From: Polytrichum commune
Lineage: Eukaryota > Streptophyta > Polytrichopsida > Polytrichales > Polytrichaceae
Direction: 5' to 3'
Length of the DNA stretch: 64,000 bases
Assembly: GCA_950295325.1 (NCBI GenBank)
Contig: OX485806.1
Coordinates: 45,255,169-45,319,168, forward strand
Shown one piece after another: positions 1-64,000 of the stretch. The position numbers and the translations under genes were made by a program. Within the stretch, counting starts at the first letter, position 1. Every line of letters begins with the position of its first letter. The notes below the pieces were generated by a model. The model ran no database searches. It had not been told where the DNA came from and saw only the letters and a list, made by a program, of their open reading frames with translations.

Positions 1-73
1 CTAAAAATTAGAATTCACACATAAAACGTTATGTCAAATAACTATCTTAACAAATATAAACGCTATATAATAA

Positions 74-1559
74 TTATGATATTTTCATAAGCATAAATGT
101 ATTTATAATTATAATGCATAATATTACTTGAGCCAAAAATGAGGTTTTTTCCAACCATAAATCAAGGTTATTGTCTATTAAATTTGGAGGCAAAAAACAC
201 AAAGCCTTGTGTGTTATTGGAGATGAATTCCACCACTTCAACCATTTCACTTTATGCTTGCCATTCACCGGAGTTGTTGCATTTTTTTGCAATTTCTCCA
301 AGGTCATTTCTGTATTAGGATGAGAACTCCAATTCTCATTTACCTGAAAAAATGTTGAATATAAAATACACAATAAAATAAAATATATTACAAAAATCAA
401 ACGAATAATATAAAGACTTATCTCTTTCACAAAATCAACGCCATTTGCAGGATCCGCAACTGCAAGGAATTTATCAAACTCTTTTAACCTATATGCCCTC
501 ATTGATTTCCTCACCGCATTTGCTATAGCCTTCAATTCAAGCCTACGAGATCTTTGGGCCAATAGAATGTTGTCCATATCCTCACAACATGCCTCTTCTG
601 ATGCTGCCACAACATTACGATGAAAAAAACATTGAAAAATTTTAGTTTAAAAGAATAAAAAAACTTAATGTAAAAACATGAAATTGATGTAGACATTGGG
701 TTTTTTAAAGACTCACATTGTAAATGAAAGCCGCAAAAATGTGTACAGTAAGAGAATATCATGTAGTCAATAGGCGTTTCTTTTTGCACTTATCATAATC
801 GTCAAGGAACAAAAGATTTTTAAATTCTTGTAGCTTCAAAGTCCCAAAGCTCCGAATGTGATGGATTTTATGAACCAAATTGGTCTTCATGTAATCAATT
901 TCTGTGGATCTGATATTCAAGAAAATAAATTTGTAAATATATGATTCAATGCATTTGACCAATTTTTTTTTTAAATCAACGGGCTTCACACCTTACCTAT
1001 TCACGTCATTCATGACATCCAAGAAAATGCCATTCACATCCATCGCATTAAGGCATATACAATCCACACTATAATGTCATTTTTTCTCATCAATATGAAT
1101 TTTATTTATGTGCCGTCTCCATGCTATAACTCGGTAGTTACCCTCCCATATCCAAAATATTTTATCTTTAAAAACCTTCAAATCCTCATCTCGGAAAAGT
1201 GACCGCTTAAAAACATCGTTCATTTGTTGCCATATTGGATCACAAGACCTCAACTTGTCCTATGTTACACATAAACTCTTCCCACGATCATTGTCAATAG
1301 AAACATACAAGACACGATCACCTTCTCTATAACCATTGAAATATTCATTATCCAACAATTGAACATCAAATTCTAGAAGTGGCCTAACCAAAGGCAATGG
1401 CTCCAAGCGGCATATAAAAATGGATAAATGACATTTAGAAAAACATCGAATTCGCAAGCTATTGATAACATAGTTGAAATATATTTTCTTTAATTTCTTT
1501 TTTAATGCTTCTTTAATATCGGTGTCCGCCAAAATATTATTATACATATTAACAACCAA
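74..1559 (-). pseudogene. Decayed multi-exon gene with a GNYR motif
   Basis: Minus-strand coding pieces run from about 1559 down to 74, separated by AT-rich intron-like stretches. The piece around 1270-1000 reads through two in-frame stops and contains the segment WEGNYRVIAWRRHIN. It ends at a good splice donor (AATAG/GTAAGG, near 1000). Further pieces lie at about 920-780 and 610-420 (basic, rich in Lys and Arg), and at 340-120. The G-N-[HY]-R-x-x-A-W motif resembles the GxxRxxA core of ParB/sulfiredoxin-fold proteins; that is a resemblance by eye only. I do not recognise the family with certainty. Plant TE-associated families with a similar motif are possible. Stops and a probable frame change near 790 indicate a pseudogene, unless some stops lie in introns. 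Confidence 0.3.
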
Positions 1560-2082
1560 ATTAAAGCGTATAATAAGTGAAAAAGATCATGCAACAAATA
1601 ATCATCCACTCTACAATAAAACATCAAATGTACATTATAAATAACTTCAAATAAATAAATAAACTAATTTATAAAATAAAATATATTTGACATTTAAAGT
1701 TCAATGCAAAAATGAATAAAGGCCATCTACATGACCGTATAATTGACATAACCATCAACATTTTGATATAACACAAAATACACATATAAATTTGAAAACA
1801 CCTAAATACTTTGCTAAAGATAATATTTATTTTCAAGTAAACTTTGGTAAAACCCATTCCAAAGCTTTTATTTTAAAAATTAACATGGTATAAAATGACA
1901 AAAATGGCTAACCCCTATACTTTAAATTGACAAATTAGAAGTATTTCTTCTAAAAGAAAAATATGGAATAATACCAAAATCCCTATTTCATGACTTACTT
2001 TCAAGAAATAACCATACAAAAAAATAAAGGCCACAGTTGTAACATAGACATTAAATTAGTCAAGAAAATATTTTAATATTTG

Positions 2083-3240
2083 AAAGAAAGTTGTGAAATA
2101 GGAGTTTTGGTACTGAAACCAATAATTCACAACTTTCTTTTAAGAAATACGCATGAAAGAATTTGAGGACATTCGTTGTAGTGTCAAAATAAATTGTCGA
2201 AGGACAAAAAAAAAATTTGAAAGAAAAATGTGGAATAGGGGTTTCGGTACCGAAATCTGTATTCCACAACTTTCTTTCAAGAATGAACCTGGAAAAAAAT
2301 GAGGACACCGACAATGGCGTCAACATGATATTATTGAATGACAAATATATTGTTTAAAGGAATATTGTGGAATAGGGGTTTCGGTACCAAAACCTTTTTC
2401 ACAACTTTCTTTTTCAAGAATAATATGGAAAAAATGAAGACACCAGCTATGGCGTCAATATGAAATTATTTATTAAAAAGTATATTGTTTGAAAAAAAAT
2501 TGTATAATAGGGCTTTCAGTATCAAAATCCTTATTCCACAAATTTTTCTTACGAATAAACATGGAAAAGAAATGATGACACTGACTATGGCGTCAACATG
2601 AAATTATTAATTAAAAAATACATTGTTTGAAGAAAAATTGTGGAATAAGGGTTTTGGTACTAAAACCCTTATTCCATAATTTTCTTTTAAAAAAACATTT
2701 TTTTCCATCAATTTTATGTTGATAGCATAGCGGTTGCCTTCATTATCTTCCATGGTTGTTTCTTCCTAATTTTCTTTGTTGCTTATTTCTTCCCCAAAAA
2801 TCATGGAATAGGGTTTTTGGTACCGAAACCCCTAATCCATAACTTTTTTGGAAGAAATAAAGAACAGAAAAAACGAAGATAGTGACTGTGTCGTCGACAT
2901 AAAATTGTTGAATGGAAAGTACATTGTTTTGAAGGAAATGTTTGGATTAAGGGTTTCGGTACCGAAATCCCTATTCCACAACTTTCTTTTAAAAAATAAG
3001 GATAGAAGAAAATGAGGTTAGCGGCTATGGCATGAACATAAAATTGGTAAATGATAAGTGTTTTTTTGAAAGAAATGTTGAGAATAGGGGTTTCGGTACC
3101 GAAACCCCTATTCGACAACTTTCTTTGAAGAAGTAAGCATAGAAGAAAATGAGGACATCGGCTATGGCATGAACTTAAAATTGGCGAATGATAAGTGTTT
3201 TTTTGAAAGAATTATTTGAAATAAGAGTTTTGGTGCCCTG
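2083..3240. repeat. Palindromic satellite array, GGTACC-centred, about 137-bp period
   Basis: Eight or nine copies of an inverted repeat occur at almost constant spacing. Centres are near 2108, 2246, 2383, 2519, 2656, 2819, 2958, 3095 and a degraded one at 3229; intervals are 134-139 bp except one of 163. The best copies (2246, 2958, 3095) have GGTACC flanked by GGTTTC/GAAACC arms and then AATAGG/CCTATT, extending on both sides into AAAGAAAGTTG-type arms of about 25 bp each. The linkers are also conserved (AATGAGGACACCG...GGCGTCAACATG-like). Open frames across the array are a by-product of the repeat. Each unit could fold into a strong hairpin. Confidence 0.85.
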
Positions 3241-3598
3241 AAATTATGACCACTGAAATTTGAAAAACACTTATAGATAGAATGAAAATAAAACTTATAT
3301 GTTGTCCTGGAAAATGATATGATGATGGCATTGCCAACTCCACGTTCATGCCAACCGTTGCTTCATCATCGCTATCGGACGCTCTGTATACACTGGCAGA
3401 TAAAGGTGGTTGATTTGCCGCTTGATGAAAGACCTCGTTTGCCATACCAAATGCACTGGCCATTGTTCTTCCGCTTGGTTTTTCCATTGGCCCTTCACTT
3501 GGAGTGTTCGCCTCCCTTTGTACATAGTGTGCCTCCTGTGCACAATCCTCATGAAATGGTGTTTTTTTTCTTCTCCTTACCGTTCCAAAACGTTCCAT
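3212..3598 (-). CDS. Unrecognised small ORF, possibly one exon
   Basis: A minus-strand frame of 128 codons starts MERFGTVRRRKKTPFHED and is polar and Lys/Arg/Glu-rich until about residue 96. It then turns hydrophobic at a possible donor (CCAG/GACA is poor), so the last 30 residues may be intron. No domain is recognisable. It sits directly beside the palindromic array and could be a decayed transposon exon. Both coding status and start are uncertain. Confidence 0.15.
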   Translation of the reverse strand: MERFGTVRRRKKTPFHEDCAQEAHYVQREANTPSEGPMEKPSGRTMASAFGMANEVFHQAANQPPLSASVYRASDSDDEATVGMNVELAMPSSYHFPGQHISFIFILSISVFQISVVIISGHQNSYFK

Positions 3599-3599
3599 T

Positions 3600-4331
3600 T
3601 TCCTTAAAGATTTTGGCCAAAACGATGTTTATTTTTTAGATTGAATTGGAAGAAAAATCCCCATGCGAGTGGGTCGAAACGGAAAAAAAATCCATGGAAA
3701 ATGGATTAGAACAGAAAAAATACCCCGCAAAGAGTTGTTTCAAAACGGCTTAAAAATCCATTCTGATTTTTAGGGTTAAGGTTTGCATGTTGCCTTATCA
3801 CATTACTTTAGAAATAGTAGCAAGTAATCTGCATACAATGTTTTTGATTGACAACATTTTCATTTTTGTATGTGATTTTATGTTTTCAAATCCCTTACAA
3901 TCAAATTTTGCGTAAAAAAACACAATTTCTATACTCAGGTACTTTAGAAGTTGAGGAGATGATATCAATTGGAAAATTGCCTCATCTATACATAACACCA
4001 TGAAAAACTTACCAGTGCATTGTAAATGGAAGTACATTCTCCTTCTTATTTTGCGTCAGACATATCGTTGGTAGTGTTGCTTACTTGTTTATCATCATCA
4101 TTTTTAAAAATGAACGGTTGTTTGTTGTCTTGCGTCTCATTTCAACATTCTCATTTTTTTCTATTGTAGGAAATTCTAGTACGCGTGCAGTGTCTTTGAT
4201 GTCACATAAAGTGACTCTATTCATTTGTCGTTCTATTTTGGTCTTATATAATTGCTTCGTGATAGAAAATTTCAAAACCTTCTTCCTTCTTCTCTTCTTT
4301 GCCAAAGCCGTGCACCCTTCTTCTTACATTT
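3600..4331. other. Gene-free stretch, AT-rich
   Basis: Between 3640 and 3760 are short imperfect repeats of GGAAAAAAAATCC-like phrases. The rest is AT-rich with only short open frames on both strands. Nothing recognisable is seen. Confidence 0.4.
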
Positions 4332-4787
4332 CTAAGTTCTCTTTTGTGCACACTTGGTCTTGTTTAAAAGAAGGAATGAATTTGGAGGTTTTGGTTTCAA
4401 AGGACCATATGACCTATTCTCTAAGGTGTCCACAAACCGGTACAAATCGTCGTTGTCTTCATCTTCATTAGATTCTACCAATGATACTACCTCAGTAGAG
4501 GGTTTGTCAAGAAGGGATTTGTTGGGGGGATCTTGTATGGTGGAGTTAATGACCTTGTTCAATTGAACAAAGTTTGGTGATCCATCTAAAAGAGTAGAGG
4601 GCTCTGCCATGTGTTTTGTAAGGGGGTTGACTAACCATTGGGCTCTTGTTATAACTGCGGCATCTACCGTTTCTTTTTCCAACCCCATAAGAAGAGTAGA
4701 GGAGACAATTGGCTTAAATTCGTGTAGTACATCGAGTGTGTTCTGGAGGATTGGATCACTATTGCCCATTGGGTCCATGAAATTCAC
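4332..4787 (-). CDS. Unrecognised exon-like ORF, acidic C-terminal half
   Basis: A 151-codon minus-strand frame starts MNFMDPMGNSDPILQ and carries an acidic patch (ESNEDEDNDD, about residues 100-109) followed by a Lys/Pro-rich tail. The sequence just upstream on the same strand (4800-5090) reads as Gln/Asn/Pro-rich broken frames, as in disordered parts of retroelement Gag or nuclear proteins. No domain is recognised. The composition looks protein-like, but I cannot assign a function or a true start. It could be a decayed retroelement segment. Confidence 0.2.
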   Translation of the reverse strand: MNFMDPMGNSDPILQNTLDVLHEFKPIVSSTLLMGLEKETVDAAVITRAQWLVNPLTKHMAEPSTLLDGSPNFVQLNKVINSTIQDPPNKSLLDKPSTEVVSLVESNEDEDNDDLYRFVDTLENRSYGPLKPKPPNSFLLLNKTKCAQKRT

Positions 4788-5137
4788 GTCAACATACCGA
4801 GCGTCTTAGGAATTTGGTTAATGAGGATGACCCGGTCGGGCTTGACCCCTAACTTGATTTTGGTTATGACCAAAATTTAGGTTATGGTCATCTATATTGA
4901 ATCATTGGTTCCAATTGGTACTATGGTTGTAGCCTTGGTTTCCATGGGAAAATTGTTGTCCGTTGCCTCCATGTCGGGGTTGGTTGGGTTGGAACCCTTG
5001 CACTTGCCTGTCATGAAAAAAAATTGGTATTGCCTTGCGGATGCGGATTGTTGTAAGAGTTACCTTGGCTATGACCTATGCAGATCAAGTCATACCTTCA
5101 TCTAATGGTTGGCCTTTACGGCTGCCCCCACCCTAGC

Positions 5138-6112
5138 TGTCGCGCACCTCTCCATGAGGAGTGCCCGAAACACCATGGGCACAAGGGGGACCCCGGAGTG
5201 ACACCCGGGACTTGTGGCGCCGTTGGTGAGAGGGCCCAAGTGATCCTAGTGTGGGTGAGGGCCCCGGGCGTTGGGAACGCCTCCCTCCCACAGAGACTAA
5301 GAGGCATGAGCGTAAGGCCATAAGCTATGCATAGCTCATGGCGTGGTGATTCTAGAATGCTCAAGATCACCTCAAGCGGAGGTGTGAGCTAGGAGTTATG
5401 GCCATTTGAGTGGGGCGCTGTCCCGGGACAGCGCCTTGGTACAGAAGTGCCTGGGAGTGATTCCCGGGACTGCCAAGGTTCAAACAGGCATAACTTCCTC
5501 AAGACTTGCCAGAATGGGGCAAGTGAGGCATCCATCGGCATCTACGTGAAGCGTAAATGAAGATGAAGTGGTTAATTGTTATGATCAAACATCATACAAG
5601 GAAGTTATGATGGTCTGAAGCTGCTGGGGGGGTTCTAGGCCCAGCAGCTAAAGGAAAATGTCCACTTGGCCCCAACTCTTGGTAGAGAGACAAGAGGTTT
5701 CTTGACGGTGGGGTAGGGGCCCCGCGAAAAGTCCTAGAGGCTTATATGGGTGAGGTGGTGTGGCCTCACCCACCCGAGGCCGAACGGCACGGCCTCCATG
5801 GGCTTTGGCTCATTGTGAGGCCATAGTTGCCTAGTATGCGTCGGGTTGTTGTAGTGTTGCTTCGGCAACGCAATGATCAACATAGGATTGGACTTCCATG
5901 GATAGAAGTCCACATCGGAGAAATGGGTTACCGATTAAGGGGTGAGTCCCGAAAGCAAAGTAGGAGGGTTGGTTCCCCTCCTATGAACTATATGGTCCGG
6001 GGTAGGAAGAGCTAACCATTAGCATGGCCGAATGCGAATGGTTAGCGCTCGTAACCTTTGCTAGGAATGAAAATTGGCAAGATTGCTAAAGGGGCTAGCA
6101 CGGGTTGTGACA
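5138..6112. mobile_element. Solo LTR of a retrotransposon
   Basis: A 975-bp block starts TGTCGCG and ends TTGTGACA, the TG...CA ends expected of an LTR with short inverted termini. It is flanked by a perfect 5-bp direct repeat, CTAGC (5133-5137 and 6113-6117), which is a target-site duplication. No internal retroelement domains adjoin it, so it is best read as a solo LTR left by LTR-LTR recombination. A diverged copy in the same orientation lies at 58484-59371. The element family cannot be told from the LTR alone. Confidence 0.85.
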
Positions 6113-6117
6113 CTAGC

Positions 6118-6490
6118 CGCCATTATCTAAACTCCTAGATCCAACGGTCACGATTTTCCAATCCTTTGATCCAATGGCCTTCATCCGCTCGACTTCATCC
6201 ACTTAACATTATTTTCCGTTTGTTAATATCCTCCGTTTATACCTTCGTCCGCTTGGCATTTCATCCGTTTGATATCATCCTATGTTTGTTGTTGTCCTAC
6301 ATTTCACCTTCATCCGCTCGACATCTCATTTGTTTGATATCATCATTTGTTCGTTGTTGTCCTACATTTGATGTTCTCATACGTTGTCATTCATTCACTT
6401 GACGTCGTCCTACATTATCATTAATCCATTTGATGTCGTCCTACGCTGTCGTTCATCCCTTCGACGTTGTCTTTCATCCATTGTCTAAAT
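6118..6490. repeat. Degenerate pyrimidine-rich repeat
   Basis: From about 6170 to 6480 the plus strand repeats loosely the phrase CATCCGYTTGAYRTCRTCC, with spacers such as TTGTTGTCCTACATT, roughly ten times. The copies are too diverged to give a fixed period. No coding signal is seen. Confidence 0.5.
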
Positions 6491-6734
6491 TTCTTCATAC
6501 TAATTAATTAACCTAAATCTAATTTCTATTCACTAACTTCATTTCTATTTAGACTACGACCTAACCGTGAGCAGTTTGATTGATTCACACGGATAAATAA
6601 TAACAAGTTTCTAAAGATAAAAAACAATCGAGAAGATTCTACGCACACTTGCGTAGAAACCTCTTCTTTGTATTTGCCTATAGATTATTTTTGTTTTATC
6701 ACTAGCTCAATTTGGGATAGCACCAGTCAATGTA

Positions 6735-6800
6735 ACCAACCAGATTCGAACCCGGGTTGATCGAGACCTAATACCAGTCTCTTACACAACTTGCATCCAC
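6735..6800 (-). repeat. tRNA-like pol III box, possible SINE remnant
   Basis: On the minus strand, GGGTTCGAATCTGG (near 6745-6760) matches a tRNA B-box, with GTAAGAGACTGG about 30 bases upstream as a weak A-box. A full tRNA cloverleaf cannot be drawn, because the acceptor and T stems do not pair. This is therefore more likely a tRNA-derived SINE head or chance than a tRNA gene. Confidence 0.2.
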
Positions 6801-6918
6801 ATGCGGATGTCTCAAAACCTAGTAGCTACCTACATATTGATTCTTTTCTAATATCTAACTTCTTTGTTTTTGTAGATTGTGGGCCTAAATTCAATCTGTG
6901 AGCGTGATCCATATATGT

Positions 6919-8379
6919 TAAATGTGTGAAAGATTGGACAGTAATGGCTTGTCATGTGTACGATAGTCGATATTGTAAAGCATTGACTATTGCGTATTGT
7001 GACATGCAATCTGAGGATGGTACAACATAAACTTTGTTTTGGAAAAATTTGAATGTTGTAATAGTAAAAAATTATGTTTCAAAGGTAATTCTCAAAGGGT
7101 TTATGGCAGACAATGCTCAAGCTAATTGAAATGCGGTGAGTATGATTTACAGTGATGGTGATCTAACTTTGCCCATGTTGGCACATGAGCGTACATGTTT
7201 TTTTCATTGGTCTGCAAGTTTGGATAAGATTATACAGAAATATATCAAACCATCCTTGCAATTTCAACACAAAGAACTTTGCAATGATTATAAAGATGCA
7301 AAAACAATGGACGATGTTGAGACTAAGTACTATGTCATTTGTTCTTGGTGGTTGTCATCCGGAGCTGCCACAAAGGAAGGCATCATTGGCCTTTCAGAGT
7401 GGTTGGGATTTTGTCATTTTCGTTATAGACAATGGGGTGGTCACATGTTACTTGTAAGTGCATAATAATCTATATTATTCAATGTCATTGAGCTTTTGTT
7501 GATATTTTTTTATTCTAACACATTTATAATTCATTTTTCCTAAACCTATATTTGTGTGTGGTTCATAGGATATGACAATCACTCAAAGAACATGCAGAAA
7601 TGCCAACATGCAACCTTGCAGAAACTATACACAACAAATGGTTCCTATAGTCCGGCAACAAGATGATTTGTTTATATAAAACAACACTGGATGACATGAT
7701 TCGTGCCTTCATGAAAATTGCAAATTATCGGGCATGGTTGAAAGGGGAATTAGATGGTGAAGGCCCGGATTCTACGTCCTTGAAACTCAAAGCAGCTGCT
7801 AGGTGTGGGGATCCAAAAATGTTGGTTGATGCTATGAAGTCTTACCTAAGGGCAGAATGCGCCAAAACCAACAATTTTGCAATGGAAAGGTTCGAGCTAT
7901 TTGGATCCACCAAACAAAAATTCAACATGCATCGACCCGAAAAAGTGAATTATTCCATTTCTCGTCCTAACACCCGGACAACTTGCCAACGCATAGAGAA
8001 ATCATTGACTTTTGTACAGCATGATGTGGTTCAGATTACATCTATCTTAGAGATTGAATGTCTCGTTCCCAATTGGCACATTGCAAGATTACCACCCAAC
8101 TCAGCTAAATGATGTTGGGCATTGCAAGTCATTACAGGGACTATATGCAATGCCAAATTCGGGAGCAGCAAACATGACACACCTACACCAACATCGAAAG
8201 GGCTCAAGAAGGAATTTTGTTCTACCAACAATGTGGAGTATGAATTTTGGTTTTGCCCTGATGACGTCAAGCGTTGTGTAAATGGCACTAAGAAGAAATG
8301 TGTGTTGGCACCTACATATACGTACAATGAGGTTATGCACCTACTTGAGTTTGTTGGTGTTGTAGAATGTGAGTAGTTG
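6919..8379 (+). pseudogene. Decayed transposase-like gene (MULE-like candidate)
   Basis: Plus-strand coding pieces can be followed from about 6919 (VKDWTVMACHVYDS...), through GFMADNAQAN near 7100, ERTCFFHW near 7190 and WLGFCHFRYRQWGG near 7400, to a good donor at 7453/7454 (CTT/GTAAGT). A second piece starts after an acceptor at 7568 (TTCATAG/GATATG). It runs through KLKAAARCGDPKML near 7780 to a Lys/Cys-rich end at 8376. In-frame stops near 7030, 7128 and 7640 and a frame change near 7600 show it is broken. The order Trp-rich, Asp-containing core then basic C-terminus resembles MULE-type transposases. I place it there tentatively. Confidence 0.4.
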
Positions 8380-8399
8380 TGCAAGTGTTGGTTGTAACT

Positions 8400-9040
8400 A
8401 CATGTATAAGGATGTCAATAAATGACATGTATTGGTTTGGATTATTATAATAAAAATCAGCAATGGATTGAAAGTGTTTTAAATGATTTATAGCAATAGG
8501 GCCCTTTCACTTGTACTTCATTTAAAATGCTGGCAATTTACAATTGAAAATATATAATTAATTTGTCAAAATTTTGGTTTTGTACCCTAAACCCGTGTGT
8601 CTTTACTAAATTTGGATTCATTTCTCATGTGTTACTGCTCACCGCTCACTGCTCACTGCTCATCGGTCATAAAATAGCTTCCCTCGTGTAGTATGTGACA
8701 TTATGGAATAACACAAAGTGCAACATTTTAATGTTGTACATTTGATGATTTAACACATGGGACATGGATAATCTTCCCAAACTTGCATACATATGCAAAG
8801 TTTAAACTTTCTAGGATATGTTTGAAGAACATTGATGCCAACATGTACAAAATAGTGAGAATAAATACATGTACAAAAAATGGTCACTATCAACCATGCA
8901 ACATAAATCTCTTAATACCAGACTTTGTAGTAGCAGTTACACAAGCAACGCACATTCTACACAATTTATCACAAATGCATTCCACTTGCAACAAGTTCAA
9001 ATAAAAAACTTTTTGAATCTTTGCTTATGATGAAATCCAA
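8400..9040. other. Gene-free stretch with a short CTGCTCAC repeat
   Basis: About 640 bp of AT-rich sequence. The only structure is a run of four CTGCTCAY units near 8633-8665. No coding signal is seen. Confidence 0.4.
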
Positions 9041-9043
9041 TAA

Positions 9044-10260
9044 TTATTTAGCACTAACACGTGTTTCCATGAAGTGAATAGTCTTGCATTCCATGTCATT
9101 CTTGTCTATTGTTGCATTAGGCTCTTCATCTAGATTAGAGTGCTCATCATTGCTTGCAATAAGACCTTCAATTCCCATGTGATCCCAAGTGAACAATCTC
9201 AGTTGTTGAAAACCTAGCTTATGTGATGGTTTCATCAACCATATCAAGATAATCCACAATATGAAGTTTCTCAATGGGCCTACCAACTGTATTGCCTAGA
9301 TTCAAACTTGCTATAAGTTTTTTTTAATTGTGAAACTTCTTCATTAATTTGTGATTTCACTATTTCTTGAAGATTGTGAATGTCTGCATATGCTCCAAGC
9401 ATTGCGAATGGTGTCTTTTTCCATATCATTCCATGCTGCAACTACCCATATCATACATTGTAATAATTTTTCTTGGGTTCCTCCCAAATCTTGAGTACCA
9501 TTTGTTGTTGCATAGTGTTCCAAAATCCAAACCACCGATTTCCATTTGTACCACAATTTTAGAGTATCAATCACTCCTTGATCCAAAGGTTGTACCACCG
9601 ATGTCACATTTGCTAGAAAAAACAACAAAGTGATATTTGATAGCACAAATGCTTCACAACAATCATGGGTTTTGGCACACCACAAACGGTATGACATGAG
9701 GCATTGTTTATCAAAATTAAAATGTTTTTGTTCTTTGCTACCATCAAGTTGTTCTCAACCATCACCAAATTTGTAAAAATGTTCTTTGTCATCCATGCAG
9801 TGGCATTGAAATAATAACACACCAACATATTGGGGTCAAAGGCTTTAGGAAAACACCTTGGTCATGTTGATTTATGGATTAATACCATCTTCACTTGCTT
9901 TTTCCTTGAGACATTTGTACAAAGCCCCAAAGTAATATGATCTTTCTATTTTTCCATCCCCCTATGCCGACCTACATTCAATGTTTTTGAGGGAGGTGCC
10001 CTGTAATACAAATTTGTCTCATCAAAATTGAAAACATCCTCGAGATCATATGGTGCAATTATTGTAGGCAATTTGGCTTGAGAATCTCCAATACCATTGG
10101 CATCAGCATCACTAGATTCACCACAAAGATTGTGACATGCAATTTTGTGTATAGCCTTGAAATTCCCCAACCATCCAGGAGAAAATTTCAAATCATTTTT
10201 TGGGATGCCAAAAACATTTTTCAGTTCCATAGATTTTGGTGTAAGCATTGCATCATTAAC
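9044..10260 (-). pseudogene. pogo/Tigger-type transposase remnant
   Basis: Three minus-strand frames give successive parts of a Tc1/mariner-superfamily pogo/Tigger transposase. They are a CENP-B-type helix-turn-helix end (FSPGWLGNFKAIH, about 10190-10150), the first catalytic Asp region (LEDVFNFDETNLYYRAP, about 10040-9990), the middle region (ILILINNASCH, about 9730-9690) and the last region (VTSVVQPLDQGVI, about 9610-9570). In intact relatives the middle motif reads LLLxDNAxxH. Here the Asp is Asn, so this copy is catalytically dead, and frames change between pieces. A right-end TIR remnant lies at 10391-10419. I could not find the left TIR. The N-terminal HTH is only partly present. Confidence 0.75.
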
Positions 10261-10390
10261 AATTCCCCTCTTTGCTCTAATTTGGAGTTCATTAAGTAAT
10301 TATTAAGCTCAAAAAATCTTGAATTTTAGCCTTATTTCACCAATATTAAATGGTTTGCTAACTTTAAGTGATCCATAAATTTTTTTTCAA

Positions 10391-10419
10391 GTGGCTCACT
10401 AGTTAATGGAGTTTTACTT
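10391..10419. repeat. Tigger-like terminal inverted repeat remnant
   Basis: Read on the minus strand this is AAGTAAAACTCCATTAACTA, close to the CAGTRAAACYCCRTTAAYT ends I know from Tigger elements. It is placed just outside the 5' end of the transposase remnant, where a right terminus is expected. Confidence 0.45.
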
Positions 10420-10461
10420 AATGGATTTCCTACTATAAGTTTGTATGGCCCCTTTTGCCGG

Positions 10462-11290
10462 GTCTCTTTAAATACCCCCAACGAGCGTTGCACTTGTCAG
10501 GGCGGCAGGCAAGGGCAGCCCCAAAAAAACCAGAGGTTCGGACATCCGACCCTGGCCTAATCCTCCGACCCTGTCCATCCGATGTCCAGCCTGGACAGAC
10601 GCCCGATTTTCCGGCCGGCTTCCAGCCTGGCTGCCCGCCCCGCCCTCCACCTGGCCACCCTCCACCTAGCACCTAGCCACCCTCCACTTCACTAGTGCAT
10701 TGCCTTCCATTTGAATTTTTTTGGTTTTGCTTTGCTCATGGCTGTTGCAATAATGCGAGGAGCTTTGGTGTGGTGGTCAACAACATGGCGGCAACCATGC
10801 ATATGCACTAGATCTTAGGTATGAGGTCGTAGGACAGGGCGCTGCTCCAAAAAAATGCAATGGATCCAAGAGAAAAACACAATTTCATGGCATGCGGCCA
10901 AGCACATGGACTGAATCTTGGATCTGAGGGCGATGGATAGGCCGTTTTTGGTTTGGGGTTGCAATGGATCAAAGAGAGGGATACAATTTCATGTTGACAG
11001 TGAAGCCCATGGACTAGATCTTGGATCTAAGGGCGATGGACAAGGCGTTGCTGATTTAGGGCTGCAATGGATCCAAGAGAGGAGAACATTTTCATGGTGG
11101 TGGCGAAGCACATGGATTGGATTTTGGATTTGAGGGCGATGGACAAGGCGTTTATGGTTTAGGGTTGCAATGGATCCAAGAGAATAAGACAATTTCATGG
11201 CATGCGGCCAAACACATGGACCAAATCTTGGGTTTCAGGGTGTAGGTGTGAGTCCAAAGTTATGCCCACATATGTTTCTAACCCTCTAAA
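10462..11290 (+). repeat. Left long TIR with subrepeats
   Basis: The outer 340 bp are GC-rich (CCGGCCGG-type runs). The inner part has four tandem units of about 100 bp, each containing GCAATGGATCCAAGAGA, then AATTTCATGG, CACATGGAC, ATCTTGGATCTGAGGGC and GATGGACAAGGCG. Pro/Arg-rich open frames over the GC-rich part are composition artefacts. Confidence 0.8.
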
Positions 11291-12999
11291 TATGGTAAAA
11301 CATTAGTTTTTATATTACTACTTCGATTCAAAATTATAAAAAGAATGAAGGCTTTTGGTTTGAATTCTAATTACATCAATGTAGAGTTGTGTGTTCTTTG
11401 CATTGTAGGGTAGAATAGTTTAATCAGGAGTTAGTTAGTGGGCCAGTTAGGTTTGAAGGCTTAGGCTTGACAAGCTGGAAGTCCAAATTGGTGGTGACGG
11501 GCATCGTTGTTGTTCATTATGGGGGTGCGGGCACTGTTTGCCCTAGCATTTTCCAGATCGGGGGAAGGTGGCAGTTGAGGTGCCTCTCTCGCTTTCAGAT
11601 TTCTCTCTCTCGGCTGCGGCAAGGGAAGGTCGGCCAGGAGGGTCGGAACCCTGTCTCTAGGAGAGGGCAAGCTGGTGTGGGGGTCGGAGAGAGTTGCAGG
11701 ACGGCTCCAGAGTGGAGTCTGGAAGAGGACGGTGAATGGATACAAGGCAAGGTGGGTGTGATCCAGGAGGAAGCAGTTGGTTTAGTGTAGGAGGGGAATC
11801 GCATTGGGGAAATAGGTGAGAGATAGTAGCTAGGACGGGCGGCATTCTGGTGTGACTCAGCTCGTTACGCTCTTGATGGCCTAATTGTAATTTGGAACAG
11901 AAGCTGAAGTGTTGAGGAAGGAGGAAGCTGGCGAGTAGATTATCAAGCAGCCGGGGGAAGAGATGGGTCATATTCTACTCCACCTGAGTAATTCCGTGTG
12001 CACATGACACCGCATTGTACCGGCAGCAAGAAGTCTGCCGAAGTGAAGGTTGTCCTACTCCAATGTTGGAGGAAGGCGACTTGAGGTATGTGATGAAGGC
12101 AGAACGAGGAAGGACCAAGTGTCTCAAAATTCGTCCGAGTCTCGGTACATTCAGTTGGGTGTTCGATTGTGTGACTCTGTTGATGAATACTGAGCCCATG
12201 CTCGATGAGGGAGTGTTCACTGATAGAATGTGGCTAGACCTCACACTGGGTTTGAGGGGTGAATGCTTGGATTAGCCGAGCAATGTGCAATTCTGTTGCA
12301 ACGGGCGCATCCAAATAGGAAGCTACTGTCCACAGACTGGAATGAGGATTTGGTTAATGAAGGGCAAGGGAATTCACTAGAAATCCAAGATTACTCGGAG
12401 CTCGAAGTGTGGGCTGAATCACCGAAATGAATTTCAACTGTGAGTAAGGAGAATAGGGGAAGCTAACGACAGTTGGCTCTATAATGGTTGTGGGGAGTGC
12501 AGTCAGTTTTGACGGGCAGTTAAAGGGCTTTGGTGGTGACCGAGACCAGCAGGGCCTTGAGTCCAGCAAGTTAGGCTTGGTGGAGAAGTTCAGATCGCCA
12601 AGTTGGGCAGTTGGTGTGGAATATTACTTAGGATAAGGGTTGGGTATCAATTTAAAGCGTCGTGTCATTTCATAGGCTTGTGCAAGCTTATTTGCACTTA
12701 TAAGCTAGTTTTGGATCACTGGAGTAGAATGATAGGTAGTTTTAGTAGCACCACTATGTTGGATTTAGGCCTTGAGCAAGGATTTGGGTGCAATTAGGAT
12801 GTGGAAAACAAAGAGTATTTCTAAATGCTCTAGTCCTGTGTTGTTTGAATAAAAGACTTGAGTTGAATGTTACTATGCTGGAGGAAGGTAGTGATCATAT
12901 GTAAGCCTTAAATTCTCACCTGGACTAGGACGTGTAAGGGTGGGAGTTTGGGGCTGACAGTAGGACAGGGCGCTGATCCTACAAATGCAATGGATCTAA
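11291..12999. other. Interior of the long-TIR element, no recognised gene
   Basis: This is about 1.7 kb with scattered short frames, of which 11467-11790 (+) is the longest, and no recognisable domain. It could be captured host sequence or untranslated element DNA. The base composition is more GC-rich than the flanks between 11500 and 11960. Confidence 0.35.
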
Positions 13000-13135
13000 G
13001 AGAGGGAAACAATCTCATAACATGCGGCCAAGCATATGGACCAGATCTTGTGTTTTAGGGTGTAAGACAGGGCGCTGATCCACTGAATGCAATGGACGGA
13101 AATGAGGGAAACAATTTAAGAATATAGAATTTTGG
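13000..13135 (+). repeat. Extra copy of the TIR subrepeat
   Basis: It contains GACAGGGCGCTGATCC twice (about 12963 and 13066), ATGCGGCCAAGCATATGGACC and GCAATGGA. It is in the same orientation as the left array at 10840-11250, and more diverged. Confidence 0.6.
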
Positions 13136-13437
13136 AGGTGACCGTGAACTTGCACAGGAGCGATCAATAGTCCATGGGCACAGTGGCTACAAGGCATATG
13201 TAGTGGATCTTGGGACAGGAGATGACGCAAACACTTCAAATTTTGAAATACATGCCTACTCACAAACCTGGACAAGGATCACCTGGAGGACATTTAGTAG
13301 ATCACAACGTCAACCATGAAGGCCATGCATCTCACATGAATACCAATGATGCAAATTTGAATACGCCAGAGTTTGTTTCTGTGATGGAAGTAGAAATTTC
13401 AGTCCAAGAGAAGAAGATCCGTCCGTCATGAAGGAAA

Positions 13438-13713
13438 TTGTACCAGAGAGTCCTGGCCTCATTCCAAGTACCACCCCCTGGCCCTTTTGACATGACATGT
13501 CTAAAGTGGGAGGCCAAGTCCAATCAAGGCAATGGTAACATAAAGGATACCCAAAAGGCTACAATCCATTCGGCTCGGCTAAATGATTTTTTGGAAGGAG
13601 AAATGTCAACCCGGCAGTTCCCTTGCACCTTTCATGATGAATCTAGGCAATGCATGAAGAGACAAAACAGGAAGCAAGTGCGTGCCGTATCTGCAATTCA
13701 AGAGATCAAGTAA
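13438..13713 (+). CDS. Unrecognised ORF inside the long-TIR element
   Basis: A plus-strand frame of 91 codons contains PPPGPFDMTCLKWEAKSNQG (about residues 12-31), HSARLNDFLEGE and a basic end (KRQNRKQVRAVS). The frame looks protein-like and carries Cys and His that could bind metal, but I do not recognise it. A related frame (13210-13431) lies just upstream in another phase. It runs opposite to the MULE fragment at 13824-14213, so it is not the same gene. It may be an accessory or captured exon. Confidence 0.25.
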   Translation: MYQRVLASFQVPPPGPFDMTCLKWEAKSNQGNGNIKDTQKATIHSARLNDFLEGEMSTRQFPCTFHDESRQCMKRQNRKQVRAVSAIQEIK

Positions 13714-13823
13714 ACCATGACAGTGTATAAAGGGTACTGCAACATAGGATACCATACATGCTGGTCAGGGCAAGACATTCGAGATAGGACACAGAATGCT
13801 TCATATTGTAATGTTTGATTGAT

Positions 13824-14213
13824 TCATACGGGTGACATACTTACCTTGGGCTCATTTGTTGAAAATGTAGCATCCATGGACAGTGCCCGCTTATGCCCAT
13901 GCCGCACCATCATTTGAAGTTGCCACTGTGTTTCAATGGCTAGGCAAAAGGGGTCATCTTCAAGCGGGGGTGGATCATTCAACTCCAAATTACCATATTC
14001 TTGGTAATGATAGAAACAATCTGGATTTTCGTCTGTCCACATTCTCACACTCATGGCATTCCGTGGATGCTTCTCCCAAAGCTCTTTGGCAAGCACATTG
14101 GCTATGTTGCACAAATCAACTGGCATAATAAAAGTGACCCTGGTTGCGAGCAAGTTATTTAGGGCACCTTGCATGACCACAGACTTGTGCTCTGTCATAA
14201 CCTGCACTAGCAA
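13824..14213 (-). pseudogene. MULE-type transposase exon fragment
   Basis: The minus-strand frame includes HPRNAMSVRMWTDENPDCFY, then DPFCLAIETQWQLQMM and SMDATFSTNE. The last motif corresponds to the D-A-T-F-G-T-N segment carrying the first catalytic Asp of MULE/FAR1-type transposases. The coding piece stops at a strong splice donor, CCCAAG/GTAAGTATG (near 13840), so the rest would lie downstream on the minus strand. I do not find it, and the opposite strand there is occupied by another frame. The fragment supports the Mutator-like reading of the enclosing long-TIR element. Confidence 0.6.
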
Positions 14214-14579
14214 CTTCCAAGAATCTGAGTGTATAAACTATCCATTGTTTTGTTGTCGTGGACAAAACGACCCGATAAGCCAGCCCACTGCCCTCCAAAC
14301 TCAGTGCCATGACAAGACTTGCCGTCCTTATTAGTATGTGTCATGCAATGAAAATGAATTGTACAAAGAGATTCATCTAGAAGTAATTGTTTGGCAACAA
14401 AATAACATTGATATCATTTCTTCATGGACATTCCAGCCTGGATCTTACCAACCCTATTTTTCCTCATGGGCTTCGTAGATGCTTGGATGAGGGTTTGTGC
14501 CCGAAGGAGCTTGGCCTGTGCATCTTGCACCTTGGTCTGATCCTGGAGATCCTGTAGGATCAGCGCCTCCTCCTACATC

Positions 14580-14960
14580 CTGAAACCCAAGATTTGGTCC
14601 ATGTGTTTGGCGCATGCCATGAAATTGTCTTATTCTCTTGGATCCATTGCAACCCTAAACCATAAACGTTTTGTCCATTGCCCCCAAATCCAAAATTCAA
14701 TCCATGTGCTTCGCCACCACCATGAAAATGTTCTCCTCTCTTGGATCCATTGCAGCCCTAAACTAGCAACGCCCTGTCCATCGCCTTGAGAGCCAAGATC
14801 CAGTCCATGGGTTTTGCTGCCACCATAAAATTATATCCCTCTCTTTGATTCATTGCAACCCTAAACAAAAAATGCCCTGCGTGAGCCCATAATGGTGCCT
14901 ACATATGTTCTTAACCCTTTGAAACTATTAGAAGTTATATTTTATGATTATTCACAAAAA
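14580..14960 (-). repeat. Internal inverted copy of the TIR subrepeat array
   Basis: Three to four subrepeat units are present in the orientation of the right TIR (CCATGAAATTGT, TTGGATCCATTGCA, GCCCTGTCCATCGCC). The block ends in CCTACATATGTTCTTAACCC, which mirrors the sequence after the left array (11260-11290). With the left array it could delimit an inner element at about 10860-14960. Confidence 0.65.
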
Positions 14961-14999
14961 TATAAAAATAGTGAGACTTGAGTAAAGTTATGTTTAGAC

Positions 15000-16130
15000 C
15001 AGGGTTGTCTATCGCGACGTCATGACGCGTCGTGTCGGGTCGGACCCCTCCGTCACGACATAATAGGCTCCTCGTAGGGTCAAACTAGGGTCAACCTAGT
15101 AGGGTGGGTAAAATACTTACCTTCTTGCCAAGGTGGCGTCCTATGTGGCAAAAAATGCCGACGTGGATGTGCATATTTCCCTTGGCATGTAAACCATTTT
15201 GCCATTGTGTTTACCATTTTGTTAAAATCAAAGTAATAAAATATTACTAAGGAGGGTGTAGGTCGGACGGGGGGAACTGGTAGGGAGCGCGGGCGGACGT
15301 GTGGGAACGCGGGGGAACATGGGGTCGGATGGGGGTGAGGGTTGGGCGGGGGGAAGGGTCGGACGGGGGTTTGGATGGGTCAGACGGGGGGGGGGATGGG
15401 TCGGACGGGGGTTTGGATGGGTCAGACGGGGGGGGGGGGAAGGGTCGGACGGGGGGGAGGACGGGGGGAGGACGGGAAGGTAAGTGGGAACGCGGGGGGG
15501 GGGGGGGCGGACGGGGGGGAACGCGGGGAGCGTGTGGGAACGTGGAGAGCGGGGGATGGGAGCGGGTTTAAGAGGTTTGGATAGGACGGGATGGATGGGA
15601 ACGAGATTAGGGGAACGGGGAGGGGAACGGGAGGGAGGACGGGGGGTCGGACGGGGGGGAGGGTCGGACGGGAGGGTCGAACGGGAAAAAGGTCGGACGG
15701 GGGGTCGGACGGGGGGGAGGGTCGGACGGGAGGGTCGAACGGGAAAAAGGTCGGACGGGAGGGTCGGACGGGAAAAAGGAGGACGGGAAAAGGTCGAACG
15801 GGAGGGAACGTAGGGAATGGGTTAGGGAACATGCTAATGGGCTAAGGGAACGGGGTTAGGGTACGGGGAACGGGGGCGGACGGGAGGGCGGACGGGCGCT
15901 AGTAATTTTATTCCCCACTTTACCTCTACTTTGCTGACATGTCATCACACGTGGACATCGTAACTCCTACGTGTCCGCAATGGGGTAATGTAAATATACA
16001 AAAAAATCGGTAAAATTCAAGTCCGGCAGGATAAAGACATCATCCGTCATAATGTCGTGACGGATACGTGTCATGACGGCACGACATTATGTCGGGATTA
16101 CCCTTCGTCACGACACAATAGACAACCCTG
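15000..16130. mobile_element. Non-autonomous hAT element with G-rich core
   Basis: The ends are inverted repeats starting CCAGGGTTGTCTAT. They are flanked by a perfect 8-bp direct repeat, GTTTAGAC (14992-14999 and 16131-16138), the target-duplication length of the hAT superfamily. Subterminal copies of CGTCACGACA and related CGTGACG palindromes occur at both ends and could be transposase-binding sites. The 1131-bp element has no transposase. Its centre is a G-rich minisatellite. It sits inside the larger long-TIR element. Confidence 0.88.
15255..15900 (+). repeat. G-rich minisatellite, GGTCGGACGGGGG-type units
   Basis: About 640 bp of variant units such as GGGTCGGACGGGGG, GGTCGAACGGGAAAAA and GGGAACGCGGGG. 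The plus strand has many runs of 4-13 G, giving dense G-quadruplex potential. Long Gly/Arg- or Pro-rich frames on both strands here are artefacts of the repeat. Confidence 0.9.
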
Positions 16131-16267
16131 GTTTAGACCTTAGGTTGATTAGAAGTTTAGCGGTGTGAAGAAAGTTCTTTAGTTAGGTGAGCATAGTGTG
16201 TGGTGAACCAATGGTGGCTCCTTGAGTTAAATGTTTGAATTAGGATCTATGTTGTTGGTTTAAGAGT

Positions 16268-16550
16268 TGAAGGCTTAAATGATAGGATAAGAGCCTACAA
16301 AGTAGGAAAAAATCAAAAGGTTTATCTTGAGCCTTGGGAGTGCTCACCTACTCCCTTCAAGGCTTAAAGAATAGGATGAAAGCCTACAAAGTAGGAAATG
16401 ATCAAAATGTTTATCTTGAGCCTTGGGGGTGCTCATCTACTCCCTTGAAGGCTTAAAGGATAGGATGAGAGCCTATAAAGTAGGAAATGATCAAAAGGTT
16501 TATCTTGAGTCTTGGGGGTGCTCACCTACTCCCTTTCACCTCACTATATA
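16268..16550 (+). repeat. Tandem repeat, three copies of about 97 bp
   Basis: Each copy contains AGGCTTAAA, GATAGGAT, GCCTACAAAGTAGGAAA, CAAAAGGTTTATCTTGAG, CTTGGGGGTGCTCACCTACT and CCC. The last copy runs into TCACTATATAATCC followed by a CT-rich tract, which looks like a TATA-type promoter. No gene follows that I recognise. Confidence 0.75.
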
Positions 16551-16889
16551 ATCCTCACTCTCCCCTCTGTCTCTCTCTCCTTCCTTTGTGTTTCTTGGCA
16601 CTGCACGTGTTATGAGTGTGGGTGTGTGGGAAGCAAGAAAGGAGCACGTGTATGTGCAAGGTCTCAAGGTGAAGAACCAAGACTAATTAGCCTTGAAGTT
16701 AGTTGACACTTGTTAGGAGTAGTCTTTGGTTTGAGGCATTTAGAGTTTAGCTTGTTGTGTTCAACTTATAGAATTTAGACTTATATCATTTAAATTTATA
16801 GTATTTAGAATTATAACATTTAGAATTGTAGCATCTAGATTCATGTTAAATTTAAAGCATTCAACATTGCAGGCTTTAAGGCGGAGGCC

Positions 16890-17060
16890 ACTTAAACTAA
16901 TTGCTAGTTTGAAGTTGGAGGCAGTCGGCTTAGTTGCTGGTTGGAAGTTGGAGGCAGTTGGCTTAGTTGCTGGTTTGAAGTTGGAGGCAGTCGGGCTTAG
17001 CGGCTGGGTTGAAGAGGGAGGCTAGTTAGGCCTAGCGGCTGGATTAAGTAGAGCCAGTTA
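16890..17060 (+). repeat. Minisatellite of about 33 bp
   Basis: Three good units and two degenerate ones of TTGAAGTTGGAGGCAGTYGG plus CTTAGTTGCTGG. The local open frame (LKLEAVGLVAG repeated) is a product of the repeat. Confidence 0.7.
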
Positions 17061-17630
17061 GATTTAGCGAATGGGTTAAGGAAGAATCTAGTTCCAACTA
17101 GTTGTGCACTCCCGAGTCTAAGCTAGATCGACAAGCTAAGTTACTACTAGTTAGTGAGGATGGTTAATTAGACTAATTAGTTAGGCTAGAGGGTTAGGCT
17201 AGTTGGGTTAGGCTAGTTGGTTTAGCGGTTGCATTATGAGATGAAGTTGGGAAGAATTTGTGAGGAACTTGTGAAAAAGGAGGTAATGTTAAGTTATATA
17301 AGTGTTTTTCAACATTTGTATTAAAACTTATGTGCCTCATAGAATCAACACATCATAGCCTCAGCGAGGTGTCATGCACCAGTGAAGAATCGACAGCCAG
17401 AACCAAAGTTGCAAGGGGGAAATCATTAAAGGCATACGTGGCAAAGATAGTGGGGTGGACTCTGGAAAAACCAAGGATATGTCTATGCACGAGGTTCACA
17501 CTAATAAAATGTCATGATCTGAATTAAGTTAGAAACTCATCAAGATAAAACGTACATCCCATGTTACCACAAGTTGTTATGTTACACATGTGATCTCCAA
17601 ACCTATTACCCGGACTAGGACGCTTAAGGG
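17061..17630. other. No gene seen
   Basis: Short frames only. A few GTTAGGCTAG repeats occur near 17180-17225. Nothing else is recognised before the right TIR array starts. Confidence 0.35.
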
Positions 17631-17634
17631 TGGT

Positions 17635-18367
17635 AGGTTTGGCCTCACACCCTCGCCCTCAGATCCAAGATTCAGTCCATGGGCTTCGCTACCACCATGA
17701 AATTGTATTCCTCTCTTTGATCCATTGCAACCCCAAACCAAAAACGGCCTATCCATCGCCCTCCGATCCAAGATTCAGTCCATGTGCTTGGCCGCATGCC
17801 ATGAAATTGTGTTTTTCTCTTAGATCCATTGTAGCCCTAAACCAATAACGTCCTGTCCATCGGCCTCAGATCCAAGATCGAGTCCATGGGCTTCGCTGCC
17901 ACCATGAAATTGTGTCCTTCTTTTGGATCCATTGCAACCCTAGACCCTAAACGCCCTGTCCATCGCCCTCAAATCCAAGATCTGGCCCGTGTGCTTGGCC
18001 GCATGCCATGAAATTGTGTTTTTCTCTTGGATCCATTGCATTTTTTTTTAGCAGCGCCCTGTCCTACGACCTCAGACCTAAGATCTAGTGCATATGCATG
18101 GCCGCCGCCATGTTGTTGACAACCACACCAAAGCTCCTCGCATTATTGCAATAGCCATGAGCAAAGCAAAACCAAAAAAGTTCAAATGGAAGGTAGTGCA
18201 CTAGTAAAGTGGAGGGTGGCCAGGTGGAGGGCGGGGCGGGCAGCCAGGTTGGAAGCCGGCCGGAAAATCGGGCGTCTGTCCAGGCTGGACACCGGGCTAG
18301 ACACTGGGTGGACAGGGTCGGGGGATTAGGCCAGGGTCGGATGTCCGAACCTCTGGCTTTTTTGGGG
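17635..18367 (-). repeat. Right long TIR, inner part
   Basis: This is the inverted counterpart of 10500-11250. Four subrepeats of about 103 bp (starting near 17665, 17769, 17872 and 17975) are followed by the GC-rich outer part (18200-18367). The remaining outer 58 bp continue at 21172-21229, beyond the hAT insertion. Confidence 0.8.
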
Positions 18368-19316
18368 TTGCCCTTCAGTGCTCAAAATTGAAATCTTCAG
18401 TGCCCTTCAAATGGGTTTTGGGACTTCAAAAAATACCTCAAGGAAGACAACCCTTCAAAACATAATCCTCATTTGTAAGTGCTCCCGTCACTTGAAGTGT
18501 TGGATAAATAGTGCCCTTCAATTACTGTTCATCATAGTACCCTAACTTTGGGCTCTCAGATCCAGATGCGAAAACTTGAGAATTCCGATTCAGTCTGGTG
18601 CAAACTTCAAACTTAAAGTTTCAGTGATCTGGGATGGTGGAACCACTCAGTAGAAGTCACCAGGAGAATCGTTGAGTGCCTTGAATTCATCCACATTTGT
18701 TGGAAAATTGTTGGCTGGTAATAGTATTTGTGTTTGGAGGAGGGATTTGTGTTTGCGGATTTTGTAGCCTAGTGTTCAAATCTGTCTGCATCTGTTTGCC
18801 CAAATTGCTCTGCGAGGTTATTACTCTTCGACATCTGTGTACATGAGTCAGTCGGCGTTAAACAAGTATGTTTACATATCATGGTTCCAAATGGCCCGAT
18901 ATTTCTTCTGTTTGCTGATTTCTTACTGTGCCGGGTTCAGAGGCAAAGGAATGAGTTTTGGAAGCACTTTGAGTACCATCGTTGTTGCAGTAGATATGTT
19001 GTGTCAGGAATTGGGAACTGGGGTTTCCTAAAATGGTGATGACGCGCTCAGCAGCTGTCAAGTCTCGGAACGAACTAAGAGATGCACAAAGATGTTCATC
19101 CCATAAGGCAGATTCATACTCTTGGATTGTCTCCTCATCGACAAGTCCAGTGAATTTACTTTGATGTAGAAGTTGATACTCAAGGTTTTAGGGTTTAAGC
19201 TTGCGATGTCAATGGCACTCAAGAGTTTAGGGTTTAAGTTTGCTCTGTCAATGGCTCTAGAATTCATACTCTAGAATCTAGTCCAGGGTGTAAGATTTGA
19301 ATTCTGTACAGCAAGC

Positions 19317-19353
19317 ATTTGAAGGGCACTGATGACTTCAATTTTGAGCACTG
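19317..19353. repeat. Additional internal hAT terminus
   Basis: This segment ends TTCAATTTTGAGCACTG and is the inverted complement of 18376-18412 with 35 of 37 positions matching. It is a closer match to the left end than the outer right end is. The flank after 19353 (ATGATTAG) does not match the left duplication. Confidence 0.7.
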
Positions 19354-20539
19354 ATGATTAGATCAATGCCGGTCTGGTTTTGTCTATTTTTGCTACCATA
19401 TGGATATCTTTAATGAGGATTTCACATTTTCCACGCATGTGTCCCACTTTTAATCTTGGCCACCTGACGGTCTCCTTGCAGAAGTTCCACTGGTCGCTTC
19501 CGGATGGTGGAAGTGCAGAAACCCACGACATGTTGGAGTCTGTCGGACTCACGATCCACCGGAAGATGCATGTTTCCGTCATTGCCCACCCCAAGAGGCC
19601 AACATATCTGTATTGATGGTGAGATTCCTATAAGTTACAATAATGTGGGCGGCTTCGATTGCTTGCACGCACTTGCGCTTTTGAAGCTTTCAGAAGATTC
19701 TTGAGCTCCACATGAACTACGCAAGCATGTGTCCTCCATGTGTCTCTGCTGCCTTCAATCACTCGTCATCAACTTGAAATTTATCCCATAACATTGTCGT
19801 GGAGAAGAGCATGATTGTCTCTGGAGAGGTATGAAAATGAATTGTTCAAGCTGATGATTTGACCATCTAAGTTGAAGTCCTCACCCATGTTCACATCTGT
19901 TTGCATTGGGGAAGCTTGGGCAGTTCAGTTTGAACCTTCTGCGTCCATCCAGTAAGGTAGATGGATCTTAATGGTTACTATTTCTGACTGGGACATGAAG
20001 CACACGATTAGTATAAATGATTAGCAAATCCTCCTTGAGATCATAGCCCACTTCATGATTTTTGGAGCTCATATGAATATCTTATATACAATATTGAAGT
20101 GAAGATTCTCATGCTCATTGAATGTTCATATAGAGTTCAAAGACCTATTTCCGTTAACTTAAGCAATTTCGCATAAGTAAATAGTAGTCGGTGTGCTAAA
20201 TTACTTTTTTTCTGTCTCGTCATGAATATCCAGAGGTTGAGAGATTTGAATTTAAACTAGTAGCCAATTTGCTTTCGATCGATTTGCGGCCTGTGCAGAT
20301 TAAGATTATCTGTGACTTTCAGAGGTGGCAAGATTTCTTTTGGAGCACCCTGGGGCATTGAAGCTGGTTTTGCGAAATTTATACAGGGTTGGGCGTCGAA
20401 GAAGAAGAAGCCTTGTCCGATAACCTACGGGTTATTTGTTTATTGATTCGATTATTGTGAATTCGGCGGAATCTCGCCACAGGTATACATGCCATGTCTA
20501 AACTCATTTACAGTTGTTATTGGTTTAAAGAATTGGCTT

Positions 20540-20896
20540 GATTCAGCACAAGCTAAGTCTTAGGTGGAGCTCAAGTGGAGCTCTGTTCTTGTTGATCAAG
20601 CCAATGCGGAGTTGCTCGAACTTGTGGAGACGTTATCTTCAGCTTGTCAACACCGAAGTATGCATGAATCTTGGGTTTTTTGTGGCCGTGACCGAGAGTT
20701 TAAGATCAATTGGCCAACCCTAATGTCGCTATGGCAAGCCATACTTGTGATCCCTACTAGCACTGTTGTTTGTGAGCGTGGTTATTCAAAGCAGAATTGG
20801 GTTAAGAGCGAAAGGAGAACATGCCCAAACCTTGACACACTTGATGCATTGATGAGGGTTAGCCTAAATACTTTGGGAGTTGAATTCATGGATTGA
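20540..20896 (+). pseudogene. hAT transposase dimerisation-domain remnant
   Basis: The plus-strand frame from about 20564 to the stop at 20896 carries INWPTLMSLWQAILVIPTST then VVCERGYSKQNWVKSERR and LDTLDALMRVSLN. It matches the order of the hAT C-terminal dimerisation domain (W...L...LLxIPxS...ERxFSxxxxxxxxxR..L....L..L). The position just before the element's right end fits the C-terminus of the transposase. The catalytic DDE core and BED finger are not found upstream, so this is a relic. Its presence supports the hAT assignment made from the TIRs and 8-bp duplication. Confidence 0.75.
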
Positions 20897-21229
20897 AATG
20901 GCATTTTTGACAGTTGGAAAACCGCTACAGTAACCAACAAGCGTAGGGCATTGTCACTTCAAGAGGTGGAGTTAGATGGTTGATTCTTCATTATTTCATT
21001 GTACTAGAAGCATGTACCATGCAAGTCATGCATAATTTTAATATAAATTTTATATTTCTTTGAAAATTTTCCATTGACGTCATAGATTTAGATATGCCCT
21101 TCAATTGCAATGCTGAAATTTCAGAGCCCTTCAAAATGAAATTCATATGAGGGCTTCAATTTTGAGCACTGCTGCCCTTGCCTGCCGCCCTGACAAGTGC
21201 AACGCTCGTCGGGGGTATTAAAGAGGCCC

Positions 21230-22458
21230 TGGCCCACATACCTTAAATATTTTTAGGTGAGTGCAGATTTGGCCATTCAACCTTGTTTGAACTACAGATT
21301 TACAGTCGTTACCGATATTGTGCCCCCTCCAAGCTGACACATTACAGCATGAACTGCAAGAACAAATGCTGGCTCCACAGATGTGCCATGACCAATTTGG
21401 GATTAAAAGGATCTTTAGGAAAAACCTAATACGTCAAATAATGATTAAATGTGGATAAGATTTGCACAAATGTCTTTAGGGGGAGAAAAATATGAGGCAA
21501 CCAAAAATTTCTATAGCCTATATTACATGCAAAGACGAAAATCATCGCTTGTACTCTGATTCATAACTTTTGTGTGCCAAGGCATACAGAGAGGGAATTA
21601 GCGCATACAAGCACACCTCTCATCCATCCAGCATAAAAATCTCTCATAGGTTTGTTGCCAATTCACCAAAATTGACTTGGACTAGACTAATACAGGGCCT
21701 TAAAAAATAATTCCGGTGTCAAATAAATTAAACATAGCAACCTCCGGGTTGCATACTATTTCGGGGCTTTTCTGTTGGATGAATGAGAAGTGCGCTCACA
21801 TGTGCTAGTTCCCTCCCCCCAAGGCATGGCTCCCAAGTGGGATTCTGCAAGTTCCAACCAATTTGAAAATGACGTGTGGAAAATTATTTCTAAATTGTAC
21901 TCATTTTGCGTAGAACCAAAAAGCAACCTGCAATGTATGTTGTTCATCACAAGCTCAAGTCATAATATCTCATAATTTGCACTTTGCCCAATTAGGAGTT
22001 CGACAACTTTTTCTATCTGTAAGTGACCCTTAGGGTTGTAACAATGTCACCCAGGTTCCCACAAATCTATTAGACAGCTTGAGTGTTGACTAATCATTCT
22101 AAGCTGCGAATTCTACAGCTGTGAAGTAAAATGTTTGTATGGTAACCTTCACTATGTCTTCCTCTTGGGATTGACATGGAGATGACATCATGGTTGCAAA
22201 TACATCACTAAGCCTCACCATTACCTTCGCATGTGCCTGCATTTCATTTGGAACACACTTCAATTCTCTCTGATTTAAATGGCATCACATAGGGCTTTTG
22301 AATATTAAAAGGGCACTGTAATTTTCAACCTACTGCACAACTGACCAGAGCTAGAGTTCCACTACAATACAATATGATGAAGTCTGAAGTCACATAGGAT
22401 TTGTTACACCAATCTAAAGTTTTAAGAAGACCCAGGTAAGACTTGCCTGGAGGGAGAT
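21230..22458. other. Region downstream of QSOX, no gene seen
   Basis: About 1.2 kb of unique-looking sequence with only short frames. It should contain the 3' UTR and polyadenylation region of the minus-strand QSOX gene. I see no element ends here. Confidence 0.4.
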
Positions 22459-25400
22459 TCAATACTTGCACTTTTTTTGTTGCTTACGCCACCACCAAGC
22501 AATAAGTGCAAAGCCACAGCTCTCCATGAAAACACCAAAAATTGCACCCTTCACTGCTGCACTGCCGCTTCTACTACAATCCTCTCCCTCGCTACCCTTA
22601 ACTGACTCCCTCAAGTTGACCAATGAGCTTTTCAGTTTGGATAAGGATTGCAGGGAAGGGCCATACCAATCTGTTACAAAACTGTAAACAGCATCATAAG
22701 CCCACTCTGTGTCGATTCCTCGTGTAGTCTGTTCATGGGTGCTAGATATGCAGGTGCTGCACAGTTGCTTGGATGGCCAAACAGCCCATTCAGGTTTAGA
22801 ATCAGGTATACCGAGGTCAGCTTTTGCTAAACGCTGGTTCACCTATATCAAAACAAAACCACCCCTAGCTTTAATCATGGAAATTGCTTACAAACACAAC
22901 GAAGAGTGAGAAAATGTCTGTAGTGCTTTCCAATAGCTGCTGAAAACTGGCGAGGAGAAACAGAGTTAGTGAATGGAGGTAAGACCATCACTACAGACAT
23001 TGCATGCAAAACTATTTGACAAATCTTATATTCTTGTCCTTCACCATAGAACTGCAATTCAAAATTGAACCTTCACGCTTGTAAAGGACAGAAAAGCATG
23101 ATTTCCAGATTTTGCCATTCAATTTCAAAAGACAAGCAAGGAGAAGGAATGAAATGCAGAGAAACTGCAACAAGAACATCTCCCTCCCAAGCAAGACCAA
23201 TTCAATGTTGAAAATAGTTGAATAGAACACACGACTGCTGCAAAACACTTACTGCACAGTAACCATAAAATATCTCTACTTTGATCCAATGTACATACCT
23301 CATTGTGTGCTTGCCACAGCCACATCACAAGATCCCGACGAGTATTTGTCGAGTTCATGACACTGCTGTAGGAATTCTGAAGAATTAGCAAACATCAGAG
23401 AGAAAAAGCAGCAGCCTGATTACATCCCATGACCTTAGGATCTTACTAAAAGGACATGTTTGATACAATAATAGTATATGGCTCAAGGTCATAACCTATA
23501 TCAGGTTGCACAACAATTTGCTGCGCAGTACAATGATGATCCCTAGACATTAAAGAACACAGTTGCATATCTCAAATGGTGACCTCATCAATTTATTTCA
23601 TTCATAACAATATGACAAGGGTACCCATGCAGTAAGCCACAGATGTAGTTATCCAAGAGCCATGCACACAAGGCTAGAAGACCACTACATTAAGAGGCAG
23701 AACCCACCTAGAGCTCATTTCCAGGAAGTGTTCACGGCATTCTTGACAATTGAAGAAGTTCTCCACAAAAGTGTGGATTGCACGCAAAGCCGCATTACTT
23801 TCCTTGTCCGACACCCGGACACTTAATGAATGAAATAGCAACCACAATCCACAGCTGCACAGCCACCCATATATGGTTACATGCATTTGGTCGAGCCCAC
23901 TAAAAAACAGTGTTGATGGCACACCCTTATCTAAAGTATCACAAGTTATTTATGTCCACACAGGGATCTGCAATGCAACCATATTCAATACAAATTTAGG
24001 AACATATCAACAGAAGTCACAAACTGGGAATCACCTAAAAAAACCTAATTGGAACTCATAGAAGAAAGGTAACAATTTTTACTTGTATCCTCGTTTGTCA
24101 CCTCTGCAAGAAACCTACACACATACGTGAACCACCCAAGCAGTCAGCCAAAACCAACCAATTATCCCTCATTCAAATTCCAAATGCGTTTGCTGGATAT
24201 TCACAATTTGCTACTGCTGGGTGACATTTTCTAGTTGCACAATTGCTACCATGATCAAGGGTTTTCCTGTTCAAACTTCTCCGTGCACAGGTTCCATGAA
24301 AATGTAGCATTAATATATATCTAGAACTACAAAGCAGTTCTTAAGAACTAAGACTGAATGCTTGACAGAACTTGGTCATATCAACAGTACGAGATGTCTC
24401 CCACCACACAGCTCCTCTCTCTTCATGACATCTTGTATAGAGAGGCTTCATCATGGGTAACCATTTCCAGGTTGTTTCTTTCCAAGATGTTATGCAGTCA
24501 TTTCCTCCATATTATGTAAATGCAGTAGTAGGAGAAAATGTGGACTTGAACAACATAGAAAGGCAAGCTCTTAGTTCCTAATACAGTGCAAACAGCTAAT
24601 CAAATGACCCAATAGTGAACTAGAACTCCAATACTAGTATTCATTCACAAAATAGTAGTTACACATTTAAAATTGCAACATGAGTACTTCAATGGGCAGT
24701 CTTCATAGCTGAGAAGTAGTCAAAAACTGTTCCAAATGCGTGGGCACTCTATTCAAGTATAAGCATCTTCACAAGTAGAAATACACAAACTACAGAAAGC
24801 ACACTACCCCTCATACCCAGGAGTACAAATTCATGAACTAAGTTCAATACAATATTCCAAGTCTGACTTCCAATAAGGGACTCCTCCACTTACACCTTCA
24901 ATATCAAGAGAGTTCTCCTGATAAAGCCTTAAAACAGTTGGCAATATGGTGTGCACTGGCTTGAGATCAGGCTAATCGAGATTTCAATGTACACATCATG
25001 TGAATAACATTATTCCAGCCCAAATCTTGCATATGCCCATTTCATGACATAACGAGATGCCTTGAAGTCACAGAGCAAAAGACTCAAAATACTCTAGAAG
25101 CAAATCAAATACAAGTTCTGTTTCCTGTAAGAAAACATCACCATGAAGCAGACTATTGTTGTGAAATCACAATCCCACAGCATTAGCACACATGCCAGTT
25201 GCCAGTAGCAGAACTTTCCACAGAAGTGTTGGAACTAAGTAGAAACAATCTGTGGAACAGGTTACCAATGATGGCATATGAAGTTAAAAAAGCAAGCAGG
25301 TGTTAACCCAAAAATTGCCTGGTGAGGAATCTCCACAAATTCGACGACTCTGTAATGCCAGCACTGAAGGCTCTCCAACAGGCCAGAGATCAGCCAAATT

Positions 25401-28400
25401 CACTAACAGATCAGCAGTACCCTTACGACACCTGTTATTGAGACAGACAGTTATCAGTGTTCCCACTTTCAAAGACAAAGAGAATCATAACACCACATCT
25501 GAACCACAACAGATGTATATAGCATCACTGCATAGGGGCAGCATGATGTTCTAAGACATCCTATGAGGATTACTCAGCTCTGCCAAAGCTGTGCTACATG
25601 GTTAATCCACACTTGTGATGTATCCCGTTCTGGACTGCAAAAGTAAACAAGCAGTGCACTCACATTCAGTGGGTAACGGGGTGATCTCAACCTTTTGGAA
25701 GGGTGATGGACCACCAAAAGTTGTAGAAATTGTATGAAGGGACCTCGATTTTTGGAAGTCAACAGCTGAAAAAGCAATAGAGCTAAATGAGTTGTAATTC
25801 CAACTGTCTTCAGATTTGACACCGTACATTAGCATATCCACATAAATCAACTCCCTAGGAGCACATGTGCAGCAAATAACTTAGCCATGGGTTCATAGAA
25901 ACACAACTTTCAATAGCAATTTCTGAGGGTCGCAACACAAAGAAATCCACTAAAGCTCAATATCTTAGTGTTTGTCTGTTAATAGAGACATGATCTACTT
26001 CCATTGAGCTAAATGGTCATTCATTTACAAGAACCATGGGGCTGTGATCTGAAAACCATTTGCACCAAGTTTTCATTTTTAAGGTTGAATTCTCAATTTA
26101 TAACCAAATGTGATCTCAATCATGTGATGAAGCACCTGGTCCTTACCGGATTGAGACACTACACAGTTGCAGAAAGTGATATCCCAGTAAAGAATCTACT
26201 TATAGCCAATGCTGGCGATGATCTTCCAGTGAAACATTGGAACTTAAATAAAGGAGAAGTACAATTTCATCGAAGGGATCTGAAGGGTGAAATGGTCAGT
26301 AGAACTTGGGCCTTGAACACCTGTGAAAGACATTTAATAAGTTGGAACTACACGAACCCTCTCATCAAGCATAATTTGGAATGCTGTGGCAGTGGCTTCT
26401 TCAGTATCGTGAACTGATGGAACTGCCTATTCAAACCAAGGACACAAGATTTAGCTCCTCAGGACAAAAGGGGTGGCGACCATACCAATAACAATATGAC
26501 CAGCTTACTTTTAGAGCAGCTACTTCATAACATATGGACAACATCATTGAAGTTCATAAAGAGCGGTAGAGTGGGTTACCTGCACAATATCAGAGGAATG
26601 AGAACCAGCAGACAGTGCAGCTTCATGTGCAGTTGCATCAGATAACAAATATGTTCTGATCCAACAGACACAAAGCCACATTATCCTTTTGTACTCTTGG
26701 GGTTCTACTATGAAGATACAAGACAATAATGAAGTGTCTATGTTTGATGTGCATTGCATGCGATTAATCATTGACATGAAAAAGGAATCACATTAACAGC
26801 CAGAAACTCTATCACGGGATGGGGATAACAGTTTAGATTGCTTCTATGTACTTGGCAAGTTGCTTGTTGATCCAATCAAGAAGTTTTTCTGCAGAATAGA
26901 CATTTGTCACTTCCTCCAGCTCCTCTCCTTTTGCTATACGGTCTCCAGATGCAAGAATTGGAGGAGCAGCCCACAATAATGTTGGATAATATTTGACTGC
27001 AAATCTTGCACAAAGCTCTTGATTGATCTGTGCTGCCAATGTGACCAGAATTTCCATCACTGTGGCTGTAGAAGCAGTACTAAAGATGACCTTACACCCT
27101 ACTAGAAGCTATGCATCTACAATGGCTAGAACTCACAACAGACCATCTACTTGATCCATTTAAAAAATCCTCAACTTAGTTGCACCCACACCCAGATGTC
27201 AATAAACAGAACCACTATCAACATATGACGCCTAACAGAAAATCATCCGTCGAGCTTTGCAGTAAACAAAAGTGGCTCGCAGTAGTAAAACAAAGACTGA
27301 CAGAGAGAATCAAAAGATAACTTATTGGTGGGGAATAGATTAAACCACCAGCATAAATGATAAAAACTTTTTGAGGATAATACAAACTACAGAACAGGGT
27401 GGATGCAAGAATTTTAACAATACCTGATCAGCACAATCCACTTTGGCAAGGTACACTTCACCGGTGTGGACAGCGTTGGGCCCATTGAAAAGCCGAGCAA
27501 CCTTCTCATAATGTGGCTGCAGAATCCGCAAAATCCCCACATTAGGCTAGAGTGTCAAATCGGTACTCAAAAGTGAGTACTACACACAGCAGACATGGTG
27601 TCAGAAGCAGTTGTATGGAGCCTACGCCAAGAGATCGAATTCCATTATATTCATATATTCCTTGCGTTTGGAACCCAGAGATTCTACCAATGAAAACTCA
27701 ATGGCATGCAAGTAACAGCACAACAGGGTTATTTTTCAATACATCAGCTGACCTTGTAATTCTTGCACGCACCACACCTGCAATATCCCCAACATACCTT
27801 ATGTCAGACCAAGATGTGCACAGATCAATTTTCAGCACAAACATGGACCGTGGTGATGAACAAATTCCTGTTGAATGTGAGAATTGTTTGGATACTTGTG
27901 GTCCTTCTCACAGTAGTAAATAGAATGCTAGAACGCGTGAACGAAAATCGCAATGTTGGTCAAGCAGAACCTATCATACCCGCACCCTCGTTTCCTAATC
28001 TTGCAAAGCAACTACACAGAATCACAGAAGTGCAAGCATCTATTCACCTATAGACCATTCCTATGTTAGTTTCACCACAAAAGGAATGGGCGATTGCGAG
28101 TAACCAACAGATACTATCTAAGCATCACAAAAACAGTTGCTCTAACATTATATACTCACATCTTTTGACACTTTGCACCACTCCATGTAATGTTTAGTCC
28201 GTGCGATCCATTTTTTGGTGGAAATTCGAGGTCAGAACGACGGTATTGAATATTTGAACCAAAGAAATATGTGGGGCAGAGGAAGAGTGGAGGTCTGAGA
28301 CCGGCATCATGTACATACCAGTGGGCATAAAACTCCACCATGGCCCAAGTCGCAGGTGCTGCTGCCAAGGTGGAATTAAAAGTGGCCACAGTGACCTCAT

Positions 28401-28512
28401 GCACAACATCGTCAGGATCCTTCTGTCCGCCACTCCTGGCGCCCCATCGCGCCTGGGAGCTGCTCGCCAAAAGGAGCAGACACAGCGCAATTATGAGCAC
28501 TTGCTTCGCCAT
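22459..28512 (-). CDS. QSOX: Quiescin-sulfhydryl oxidase, 12 exons
   Basis: This is a secretory-pathway flavoprotein that makes disulfides in client proteins and reduces O2 to H2O2. Minus-strand exons: 28512-28319, 27777-27753, 27516-27424, 27027-26852, 26655-26580, 26426-26358, 25765-25692, 25431-25308, 24114-24083, 23854-23708, 23365-23299, 22842-22459. All introns are GT-AG and phases match, giving 486 residues (1461 bp with stop). Residues 1-21 are a signal peptide (MAKQVLIIALCLLLL). The thioredoxin domain has C66-G-A-C69, placed by a 25-bp exon. The ERV/FAD domain starts at about 278 (CGLWLLFHSLSVRV, then C324-Q-E-C327 and WLWQAHNE). A third pair, C387-S-T-C390, follows, then a membrane helix at about 454-476 and a basic tail. 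The length is slightly short of typical plant QSOX (about 500-530). In-frame ATGs also lie at 28527 and 28569; 28512 is chosen because the signal peptide begins there. Exon 6 could extend 6 bp to a GTAGTT donor. The gene looks intact. Confidence 0.93.
24083..24114 (-). other. QSOX: QSOX micro-exon 9
   Basis: This 32-bp exon lies between TGTGTAG and GTAAAAAT. It encodes VSCRGDKRGY and the first two bases of Asn, joining exon 8 (PGNFW) to exon 10 (CGLWLLFH). It supplies the CRG...RG[YF]xCGLW start of the ERV domain known from plant QSOX proteins. Confidence 0.82.
27753..27777 (-). other. QSOX: QSOX micro-exon 2 carrying the thioredoxin CxxC
   Basis: This 25-bp exon lies between TTGCAG and GTCAGC. 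It completes the Trp codon of exon 1 and encodes CGACKNYK, followed in phase by exon 3 (PHYEKVARLF). Reading straight upstream of exon 3 instead gives GILRILQ and loses both active-site cysteines. Confidence 0.88.
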
Positions 28513-29794
28513 GCAATGCAATTCCATGTGCAGAAGGTCTGCACTGAACAAAGTCGCCTCTCCTGGCACAAAGACCGCCCAGTTGCCTATGATACGAAAA
28601 GGGCTATCGTGTGGGATTCATAAAAGTGGAGGAAGGGATGGATCGAAGAAGTGATCGATCCAAAGGGAACCAGGCGGCAGCGAAACATCACTTAACAGAT
28701 TCACTAAACTAGTTTGACCAGTGCCGTCTGGTGGACGCGTAAAGCGCCGGCCAATGAACGGATAGATCCGGCAGGTACAGATAGATTGACTGATGAGGGG
28801 CTGATCACAGACGCCAGTTCAGACACCATTTCCGGCTGTGATAGTGTGAAAAGTGGTAGGCCATCATCTATTTCTCAACATAATCCCAGCAATTTCACGG
28901 TTGAAACCAAACGGAAATTTTGGTGCAATCGGGGCATGAGTGATTTCTTGAAAGACCTGGTTGGTAATAGCATGCCCACACTATGACCAACAACTAGCCC
29001 ACAACAGTGGGAAATTTTGCACTTGATAGGAGTCTCTTGGCTTGGCACATGGAAGCCCTGGCAGCCTTGGAGGACGTGGGCCACAACAGTGAAGTAATAA
29101 TTTGAACATGACAGTAAAAAACTACATTGAAAACACAACTACTTTTAACATTGCATAAAACCTATGCAATGTGTTTATTGCCTTGAGTAAATGCATTTTT
29201 CATTTTTACTACATGTTGCAACCTTTGGTTGTAGCATGGATTTAGCCACATTACCGCCTATCCAGCCTGCCAAACGGCGACATGCAATTGAAGTGATCCA
29301 TTTTGGGGCCATGTGCCCATCCCTTCTATCTTGAGTGCAATGAAATGAACATGCAAAATTGCATTACATTACATCCAATGAGGTTAATAGGAGTAGGACG
29401 AGAAAATCCTTCCTGACAACAAAAAATTATGGAAAGAAATGATTTTTTTTTAAAAAAAACCTATTCTTGTTGCTAAGGAGTATCGATCGGCCCTATTGTG
29501 TGCATGGCATAAGGGTAATCTTAGGACATGAATTCGAAGAAAATCTTATAAAAAACGGATTTTTCCAAAAAAAAATATCTAAGATCAATTTTTTGGCATT
29601 CTAAAGAAAGCACTAGCATATATGCCCAGAAGGTCATTGAAAACTTGCTTGGAATGCTCCCATTATCCCAAAAGTAGGAGGCATTTTCATAGGGTATCCC
29701 AAGGATATGGCCCGATGATATGGGGAGGTGTAGGTAGTCTTTTTCCCAAGTATGGGTTGGCTCTCATAATGGGAGAGGTCACTTCTCTTAGCCT
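28513..29794. other. QSOX upstream region and flank of the nested retroelements
   Basis: The first few hundred bases should include the QSOX 5' UTR and promoter (minus strand). I see no clear TATA box. From 28700 to 29790 there are only short frames and AT-rich runs. The last bases, AGCCT (29790-29794), are the left target-site copy of the copia element. Confidence 0.4.
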
Positions 29795-29951
29795 TGTTAT
29801 GAGAGAATAAAGATGGTATTTTGGACAGTATAAAGGTGCAATTATCCTAAGCTACCTGATACGGTCGAAGAGGGATTTTTAAGTATAAAAATAATAAAAT
29901 ATTAGTAAGTGCCACTTGTCACCATCTGAAGCACCCACGTGTTGGCCATAC
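29795..29951 (-). repeat. Copia 3' LTR, outer fragment
   Basis: This starts TGTTATGAGAG and matches 53156-53312 closely. It is cut at ...GGCCATAC by the gypsy insertion. The last four bases (ATAC, 29948-29951) recur at 39782-39785 as the insertion duplication. Confidence 0.92.
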
Positions 29952-30286
29952 TATCACGGTATGCGGCGTCGACGACTGCACCTTATCCGTTGGATTTCAT
30001 CCATCTAGATTTGGATGGATGAATATAGATGTGGAGAGGAAGGCTCCTAAGTAAGGAGCCTCCTCCTTGGCTTGGCATTCTTGCCAAGTCAAGTCTTGTG
30101 AGTTAGTGTGTGGAGAGAGCTTGTGTGAGGTGTAGATTGCATGATTTTGCAATAAATCTTGAGTTCTTCTCCCTCTACTTATACTCTTGGATTCTCCCTT
30201 GGTGGAGTGAGAGATAGCTTGACTAATTGTGTGCATTTGGAGAGAGATTTAGAGCTATTATGAGTGTTCTACTCTCTTACTTCTCA
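29952..30286 (+). repeat. Gypsy 5' LTR, lacking its first 108 bp
   Basis: From TATCACGG to TTACTTCTCA it matches 39349-39675, with an extra 7 bp near 30270. It has a perfect hairpin (GGCTCC...GGAGCC, near 30040), a second hairpin CTTGGC...GCCAAG, and an AATAAA at about 30151. The 106-bp TGTCGAG...CACGACA segment and GC that begin the 3' LTR are missing. Confidence 0.8.
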
Positions 30287-30288
30287 CT

Positions 30289-30306
30289 TGGCAAGAATGT
30301 GGATGA
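30289..30306 (+). other. Candidate primer-binding site
   Basis: TGGCAAGAATGTGGATG begins two bases after the CA end of the LTR, the usual position and TGG start for a tRNA-primed site. I cannot name the tRNA. Confidence 0.4.
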
Positions 30307-31723
30307 TTCCTTCTCTTTTCTTCAAATCTTGAGCTCCAACACTCGAGAAAGAGTGTGAAGACAAGTGGTTGCGAGATTTTGGAGTGGAGGAAGACAAACA
30401 TTGCGGATTCGTGGAGAAACAAGGAGGAAAAATGTGTGCTTGTGATGTGTGCACATCATTTTGAATTGTGGTGAGAAATTTCTGAATTTCCCACATAATT
30501 TAGTACCATTTGGTCGCTTGCAAGCTAAAATTCGCGCCATTGTTTGTTTGAAACGGATTCTTCATGCTAAGTGAAGAAGAAATTGATTCAATAAAAAAAA
30601 ATAGAAGGAAAGAGAGGCACCAGCTCCGGCTCCGGAGCAGAGCTCATGGCTGCCTTCCCCTTTCTGGTCGCGTCAGTCAGCGGCGAGGTCGGCAGCAGTC
30701 GGCGTCGGGGCGGCGGCAGTCGACGTCAGGGTCAGCAGCGGCGGGCTTGGCAACAGGTTGGACGACAAATACAATAGCAGCAGGCAGCTGCAGTAGCAGC
30801 AACAAGCAACTACTGCTGCTTGTTTCTGTTTTTTTTTAAATTTGGGTTCTTGTTTTTGTTTTTAATGCATTAATTCATTAAAAAGGAATTTTCTAAATTT
30901 TAATTTAATTAAATAATGAAACCTGATTTTTATTTTAATAAAATTAATAAATTAGTTTATGTTTCCTTCTCAATTTCTCATTTTTCTCTTTTCTCTAAGA
31001 GGTTAATTTCTTGGGCTCATTAATCAAGGATACAAAAAAAAAAAACCTAAGCTCTTATGAAATATTAAAAATACTTGGGATTTCTTTTTAGGAGTTGTAT
31101 TGTATGAAATTTCCAAAGGGAGTGTTATTAGAAATTGGGTGGCATGTGGAATTCCGTTCGGCCTCAAATAAATTATTATTAGGGTCGAATTGTGTTTGTC
31201 AACACATATTCCCGGCATTCTTGTGAGGAGTTATTCTTCGGTTGTAGTGGGAAGATGAGAGATGTGCATAGGTAGCATTTCATTTTCTTAAGCAACAGGG
31301 GCTCTTTGTTTTGACCACCAACCGCAGGCGGGTGCCGGTTGGAGGCGGTCAATTTTTAATTATGCTTAAGTGTTGTTTGGGGAAGGGGATCAAGTGTTGT
31401 TATTGCATTGTTCCTTGTATTTTGTTGTGGTATCTTCTCCCGTGGTGGGTTGTTGTGTTGGAGTCTTCCAACATTGCCCCATTTTTGTGTTGTCCTGGTT
31501 TATGATAGGGTATTGTGGGGGTGAGGTCGGAGTAATGACCGACGAGACCTTTGTTTGTGCACCAAGTGGGCGGTGCTTGTTTTCACTTGTGGTGAGGCTG
31601 GGTTAATGACCAGTAGACCATGTGGTGGTTGCAGGTGCAAGTTGCCTTTGACCTTTTTTTTCTTTGTACCTGGATACTAATTCATTTGGGTTGTTGATTT
31701 GGTGACCATTCCATTGTGGGTTT
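30307..31723 (+). other. Gypsy leader (5' untranslated region)
   Basis: About 1.4 kb contain no convincing gene. A GC-rich stretch of CGGCAG/CAGTCGGCG repeats lies at 30640-30800, followed by T-rich DNA. The Gag start codon at 31724 follows. Confidence 0.5.
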
Positions 31724-32881
31724 ATGGTTACAACTCGTATTCAACACTATCGTTCTTCGTCCCGAGGAGCATCGGAAGGTCATCCCTCGGACCTCTCGGA
31801 CGTTAAACCAGTAGTAGCACCCAACGAGGTTTTTCAGCCTACTTCAGCGTGGGGGACTATCACTCGGTCTCATGTCCTGTGGGTGGGAACCTTTGACGAT
31901 ATGGAAGAGGAGACTAGGGGAGGGATACGGGACCGGTTTTCCGGTCGAGCAGGGACCATTTCTCTGCAAGACTGGAAAATCCGGTTTCGTACGTGGATGC
32001 GAGAGAAACGCCAACGCAATACCAATTTTAATGATTGGTATGCGTTCGAGCTTCTGCCTCAGCATTTGGAGCATGAAGCTCTCCAAATTTATGAGCAGTG
32101 GACGGAGGCTCATTGGATGGAGCTACACCAGGTGGAGCGGTACTGGGAGACTCGGGTTGAGTTGGTATTCGCATTGAAGGAAGGCGCAACTTCCAGTTTC
32201 ATGGCCGTCCCTGAGGTTAAATCGGAGGTGCCGAAGGGAGTATTTGTGGTGGACGTGGAGGGAGCTTCTCCTGGTGAACCCAAGGATAAGGGTTCTGCTC
32301 CCGCTGTGGCGAGTACGTCGAGCCCCATTCTTCCATTCTCCCGTTATGCCCAGGCTACTCAGGCGGCTTTAGCCTCTTTGGGGGCTCCGCCAGTTTTTGA
32401 GCCGTTGCGGGTATTTGAGCTGCATCTACATGAGGAGTACGGAGGTTTTCGTCGGGACCAGATGCAGCGGATACAAGATTTTAGACACGAGATGAACGAT
32501 ACACCTCGTACCATGTATACGTGGTTGGCGAGGTTTGCCAGAGAATCTGGAGGTGTGTTTGCGGAAAGTCAATTGGTGAAGGTGTTTTTGTCCAAAATTG
32601 ACAAACGCCTCCTTGACTTGGCGCTGCCCAGGATCATCATGGATTATGGTGGTCGGACGACACTCGCTGAGGCATTCGCCATTGTGGAGCAGAGTGATCG
32701 TGCATTGTGTCAGCACGATGCCACTGATTTGGTGTCCCTGCTAGTAGATTCTAGCAAATCCCGAAGAGTTCTGGTTGCGGCTGTGGGATTGGCGGAGGCC
32801 GAGGTAGACAAGACCATGTATCGTTGGTCTTGTGGGCAGGCCAGCCACGCTAAGAAGGACTGTCCTTCAAAGCAAAGGTAA
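31724..32881 (+). pseudogene. gag: Gag region with damaged zinc knuckle
   Basis: This is the structural capsid region: 385 codons to the first in-frame stop. Two helical, Trp-rich segments (about residues 85-150 and 225-330, the latter with LARFARESGG and LVKVFLSKID) resemble retrotransposon Gag. Between them is an Ala/Ser/Pro-rich linker. The end carries a CCHC-like knuckle (WSCGQASHAKKDC, about residues 364-376) whose first Cys position is Arg (CGT at 32821-32823). A second, intact knuckle follows beyond the stop (CSHCGRNNHTVENC, 32978-33019). The ATG at 31724 is the first in frame after the leader. Confidence 0.8.
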
Positions 32882-33779
32882 GCCCAGACCGTCACTACTC
32901 CGAAGCGGAAACCATTTGTTCCCGCTAAGGGCTCGGCGAAGGGGACGACGGGTAATCAGTTACCCAAGCAGTTGAGGTGTTCCCATTGTGGGCGGAACAA
33001 TCACACGGTAGAGAACTGTTTTGCTCTCCATCCTGAAAAACGTCTTTCTTCCGACCGGGAGAAGACGTTGGAAGTGAAGATTGGAGCCATGGAAGAGAGG
33101 TTCAAAAGCTTGGCGTCATCCAGCCAAATTTTGGCCTCACCGTCTTCCTCCGAAGCTCAGGCTAGTTCTTCCACTCCGGATTACTATATGTTCGGAGCCT
33201 CGGGCGAGGTGGTGACTTCCGCGGCCATGACACGTGCTCAAGCCGTGTCACAATCCATACCTTCGACCACAAATGAATATGTGGCAAGCTCGCGAGCTCG
33301 GGACAATGCGCCCGCGGACCAAATTGGTCAGGCACAACTACCATTATCTTTTGGATTGGCCGATGCCGTCCAATCTGTCAGTGGTCGTCATCCGAACGAT
33401 GAGGTTTCACATTCAGCGACCGATGTGGCGCACACGTTGGCATCCAAGGCGTTGCACACACCTTTGTTCACGGCCATGGAGTGGTCATCGCCAGAGTTCC
33501 AACCTGCTAAGGTTTTTCACTTAGCAGGTAGGATTTTGGAAGAGAAGGCATCCTTACCTTCTCTGACTGTGGCTCAAGCCACTACGGACATCCCTGCTTC
33601 TGAAGATCCTGAGGATGTGGCCAAACGGCGAGAGAGACTTGCAGCAGAGACCATTGCGTCTTTTGACGCACACGCCTCAAATGACAAGGCACCGACCACG
33701 TCTTATGACTCACCAGTATCCGCGGGTACAACCTATCTGTCTGATGTCGCTGCTAGACCTGTCCGCGAGCGCCGCGGCA

Positions 33780-34200
33780 TTCGACCCGGAGTTGTGCGTA
33801 TGGTGAATGATACCAGAATTTTGGTGGTCAGTCGCACTGGGAGCAATGCTACTCGGGTTGCTCCCCGTTGTGTGATGATGGATTCAGGGGCACAGCCAGT
33901 TATGATCGGCAAGAGGTTTGCCCAAGAGTTGAGGTTGACGGCCGAGGATTTGGCTCCCTGTCCATTCACCATTGTCACATCCATTGGTCACGTGGAGCGG
34001 GCCATGTGTTATACTCGAGAGCCATTACAGCTTAGCTTCCGAGTGAAGCATGGAGATTCACCTGCACCTCTTCTTCTTAGGTGTGCGGTGACGGATGCGA
34101 CCAACTATGACATTTTAGTTGGTCAGCAAGCACTTTACCCTCTTGATTTTGGATTGGACAACTGGACTGAGGAGGCGTGGATCCGACCAGGTTGGTCGGC
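33780..34200 (+). pseudogene. Retropepsin-like aspartic protease domain
   Basis: The motif MMDSGAQPVMIGKRF (D-S-G codons at 33881-33889) is the catalytic D-[ST]-G of retroviral-type aspartic proteases. It lies about 300 residues after the second zinc knuckle. The following ILVGQQALYPLDFGLDNW (near 34112) matches the flap/ILG-type second half. The role is polyprotein cleavage. No stop falls inside this domain. A Ser/Thr/Ala-rich linker of about 260 residues separates it from Gag. Confidence 0.8.
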
Positions 34201-34549
34201 TGGGGATGGCTGCAGGGAACTTATTCCCATGGCTTTCGCGGCGGCCACGACCATAGCACCATTATCTATGGTATTTGGATGTGGTACTATGGTGGACACA
34301 TTGCCTTATGGTTCCGCATTGTTGGAGGAGTCATTGGCATTCATGGGGAGTACAGACGATCAACGGGATATGACACCTAAGGGTGCATTGGTGCGGCATC
34401 CCAAGGATCCCCTTCCTCCTTGGCGTGTTTCCGCCGAGCTATTTTGGAGGTGCGAGGATATTGTTCACTCTCTCACTCCTAGGATACCGGTCATACCGGC
34501 TGTCCTCTCGGCATTGGCACAGCCCATTTTAAGGCAGCCGCCAGACGCG

Positions 34550-35520
34550 GGGATTACTTTGGTGGAACTGTTTGGGGGCATCGGCACAGGCTTAGCGGCT
34601 GTATTGGAGGCTGGCCTCACGGTTAGACGGTATGTCTATGTGGACAACTCTCAAGTGTCCACCCGTGTGGCTCGTCACCATCTTCACCAATTGATGGTAT
34701 TGTACCCCCAGTAGTTACCTCCAACTGCCATTCGTGGGTGTTTTTCACGTCTCCCTCGTGATGTTACACTCATCAGTGAGGCCGACTTACGACACTTGGG
34801 TCCGGTGGATATGATAATTGCAGGATGGCCATGCCAGGGCCATTCACGCGCTGGAGCCGGCCAAGGTCTAGAGGATCCCAGGTCTAGTCTATTTTGGGAC
34901 CTCATCCGCCTCATGCAGTGGTGGTTTTCCCACCAACATACCCCGCCAGGGTATATATTCAAGAATGTACCATTGTTGGGAGACCCTCGGGACAAGGTGT
35001 TGGAAGGCGATCATTATGTTCGTCAACACCTTGGAGATCCCATTTTTGTAGATGCCGCGAGCATTGGTTCTTATGCCCACCGGCCTCGGTGGATTTGGAC
35101 CAACCTCGCACCGTCATCTACTTTGGCCACAGCAATTTCTATAGTACCTCCACCTTTTGATCAGAAGGTGGATAACATCTTGGATCCAAACCGGACCTCT
35201 TTGCCGGTTGTTCGGGATGATTTACCCCCGTTGGCATTAGTCAACAAAGTGGGGGCACAACGGAGGGCCTTTCCCACCTTTATGACGTTTCCACAGTCAT
35301 TCGCCTTCCGCGATCGGGGGCCGGGTATGGTGTGGGATGCTAACACCAAAACCCACACTGAACCCTTGGCTGATGAACGAGAGCGTGCCATGGGCTTCCG
35401 CACTGGTACCACCGCAGCTCCTGGCCTTTCTGAGGGCCAACGACGCTTCGTATTGGGCCAAGCCATGGATCTCCATACCATGGTGTGGATTGTTAGTTTA
35501 TGCCTTGCATTGCAACGGCA
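34550..35520 (+). pseudogene. C5 cytosine DNA methyltransferase domain, DNMT3/DRM-like
   Basis: Motif I (LVELFGGIGTGLAAVLEAGL, 34559-34618) is the AdoMet-binding FxGxG loop. Motif IV (AGWPCQGHS) has the catalytic Cys codon at 34832-34834. DPRSSLFWDLIRLMQ follows. Motif VI, normally ENV, reads KNV with Lys at 34961-34963. Motif VIII-like AHRPRWIWTNL lies near 35074-35106, and motifs IX-X (RAMGFRTG, LGQAMDLHTM) near 35385-35485. The order I-IV-VI-VIII-IX-X within about 320 residues, with the DNMT3-like GPxDxIIxGxPC phrasing, points to the DNMT3/DRM branch rather than DNMT1/CMT. There is no BAH, UBA or PWWP domain. An in-frame TAG (34712) and the loss of the ENV Glu make this copy inactive. It lies in the same frame between PR and RT, so it was part of the element's polyprotein. 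Confidence 0.92.
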
Positions 35521-35803
35521 TCATGGTGACCAGTTATTGTCTCTGGGGGCAGAGGATTCTGGTCAGGGGGCACAACGGTCCACATCCATGAAGGAGGGAA
35601 TTGATGTCAGGGTTGGAGAAGCCGAACGAATCTTTCGATTCGAGCAGCAGGTAATGGAGGAGCTCCGAGCTCAACGAGTTTATACTGCTTTGGCTTCTTC
35701 ACCGCCGGTGGTGGCTTCATCATCACATATTGGTGGTGATGAAGAGGAGATGGACTCTACTGCTAGCACGGAGGTTGGGGGCATGGTTAATGCACCCTCC
35801 TCT

Positions 35804-35815
35804 CAATAGCAGTTA
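35804..35815 (+). promoter_or_regulatory. Leaky-stop context CAA-TAG-CAG-TTA
   Basis: The in-frame stop at 35807-35809 lies after the methyltransferase and an acidic/Ser-rich linker, and just before the reverse transcriptase. Its context, CAA UAG CAG UUA, fits the UAG-CAR-YYA readthrough consensus known from plant RNA viruses and some other mRNAs. None of the other six stops has it. Confidence 0.5.
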
Positions 35816-35899
35816 GAGTCCGTGCCAGCACCAGGTGGCTCTCTTCTAGTGGAAAGGGAGACCACAGAGTTTGATGATTGGCCGCTTGAATTAGGCCCT

Positions 35900-36660
35900 C
35901 GTCTCACTGGTGTTGAGGCACGGAAGGTATGAGCATTTATTCGCTCGTACCATAGATGTTTTGTTTTTAGTCTTCAGGATCTTGAAGGTTATAAAGGAAA
36001 ATCCATCCACATTTAGTTGGAGGACGACCATCACATTTTTAGGAGACCTTACATGCTTAGTGTTTCCGAGCGGATTGGCGTTCAGGCTCGTTGCCGAGAG
36101 CTCTTGGCAGCAGGGCTAATCGAACTTTCCAACGGGGAGTATGCTTGTGCTACGATTATGCCATCGAAGAAGGATATCTTTGGCAATTGGACGGAGAAGC
36201 GGATGTGTGGGGATTACCGTCCAATTAATCGGAAGACCAAGTCGAATCGGTATCCTATGCCGATCCCGGAGGAGTTGTTCGATGCCATCGAATTTTCTCG
36301 GGTCTTTAGCACCTTGGACTTGAAATCCGGATATCACCAACTTCTATTACTTACGGGAGATCGGGTGAAGACCGCATTTTGGGGAGTTGATCAAGATGGG
36401 AAAGATCAACTTTATCATTGGAAGTTTCTTCCATTTGGCCTGAAAAATGCACCCGCTGAGTTTTAGCGGGTGATGGATCAGGTTCTCTCTGGCTTGCCCT
36501 TTGCTCAGTGTTACATAGACGATGTGATCATCTTCAGCACAACACCACAGGAGCATGTGAGGCATCTTCAAGCCGTTTTTCAATGGTTGCAGCGGTGGGG
36601 ATTGCGCTTGCACCACGGCAAGTGCAAGTTTTTCCATGACCGGCTGGCATATCTAGGGCA
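35900..36660 (+). pseudogene. Reverse transcriptase domain (Ty3/gypsy)
   Basis: Motifs in order are FRRPYMLSVSER, CATIMPSKKD, CGDYRPINRKTKSNRYP, FSTLDLKSGYHQ (first catalytic Asp), WKFLPFGLKNAPAEF, then the active site YIDD (36512-36523) followed by VIIFS. HGKCKFF and YLGHMIV end the domain. This copies element RNA into DNA. Stops at 35930, 36014 and 36464 interrupt it; the catalytic residues are intact. The domain boundaries fit a Ty3-type RT of about 200 residues. Confidence 0.92.
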
Positions 36661-37330
36661 TATGATTGTTTCAGGAAGTCCTGGGGTACAACAAGCTAAG
36701 GTGGACGCCTTGCAGAAGATTCCGGCACCGGTTGATGTGTCGAGACTTCGTGCTTTCTTGGGTTTGGCGAATTACTATCGGCGATTCATCAAGAACTTTA
36801 GCTTGATCGCCAAGCCTCTCACCATTCTCACGAGCAAGGACCAACCATGGACTTGGGGTTGTGAGCAACAACAGGCGTTTGAGACATTGAAGCAGAAACT
36901 GGGTACGGCTCCAGTGCTTCGACGTCGAGATGTCTTCAAATCTTTCCAGTTGCATACGGATTGGAGTTCATTGGGTTTGGGAGCAGTTCTTACTCCCAAG
37001 GATGATTTTGGCCGGGAATATGTTGTTGCTTACGCTTCGCGAAGCAATAACACGGCGGAGGCTAATTATTCATCCTACGAGGGAGAAGCATTGACGGCGG
37101 TATGGGCTATTGCCCATTTTCGGCCGTATCCTTATGGTCAGCACTTTACTTTAGTGACTGACCATCAGCCGTTACGGTGGCTTATGGAGTCGGATAAGCT
37201 TACTTGCAAGCTTGCTAGGTGGGCTTTGTTACTCCAGGAATATGACTTTGAGGTGGTACACCGTGCTAGAATTACCAACATGGATGCAGATGGACTCTCA
37301 CGCAATCCAAGTCCTTCAGATGAGGACTTG
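36661..37330 (+). pseudogene. Connection and RNase H domain
   Basis: The region FLGLANYYRRFIKNFS, typical of the Ty3 RT-RNase H connection, is followed by the RNase H active-site motifs QLHTDWSSLGLGAVL (Asp), YEGEALTAVWAIAHF (Glu) and LVTDHQPLRWLM (Asp), ending with GLSRNP. RNase H removes the RNA strand after cDNA synthesis. No stop is present, and all acidic residues are retained. It is in the same frame as RT and integrase. Confidence 0.92.
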
Positions 37331-37599
37331 ACTGGGGCCAGGTGGCATCGAGATTGTGATCGAGAGGCGGTTCCAGGTTGGCACGCGGCTGCCTACCTCA
37401 TTTTATTTTCTAGTGCATCTGTTGAGATTCTGATACAGGGCTCAGATAATGAGACTGATCGGCCTCAAGCTATTGCAGATATATGGGAGGATCTTCCCGT
37501 ATTGCATAAGCTTCAACAGGGTACCTTTCCTTTGTCTATTTCGGCAATGGAAAGGGATAGGATTGGACATCGAGTAACAAGGTTCTGTTGGGAGAACGG

Positions 37600-38720
37600 T
37601 TTGTTATTTCGATTGTGGCCGGATGGCACAAGGCGTATTGTTCCTAGGCCGGATCAGAGGGCCTCCTTGGTGCGACAAGTGCACGAGGAACTTGGTCATT
37701 TTGGCATACATAGGACACATTCGATGTTGCGTGGCCAATATTGGTGGACTGGCATGTATCAGAAGGTGGCTGCCTATGTCGGGAGGTGTGAAGTTTGTGA
37801 CCGGGTCAGGTCTAGCTTTAACACCTTATCACCTCAGTTACAGCCCTTACCTATCATGGGATTGGGCTACTGTTGGTCGCTCGACTTTGCAGGGCCGTTG
37901 GTGGTTACACCACGTGGAGCAAAGTACGTTTTGGTGATGGTGGAGTATTTTAGCAAGTGGATTGAACTTGTTGCTCTACCCCAAAACTCGACAGAGTTGG
38001 CCGCGGCCGCCTTTTTGGATCGTGTGTTAGCACGTTTTGGAGCACCGGCTGAGGTATTGACGGACCAAAGGAGGGAGTTTCTTGGTGCTTTTGAGGAGTT
38101 GTACACTGAGGCGCTCATAGATCACCGTACCACCTCTAGGGTTCATCCGGAGGCAGATGGTTTGGCTGAACGGGTTGTTCAGACAACCAAGTGTGGTTTG
38201 AGGAAGTATGGATTACTTCGGGGAAGCCACCGAGATTGGGACCTTATGTTGCCTTGGATTGCTATGGGCTATCGATTTAGTAGGCAGGCCTCTTTGGCAT
38301 CCTACAGTCCGTATCAGTTATTGTATGGACGTGAGCCTATTCTCCCGAGTTCTATTCAGGAAAAGTTAGCTCATGTTGTGGACCTGGATGACCCAAACAT
38401 TTGGGCAGAGTGTTTACAGGAGTGGGCTCAATTCTTCCAGAAAGCCATGCCTATGGCCATGGAGAATTTGTCCATTGCTCAGCACCGTGACACATTGCGT
38501 TATGCACGCATTCGCAGTGGTCCTTACCGACCTCAGTTGCGGAGATTCCGGCAAGGGGATTATATCTATCTCCAACGTGAGGCGCCTACGACATTGGATG
38601 TCAGGGCGAGGCGTACTATCCTTCAGGTGAAGGAGGTATTGCCAAGTGGTTTGTTGTTGTTGGAAAGCAAGGATGGCAGGGAATGTCGCGAGCATTCCAA
38701 AAATTGTGCCCCATGTCATC
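37600..38720 (+). pseudogene. Integrase domain with HHCC zinc site
   Basis: An HHCC site (HEELGHFGIHRTH ... CEVC, about 37681-37800) is followed by the catalytic core: LDFAGPLVV (Asp), VLTDQRREFLG (Asp) and HPEADGLAERVV (Glu). A C-terminal FRQGDYIYL...RRTILQVKEVLPSGLLLLE segment resembles the GPY/F-type end of gypsy integrases. In most relatives TDQG is found; here it is TDQR, a change next to the second Asp. The frame is open throughout. No chromodomain is seen; the PHD finger occupies the C-terminal position instead. Confidence 0.92.
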
Positions 38721-38776
38721 TACCTATTGGGGGTACAGTTCATCCTGAACTGGCCGTCGTGCGAGAGAGTCTTCCA

Positions 38777-38911
38777 TGTTCTGTGTGTGGAGAGAAGAAA
38801 TGAGCGGCTACTATGCTCTTGTGTGATCAGTATCAACGCGGTTGGCACATGGCATGCTTGAGGCCACCCTTGACTTCTCTACCATTTGGACAGTGGAGTT
38901 GTCCTCGCTGT
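38777..38911 (+). pseudogene. C-terminal PHD-type zinc finger
   Basis: Directly after integrase the frame reads CSVC (38777-38788), a stop (TGA 38801), then LLCDQYQRGWHMACLRPPL and WSCPRC (ends 38911). The spacing matches the PHD-finger C4HC3 pattern (CxxC ... CDxC...H..C ... W.CP.C), with one ligand Cys replaced by Tyr (TAT 38831-38833). PHD fingers read histone H3 tails, so in intact copies it could steer integration or bind chromatin; that is inference. The frame continues to TAA at 38954, which I take as the original end of the polyprotein. Confidence 0.8.
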
Positions 38912-39225
38912 CGAGGATCTTCGGTACTTGGTGCTTCTACCAATCGTACTCAATAATCATGTGTGGTTTTCATCATCTTGTGCCTATCCAAATGGAAAAT
39001 GAGGAGTTATGGCTTAGAGACGCAATCAACATGAGGCGGTGGATTTAATTCTTTGGGATCTGATGGCCAAACATCAAAGGCGATTAAGGATGGGGCTCAC
39101 CTTGCACCCAGCCTACAGTTCCTTGGAATAACGTTTACCAAACTAGTTAGTTGCGGAGCAATCTTTCATTATCCATGCCCTTTAGATTGGCGTTGGTCCT
39201 AGCTGCTTGGCGGGACTCCATAGTC

Positions 39226-39240
39226 AGCTGAGAGGGGGCA
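39226..39240 (+). other. Gypsy polypurine tract
   Basis: AGCTGAGAGGGGGCA lies directly before TGTCGAG, the start of the 3' LTR. This is the expected plus-strand primer position. Confidence 0.8.
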
Positions 39241-39675
39241 TGTCGAGCTGTGTTGTTTATGTGTGACTTTGCTATGTTTTAGTGTTGTTTGTTAGTGGTG
39301 GTTGGTACTCGAGCTGCAGTGACACATAATCGCTATTTACACGACAGCTATCACGGTATGCGGCGTCGACGGCCGCACCTTATCCGTTGGGTTTCATCCA
39401 TCTAGATTTGGATGGATGAATATAGATGTGGAGAGGAAGGCTCCTATGTGAGGAACCTCCTCCTTGGCTTGGCATTTTTGCCAAGTCAAGTCTTGTGAGT
39501 TAGTGTGTGGAGAGAGTTTGTGTGAGGTGTGGATTGCATGATTTTGCAATAAATCTTGAGTTCTTCTCCCTCTACTTATACTCTTGGATTCTCCCTTGGT
39601 GGAATGAGAGATAGCTTGACTAATTGTGTGCATTTGGAGAGAGATTTAGAGCTATTATGAGTGTTCTTACTTCTC
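39241..39675 (+). repeat. Gypsy 3' LTR, full length
   Basis: It starts TGTCGAGCTG and is made of a 106-bp first part (39241-39346), GC, and the part shared with the 5' end (39349-39675). It has an AATAAA near 39549. It ends TTACTTCTC directly against the next TGTCGAG, one or two bases short of the CA end seen at 30285-30286. Confidence 0.82.
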
Positions 39676-39781
39676 TGTCGAGGTGTGTTGTTTATGTGTG
39701 ACTTTGCTATGTTTTAATGTTGTTTGTTAGTGGTGGTTGGTACTCGAGCTGCAGTAACACACGATCGTTATTTACACGACA
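39676..39781 (+). repeat. Second, partial gypsy LTR copy
   Basis: These 106 bp match 39241-39346 with about six differences (TGTCGAG...CACGACA) and then stop exactly at the ATAC duplication. It is the part missing from the 5' end of the element. Confidence 0.85.
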
Positions 39782-40079
39782 ATACCTACACAAGTTGAGG
39801 TCCAGGTTTATACCCTCGGGATAACCGGGGTTTGACTGCACTAACTTAACTTAACTCCCTAATACCCTCGGGATACCCGGTTTATAATATGTAGTGTTAA
39901 AGCTTCAAGCTGCAGATACCCAGGTTAAGTCTCGGGTCACTATTAAACTATATACCCTGGTTCCAGGGTATCCACCCTAAGCCTCAAATGGTTTTCTACC
40001 CTAAGCCTCATATGGCTTTTACACCTTAAGCCTCATATAGTTAATACATCAGATTGTCTTTAATTCTAATTCTCTAACA
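39782..40079 (-). repeat. Copia 3' LTR, inner fragment
   Basis: It continues from ATAC as CTACACAAGTTGAGG to TCTCTAACA and matches 53309-53606. On the minus strand it begins TGTTAGAG, directly after the polypurine tract. Confidence 0.92.
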
Positions 40080-40092
40080 CTCCTCCTCAAGC
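40080..40092 (-). other. Copia polypurine tract
   Basis: Read on the minus strand, the bases next to the 3' LTR are GCTTGAGGAGGAG, followed by TGTTAGAG. A purine run directly before the 3' LTR is the expected plus-strand primer. Confidence 0.7.
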
Positions 40093-40467
40093 TGATGGAT
40101 TTAACCTCGTTAAAAACTCTACCAAGTAAAAACCTAGATTGGGATAAAAACCTTGGTTAGAGAAAAGAATGTTAATTCTCAACTGAGGTAAGTTTTTGGA
40201 GTGTTCTAAGTCTAGCCGCATAAGCTAATTTCTTATGCTTATAGGCTGGAAGTGCCTTTGTTAGCATATCGGCAATATTGTTCTCAAATTCTATCTTTAC
40301 AATGCTTAATTGTTTCTGATCTATTAAGTCTTGAGTAATCCAAAAATATGCGGGCTAATATGCTTAGTCCTATCGGCCTTAATGAATCCGGATGGCATCT
40401 GCCTCACACATGTCGAATTGTCTAAAAAAATAACTATTGGCTGGTCCGTAATTTTGAGTTCGCACTG

Positions 40468-41700
40468 CTAGTTCAGTATCCGTTCCATCGTCCGTAGCCA
40501 CACCGTCTCGCGAGCAGCTTCATGAAAAGCCGGTAACTCCGTGTGATTTGTCGAAGTCGCGGTAACTGTTTGCTTGGTTGATTTCCATGATATCGGGGCA
40601 CCACATTTCAGGAAAATGTAATCGGTTTGTGAATTTCCTGCATTCAAATCAGTTCTAAATCCGGAATTTGCAAAACCTTGGATTTTAGGGTGGTTAATTT
40701 TGTGGTAGTATAACCCAAGGTCGGATGTCCTGTGCAGGTATCTTAACAAATGTTTAACTCCATTCCAGTGTCTTAAGGTCGGGTTCTGGCTGTGCTTAGC
40801 TAGGATACTCGTAGCAAAGGCAATATCGGGTCTTGTATGAGTTGTCAGGTACGTAAATGCATCAACCGCGGTGAGGTACTTAGGCTTATCAACTACCTCC
40901 TCCTCCTCCTCCTCCTCACGAGGTTGGTAGGGATCATTGTTACTCTTACTGCGTCCAATCATGGGAGCTGCTAACGGATTTGCCTTGTCCATTTGAAACA
41001 TCTTAAGGATTTTTTGCACATAAGCTTGTTGGTGTAAGAGGATACCACCATTGGACACGTAATGGACTTGAAGGCCTAGGCAATACGTAGTCTGGCGTAG
41101 GTACTTCATATCAGAATTTTTGGTTAGAATTTCTTGTGCATACGTACATGATTTAGGCGTGCCTAGGATGTTTAAATCATCAACATACACGGCAAGGATA
41201 AAAAATCTTGAATTTGTACTGTAAGTAAAAATGCAAGGTAGGGTGTTATTGTGTATAAACCCATGTGATATGAGGAAATGGCAAAGGTGGTGATACCACG
41301 TTCTGCCCAACTGTTTCAAACCATACAAAGCCTTACAAATGCGTAAACTCATAAATTTACCTGGTTTCGGCTTAGGAATGAATTTCAAAAATCCGGGTGG
41401 TGGGGTTAGATGGAGTTTGGTATCGAGGTTACCGTGTAGGTAGGCGGTAACGACATCCAACAAATACATTTTCAAAGAAAATTGAATTGACAAGGCTAAG
41501 AGGTACCTGAATGACACAGTGTCCATAACAGGTGAATAAGTTTGGTCATAATCAATACCGGTCCGTTGGAAAAGCCTTGGGCGACAAGCCTAACCTTATA
41601 TCGAAGGACTCGTCCTTGGGAATCAAGTTTCCGGGTAAAAATTAGTTTGTGACCTATAATGGTTTATCTAGGTCGATGGAAATATTGCCAAACACACGAT
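40468..41700 (-). pseudogene. Copia reverse transcriptase and RNase H
   Basis: A frame of 352 codons (41526-40468) begins with the RT part (LDVVTAYLHGNL, KALYGLKQLGRTWY) and has the active site YVDDLNILG. It continues into CLGLQVHY, YLTTHTRPDIAFATS, GFANSGFRTD and STNHTELPAFHEAARE, the copia RNase H order. In relatives the GFANSG motif is GYADAG, so an Asp is lost. The N-terminal RT portion continues upstream (42268-41654) in other frames with breaks near 41530-41650. A run of GAG codons makes a Glu-rich insert near 40905. The pieces come from one copia Pol broken by frameshifts. Confidence 0.88.
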
Positions 41701-43470
41701 ATTTTCGTAAAGACGAGTATTCGGTTTCGATGGCGTTTTTCCAATGAGGCCAGTCCGAGCATTTCATTGCTTGATCTAAGGTGGTAGGATCGGGTAGCGA
41801 GTCTAAAGACTCAGTTGTATAGTGGATTTTGGATTGTTTGGCTGGTTTTGGGTTTAACGGAGTTGGGTCCGATCGTCTTCGAGGCAAAACGTTGCCAGTC
41901 CCTAGTATTGGGTTGCGGATAATTTGTGGTTGGGTTGAAAATCTGTCCGGAGTGTTTTCGGCTAACATGCGTAGGTTAAGAAGTTTAATAACTTCGGTAT
42001 TGGCTAATGAGGTAGGAAGATCAAGGTTCGAGGTTAGAGTCTTTGGTGCACCAAAATTCAAGGGTATTTGGGTTGGGGATGAGGTTAAGGTTGGGAATTT
42101 GTGTTCTAAAAATTTGCAGTTTGCAAATCGGGTTTTGTATAAGGCTCGGGTTATCGGATCGAGATGTCTGATTATGGATGGAAATCGAATCCAACATAGA
42201 TGCCCTCTTGGCGGTGTGCACCAATGGTATGTCTTTTTGGATCGGATAAAGGTACCCACACTTGGCATCCAAACACGCGGATGTGTGAGATATTAGGTGG
42301 CCTACCGGATAGCAACTCATAAGGAGTTTGGGTATTAAGCAAGGTTGGTCTCAGTCGTAACAAGGAGGCTGCATGTAAAACAACATTATCCCACATGTTA
42401 GAAGGTAATTGAGCATGTAAAAACAAAGGTCTAGCAACCAATTGAATTTTCTTCACAAATGTTTTAGCTAGGCTGTTTTGTGCATGCTCGTATGAGACTG
42501 AGTAGGTCAAAGTTATACCTGTTGCTATGCAGTAATCTTCGAAAGCATGAGATCTAAACTCTTGCGCATTATTCATACGAAGATATTTGATAGGATTATG
42601 AGGGAAATGGTTTTTGTAACAAATAAGGATCGTTAAAAGCTTTGGAAAAACCATATTACGAGTTGGAAGTAATGCAACTTCAAAATGACTTCCTGGTACG
42701 TCAACTAGGACAAACTAATATCGAAATACCCCTCATGGTGGGTTAATTGGACCATATATATCCCCGTGAAGTCTATAAAGAGGAGGGGGAAGTTCCGTTG
42801 GTAATGTCCATTTTGACGGCTTCTTAATGTATTTCCCCTGAATATAAGTCACACACGCATGTGTTTTCTCAGCATCTGCTGTGACGAGGTTATGACTTGT
42901 CAATAAAGAAAACATCCAGTGAAATATTGTCGTGTCTGGATGTCCTAACCTCTCATGCCATAAGTCAAGCTTGGCTTTAGTATCTACAGATACTCCCTTC
43001 TCCAAGTTGCGGCGTATTGCTTCAGGGTCTCCAGTCCAAGCAGCCATGCACACATCTTCTTCATCTATCAGTGAGATGGGGCTCTTGTTGTCAAGGGAAT
43101 TTATGACAACCTTGTATAGGCCGTCGTCTCCCGCTTTTGTGGTGGCAAGGATCGTCAGCCCTTGCCTGAGCTCCAAAAGCTCTTCATCATATTCTACCGC
43201 AGTGGAAACGTGAATATTCCTCGCTCTTAGATCCCTGAAGTTGATCAGACTACGAGGCGCGTCTAGAGCATACATTGCTCGTGGACAATTGAGGGGGAAT
43301 CCCACGGGCAATATCACCGTTGCCCGGCCCTCCCGAAATCTTATATTTCAGCTTCCTCCCATTGTAATTATATTACAATGCTGCTAGGGTTCCTCATTTC
43401 CTCTGAAATGGAAAAACTTGGGTTGATGAAGATGGTATGGGTGGCAGCACTGTCTAACAGAGCCTCATAT
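41654..43470 (-). pseudogene. Copia protease and integrase region
   Basis: A protease motif LLDSAATHTI lies near 43463-43434 in a frame that soon stops. The next frame (43317-42733) has the GAG-pre-integrase segment LDLWHERLGHPDTT with a damaged zinc site (second Cys of CxxC is Tyr), and then HGDIYGPI with the first catalytic Asp. The frame at 42654-42172 has LRMNNAQEF, where Asp has become Asn, and LAKTF where LAES is usual, so the second Asp and the Glu are lost. The Pro/Ser-rich linker before RT follows at 42268-41654. Several frameshifts separate these pieces. Confidence 0.82.
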
Positions 43471-43597
43471 GGGTTTGATGAGTGTTGCTTGTAGATAGTC
43501 ATATAGTTTTTGATGTCTGCTATGGGTTAAAGGTTTTCAAAGTTGTAGGTTTGACGGGTTTGGGTGCGGAGTTGTTGTAACTTCCAATATATATTAA

Positions 43598-44599
43598 CTA
43601 CGTATGGAGGGGCTCTACAATCCTTAGCGAAATGACCATTGCCACCACACTGATGACAATTTCCTTGAAATTATCTAGACTGATCGTTTCTAGGCTTATA
43701 CTCGTTTGATCTCGGCCTAGGTTGATCTCTCCTTGGTTGCACATCTCTGTTGCCATGCACATCAATCTTGTCGTATCCCTTATGCACATTGTTCTTGCCA
43801 TATGCTCGCATCTCTCTTGCGATGTGTGAGGGTTGAGATTTTTGATAAGAACCTCGCGGCGGCCTTTTAAATGCTTCAGCAGCATGTGCCTCCACAGCAA
43901 CAGCAGGATGAGCAACAACAACAGTAGTTGTATGGATCTCACATGCAGGTCGGGATTCCGCGTTCTTCAGCAGCAACTGTTGGTGTTTCTCCGCTAACAA
44001 GAGGTGGGACATGAGATTCGCGTGCTTCTTGAACTTCATGTTGCGGTACTGTTGGGATAAGATTGTTGTGGCAGGTAGGAATGTGGATAGGGTCTTCTCA
44101 ACCATCTCCGCTTCAGTAATTGTTTGACCGCAAAGTCAAAGTTGCACCACGATTCAATATAGCTCCATGTTGAATGTCACAAAGTTGGGAAAGACGAGCA
44201 CGCGCAAGTTGATCCTGTCCGTGCGCGCATGAGGGAGAAAGAGTGTCTGCTGATGATCAAAACAAACATGGAGTTGTGTCCACAGGTCTGCTGGGTCGTC
44301 GATCTCCAAGTATTGCAACCGAAGTGTCTGGTCCAAGTGTCGTCGTAGTAACAATAAAGCCTTCCACTTAGAAATTGAATATGTCCTTCTGGTTCATCAG
44401 TATAAGTAGAAGGTTTAGGAGATTTAGGAGGTTGTAGTGTGTTGGCTAAGTTTTCTGCACTTAAGAGTGTTCTAGCGTCATTGACCCATTCTAAGAAATT
44501 TGAGCCATCAGAATGTAGAGGTGGAAACATAAGTGTTTGAATTCTAGACTCTACTACATTTGGGTACGTAGAATGTGATTCTCTAGTATACCTATGCAT
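43598..44599 (-). pseudogene. Copia Gag with UBN2-type domain and zinc knuckle
   Basis: The start MHRYTRESHSTYPN at 44599 leads to FPPLHSDGSNFLEW and LLSAENLANTL. After a frame change come YLEIDDPADLWTQL and ARTDRINLRVL, the UBN2-type Gag pattern common in plant copia elements. TLSTFLPATTILSQQYR and LLLAEKHQQLLLKNAE follow in the next frame. A perfect CCHC knuckle (CHQCGGNGHFAKDC) lies at 43617-43658 in yet another frame. Each frame shift falls inside conserved sequence, so these are damage rather than programmed shifts. Confidence 0.82.
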
Positions 44600-44639
44600 A
44601 TTGAGATAATATGTATATACCAAAAATACAAACAATATT

Positions 44640-45227
44640 TCAGTATATTAGGATATACTGAATATATCAAAAGTCAGAGACATAATACAAAACAGTTTAT
44701 TGAAATTAAAATATTGTATTGGGTATACAATATATAGGTTAGTAAAACAGTATACAAAATGTTATACTGTAGACAATATACAAAATATAGTATGTACTGT
44801 ATATGGACAGAATATTGTTATCACTATGCAGACAATATTTAAATTGTATACAAACAGTATACAGATTGTATACAAAATACAAAATACAAACATAATGTCT
44901 GTATATAAGCAGGGTATATATACAGAGTATATATATAAAAAAATAGGATTAAAAAAGAGTGAGATAAAATACTTCTGAGTTAAGTCATAATACTTACAGT
45001 ATTAAGACAGAGTACGGGTATGCGTTGAAAACAAGTTAGTATATACTGGATAAAGTATACAAATAATATATATTTGTATAAAACATGATAGAATGGAGAT
45101 AGAATGCTTACAGTATTTGAGACTGAAAATATCTCAGAAAACTTGTGAGTATATACAAATAGTGTATTTTTGTATAAACATGGTATAGTCAGAAGACTTA
45201 CATTTTTTATACTGAAAATATAAAAGT

Positions 45228-45259
<32 letters not shown>

Positions 45260-45993
45260 AAGCAGAATAAACAAAACATATTAGTATTCAAGGAGAAAAA
45301 AATATATATATGTATATATGTTAGTGTTTGAAAATGAAATATATATAGTTAATAATTATATATATATGGCAATTTATATATATATATATCTAAAATGTGT
45401 TAGTAGAAATTTCAGCAGAGTTTCAGTATACTTTGCTGAACAAAATCAAAACGCATCAAAACAGGGGTTAGGTAGAATTGAAAAAAAATAAAAATTTGTG
45501 TGCTGGGCATGCAGGTAAAATCAGACGGTAACAAAATCAGGTAAAATTTCGGCAAGGTTTCGGTACATTTGTGCCGAATCATAAGCATAACAAAGCAAAA
45601 CAGGGGTAAGTCAAAAGCTGGTTGCTGGGTAAAAAGTGAAAATCTGGGTGCAGGAGAGAATCCTGGTAAAAATTTGGCAGAGTAACAGTAAAATTTAAAA
45701 TTTATGTGTGAAGCATAACCTTCCTATGTGAATTTTCTAAAGAAAATTGGGAAGCATAACGATTGAGGAATGTGGATTGACAGAATTTCAAAAGAGTATG
45801 AAGTTTTTGAAGTGAAGAGTAGGGAAATTTTTTGAGTTTACACAAGGAGTATACAAAACTGATATGATAATATGGCCAGAAGATCTACCTGACCTATGTG
45901 TCTATGTGCAAATGTATGTAATTCTAAGCCTACAGAATTCTCTCAAGTGTTCACTTGGTCTCCTCACAAGAGTAGAACTATGCTATCAAATTA
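44640..45993 (-). repeat. Copia leader, AT-rich with TATAC-type repeats
   Basis: From 44640 to 45400 the sequence is very AT-rich, with dozens of TATACA/TGTATA words and a (TA)n run at 45235-45260. From 45410 to 45660 a roughly 135-bp unit is repeated imperfectly (TTTCAGTATACTTTGCTGAA and TTTCGGTACATTTGTGCCGAA cores followed by AAAACAGGGGTTAGGTAG or AAAACAGGGGTAAGTCAA). No gene is seen. This is the untranslated leader between the 5' LTR and Gag, cut by the Harbinger insertion at 45993. Confidence 0.7.
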
Positions 45994-46014
45994 GGGGGGG
46001 CCGCACCCAGGGGT
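45994..46014 (+). repeat. Harbinger left TIR
   Basis: GGGGGGGCCGCACCCAGGGG follows the TTA duplication. It pairs imperfectly with the right end, with a one-base gap in the CCC run. Confidence 0.8.
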
Positions 46015-47906
46015 CCCAGCCCGGAGACGGAGCGGTAACCGGTCAAAATGCCCTACCGGAGGCCGCAAACGCCGGGTACAAACTGGGCAGTCTATAGGGG
46101 TGCCAGAGGCATGCTTGGGGCCTGACCTTGCCGGAAAACGGAGGCTCGCACAGGCTTCGGGAGGGTTTTCAACCGGTGCCTCAAAACAACTTTAGGGGTG
46201 GTCTTGGATGACAACGCGCTCCCCGAGGACAGACTCTGTCCACCACCGCCCTATCACAGCTGACTACACCGTCCCTCTTCGCAGGCACGCCCTGTAGTGT
46301 ACGTGCTCCGCTCCAGGAGTTTGCTTCGCGAGGGGGTTTGGTTGATGACACGGCAGCGGCAAATTTTGTTGCTCGCGCGTTGTCTGGGTTTAGCGGTTGT
46401 GGTCAATGCGTTTGATTGTGGCGCATCGTGGACGCCGAGTTGCCAGCTCGTTTTGGAGATTCGTCGCGTGCTCGGGAGGGTTGTTGTCCGGTGGGGGGGT
46501 TGAGCGCGGAGGGCCGCGGGCCGCTGTGTTTCGCAATCTGCGCTTCGGACCAATCTGGTGAGTGTGCTGGTGGTTCTCTTCTGGAGTAGAGATGTGCAAA
46601 CGCTGCGCACGCTTGTGCGTCTGTGTGTTGTGATGCCGCCAGGGATGCATACAGTCATGTTGGCGTGGGTCTCGGGAAGCTTGGGTGCGGTCAGAGCGCG
46701 CTCGAAAACCTCGCGCCCAATTTCCATCTCCATTCTCCCCTTCTCTTTGCGCCTCCTTCTGTTGTGCTCTTTCCGGGGTGGTCCGAGTTCTCATTTTCCC
46801 GCGCGCGCGGGCGTGGTTGGATTGGACACAATGTGTGCGTCCTGGGGTTTAGCGTGACCGTTGTTCGTGCGTTCCTTGCTGCTGCCGAATTTTGCACTGC
46901 CCTCCTGTTGTCGCGGAGGTCGCCCTGTCTTCCCTCCGTCGACATGTCGTCCAGCCGTCGCCATATCCATCCCTTTCTCTGTCTTCAGTGTATTGGTCGT
47001 CAAAGGCTCGGGTTTTTCTGCGTTCTGCACACTCTCTCTTCCGTCTCCTGTCATGTTGTGCTGGTTCTAGTCCGTGGTTGGAACTCCTTCCTTGCATATC
47101 ATGGCCCTCCCTGGGCTCAATGGCATCATTTTTGTGTTGGTTCTGCCACAATCTTCTACCAGCCAGTGATTGATGGCACCTCCGTTCAATGTGGAGCACC
47201 CTTATATGGCCCCTCATGCGCCCCCCGCATTGCACTCCCATTAATCAGAGCATTGCACTCACATTAATCAGAGCATGGAACTCCATGCTCGCACGTTTTT
47301 TCTTGATGATGTTCTCCTATATTTGAGTGACTGTGAGTTTGGGTGCGCTTTTGTGCGGTTGCGGCCGGTTGTTGCGATGATCATGTGTCGCATTCACGGC
47401 TCCTGCGGTCTCGACGCTCCCAAATTGTTTTCCGACTGTGGTATTGGTAAGGAGCTTCGCGGTCTTTCCTCATTTCTTATATACATCTCCATGTTGTGCT
47501 CCTGCCTTTGGTGTTGGTTCGATGTTCATCATTTTTCCCTGTTCTGCGTTGTTGTGTCTTCAAATTGTATTTACAACATGGCGCCCGTCGGTGCTTTGGG
47601 TAATGTGATTGCTGGGAGGATGTGGGGGTCTGGGGAGCATGCGTCCTTGACGAAACTACAGCTGCATTGCAGGGATTGTGTTGGTTGCCTGACTGTTGTG
47701 TCTGCACTTGGCCCCCAAACATGCGATTGTTGCTTGCTACATTGGAGCCCCCTTGCTTCCAGTTGAGGATGTATGCGTACATTGAGTCTGTGGGATTTGC
47801 GGCATCAATCCATGCTGGTTGTTTTATTTGCTTGCATTTTTTTTCCAGCAGCTGCATCTCTCACTGTGGGTGCTGCGTGTGTAATGGGAAGGTGCTCTGA
47901 CCCACG
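46015..47906 (+). other. Harbinger 5' region, GC-rich, no recognised gene
   Basis: About 1.9 kb precede the Myb/SANT ORF. The first 900 bp are CpG-rich (GCGCGCGCG near 46801). Open frames exist on both strands (46623-47267 and 47275-47766 on plus; several on minus), but none shows a domain and the composition alone could keep them open. It probably holds the promoter and 5' UTR, perhaps with untranslated exons. Confidence 0.4.
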
Positions 47907-48998
47907 ATGGAGGACATCGTCGATTTGGAGGGTGACTCGTATTTCCCCTCCACTCAACAGCCAGCCGAGGTGGAGGTCGAGCATGGACCAGGGTTCCCGG
48001 ACAACGACACGCCTTTATCCAGCAGTGCAGCAGCCAGGCGTGGCCGCGCAATGGGTGGAGCCAGTGGCAGTCGCTCGCTCCCAGGTCTTTCACAAACACA
48101 ATGTTCAGGTCCACACAAAGTGCGCGGACCCAACTGGACCGAGGCTGAGATGCTTGTCCTTATAGGGCAGAAACGTATCGAGTGGGATGGGAGGCACAAC
48201 TACAACCAACCTTCTCTGGCAAAGTTTGTCTACGGCACCATTGCGTGGAAATTGGTGTTGGCAGGGTGCATGTCTGTGGTGGGCTTCCGGGTGAGAGATG
48301 CCGACCATCTCACAAACAAGTGGGATGGACTGATAAAGGACTACAAAAAACTCAAGGATTACATAGAGGGAACAGGTTCAGCTAATTGGTGGGGGATGAA
48401 TAGAGAGCAAAAGAGAGATTTGTGTAAAACTAGGAAATTGCCTCTAGAGTTTAGTGAGTGCATGTACGCCGAAATGGAGAGCTTTGTGGGAAAACGCCAG
48501 ATTTTTGGGCATGCGGCAGACGTGGTGGACTCTGACCGCATCGGCTCGCCGCAGGCCAAGAACTTTGGCCGCACACCCCCCTCTCCACGCCCAACTATCA
48601 ATGTAGGTGCAAGCAGCCCAGCCACTAGTTCCACAACCGCACACAACAACCCCGGGGGTGGAACACCTGGAGATGATATTCCAGGTTCCACTGGCCGCAA
48701 GCGCAAGGCGGCAAGCAACGTAAATCTTGTGGATTTTGTGAAGGACTTTAACTATGAGTACCTTGCACGAGTGGAAGCACAAGAGAGGGACAAACGCTCT
48801 TGGAGGACTGAGGTAATGGCGCTTGACACGGCGCGAGAGGCCCGCATTGCAAACAAAGACGCTGAAGCTTCAAGCATGGACAACAAACTTTACGAATTGG
48901 AGGTGGAGAGGACTAGAAATTTGAGCAACATGACCACTGCATTGTTAATGTTGGCATCGTCCATGGACACCCTTACCAGGTTCATGTGTACAACCTAA
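47907..48998 (+). CDS. Harbinger ORF1, Myb/SANT-like (trihelix-type) DNA-binding protein
   Basis: The 363-residue protein has an acidic, Ser-rich N-terminus. At about 75-175 a Myb/SANT-like (trihelix) domain starts NWTEAEMLVLIGQKRIEWD and continues with the Trp-containing helices HLTNKWDGLIKDYKKLKDY and GSANWWGM. A Ser/Pro/Gly linker has a basic GRKRKAA patch (about 270), a possible nuclear signal. The C-terminus is a Glu/Arg-rich helix (RVEAQERDKRSWRTEV, NKLYELEVERTRNLSNM), probably a coiled coil. In PIF/Harbinger elements the partner protein of this type binds element DNA and helps the transposase enter the nucleus and act. The ATG at 47907 is the first in frame. The frame is intact. It is convergent with the transposase, with 185 bp between the stops. 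Confidence 0.85.
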   Translation: MEDIVDLEGDSYFPSTQQPAEVEVEHGPGFPDNDTPLSSSAAARRGRAMGGASGSRSLPGLSQTQCSGPHKVRGPNWTEAEMLVLIGQKRIEWDGRHNYNQPSLAKFVYGTIAWKLVLAGCMSVVGFRVRDADHLTNKWDGLIKDYKKLKDYIEGTGSANWWGMNREQKRDLCKTRKLPLEFSECMYAEMESFVGKRQIFGHAADVVDSDRIGSPQAKNFGRTPPSPRPTINVGASSPATSSTTAHNNPGGGTPGDDIPGSTGRKRKAASNVNLVDFVKDFNYEYLARVEAQERDKRSWRTEVMALDTAREARIANKDAEASSMDNKLYELEVERTRNLSNMTTALLMLASSMDTLTRFMCTT

Positions 48999-49183
48999 AC
49001 CCACTTCACATTTGTTTTTCATCTGCATCATGATCTTCTAGGATGTCTGCCTATGTAATCGGAGTTCTGGATGCGTACAAGGTAGTCTAGAAGGTCTTCC
49101 CTTGCCATCTTCCCTTCCAACAATGCCCTTTCCTTGCTCACAAGGCCCATTGGCCTTGGAGGGAGAAAGGCGTCCTCGCCGTC

Positions 49184-50749
49184 TCACCTAGGCAAGTCGT
49201 CCACGTCCATCAGTGGGAGGTGGCAATCCGCAAGTATTTGGTCCAATGTGCAGTCTTTGCTTGCCAATAGTATGTTGTGCAACACACAACATGTGTGTAC
49301 AACTATGGGCATGAAGTCGAGTTTCAAAGAGGACCTCCCGCCAATCTCCTTGAACCTCGCTTTCAGTATCCCAAACCCTCGTTCTACGCTCATACGGGTT
49401 GACGAGTGCTTGCGGTTGAACCACACCTCCTCGTGTGTGAGAGGCATACCCATGGGCCCCAGCTTGTATGGTGTAATGCACCAACTTAGAAGAGGGTACC
49501 CACGGTCCGCCACTATGTAGGGTGGAAATGGTAGTGCCGCAGGCCAGGTCATAGGATCGTCGTGGAATCCTCCCATGACGCCCTCCTCGACCTTCCGGTA
49601 CACTTCCGTGGACTTGAAGTGCGTGCTGTCATGCAATGAGCCGGGTGGTCCCGTGTTCACGGAAGTGAAATAGCACTTGCTGTCCACGACTCCCTGTAGC
49701 AAAATAGAGAAAGACTTGTTGCGGTTTCTGTGGTCTGCCGCCACGATACTATTGGGAGGTGCCGCAATGTAGATGTGTGTGCCGTCGATGGCCCCAATGC
49801 AATTCGGCATCCATTGTTTGGACTGGAAGGCGGCCGTCACCCTCGCCAACCTTCGCCCAACAGGCCAGGCAATTAGGTGTCCAAAATGAGAGCTTATGGC
49901 CGAACAAACTTGCCTCAAGATTCCATACACGGTGGACTTACCTAGTGCGGCTTTATCGGCCACAAGCGGTATAGATACACCATGCACGAGTTTGAACAAT
50001 GTGACAACGACCTTCTTCTCCACCCCAATAGGTTGTCTCCAATGAGTTTGTTGCCCTTGTATGAAAGGGCAAAGGTCGTGTACAAGCCTGTCGAATGTTA
50101 CCCTCCGCATTCTCAAAATGTCGTAGAACATGTCCGGTGTGTATATTTTGAATAAGGATTCTTCAAACCAGCACGTGGACCGGGGCTTCACGTACCACTT
50201 TGCATCCAAAAGTTGAATGTGCCAAGCTATGAGGTCGTGGACTTGCCTTTCGTGGGGGTGAGGTAAGACGTCTTCACCGGACTCAAACCTTTGAAATGCA
50301 ATGCTGGCATGGTCGGAGCAGGGCCCATGGTCGCCACGCCTAGCCTTTTTCCTATATGCAAGTTGGGTTCTGGTTGCCTCCATTGAGGTACTGTGCATGT
50401 GCAGCATCACCACCGCAATGTCAATGCTTGCCATTATGATGGGCACTATGGCGGCAACTTTGGCCACTGCGATTGACTGCTGGGTTGGTGAACTGTGCAG
50501 AGGCATGTTGGTTGCTGTCCCGTCGCGCGACACATCTGCGGTGCATGGAATCCTTGCAGGGACCGGAGGCGGAGACCACTCATCGCCACTGCATGCCACC
50601 GACAGGAGGGGAGACGTCGGGGATGGATGCAGAGGTGGAACTTCGCAGACAGACCGTCGTGGATACAGGGGTGGGGAGCATGAAGAACGGCGCTCCAGCT
50701 CGGAGCCGGAATGACTTGCATCGGTGTATCTCGGGCGTGCAGCCTTCAT
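49184..50749 (-). CDS. Harbinger DDE transposase
   Basis: The 521-residue transposase of the PIF/Harbinger (DDE_Tnp_4) family cuts and joins the element ends. The N-terminal 120 residues are Ser/Pro-rich and variable. A helix-turn-helix part follows (VVVTLFKLVHGVSIPLVAD, KSTVYGILRQVCSAI). The catalytic triad is in IGAIDGTHIYI (Asp), PYIVADRGYPLLSW (Asp) and SVERGFGILKARFKE (Glu). LHNILL near the C-terminus is also typical. The frame is complete and every acidic residue is kept, so it may be functional. The ATG at 50749 is the first Met; a non-ATG frame extends only two codons further. An upstream minus-strand frame could add a spliced N-terminal exon. Confidence 0.92.
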   Translation of the reverse strand: MKAARPRYTDASHSGSELERRSSCSPPLYPRRSVCEVPPLHPSPTSPLLSVACSGDEWSPPPVPARIPCTADVSRDGTATNMPLHSSPTQQSIAVAKVAAIVPIIMASIDIAVVMLHMHSTSMEATRTQLAYRKKARRGDHGPCSDHASIAFQRFESGEDVLPHPHERQVHDLIAWHIQLLDAKWYVKPRSTCWFEESLFKIYTPDMFYDILRMRRVTFDRLVHDLCPFIQGQQTHWRQPIGVEKKVVVTLFKLVHGVSIPLVADKAALGKSTVYGILRQVCSAISSHFGHLIAWPVGRRLARVTAAFQSKQWMPNCIGAIDGTHIYIAAPPNSIVAADHRNRNKSFSILLQGVVDSKCYFTSVNTGPPGSLHDSTHFKSTEVYRKVEEGVMGGFHDDPMTWPAALPFPPYIVADRGYPLLSWCITPYKLGPMGMPLTHEEVWFNRKHSSTRMSVERGFGILKARFKEIGGRSSLKLDFMPIVVHTCCVLHNILLASKDCTLDQILADCHLPLMDVDDLPR

Positions 50750-50755
50750 GACCAA

Positions 50756-53031
50756 AATCCTTAGTTAGAATTGCTCATTAGTTAGTGCAGTCACGTTAGG
50801 CCCAAGGTCACGCACTCAGCAGGAGCGGTGGCGATGGCGGCGACATTTTCATAGAATGTAGGTGTGCAAATGGATAGAATAACATTAGCAAGTGCGGAGA
50901 CCCATGTCAATCCCGCATTTTGGTGACACTGATTGTAACACTCACACGGCATAAAATTTTAATCTCAATTTCTGCACCAATGTGTGTTTCTATGTTTGTT
51001 TCTGCACCAATTGGTTATGTGGTTGTGTGCTGATAACATGAGCCTGTCCTGAATAACGGCGAAATAGCCGCAGGCGATGCAAAATGACATGCCCACTCTC
51101 TGCGATTTGTTTGTTCTTGATGCACTCCCCTCAAAGCAATCGAAACATTTCCCACAATCGTGCACGCAACTGAACGGAAGACCCATGCTGCTGCGTCATT
51201 CCGAAAGTGGCGGAATTGGGTTCAAGCATTTCCACATGGACGAGGACACTCAAATGGATGGGATAGATGCGGAGATGTCGCACAAACTTTGAGTGGCAGA
51301 TGGCAGATGGCACCCAAATGGAACGGCAAGTGAAGAATGCGTCGACATGCCAAAATCAAAGGAAAGCACTGCCCCGCACCAAACTGGATGTGGGAGGCGG
51401 ACAGACAAGGCAGCAAACATGCAGGTTGGCGGTGGGAAAACAAACTCAAACAAATTGCAGGAGAAATGAGGAGCACAGAGATTCCGAATGCACACGCCAA
51501 CAGGGGGAGGGGCACAATTGACACCGAAATCAATGGGCGGCAAAACACAGGGGAATAGAATTTCACAATGAAACCACTGGAGCATAGGCCAGTGTGATGA
51601 CAAGAATAATGCGGTGCCCAAAGGCACCACAAGTGTTTTGCGATAGACCACGAAAACTGAACTTCTAAAACTTGATGCACCTGTGGCTGCAGTGTTTGAA
51701 ATGCGGAGCCAATTGCTGCAAGCTTGGTCCTAATGGCCTCAAATGGGCTAACTAGTGCAGACATCTGCACCCGGGGAGGCACAATTCGCATCCCAGCGTC
51801 GTCGTCATGGAGCATTAGTAACAGAGAGCGTCCGAGGTCGTGCGTTGCCAAATCAGCCTCGGAGTCGAAACGGAGCATGAGCTCCCATAGGTTGCTGCAG
51901 TCCTCTTGTAGCTCCCACTTGCAGTACATTTTGATTAGGGGAAAAAGCTGCACGCAAGTGGCACACACCGCACGATGGGAAGGGAGGCATGCTAGATCTA
52001 AGCGGCGCCACACAAGTTGTCCTGCACGGACACGAACAGAAAGAAACCTCAACCACCCACTTGCGATGGACCGAACACAATCCAGCAACGAAAAGAACAT
52101 AAACAAAGCGGGAACAGACAAGTTGTGCAGGAGAGTGACGAACCCAACTTGGAGTCTCTGAACTCGGATTCATGGGCCACCGAATGCGAGTAGTATGCGA
52201 AGCACAAGAGTTTGTACCCCTCCCAGAAATCCTCAACTCTGAAACGACACCGCCAAAAATCAAAATAACACAGCATGCATGCATTTGGTCAATCTCCCCA
52301 AATGCAAACACGTCAACGCTGCAGCGACACAAACAAAGATGTTTCACCGTGGCAGGAAGCAAATGCAGAACCGGGCACAGAACACCACATTACAGGCGCC
52401 AGTGCTTATCGTCGAACACCTAAACGCAGACAGACATTGCGAATGGAGGGAACTTCTAGGTTTGCTGCACCCGGGACGGCGATACAGAGACAATGCCGTT
52501 GCAGGTTGAACCCTACATCCCAACTCTGAGGACAGGAGGGATCGACATCGCCTGGCTATGGAGGAGAACGCGCGACGGCAAAAATTAAGCATTAAAACCC
52601 CCATCAAACACAAAAACATTGGCAGAGTGCAACACACATTGACAGCTCAAATGTTGCCGCACATTGGCGGTCCACTCAAGCAAACACGAAGGATGCGAGT
52701 ATTGTTCGTCACCCAAAATGCAGCGCCCGCAGCTCGCTGTCGATCGTTGTTCCCGCCTCCATCTGCAGCTCATGCGATTCCTCAATCGCCCGCTTTCGGT
52801 CGTGCGTGCGCGAAGCGTGGCAGGCTCGAAAACCGTCCTAGTGCGCGGTGCCGCTACCACTCCTACCAGGGGGACCGACAGAAAAGTGGTCGATGAAGTC
52901 TGTCGTCCCCGGCCCCAGAACCGCCCACTGTGGCCTCCGGCCTGGCACCCACACAATGCCAGAGCTAGCCCCTCCTACCCGGTGCGGAGTGTCCGAGTAG
53001 GCCTTCACCCGTGCCGGACCCGGTCCAACAC
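50756..53031 (-). other. Harbinger 3' side with an unassigned 299-codon frame
   Basis: The minus-strand frame 52121-51222 has a protein-like middle (KWELQEDCSNLWELMLRFD, LGRSLLLMLHDDDAGMRIV, SPFEAIRTKLAAIGSAFQTL), ending at a good donor CCACAG/GTGCAT (51681/51680). It could be an upstream exon of the transposase transcript or an accessory exon; an acceptor candidate lies at about 50758. I recognise no domain. The outer part (52560-53030) is GC-rich. Confidence 0.3.
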
Positions 53032-53051
53032 CCCCTGGTGCGGCCGGGCCC
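53032..53051 (-). repeat. Harbinger right TIR
   Basis: Read inward on the minus strand: GGGCCCGGCCGCACCAGGGG. The TTA duplication follows at 53052. Confidence 0.8.
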
Positions 53052-53138
53052 TTAGTATGCCGAAATCTATCCTACCGCAAGCAGTTGTGTGTACGAAAAA
53101 TGTGGAAGAAAAATGTATCAGAAAATGGTAAGGCCAGG

Positions 53139-53155
53139 ATCAAGTGCTGATAACG
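53139..53155 (-). other. Copia primer-binding site candidate
   Basis: On the minus strand the bases after the 5' LTR (…CAACA) read CGTTATCAGCACTTGAT. This resembles TGGTATCAGAGC, the initiator-Met tRNA primer site of many plant copia elements, with substitutions. Confidence 0.55.
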
Positions 53156-53606
53156 TGTTGTGAGAGAATAAAGATGGTATTTTGGACAGTATAAAGGTGC
53201 AATTCTCTTGAGCTACCTGATACGGTAGAAGAAGGATTTATAAGTATTAAAATAATAAAATATTAGTAAGTGCCACTTGTCACCATCTGAAGCACCCACG
53301 TGTTGGCCATACCTACACCGGTTGAGGTCCATGTTTATACCCCCGGGATAACCGGGGTTTGACTGCACTAAATTAACTTAACTCCCTAATACCCTCGGGA
53401 TACCCGGTTTATAATCTGTAGTATTAAAGCCTCAATCTGCATATGCCCGGGTTAAGTCCCGGGTGACTATTAAACTATATACCCTGGGTCCAGGGTATCC
53501 ACCTTAAGCCTCAAATGGCTTTCTACCCTAAGCCTCAAATGGCTTTTACACCCTAAGCCTCATATGGTTAATACATCAGATTGTCTTTAATTCTAATTCT
53601 CTAACA
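53156..53606 (-). repeat. Copia 5' LTR, complete
   Basis: This 451-bp block starts TGTTGTGAGAG and ends TCTCTAACA (plus-strand reading). It matches 29795-29951 and 39786-40079 end to end, which defines the gypsy insertion in the other LTR. It contains short inverted phrases such as ATACCCTGG/CCAGGGTAT. Confidence 0.93.
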
Positions 53607-53929
53607 AGCCCGTTCTCGCCCACTTTGAAAAATTTCATCATACTCTTGGTGTTTCATTTGTTATCCTCGTGCTTGTTTTTTTTGTGGTTATAATTTTTTG
53701 GCCTTGGTTGTTCGACATGGTTGTTTGCACTTCCATTGTTCGATGAAGGTAGTAGAGTTTTGGGTGAGGGTTTGCATGATTAAGTATCTCGGTGATGTAA
53801 TGGATTAATTGGGAATCCAAATATTGAGGATAATAAAAAATTGTAGTGATGGATGTCCAAGACTAAGAAACATGGATGAAGAAAAATCAATGGATGCAGG
53901 ACTTTCAAAAAAAATGGTGAGGTTGTTTT

Positions 53930-54259
53930 TTGTTTGCTAAGAAAACGAGCCATCTTTGGCAGGCTTGTGTTTATACTTACAAAGAGGATGCCAATGAAGA
54001 TCATGTGGAAACATGGTTTGAGTTCAAGGAGTCCTTCTTGAATTCATTTTTAATGTGTGATCATATTTATATTATGATAGAGCACCAAAAAGACTTTAGA
54101 CAAGGTGCATTGTTAGTTCAAAAATACAAAGATAGATTCAACAAGTTGGTCAAATATATCCCACACTTGTATGACAAAGATAAACAAATATTCTCTAGTA
54201 CATGTTTCCAAAGTTCAATCAAAGATGATGTTAAGGTTCTAATAGCCTTATACACTTGA
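53930..54259 (+). pseudogene. Ty3/gypsy Gag fragment
   Basis: The frame reads LWQACVYTYKEDANEDHVET, then WFEFKESFLNSFL and FRQGALLVQKYKDRFNKLVKY. This fits the retrotransposon Gag pattern W..F...F......(QG)..V..Y...F..L..Y.P. The reading stops at 54259 and continues in broken frames (Lys/Glu-rich) to about 54540. No zinc knuckle or Pol follows, and no LTR is seen near it. It is an old, truncated relic unrelated in sequence to the Gag at 31724. Confidence 0.6.
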
Positions 54260-54539
54260 AAAAACCTTTAGCACGGCCTTAACATTTGAGGCGAAGAATG
54301 TTGAGTTAACTAAAGAGAAAGAATAATCTTTTGACATCCTTTGTAAGGATTGGAGCAATGGCAAGAAGATTGTGATCAAAGGTTTTCTATTCGGAAGGAC
54401 AAAACAACAACCAACTAAGCGGTAAACTTGACTACAAAGACCAAGCATAACAACAAAATAAAGGTTTGTGCTACAACTATCATGAATCAAAACATTTTGC
54501 CAAGGATCATTTGAAACCAACTAACAATATTAAATGCAA

Positions 54540-57070
54540 TTAAAAAGACATGTGTATTCAATTAATGTTTCATTATAGATTTTTTAAATTTCAATGCAAG
54601 TTTTATTATGTAAATGTAATTGCTAGAAGTTGAAAACCGTGAAAAAACAAATCATATACCACCCACATACCTTACATAACCTAAGGTGAAGTGGGGTATA
54701 CAAAAAAATAACCAATTGGGACCCAATAGGTTGGTGGTTATTGCTACAACAAAAAGGGCATGGGGTCTCACCCAACCATCCCAAACCGAAATTTATTTCC
54801 AGTCTCTCCCCCTCGCCCTTTTCCACCTCTGCAAATTGTTTCTCTACTATGCCGCTTGAGAGAGTGCGAATTTCAAATAGCAAATGTGAAAGAATAGAGG
54901 GAGATTGTAAGAGGATGCGAGAAAAGAAAGGGAATAGAGAGCAAAACATATTGAGGAGAAACTAAAATATGGTGTGAACATAAAGTGGGAGAGAACAAAA
55001 TTTGAGGTTTGGAAAAGAGGTTTGAAAAAAAAAGATATGATAAAGAGGGGTTTGAGGTTCATTCTTTGAGGTTTAAAGGTTTGAAAGAGATAAATTAATA
55101 GAGCTTGAGCTTGATAGGTTAAATAGAGCCAGAATTTGATTTTTGATTTTTTTATTCTTTTTGAAACTAAAAGTCATACAAATAGATTTGACATCCTAAA
55201 AAGGTAAAATGCTTGAATATATTGTAGTGTTCATTATCATTGTTGCCAAAATATGGTAAATTTTCACTCCACACAAGCTTATGTAGTGTTAATAATAAAC
55301 CATAAGGAATTGCGTAGAGGGTTTACACTATATTCCAAGTCGCCCTTAGTCATCTCAAAGAACTTGGTCCATGTCCTTAATGAGTTTTTGGACCTTGATT
55401 CCACATGGAAGATGCACTTATTGAAATTGTGTCATAAAACAATGTTTCTACATGAAACAAAGTATGGCATGAAGAATAAATTTTTTTGTTTGAAAATTTT
55501 GTGCAAAAAATATGAATGAATTTCAGCAAGCATTTTCAAAAAGGTGAGGAGGTTTGATAAAAAAAATTGTGTTATGAACAAATTTTTGGAGTTTGATTCT
55601 ACTAGGAAGAAAATGTGTTCTATAGTTGAGTTATATTTTAAAAACCTAGACAATTCAACATAGTATCACCTCCAACAAATAAAACCTCAATTTGAAGTTG
55701 TTATACCAAATAGTTGGACAAATACATACAATAGGACTATTGGGGCCCGACTTCATATCTTAGGTTTACATTTTTCACATGGATTCAAGACACCTCATGA
55801 GAATGATTTATATTGAACGTATTGCTAATGCAATTTATAATGTGAACACCTTATACCTATTGATTGGGTATTTGTGAAGAAGCTGACACTATAAAAAATC
55901 ATTAGGAAAATTTATAATTTATAATTTTGTTATTTTGGAATGTCGGACCAATTTTTGGCACTTTGAATAATTATATGACACAATTTTGCTAGACCAGCTA
56001 TCAACCTATGGAAATATAATTAAGTTCATATGTTTAGATTATGATATTGAGTTTTATTTTTGTTGGGTGCATGTTTTGAATTTTTTGATAGGGCTTTTGA
56101 ACTGCAAGTTGGAAGAGGCCATTGTTGAGGGTTTATTGCCTAAGTTGGGTGTGATGAATTGGGGGAATGTTCTCAAGTGTGTAGAGTATGTCAAGAAATG
56201 GCATTGTGATTTGTAGGCCAAGGTTTTTATTCCATTATTAAAGGAATATATACCTTTTACATAATCCACAAATTTGTTGAGTTGTTTGGATGGAAAATAT
56301 GTTGTTAGGTTTGTGATATGCATATTTGTTTTGAGTCCAACATGTTGTCATATTGTATTCATTTAATTTATGTAATTGTTATATTTTCTTGTTAAGTTAT
56401 TTTTTAGTTATTTTTGAGGCACCTTATTTGATGGTGGATTCTTTACACAATGTACAAACTAACATGATTGTAAGATGATTTTATTAGAAGCATTAACATA
56501 CATGGTATACTTAGTGGAGAGGTATCTATTTTTTTTAAGTATGAACATTTAAAAAATGTATTAATCTTTTTGAAGAAGAGGTTAATGTACAAAAAGGGTT
56601 GTAGGATTTAGAAAAAAAATTGATATTAAATGTAATAATTTCAAGTAATTCATGTTTTGATACATTGTTGTCATATGGTCAATGTCCCCAATAATTACCG
56701 TATATGCTCTATATCACACATCTCATTTAAGTTTCCAAAGAAGAGTCCATCTCCCCAAAGGTACCATGTAAAGGGTTGCATTCCCAAAAGGCAAATTTTT
56801 ATTTCATTTTTCAATTTTCGGGTTGAGTAGTCAAACAACATTTGCATATTCTATATGTTTTTATTATCATTATGGACTCATGACATGGTGGATTTCTACC
56901 CATGGTTTAGTGAATGTTCAACAAAGTTTTGTTTACAAAAAGTGTAGGGAAAACCAAACAAAGAGACAAAACCGATTAGGTGAGGTTGGAAAAAAAAGGA
57001 AAATAATGAAAATAAAAAGATGCTACACCATTGCCATTGGCACATCCTATAGGTCCTTCAACATGTAGGA
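54540..57070. other. AT-rich stretch, no gene recognised
   Basis: About 2.5 kb of AT-rich DNA. Short plus-strand frames at 55253-55519 and 55986-56216 (the latter with LLNCKLEEAIVEGLLPKLG and KCVEYVKKWHCD) look slightly protein-like but match nothing I know. Probably old TE debris. Confidence 0.35.
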
Positions 57071-57079
57071 TTTAAATAC

Positions 57080-57260
57080 AAATATCTTCCATAATATCTT
57101 CCATAATATCTTCCATAATATCTTTAGTGTTGTTTTTATTTCCATATGATTGTGTGATTATTATTTTTGAACTTAATATATATATATATGTATGTATGTA
57201 TGTATATGTATATGTATATGTATGTATGTGTATATGTATATGTATATGTCCAAATTGGTC
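57080..57260 (+). repeat. Short tandem repeats
   Basis: Three to four copies of AATATCTTCCAT lie at about 57081-57123. A TATG/TATA microsatellite lies at about 57176-57248. Confidence 0.85.
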
Positions 57261-58483
57261 AAGTTTGCAAAACTTCAGTTTCATTCACAATTGCAAATTT
57301 GGTGGATTGATTTAATCACCAAAGGGCCCGCCAATTCCAAATATTTCATCTCCTTCAAATTTATTTCCATCATGAAATAAACACAACCTAAAGGACATCA
57401 ATGCATTCTTTGAATTTTCTAATGCTCTTCCCATAGATAAAATTCCTTTGTTTTTGTTTCCTCCAAAGTTAAAAACAATTGGAGATGAGTTGAGGACATA
57501 TGTTGCATCATGTGGATTTTTGTTAGCAAAAGATTGGTCGGTAATCAACAAGTTGTTTGTATACATATGTATTATTATAATAATAAATTGTATGTAAATA
57601 ATCATCAAAATCCAATTGTTATTTTTTGTGTCATTAATTGTATCTTGGTTGTTGAGTTTTACTAAAATGTTTGTATTGCTAACACTATATTTGGTATTAA
57701 GAGATATCTCATGATTTTGAGATTATTAAACAGGTGGCTTTAAAATATGAAACAAAAAAATAAAAAATAGATGTGACAAGGGTTTGGTCCATGCAAATGC
57801 ACAAATTAGATCTTGGGCCCTTTGGGTGAAGTCTTTGGACGGCGAGGTATCCATGTTGGTAACAAACACATGTTTTTCGTTGCTGAATAGACAATGGGAT
57901 GGAGTGTAGGCGCAGTCCACAACCTTGGTGGGAGGATTGGCCACAACTCCATCCTCAATCCTGACATGTTTTTTATAAATTCACAGCCAAGGCAACATCC
58001 ATGTTGGAGATTGGAGTCTTCTTAGATTTATCTATAATGTCTTAAAGGTGTATGGAATCCAAACCATCTCCATTTTAAACCTATAAATGTTAAATCTCTC
58101 TCCACAAAGTTTGTTCATGACTCTAGCCCCTTTATTTTCAAGATATGCCATTCCTGCTCAAAAAATAGAATTTTATGCTAAAAATTATCAAATCAAATCT
58201 TCCTCACCTCAAAGAATCTTAATACACTCAAATTATTCAAAGAATGTATTTTTCACTCTCAAATATTTCAAATCGTATATTCTACACCTCAAGAGAAGTT
58301 TTAAGACATTCAAATCACTCAAAAAATATATTTTACACCTCAAATATGCCTTACAATATCAAATACCTCAAGTTAGATCTTCTACAAATCTGAAACTCTA
58401 TAACACCAACTCTTTAAGATCCACACCACAATCTCAAAGCAAGCAAATCTCTAAGCACTTCACTTGCATGTGTGGACCCACAA
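57261..58483. other. No gene recognised, weak repeats
   Basis: Short frames only. From about 58195 to 58400 a loose repeat of TTCACACCTCAAATATTTCAAAT-like phrases, roughly 60 bp, occurs three or four times. Nothing else is seen. Confidence 0.35.
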
Positions 58484-59371
58484 TGTCATGCACCTCTCCA
58501 TGAAAAGTGTCTGCAACACCATGGGCACAAGGGGGACCTCGGAGTGACACTTGAGACTTGTGACGTCATTGATGAGAAGGGCCAAGTGATCTTAGTGTGG
58601 GTGAGGGCCACATGCATTAAAATTTCCTCCCATCCATTGAGACTGGGAGTCACAAGGCTAAAGCCATTAGCATTGGGTAGCTTATGGCGTTTAGATTCTA
58701 AAATGCTCAAGAACTCCCCAATCGAAGGTGTGAACTAAGAGATATGCCAATTTGAGTGGGGTGTTGTGGTGGGACAATAATGACATGAAAGTGGCGCGCA
58801 AGACTACCAATGTTAGGATAACCTAATCCCTCAATATTTGCTTGAATGGGGCAATGAGGAATTTATCCACATCTACGCAAAGTGTAGATGTCGATGGGAT
58901 GGTTGGTTGATAGAATCAAAGATCTGACGATGAAATTATGGAGGTTTGAAGCTATTGGAGGACACCAACCCCAATGGCTAAGGGAAAATGTCTACCTAGC
59001 CCCAACCCTTTGGAAAGAGACTAAATGTTATTTGACAGTGGGGTAAGGGGCCCTACCCAAAGTCTTAGAGGCTTATATGGGAACGCAATGTTGCCGACCG
59101 ACCCCACCCCTTATAGAATATCATGGCCTCCACGTGCATTGGCCCAACGTGTTTTGGGTTGTTTCAAGATTGCTCTGACAATGCAATGATCAATTCAAGA
59201 CTGGATTTTCATGAACAAAAGTCCGCACCTAACCAATAGTTACCTACCAAAGGGAGGGCCCCGAATGCATGTGCAGGAGGGTTTGGTAACCATGCTATGA
59301 ACTTGAAGGTCTAAGATATAGGGAGCTAACCATGCATGTGTATGGAATATGTAGGGTTAGCACTTGTGACA
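58484..59371. mobile_element. Diverged LTR related to the solo LTR at 5138
   Basis: It begins TGTCATGCACCTCTCC and ends CACTTGTGACA, and is similar to 5138-6112 along its whole length, with many substitutions and a shorter 3' half. Shared words include CACCATGGGCACAAGGGGGA and GGCTAAGGGAAAATGTC versus AGCTAAAGGAAAATGTC. Flanks (CACAA and CCTGC) show no target duplication, and no internal domains adjoin it. It is an older copy of the same family in the same orientation, too far from the first to be its pair. Confidence 0.7.
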
Positions 59372-62300
59372 CCTGCTAGAGTTTAGGGTTTAGAGTTAAA
59401 ACACATTATACATACACACAAACAAATGAAGAATGATTGGAACGAGATGGTCGTCCTCACCCCTTAACTTTCTTTTTAATGTTCATTTTCAACTTGGTGT
59501 TCACAAACAAAATGGAATAACTCTTCTCCCATTAGAGACCAACCTTGTAGACTTATTGCAAACTTATTCTTTTTAGTATTACATTTTGATGACTACAAAC
59601 AATCTAAGGCTTCACTTTCAACAAGATTTTCATGTGAAATTGAATGCCATGGTTTATTATGAACGTGCATTCGTGATTGTAAAAGATAGGTGGTAGTTAT
59701 CAATTGCAAATGCTTATATGTGAAAACTATAGTCTATGGGCCAAACCTCCATGAACATTTGTCAATGATGGTGAATGGAAGAATGGGTAGCATATATGCA
59801 AACCTCAAGGAAATTGGCAAAGCATTTACGAACAATTAGTTGTAGATAAAGTCACAAAAAATCACTTTAAAGGTGAAAGACAATTAAAAATGAATGTGGA
59901 CAACACAAACATTTGACAAATGGAGAGGAAGGTTGGTTTATCGGATGAAAAATGCTTCACAATATATATTAACATTCTAAAAAATGTACAAAGTTCCTCA
60001 AGTGTTGAAAAATGTTTGACAAATTTTTCAAGGCATAATTTGTCAGTCCTTACAAAGTTTATTAGCCTAGGAAATGATAAAATGCTTACAATAATTGTGA
60101 TTGTTGAGGCAACAAATGCATGAAAAAATTAAGGTGGGAAGTTAGATAATTATGAACGCACATTCATGATGTCATATCATTTTCATAGAAAAGTTTATCA
60201 TCTCGAGGAGGGGTTTTGTTGTTGGATTGGGCAATTATTTCAGCCTTAACGGTTAACAAACATTTTTTTGTAATATTTTCTTCAACAAATGCCTCCATTG
60301 TTATCTCTATGTCCATGAGAATGTCATCCTCTTGCATTTTGAAAGGTTGGATCTTTAGGATGGATTCGGTCCCATCGGTAGTTCATCCCAGGTCCAATGT
60401 TTCCATATGTACACCGGTGACACTAAAGGTTATGGTCTCTTTGACCTCTTTCCTAATCATTCAAGTTTCTTCACATTATCAATGTGTTGTGTAGTGTTAT
60501 CACCTAATCCAACTACAAACTTGTGGACATTTGTGAATGAATGTATGCATATCCTTCTCAACTATCAGTCCTATCCATTGTGATGGGAAAACAAAGGACT
60601 TGAGTATACAAAAACACTTGAATTTTGGGTTTTTGTATGGCCTTGGAGACACGGTCATGGGGCGGCAAAATGGGAATAAAAAAGTGGAAGAGTTGAATCG
60701 GTGTCAGATGCGATGTCATAGGGCAAAAATTGCCACCAAGGTATGGCCATGAGGAAGGTAAGGTGGAAATGAGTGCACTCTGAGGATGTATGTTCTATGT
60801 GGATATGGGTTTGTTGGTTGAAATACCTGTGCGGAACCTTGCATTTTTCTCAACATTTCTAGTATAAACTTGGCCTTTGTAGTTAAAACCTTCAACTCCT
60901 CTTGAATGACCTTGACTTGCATATATAATGGTAATACAAGGGAATTCCTTAAAGGTCCACACCCACAAGGTTACATTTATGACTCAAATGGTAACCTTGT
61001 TGTGGAGGTATTGTCACGTGACCCGGTTCTAGGCAAGACAATGACTTGGAAGATCCAACACATGTTGGAGGTTGAAATTTCTTTAATACCAATGTAAATA
61101 AGCAAACAAACATCACCCAAGTAGTGTTGTTTAACAAGTTAAAAATCCATCTTAGGTTAAACGAGTAGAAATATATGTTGAAATCTTTGAACATCATGTT
61201 CATTAGATACCATATGGCTAGAGTCACAATCCACCCTCTCCAACATCTACCATGAATTGGTATAAATGTAAACCAAATGTCTCGCCTTAGTTGAACTCAA
61301 TCAAAGAAACTTTATGATAAATTGCATCGACCAAACGACATTGCCATGTTGATGGGTGCAAAAGGGATATGAATTTGGGCCATGACCCTAGAGCTTTTGT
61401 GAAAATTTGACATGTGGGGCTACATTAACTTGGCTAATGCAAGACCTTAACCTATGATATTTTAAAATGAGAGCATCTCATATACGGTTACAACCGATAT
61501 ACCTTGTAGATGTCATAATTCTAACATTCTATTTCTATCCACATGATGGTTAAATATTTCATATTATGTGTAAGTGTGAGAGAATCAATATTGTTTAGTA
61601 AACAAAATTGGTAATTGCCAAACCTCCAAGTATAGGTGAGGTGGCTTTAAAAAACTTGAGTTGGCAATTTTTTCTTTCAATGTATTATATATTTCTACTC
61701 TAGTACTATAGTCTGATTCATCCATATAATTTGTTCACATAATTTGTTTTCAAATTGATTGTATAAAACTCTCCTCATTTAAAGCGTTATGTCTATCCCT
61801 ATCACTATGGGTTGGGTATTCTAAAGCTCCACATTTTCCTCCTAATTTCACAGTTACATGCCCTAAAACCGTCGTCGTGGTCTGTTCCATTTGTACCCAT
61901 GTTCTCAGAGTTCCCCAATTTGTTTTAGTATTATATACAATGCTCCCAACATCTTTGTTTTTGTTCTTTTGGGTTCCCAAGTGTTGGTTTCCTCAAAGTA
62001 CTATCATTTTGCTTTTGGTTATGGAAATGGTGATGGTTTTTGTTACTACCGGATTTTTATTTTTTGGTTGTTGGATTGTTATTCTGTTGGTGCTGGTATT
62101 GGTGTTTTTTTATGCTTCTTTGTAGGGGGCTCTTTGGGGGTATCTTTACTCCTCAAGTTATGATAGGATCAATTTGGGGGTAGGATAACTTCCTCTCAAC
62201 ATGCTCTTGAGATGCATAGTACAATTTTAATTTTGAGCCTTTGGATTGGCCTAAACAATTCCTTTGAAATGGGTAGGGCCTCTGCATGTACTTCTATGAT

Positions 62301-64000
62301 ATACATATATATTTTAAGTTTTTGGGTTGAGTAAGTTTCCCACATTATGTGCATCACATAATGTTGTCCAAATCTCCCAAATCTCATTGGAGCAAGAAAT
62401 GAGCATAATTTCTCCTTCAAGTTCAAACACCTATTTTGTGGTTGTGGATGTCATGTGGATGGAAGAAAACATGTCAGCCATTTGCAACACAAGATGCATG
62501 CACATTCCACCCAAAAAGGTCAGAAGGTGCAATTCATTTACAAACGTTTGTTCATAAAACATGAATGGCATTTTTTACAAATTGTTGTATGTATATCCAT
62601 ATCCTATGAGAAGGACTGCACCTTGAAGTTTTTCATCTCCTTTAAAGGTGACCCGTGTGCAAACCCAACATGTCTTGTTGAAACTATGTCAGTTGCCTTA
62701 GATGCTCAAAACAATTTGATTTCAGTTCTCAAGTGCAAGAATTTGGAGATTTTTCTTATCTACTTGCCCAATTTGGGTTAAAAGATGCTCAAATCTATGA
62801 GGTTTGCCACCAACATCTTTATGCTTGATTGTATGAGATTTTCCATCAAGGCCCATCAAATCAATGCATATGTGAACAAGAACAATTTTGGGCAATAATT
62901 TACCTCCACATGGCAATAAAATGTAAAGAAAACATTGAATGTTTCTGATGGTGCAAAACTTGCAATGGTCAAGGCTTGGTTGATAATAAAGAACTTGGAA
63001 TAACATATGTTTAGCCTCAAAAATCATCTTATTAACTTGTCCCAAATCCTCACTACATTGGCCAAAAAAAATTCTACATTCAAAGGGGTATGATTGCCAT
63101 GGACCTCCACCATGTAGATATAATGTTGAATTTGTATTTAAGGAATGACCTTAGCATCCACAAATTGCTACTGTGAAATTGGTATTTTTGGATGCCATGA
63201 GGAGGCATTGACAATCACTACAATCAAATTGTCACCAGACTTCAAGCATTCAAAAAGTGTACAATTGCATTTTCCAATATGCCTCTAGCCATGGAAACCA
63301 ACATTGCACCCATGAATGGTGGGACCTTGTGGTCTAAGGTGGCACACATTTGGTCTTTTTGGCCAAGCACATATTCGCCCAAGTGTCCATCTTCATTGTC
63401 TTGCCAAAAAAATTGGAATATGTATTGTTTTGCACAACAAAACCAAGAACCGGTTGAGTTTGGCTAGGGTTAGGAATTTGGTATCCATTTATACCAATGC
63501 ATGGTTGGCATGGGTGGATTGGGATTTGGCCGCATAGTATTCAATGAGCATGATGTTTGGAGATTCTAATTTGTTAGCCAATGAGGTTATAAATAATGAG
63601 CCTATAGCGGGACCTAGTGGAGATTTTTTTCAGGCCTTTGGACAATGATAGCAAAGGCACGGACACAATAGGGAACTTGGGCCTTGACAATCACTGCTCT
63701 ATTTGTATTTAAAGGTGATTACACTATGGATGATGATAACCTTCATATATTGTTGTTTGGGATTGTTTTCCAATTGTGAATGTGCATGTCATTGTGCCAA
63801 CAACAACAATATTAGTCAATACTTGAATGTCCAACCACCCGTTTTCCTTATTCGTCTATCGGCCGATGTTTTCCCATTTCTATGTTGCCAACACCAAATG
63901 AACTACTCACTAAAAGCCATTTCCATGCCCTTAAAGAGGGCGTGTCCAAATCAACTACATGCTAGTGCATCACGTTCAATAATTGCTCGAACAACACATT
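59372..64000. other. Unassigned sequence to the window end
   Basis: Roughly 4.6 kb of moderately AT-rich DNA with only short frames. The longest (62455-62781 plus, 62722-63045 minus, 63316-63537 plus) carry no motif I recognise. No LTR ends, TIRs or tandem arrays were seen. It is probably decayed TE sequence. Confidence 0.35.

What the first reader, a model, noticed from the sequence alone, without database searches (positions are those of the whole stretch)
34550..35520. DNA methyltransferase captured inside a Ty3/gypsy polyprotein
Seen: a complete order of C5-methyltransferase motifs (I, IV with Pro-Cys-Gln, VI, VIII, IX, X) lies in the same frame between the retropepsin and reverse transcriptase of a gypsy element. 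Known from memory: captured C5 methyltransferases in retrotransposons have been reported in dinoflagellates and charophyte algae; I know of no routine annotation of them in other plants. Inference: an element that methylates DNA could mark its own copies or target sites, or blunt host silencing. The domain looks DNMT3/DRM-like rather than DNMT1/CMT-like.
Basis: partly seen in the sequence, partly recalled or inferred. Interest (0 to 1): 0.92.

Follow-up and report, generated by a model that had tools for sequence, protein, structure and literature searches.

The report
Moss retrotransposon carrying a DNA methyltransferase
A family of jumping elements in what is probably a moss genome carries its own DNMT3-type DNA-methylating enzyme, encoded so that it should be made along with the particle's shell protein, which makes it possible to ask what a genome parasite gains from the very mark that normally silences it.

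Summary
Confirmed and extended. Window 29952-39781 is a Ty3/gypsy-type element with a 4-bp target duplication (ATAC). It encodes a DNMT3-type C5-methyltransferase between protease and reverse transcriptase. This copy is dead: a stop lies inside the methyltransferase and the catalytic ENV reads KNV. The domain is not private to this locus: PF00145 gives 123 matches in the host genome; 28 others were checked, all of this family.

Beyond the finding: (1) the methyltransferase ends ORF1 (gag-protease-DNMT3), separated from RT-RNase H-integrase by UAG-CARYYA, the tobacco-mosaic-type leaky stop, in 28 of 28 checked copies, the window and a metagenomic relative; (2) the integrase ends in a PHD finger; (3) terminal repeats are split (a1-coding-b1-a2-b2), DIRS-like, yet a DDE integrase leaves 4-bp duplications; (4) the primer site is complementary to a segment of repeat a, with compensatory changes, implying self-priming.

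Precedent: KnitGypsy-Dnmt3 of Klebsormidium. Relatives occur in Marchantia, Calypogeia, Sphagnum and Closterium. Most likely role, inferred: methylating the element's own cDNA from within Gag particles. New variant of a known kind.

The parts
29948..29951 (.). left target-site duplication ATAC
   Evidence: alignment to the related empty site at 53156-53606
29952..30285 (+). a1: left split repeat and true 5' end of the element (TATCACGG here; TGTCACG[G/T] in 15 of 15 other copies whose boundary was found)
30076..30089 (+). self-primer segment, perfectly complementary to the primer site at 30286; loop plus 3' arm of a 10-bp hairpin
30286..30299 (+). primer-binding site directly after a1
30300..31723 (+). 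untranslated leader
   Evidence: sequence before the gag frame
31724..32878 (+). gag; first CCHC knuckle at 32831-32863; ended here by a TAA at 32879 that is a lesion (the long ORF1s of relatives run on)
   Evidence: no Pfam family matched gag
32882..33748 (+). second zinc knuckle (32978-33019) and spacer
33749..34240 (+). retropepsin-like protease (DSGAQ within 33875-33895)
   Evidence: Pfam PF13650 E 0.04, weak; aligned in relatives, some of which carry the Pfam hit
34544..35500 (+). DNMT3-type C5-methyltransferase; stop at 34712 inside, ENV changed to KNV
35807..35815 (+). leaky stop TAG CAG TTA (UAG-CARYYA) between ORF1 (gag-PR-DNMT3) and ORF2
   Evidence: motif definition PMC2754532
35810..38953 (+). 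ORF2 frame: RT, RNase H, integrase, PHD; lesions at 35930, 36014, 36464, 38801
36017..37330 (+). reverse transcriptase and RNase H (YIDD at 36512-36523)
   Evidence: Pfam RVT_1, RT_RNaseH
37331..38776 (+). integrase (H2C2, rve) and C-terminal region
   Evidence: Pfam PF17921, PF00665
38777..38911 (+). PHD finger fused to the integrase C-terminus; here broken by TGA 38801 and by Tyr at a place where 8 of 8 copies have Cys
   Evidence: Pfam PF00628 5.2e-10; intact in 8 of 8 other copies examined
39230..39238 (+). polypurine tract GAGAGGGGG before b1
39241..39346 (+). b1: first copy of the right split repeat
39347..39348 (+). GC between b1 and a2 (same two bases in 7 of 7 copies with a readable 3' end, and in L029)
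39349..39675 (+). a2: second copy of the left split repeat (10 of 327 aligned sites differ from a1; K2P 0.0315)
39676..39781 (+). b2: second copy of the right split repeat (94% identical to b1) and 3' end of the element
39782..39785 (.). right target-site duplication ATAC
53156..53606 (.). related repeat without the insertion (empty site)
   Evidence: 93% identity to both flanks

Best explanation
The window holds one decayed copy of a many-copy, recently mobile Ty3/gypsy-type family that has built a DNMT3-type cytosine methyltransferase into the end of its Gag-protease ORF. Shown from sequence: ORF1 = gag-zinc knuckles-protease-DNMT3; a UAG-CARYYA stop; ORF2 = RT-RNase H-DDE integrase-PHD; split repeats a1...b1-a2-b2 with 4-bp target duplications; a primer site complementary to part of repeat a. 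Inferred: most ribosomes stop at the UAG, so DNMT3 is made at Gag stoichiometry and packaged throughout the particle, while RT and integrase come from readthrough. Reverse transcription is self-primed and yields b-a-coding-b-a cDNA; joining its ends gives a circle with two b-a units, which the integrase opens at a b|a junction. The packaged DNMT3 methylates the element's own double-stranded cDNA before or during integration, so that it arrives already looking like host DNA (evading sensing or decay), or is silenced quickly at low cost to the host; the PHD finger steers integration or methylation by reading the histone H3 tail.
For: Domain identity and order. DNMT3 nearest by sequence and fold (model of the relative L029, mean pLDDT 92.6). 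123 PF00145 matches in the host genome including the window's own, 36 of 123 in frames of 1,000 or more aa without a stop (my count from the list); the 28 others that I checked all align to ORF1 of this family, with PCQ and ENV kept in 28 of 28. Purifying selection on the methyltransferase: dN/dS 0.17 window against subfamily 2, 0.23 within it, 0.49 within the very young subfamily 1. UAG-CARYYA at the ORF1 end or its matching place in 28 of 28 copies plus the window and L029, in five versions that differ only at the degenerate R/Y places. TMV-type context gave 32% readthrough in a plant assay (PMC2754532, passages). 4-bp duplications in 7 of 7 copies with both ends read plus the window. Identical a1 and a2 in 5 of those 7. 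Self-primer complementarity of 12-15 nt in 18 of 20 copies, the window and L029, in four co-varying versions. Split repeats like KnitGypsy-Dnmt3 (PMC5890265).
Against: No activity, expression or methylation data. In yeast the KnitGypsy DNMT3 showed no methylation, which its authors call inconclusive. The CpG ratio of the element (0.73) is not lower than that of the rest of the window (0.57), so strong self-methylation has left no visible depletion here. dN/dS 0.49 in subfamily 1 is only moderately below 1. The scan for complementary pairs also found other pairs of 12-21 nt in some leaders (mostly A/T-rich repeats, and one 12-mer shared by subfamily 1), so length alone is not proof; position and co-variation carry the case. 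Transcription start is unknown: no TATA box at a constant distance from the self-primer. The circle step is deduced from end geometry alone. Leaky-stop layout is not universal: Closterium and some metagenomic relatives have DNMT3 and RT in one predicted protein. The copies studied were chosen for long open frames (20) or high score (8), so the sample leans to intact ones; 94 of the 123 matches were not looked at, and some may be host methyltransferases (28 checked, and the window).
Confidence: 0.6

Rival explanations
1. The DNMT3 domain acts on the host rather than on the element's cDNA: packaged or free DNMT3 changes methylation of target chromatin or competes with host silencing enzymes, and the PHD finger supplies chromatin targeting.
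For: PHD finger on the integrase and DNMT3 in one element; animal DNMT3s pair a methyltransferase with an H3-reading PHD-like module (recalled); the authors of PMC5890265 discuss effects on the host methylome.
Against: The DNMT3 lies in the Gag-side ORF and the PHD in the readthrough ORF, so they need not be one protein after processing; no methylome data were available.
Confidence: 0.2
2. The methyltransferase no longer works as an enzyme and is kept as a structural or nucleic-acid-binding part of Gag.
For: It is encoded with Gag; this window copy and two relatives (P0043, P0138) have K for the catalytic Glu.
Against: Catalytic Cys in 80 of 81 and Glu in 81 of 84 retroelement rows with a letter there (85 rows kept for a match of at least 260 residues), and PCQ and ENV in 28 of 28 genomic copies, are hard to explain without catalysis.
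Confidence: 0.1
3. A private insertion of a host DNMT3 exon or retrocopy into one gypsy copy.
For: None found.
Against: 28 of 28 other genomic copies checked have the same layout; relatives in other bryophytes, Closterium and metagenomes; methyltransferase and RT trees agree where resolved.
Confidence: 0.01
4. The split repeats are an ordinary LTR pair (b-a) whose copies happen to be permuted by aberrant integration.
For: Polypurine tract before b1 and primer site after a1 define a normal b-a LTR for reverse transcription.
Against: 15 of 15 copies with a found left boundary start at TGTCACG[G/T], each with a different flank, and 7 of 7 with both ends read have the same permuted order with 4-bp duplications. 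In L029 the TG...CA type sequences lie at a-start and b-end, not at b-start and a-end. Five of 20 copies gave no left boundary and one of 8 no readable 3' repeat, so other end types are not excluded.
Confidence: 0.07

Closest known systems
KnitGypsy-Dnmt3 of Klebsormidium nitens (de Mendoza et al. 2018, PMC5890265; parts 1-4 of 7 of the text read)
   Same: Gypsy element with a DNMT3-type domain in its coding frame, non-rearranged motifs, conserved key residues under purifying selection, DIRS-like repeat order.
   Different: Here probably in a moss, with the DNMT3 on the Gag side of a UAG-CARYYA stop, a PHD finger on the integrase, self-priming complementarity and mapped 4-bp duplications; a term search of the main text found no 'PHD', and the text describes the domain as in the Pol ORF. 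K. nitens sequences themselves were not compared.
SymbioDIRS-Dnmt3 and SymbioLINE-Dnmt of dinoflagellates (same paper)
   Same: Retroelement-borne DNMTs; DIRS versions have split repeats and showed de novo CG methylation in yeast.
   Different: Tyrosine recombinase or LINE endonuclease instead of DDE integrase; stated by the authors to be independent of the charophyte case.
Marchantia, Calypogeia, Sphagnum and Closterium proteins with DNA_methylase and gypsy-type regions
   Same: Same domain family; in the RT tree Marchantia is next to the window-L029 pair, Closterium (the only other named host there) further off.
   Different: Listed mostly as hypothetical or unnamed proteins; Closterium has DNMT3 and RT in one predicted protein.
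Tcn1 / Tf1-Sushi chromoviruses (PMC6317226, passages)
   Same: Predicted self-priming of reverse transcription in moss and club-moss elements.
   Different: Chromoviruses carry chromodomains; a term search of that survey found no 'methyltransferase' or 'PHD'. No chromodomain was found here.
PAT/DIRS-type tyrosine-recombinase elements
   Same: Split direct repeats A1-coding-B1-A2-B2.
   Different: Here the integrase is rve/DDE and leaves 4-bp target duplications.

Membership tests
Ty3/gypsy LTR retrotransposon | domain order protease-RT-RNase H-integrase with rve core | tested here: met
   (protease weak)
Ty3/gypsy LTR retrotransposon | short target-site duplication from a DDE integrase | tested here: met
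   4 bp in 7 of 7 copies with both ends read plus the window
Ty3/gypsy LTR retrotransposon | one LTR at each end | tested here: not met
   split repeats a1...b1-a2-b2; so called gypsy-type by its enzymes, with DIRS-like repeats
KnitGypsy-Dnmt3 kind (gypsy with DNMT3 and DIRS-like repeats) | DNMT3-type domain, unrearranged, inside the gypsy coding frame | tested here: met
KnitGypsy-Dnmt3 kind (gypsy with DNMT3 and DIRS-like repeats) | DIRS-like repeat arrangement | tested here: met
   description in PMC5890265 legend
KnitGypsy-Dnmt3 kind (gypsy with DNMT3 and DIRS-like repeats) | common descent with the K. nitens element | not tested
   no K. nitens sequence was identified by name among the hits
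DIRS/PAT | tyrosine recombinase | tested here: not met
   rve and integrase zinc-binding domains found instead
DNMT3 | closest relation to DNMT3 among C5-methyltransferases with solved structures | tested here: met
DNMT3 | position in a tree with host DNMT3, DRM, CMT and MET1 | not tested
DRM | rearranged motif order (VI-X before I-IV, recalled) | tested here: not met
   order I, IV, VI, VIII, IX/X
TMV-type readthrough site | UAG followed by CARYYA with an open downstream frame | tested here: met
   28 of 28 copies, the window and L029; ORF2 of 1,047 aa in L029; downstream frame open to the end of the fetched piece in 16 of the 17 copies whose ORF1 ends there; motif from PMC2754532
TMV-type readthrough site | measured readthrough | not testable with these tools
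   needs a reporter assay
Tf1-type self-priming | primer site complementary to a part of the element that can lie near the transcript's 5' end | tested here: met
   12-15 nt, four co-varying versions
Tf1-type self-priming | that segment lies at the exact RNA 5' end | not testable with these tools
   no transcript data; no conserved TATA

The most novel reading that the evidence does not exclude
A DDE-integrase retrotransposon lineage of mosses and probably other bryophytes uses a de novo DNA methyltransferase as a Gag-level particle component that methylates its own cDNA, and integrates from a two-unit circle opened at a junction inside the LTR that reverse transcription defines, so that its genomic ends are permuted relative to a normal LTR element.
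Probability: 0.4. Interest if true: 0.85.

Novelty: new variant of a known kind. Interest (0 to 1): 0.66.

Why it matters
Cytosine methylation is the host's main way of silencing transposons, so a young element family that keeps a working-looking DNMT3 under selection is a puzzle. In this family the enzyme lies on the Gag side of a leaky stop, which predicts its dose and place (inside the particle with the cDNA) and turns a loose idea, self-methylation of cDNA, into a direct test. The host looks like a land plant rather than an alga, and identical repeats with open ORF1 frames suggest recent movement, so the test could be made in a growing plant. The split-repeat, apparently self-primed, DDE-integrated life cycle also bears on how DIRS-like repeats arise without a tyrosine recombinase.

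Tried and rejected
Private insertion of a host exon: rejected by the other copies and the trees. DRM identity: rejected by motif order. DNMT1/CMT chains did not appear in the sequence search of solved structures at E up to 10 or among the 50 fold matches shown, which by itself excludes nothing. tRNA priming: the primer sites of subfamily 1 and L029 lack the TGG expected of a tRNA site, so rejected there; the window-type site does contain TGG. TATA-based start site: seen at a fitting distance in L029 only, not in the 7 genomic copies printed, so dropped. CpG depletion as a trace of self-methylation: not seen. Relatives in viral contigs: 28 loci, partial matches of 29-61% that I took for ordinary phage methyltransferases and did not study; a junction pattern found nothing. 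Whether sister gypsy elements in this genome lack the DNMT3 could not be tested: the RT search did not complete. The genomic copies L041, L043, L054, L056 and L057 gave no left boundary in my pieces, and L038 no readable 3' repeat in the 1.5 kb fetched. The two copies without a detected self-primer pair are L054 and L057.

Full report
What is there. In window 31706-38803 one forward frame (frame 2) is open except for a handful of stops: 32879, 34712, 35807, 35930, 36014, 36464 and 38801. Pfam finds a weak retropepsin (E 0.04), DNA_methylase (2.6e-11), RVT_1, RT_RNaseH, integrase zinc-binding and rve, in that order, and nothing for gag; a PHD finger follows the integrase (5.2e-10). Its motifs run in the order I, IV, VI, VIII, IX/X (positions; motif numbers recalled), which is not the rearranged order of plant DRMs.

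The copy is dead. A stop lies inside the methyltransferase at 34712; motif VI reads KNV; other stops fall in gag, twice between ORF1 and RT, in RT and in the PHD finger. In 28 other copies of the host genome the motif reads ENV in 28 of 28 and PCQ is kept in 28 of 28. Among 85 retroelement rows (those of the 152 proteins with a match of at least 260 residues, plus the window and L029), the catalytic Cys is kept in 80 of 81 rows with a letter there and the Glu in 81 of 84.

Ends of the element. The left flank and the right flank both match one uninterrupted stretch at 53156-53606 at 93%. The join shows a 4-bp target duplication, ATAC, with the element running from 29952 to 39781. The repeats are a1 (29952-30285), b1 (39241-39346), a2 (39349-39675) and b2 (39676-39781), with two bases GC between b1 and a2, a polypurine tract just before b1, and the primer site directly after a1. 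a1 and a2 differ at 10 of 327 aligned sites (9 transitions, 1 transversion; K2P 0.0315); b1 and b2 are 94% identical. This is the split order a1-coding-b1-a2-b2 known from DIRS and PAT elements.

The family in the host genome. The window lies in an assembly of 407.8 Mb in 64 contigs; contigs C1 to C7, whose lengths I saw, add up to about 406 Mb. A search for PF00145 gave 123 scored matches of 353 candidates, the window's own among them and all 123 over the curated cut-off; by my count of the list 36 of the 123 lie in a frame of at least 1,000 aa without a stop. The family is a general one (the same search rings in 10 of 14 control genomes), and I checked 28 of the 122 other matches: 20 chosen for long frames (upstream pieces) and the 8 best-scoring, whose loci the search gave. 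All 28 align to ORF1 of this element. Of the 20, 15 gave a left boundary: all 15 start at TGTCACG followed by G or T, each with a different flank. The other five (L041, L043, L054, L056, L057) gave none. For 8 of the 20 I also fetched the 3' end: 7 of 8 show polypurine tract-b1-GC-a2-b2 with 4-bp duplications (gatg, gaga, accc, ggtt, gaag, tctt, catc), and L038 did not show it in the piece fetched. a1 against a2 was 334/334, 333/333, 332/334, 332/333, 432/432, 432/432 and 434/434, so these insertions are very young. The PHD finger is intact in 8 of 8 copies examined.

Leaky stop. In 17 of the 20 copies the long ORF1 (1,356-1,386 aa) ends at TAG followed by CARYYA; in 16 of those 17 the same frame is then open to the end of the fetched piece (100-117 codons), in L039 for 37 codons. 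The other three are interrupted earlier and carry the motif downstream at about the matching place: L056 in the frame of its ORF1, L055 and L057 after a frame change (L056 also has the nine letters once more, in its first 600 bases). All 8 additional loci carry it too, 5 in the frame read and 3 after a frame change. With the window (TAG CAG TTA) and the metagenomic contig L029 (TAG CAA TCA) this makes 30 of 30. Five versions occur (CAATCA, CAACCA, CAATTA, CAGCCA, CAGTTA) and they differ only at the R and Y places. A random six-base stretch of this composition fits at about 0.0013, and on the forward strand TAG-CARYYA occurs once in window 31001-39000 and once in L029. PMC2754532 (passages) names CARYYA after UAG as essential for tobacco mosaic virus readthrough and reports 32% readthrough of that sequence in a plant assay. 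L029 continues in the same frame for 1,047 codons of RT, RNase H, integrase and PHD. Fifteen database relatives (P0090-P0102, P0104, P0106) likewise hold gag, protease and DNMT3 in one frame that ends soon after the DNMT3 with no RT. The DNMT3 is thus encoded with Gag. This is not universal: Closterium and some metagenomic proteins have DNMT3 and RT in one predicted protein, and P0144 has the order RT-RNase H-DNMT3-integrase-PHD by BLAST, though Pfam gave no DNA_methylase hit there. Some Marchantia gene models join DNMT3 to RT, which may reflect predicted introns.

Self-priming. The 14 bases at the primer site 30286 are perfectly complementary to 30076-30089 inside a1, and in L029 13 bases pair in the same way; 30-base stretches of the two leaders gave at most 9 against their repeat a. 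The pair was found in 18 of 20 genomic copies (not in L054 and L057). The same scan of whole leaders also found other complementary pairs of 12-21 nt, mostly A/T-rich repeats and one 12-mer shared by subfamily 1, so length alone is not proof. There are four versions of the segment: ATTCTTGCCAAGT (window subfamily), ATTGTTGTCAAGT (subfamily 1), ATCTTTGTCAAGT (L029) and ATCTTTTACAAGT (L056, a third lineage whose repeat ends I did not find, so that its pair is assigned by likeness). Every difference is matched on the other side. Two of the differing places lie in the loop of the local hairpin predicted for the window and L029, and in subfamily 1 the hairpin would have a mismatch where the primer-site pairing has none, so pairing with the primer site explains the changes better than the hairpin. 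This resembles Tf1 (recalled), and self-priming was predicted for Tcn1 chromoviruses of mosses and club-mosses (PMC6317226, passages). The RNA start is unknown; I found no TATA box at a constant distance.

Relatives and host. The protein searches found relatives in Marchantia, Calypogeia, Sphagnum, Closterium and many unnamed metagenomic contigs; one search scored only the 8,000 candidates sharing most words. In the methyltransferase tree the window copy groups with P0001, P0008 and P0010. Trees of RT (14 rows) and of DNMT3 (12 of these) agree on window + L029 with Marchantia next, the latter at modest support (81/79) in the DNMT3 tree, and keep Closterium apart; most other forks of the DNMT3 tree are open. 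L029 is filed under a cyanobacterial genome and P0006 under a bacterial one, which I read as plant DNA in metagenome bins. The host is most likely a moss: its sulfhydryl-oxidase exons are nearest, among named proteins, to Ceratodon (61% over 42% of the query), then to liverworts at 46-47%. Seven chromosomes would fit Polytrichaceae, which is recall.

How it probably works. Ordinary logic of reverse transcription, with the primer site after a and the polypurine tract before b, gives cDNA of the form b-a-coding-b-a. Genomic copies are a-coding-b-a-b. Joining the cDNA ends and opening the circle at a b|a junction gives exactly this order, and the conserved GC at that junction would be lost on integration. 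This is inference from geometry. The DNMT3, at Gag dose, would sit with the cDNA in the particle; methylating it is the simplest role. Against strong self-methylation, the element's CpG ratio (0.73) is not below that of the rest of the window (0.57).

What is known. PMC5890265 (parts 1-4 of 7 read) reports the Klebsormidium gypsy element with DNMT3 and DIRS-like repeats, and dinoflagellate DIRS and LINE elements with DNMTs. PMC12344493 (passages) repeats that some DNMT3s are embedded in retrotransposons of streptophytes and dinoflagellates (it says LTR Copia and DIRS). The passages seen of PMC6453930 and PMC10952607 concern host DNMT3 in mosses, and those of PMC5784723 list five Marchantia methyltransferases without DNMT3. 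In the open-licence library my searches turned up no report of such elements in land plants, of the leaky stop, of the PHD finger or of self-priming in them (mostly seen as listings); subscription papers and preprints were not searchable. I therefore rate this a new variant of a known kind.

Noticed in passing
L029 (CADCWO010000201.1) and P0006: Contigs filed as cyanobacterial and Obscuribacterales genomes carry this plant retroelement; L029 closes on itself with a 127-bp overlap (9,158 bp ring). Probably plant contamination of metagenome bins.
   Followed up: partly
P0144, P0133, P0139, P0066, P0067 (metagenomic proteins): Relatives with the methyltransferase next to the integrase rather than before RT, some with PHD: a second position of the domain, so capture or shuffling may have happened more than once.
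   Followed up: partly
L038-L057 (host genome copies): At least three lineages of the element coexist in one genome; subfamilies 1 and 2 differ from each other about as much as subfamily 1 does from L029 (pN 0.23 and 0.18).
   Followed up: partly
window 22462-28617, minus strand: Exons of a plant quiescin-sulfhydryl oxidase gene, nearest among named proteins to Ceratodon purpureus; used to place the host.
   Followed up: yes
window 49187-50764 (-) and 47901-48995 (+): A PIF/Harbinger-type element: DDE_Tnp_4 transposase (9e-32) and a Myb/SANT-like protein (below its curated cut-off), both with long open frames.
   Followed up: partly
window 40471-44647, minus strand: Broken Ty1/copia element (RVT_2, gag_pre-integrase) just downstream; the gypsy element sits in a repeat whose uninterrupted relative is at 53 kb.
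   Followed up: partly
window 9347-9754, minus strand: DDE_1 transposase fragment (2.5e-13).
   Followed up: no
window 10511-11258 and 17638-18375: A 0.75-kb inverted repeat pair, 84% identical, with further related copies between.
   Followed up: no
L038-L040, L042, L044-L046, L051 (subfamily 1): The element begins TGTCACgtgagGTGACA, a short palindrome exactly at its integrase end.
   Followed up: no
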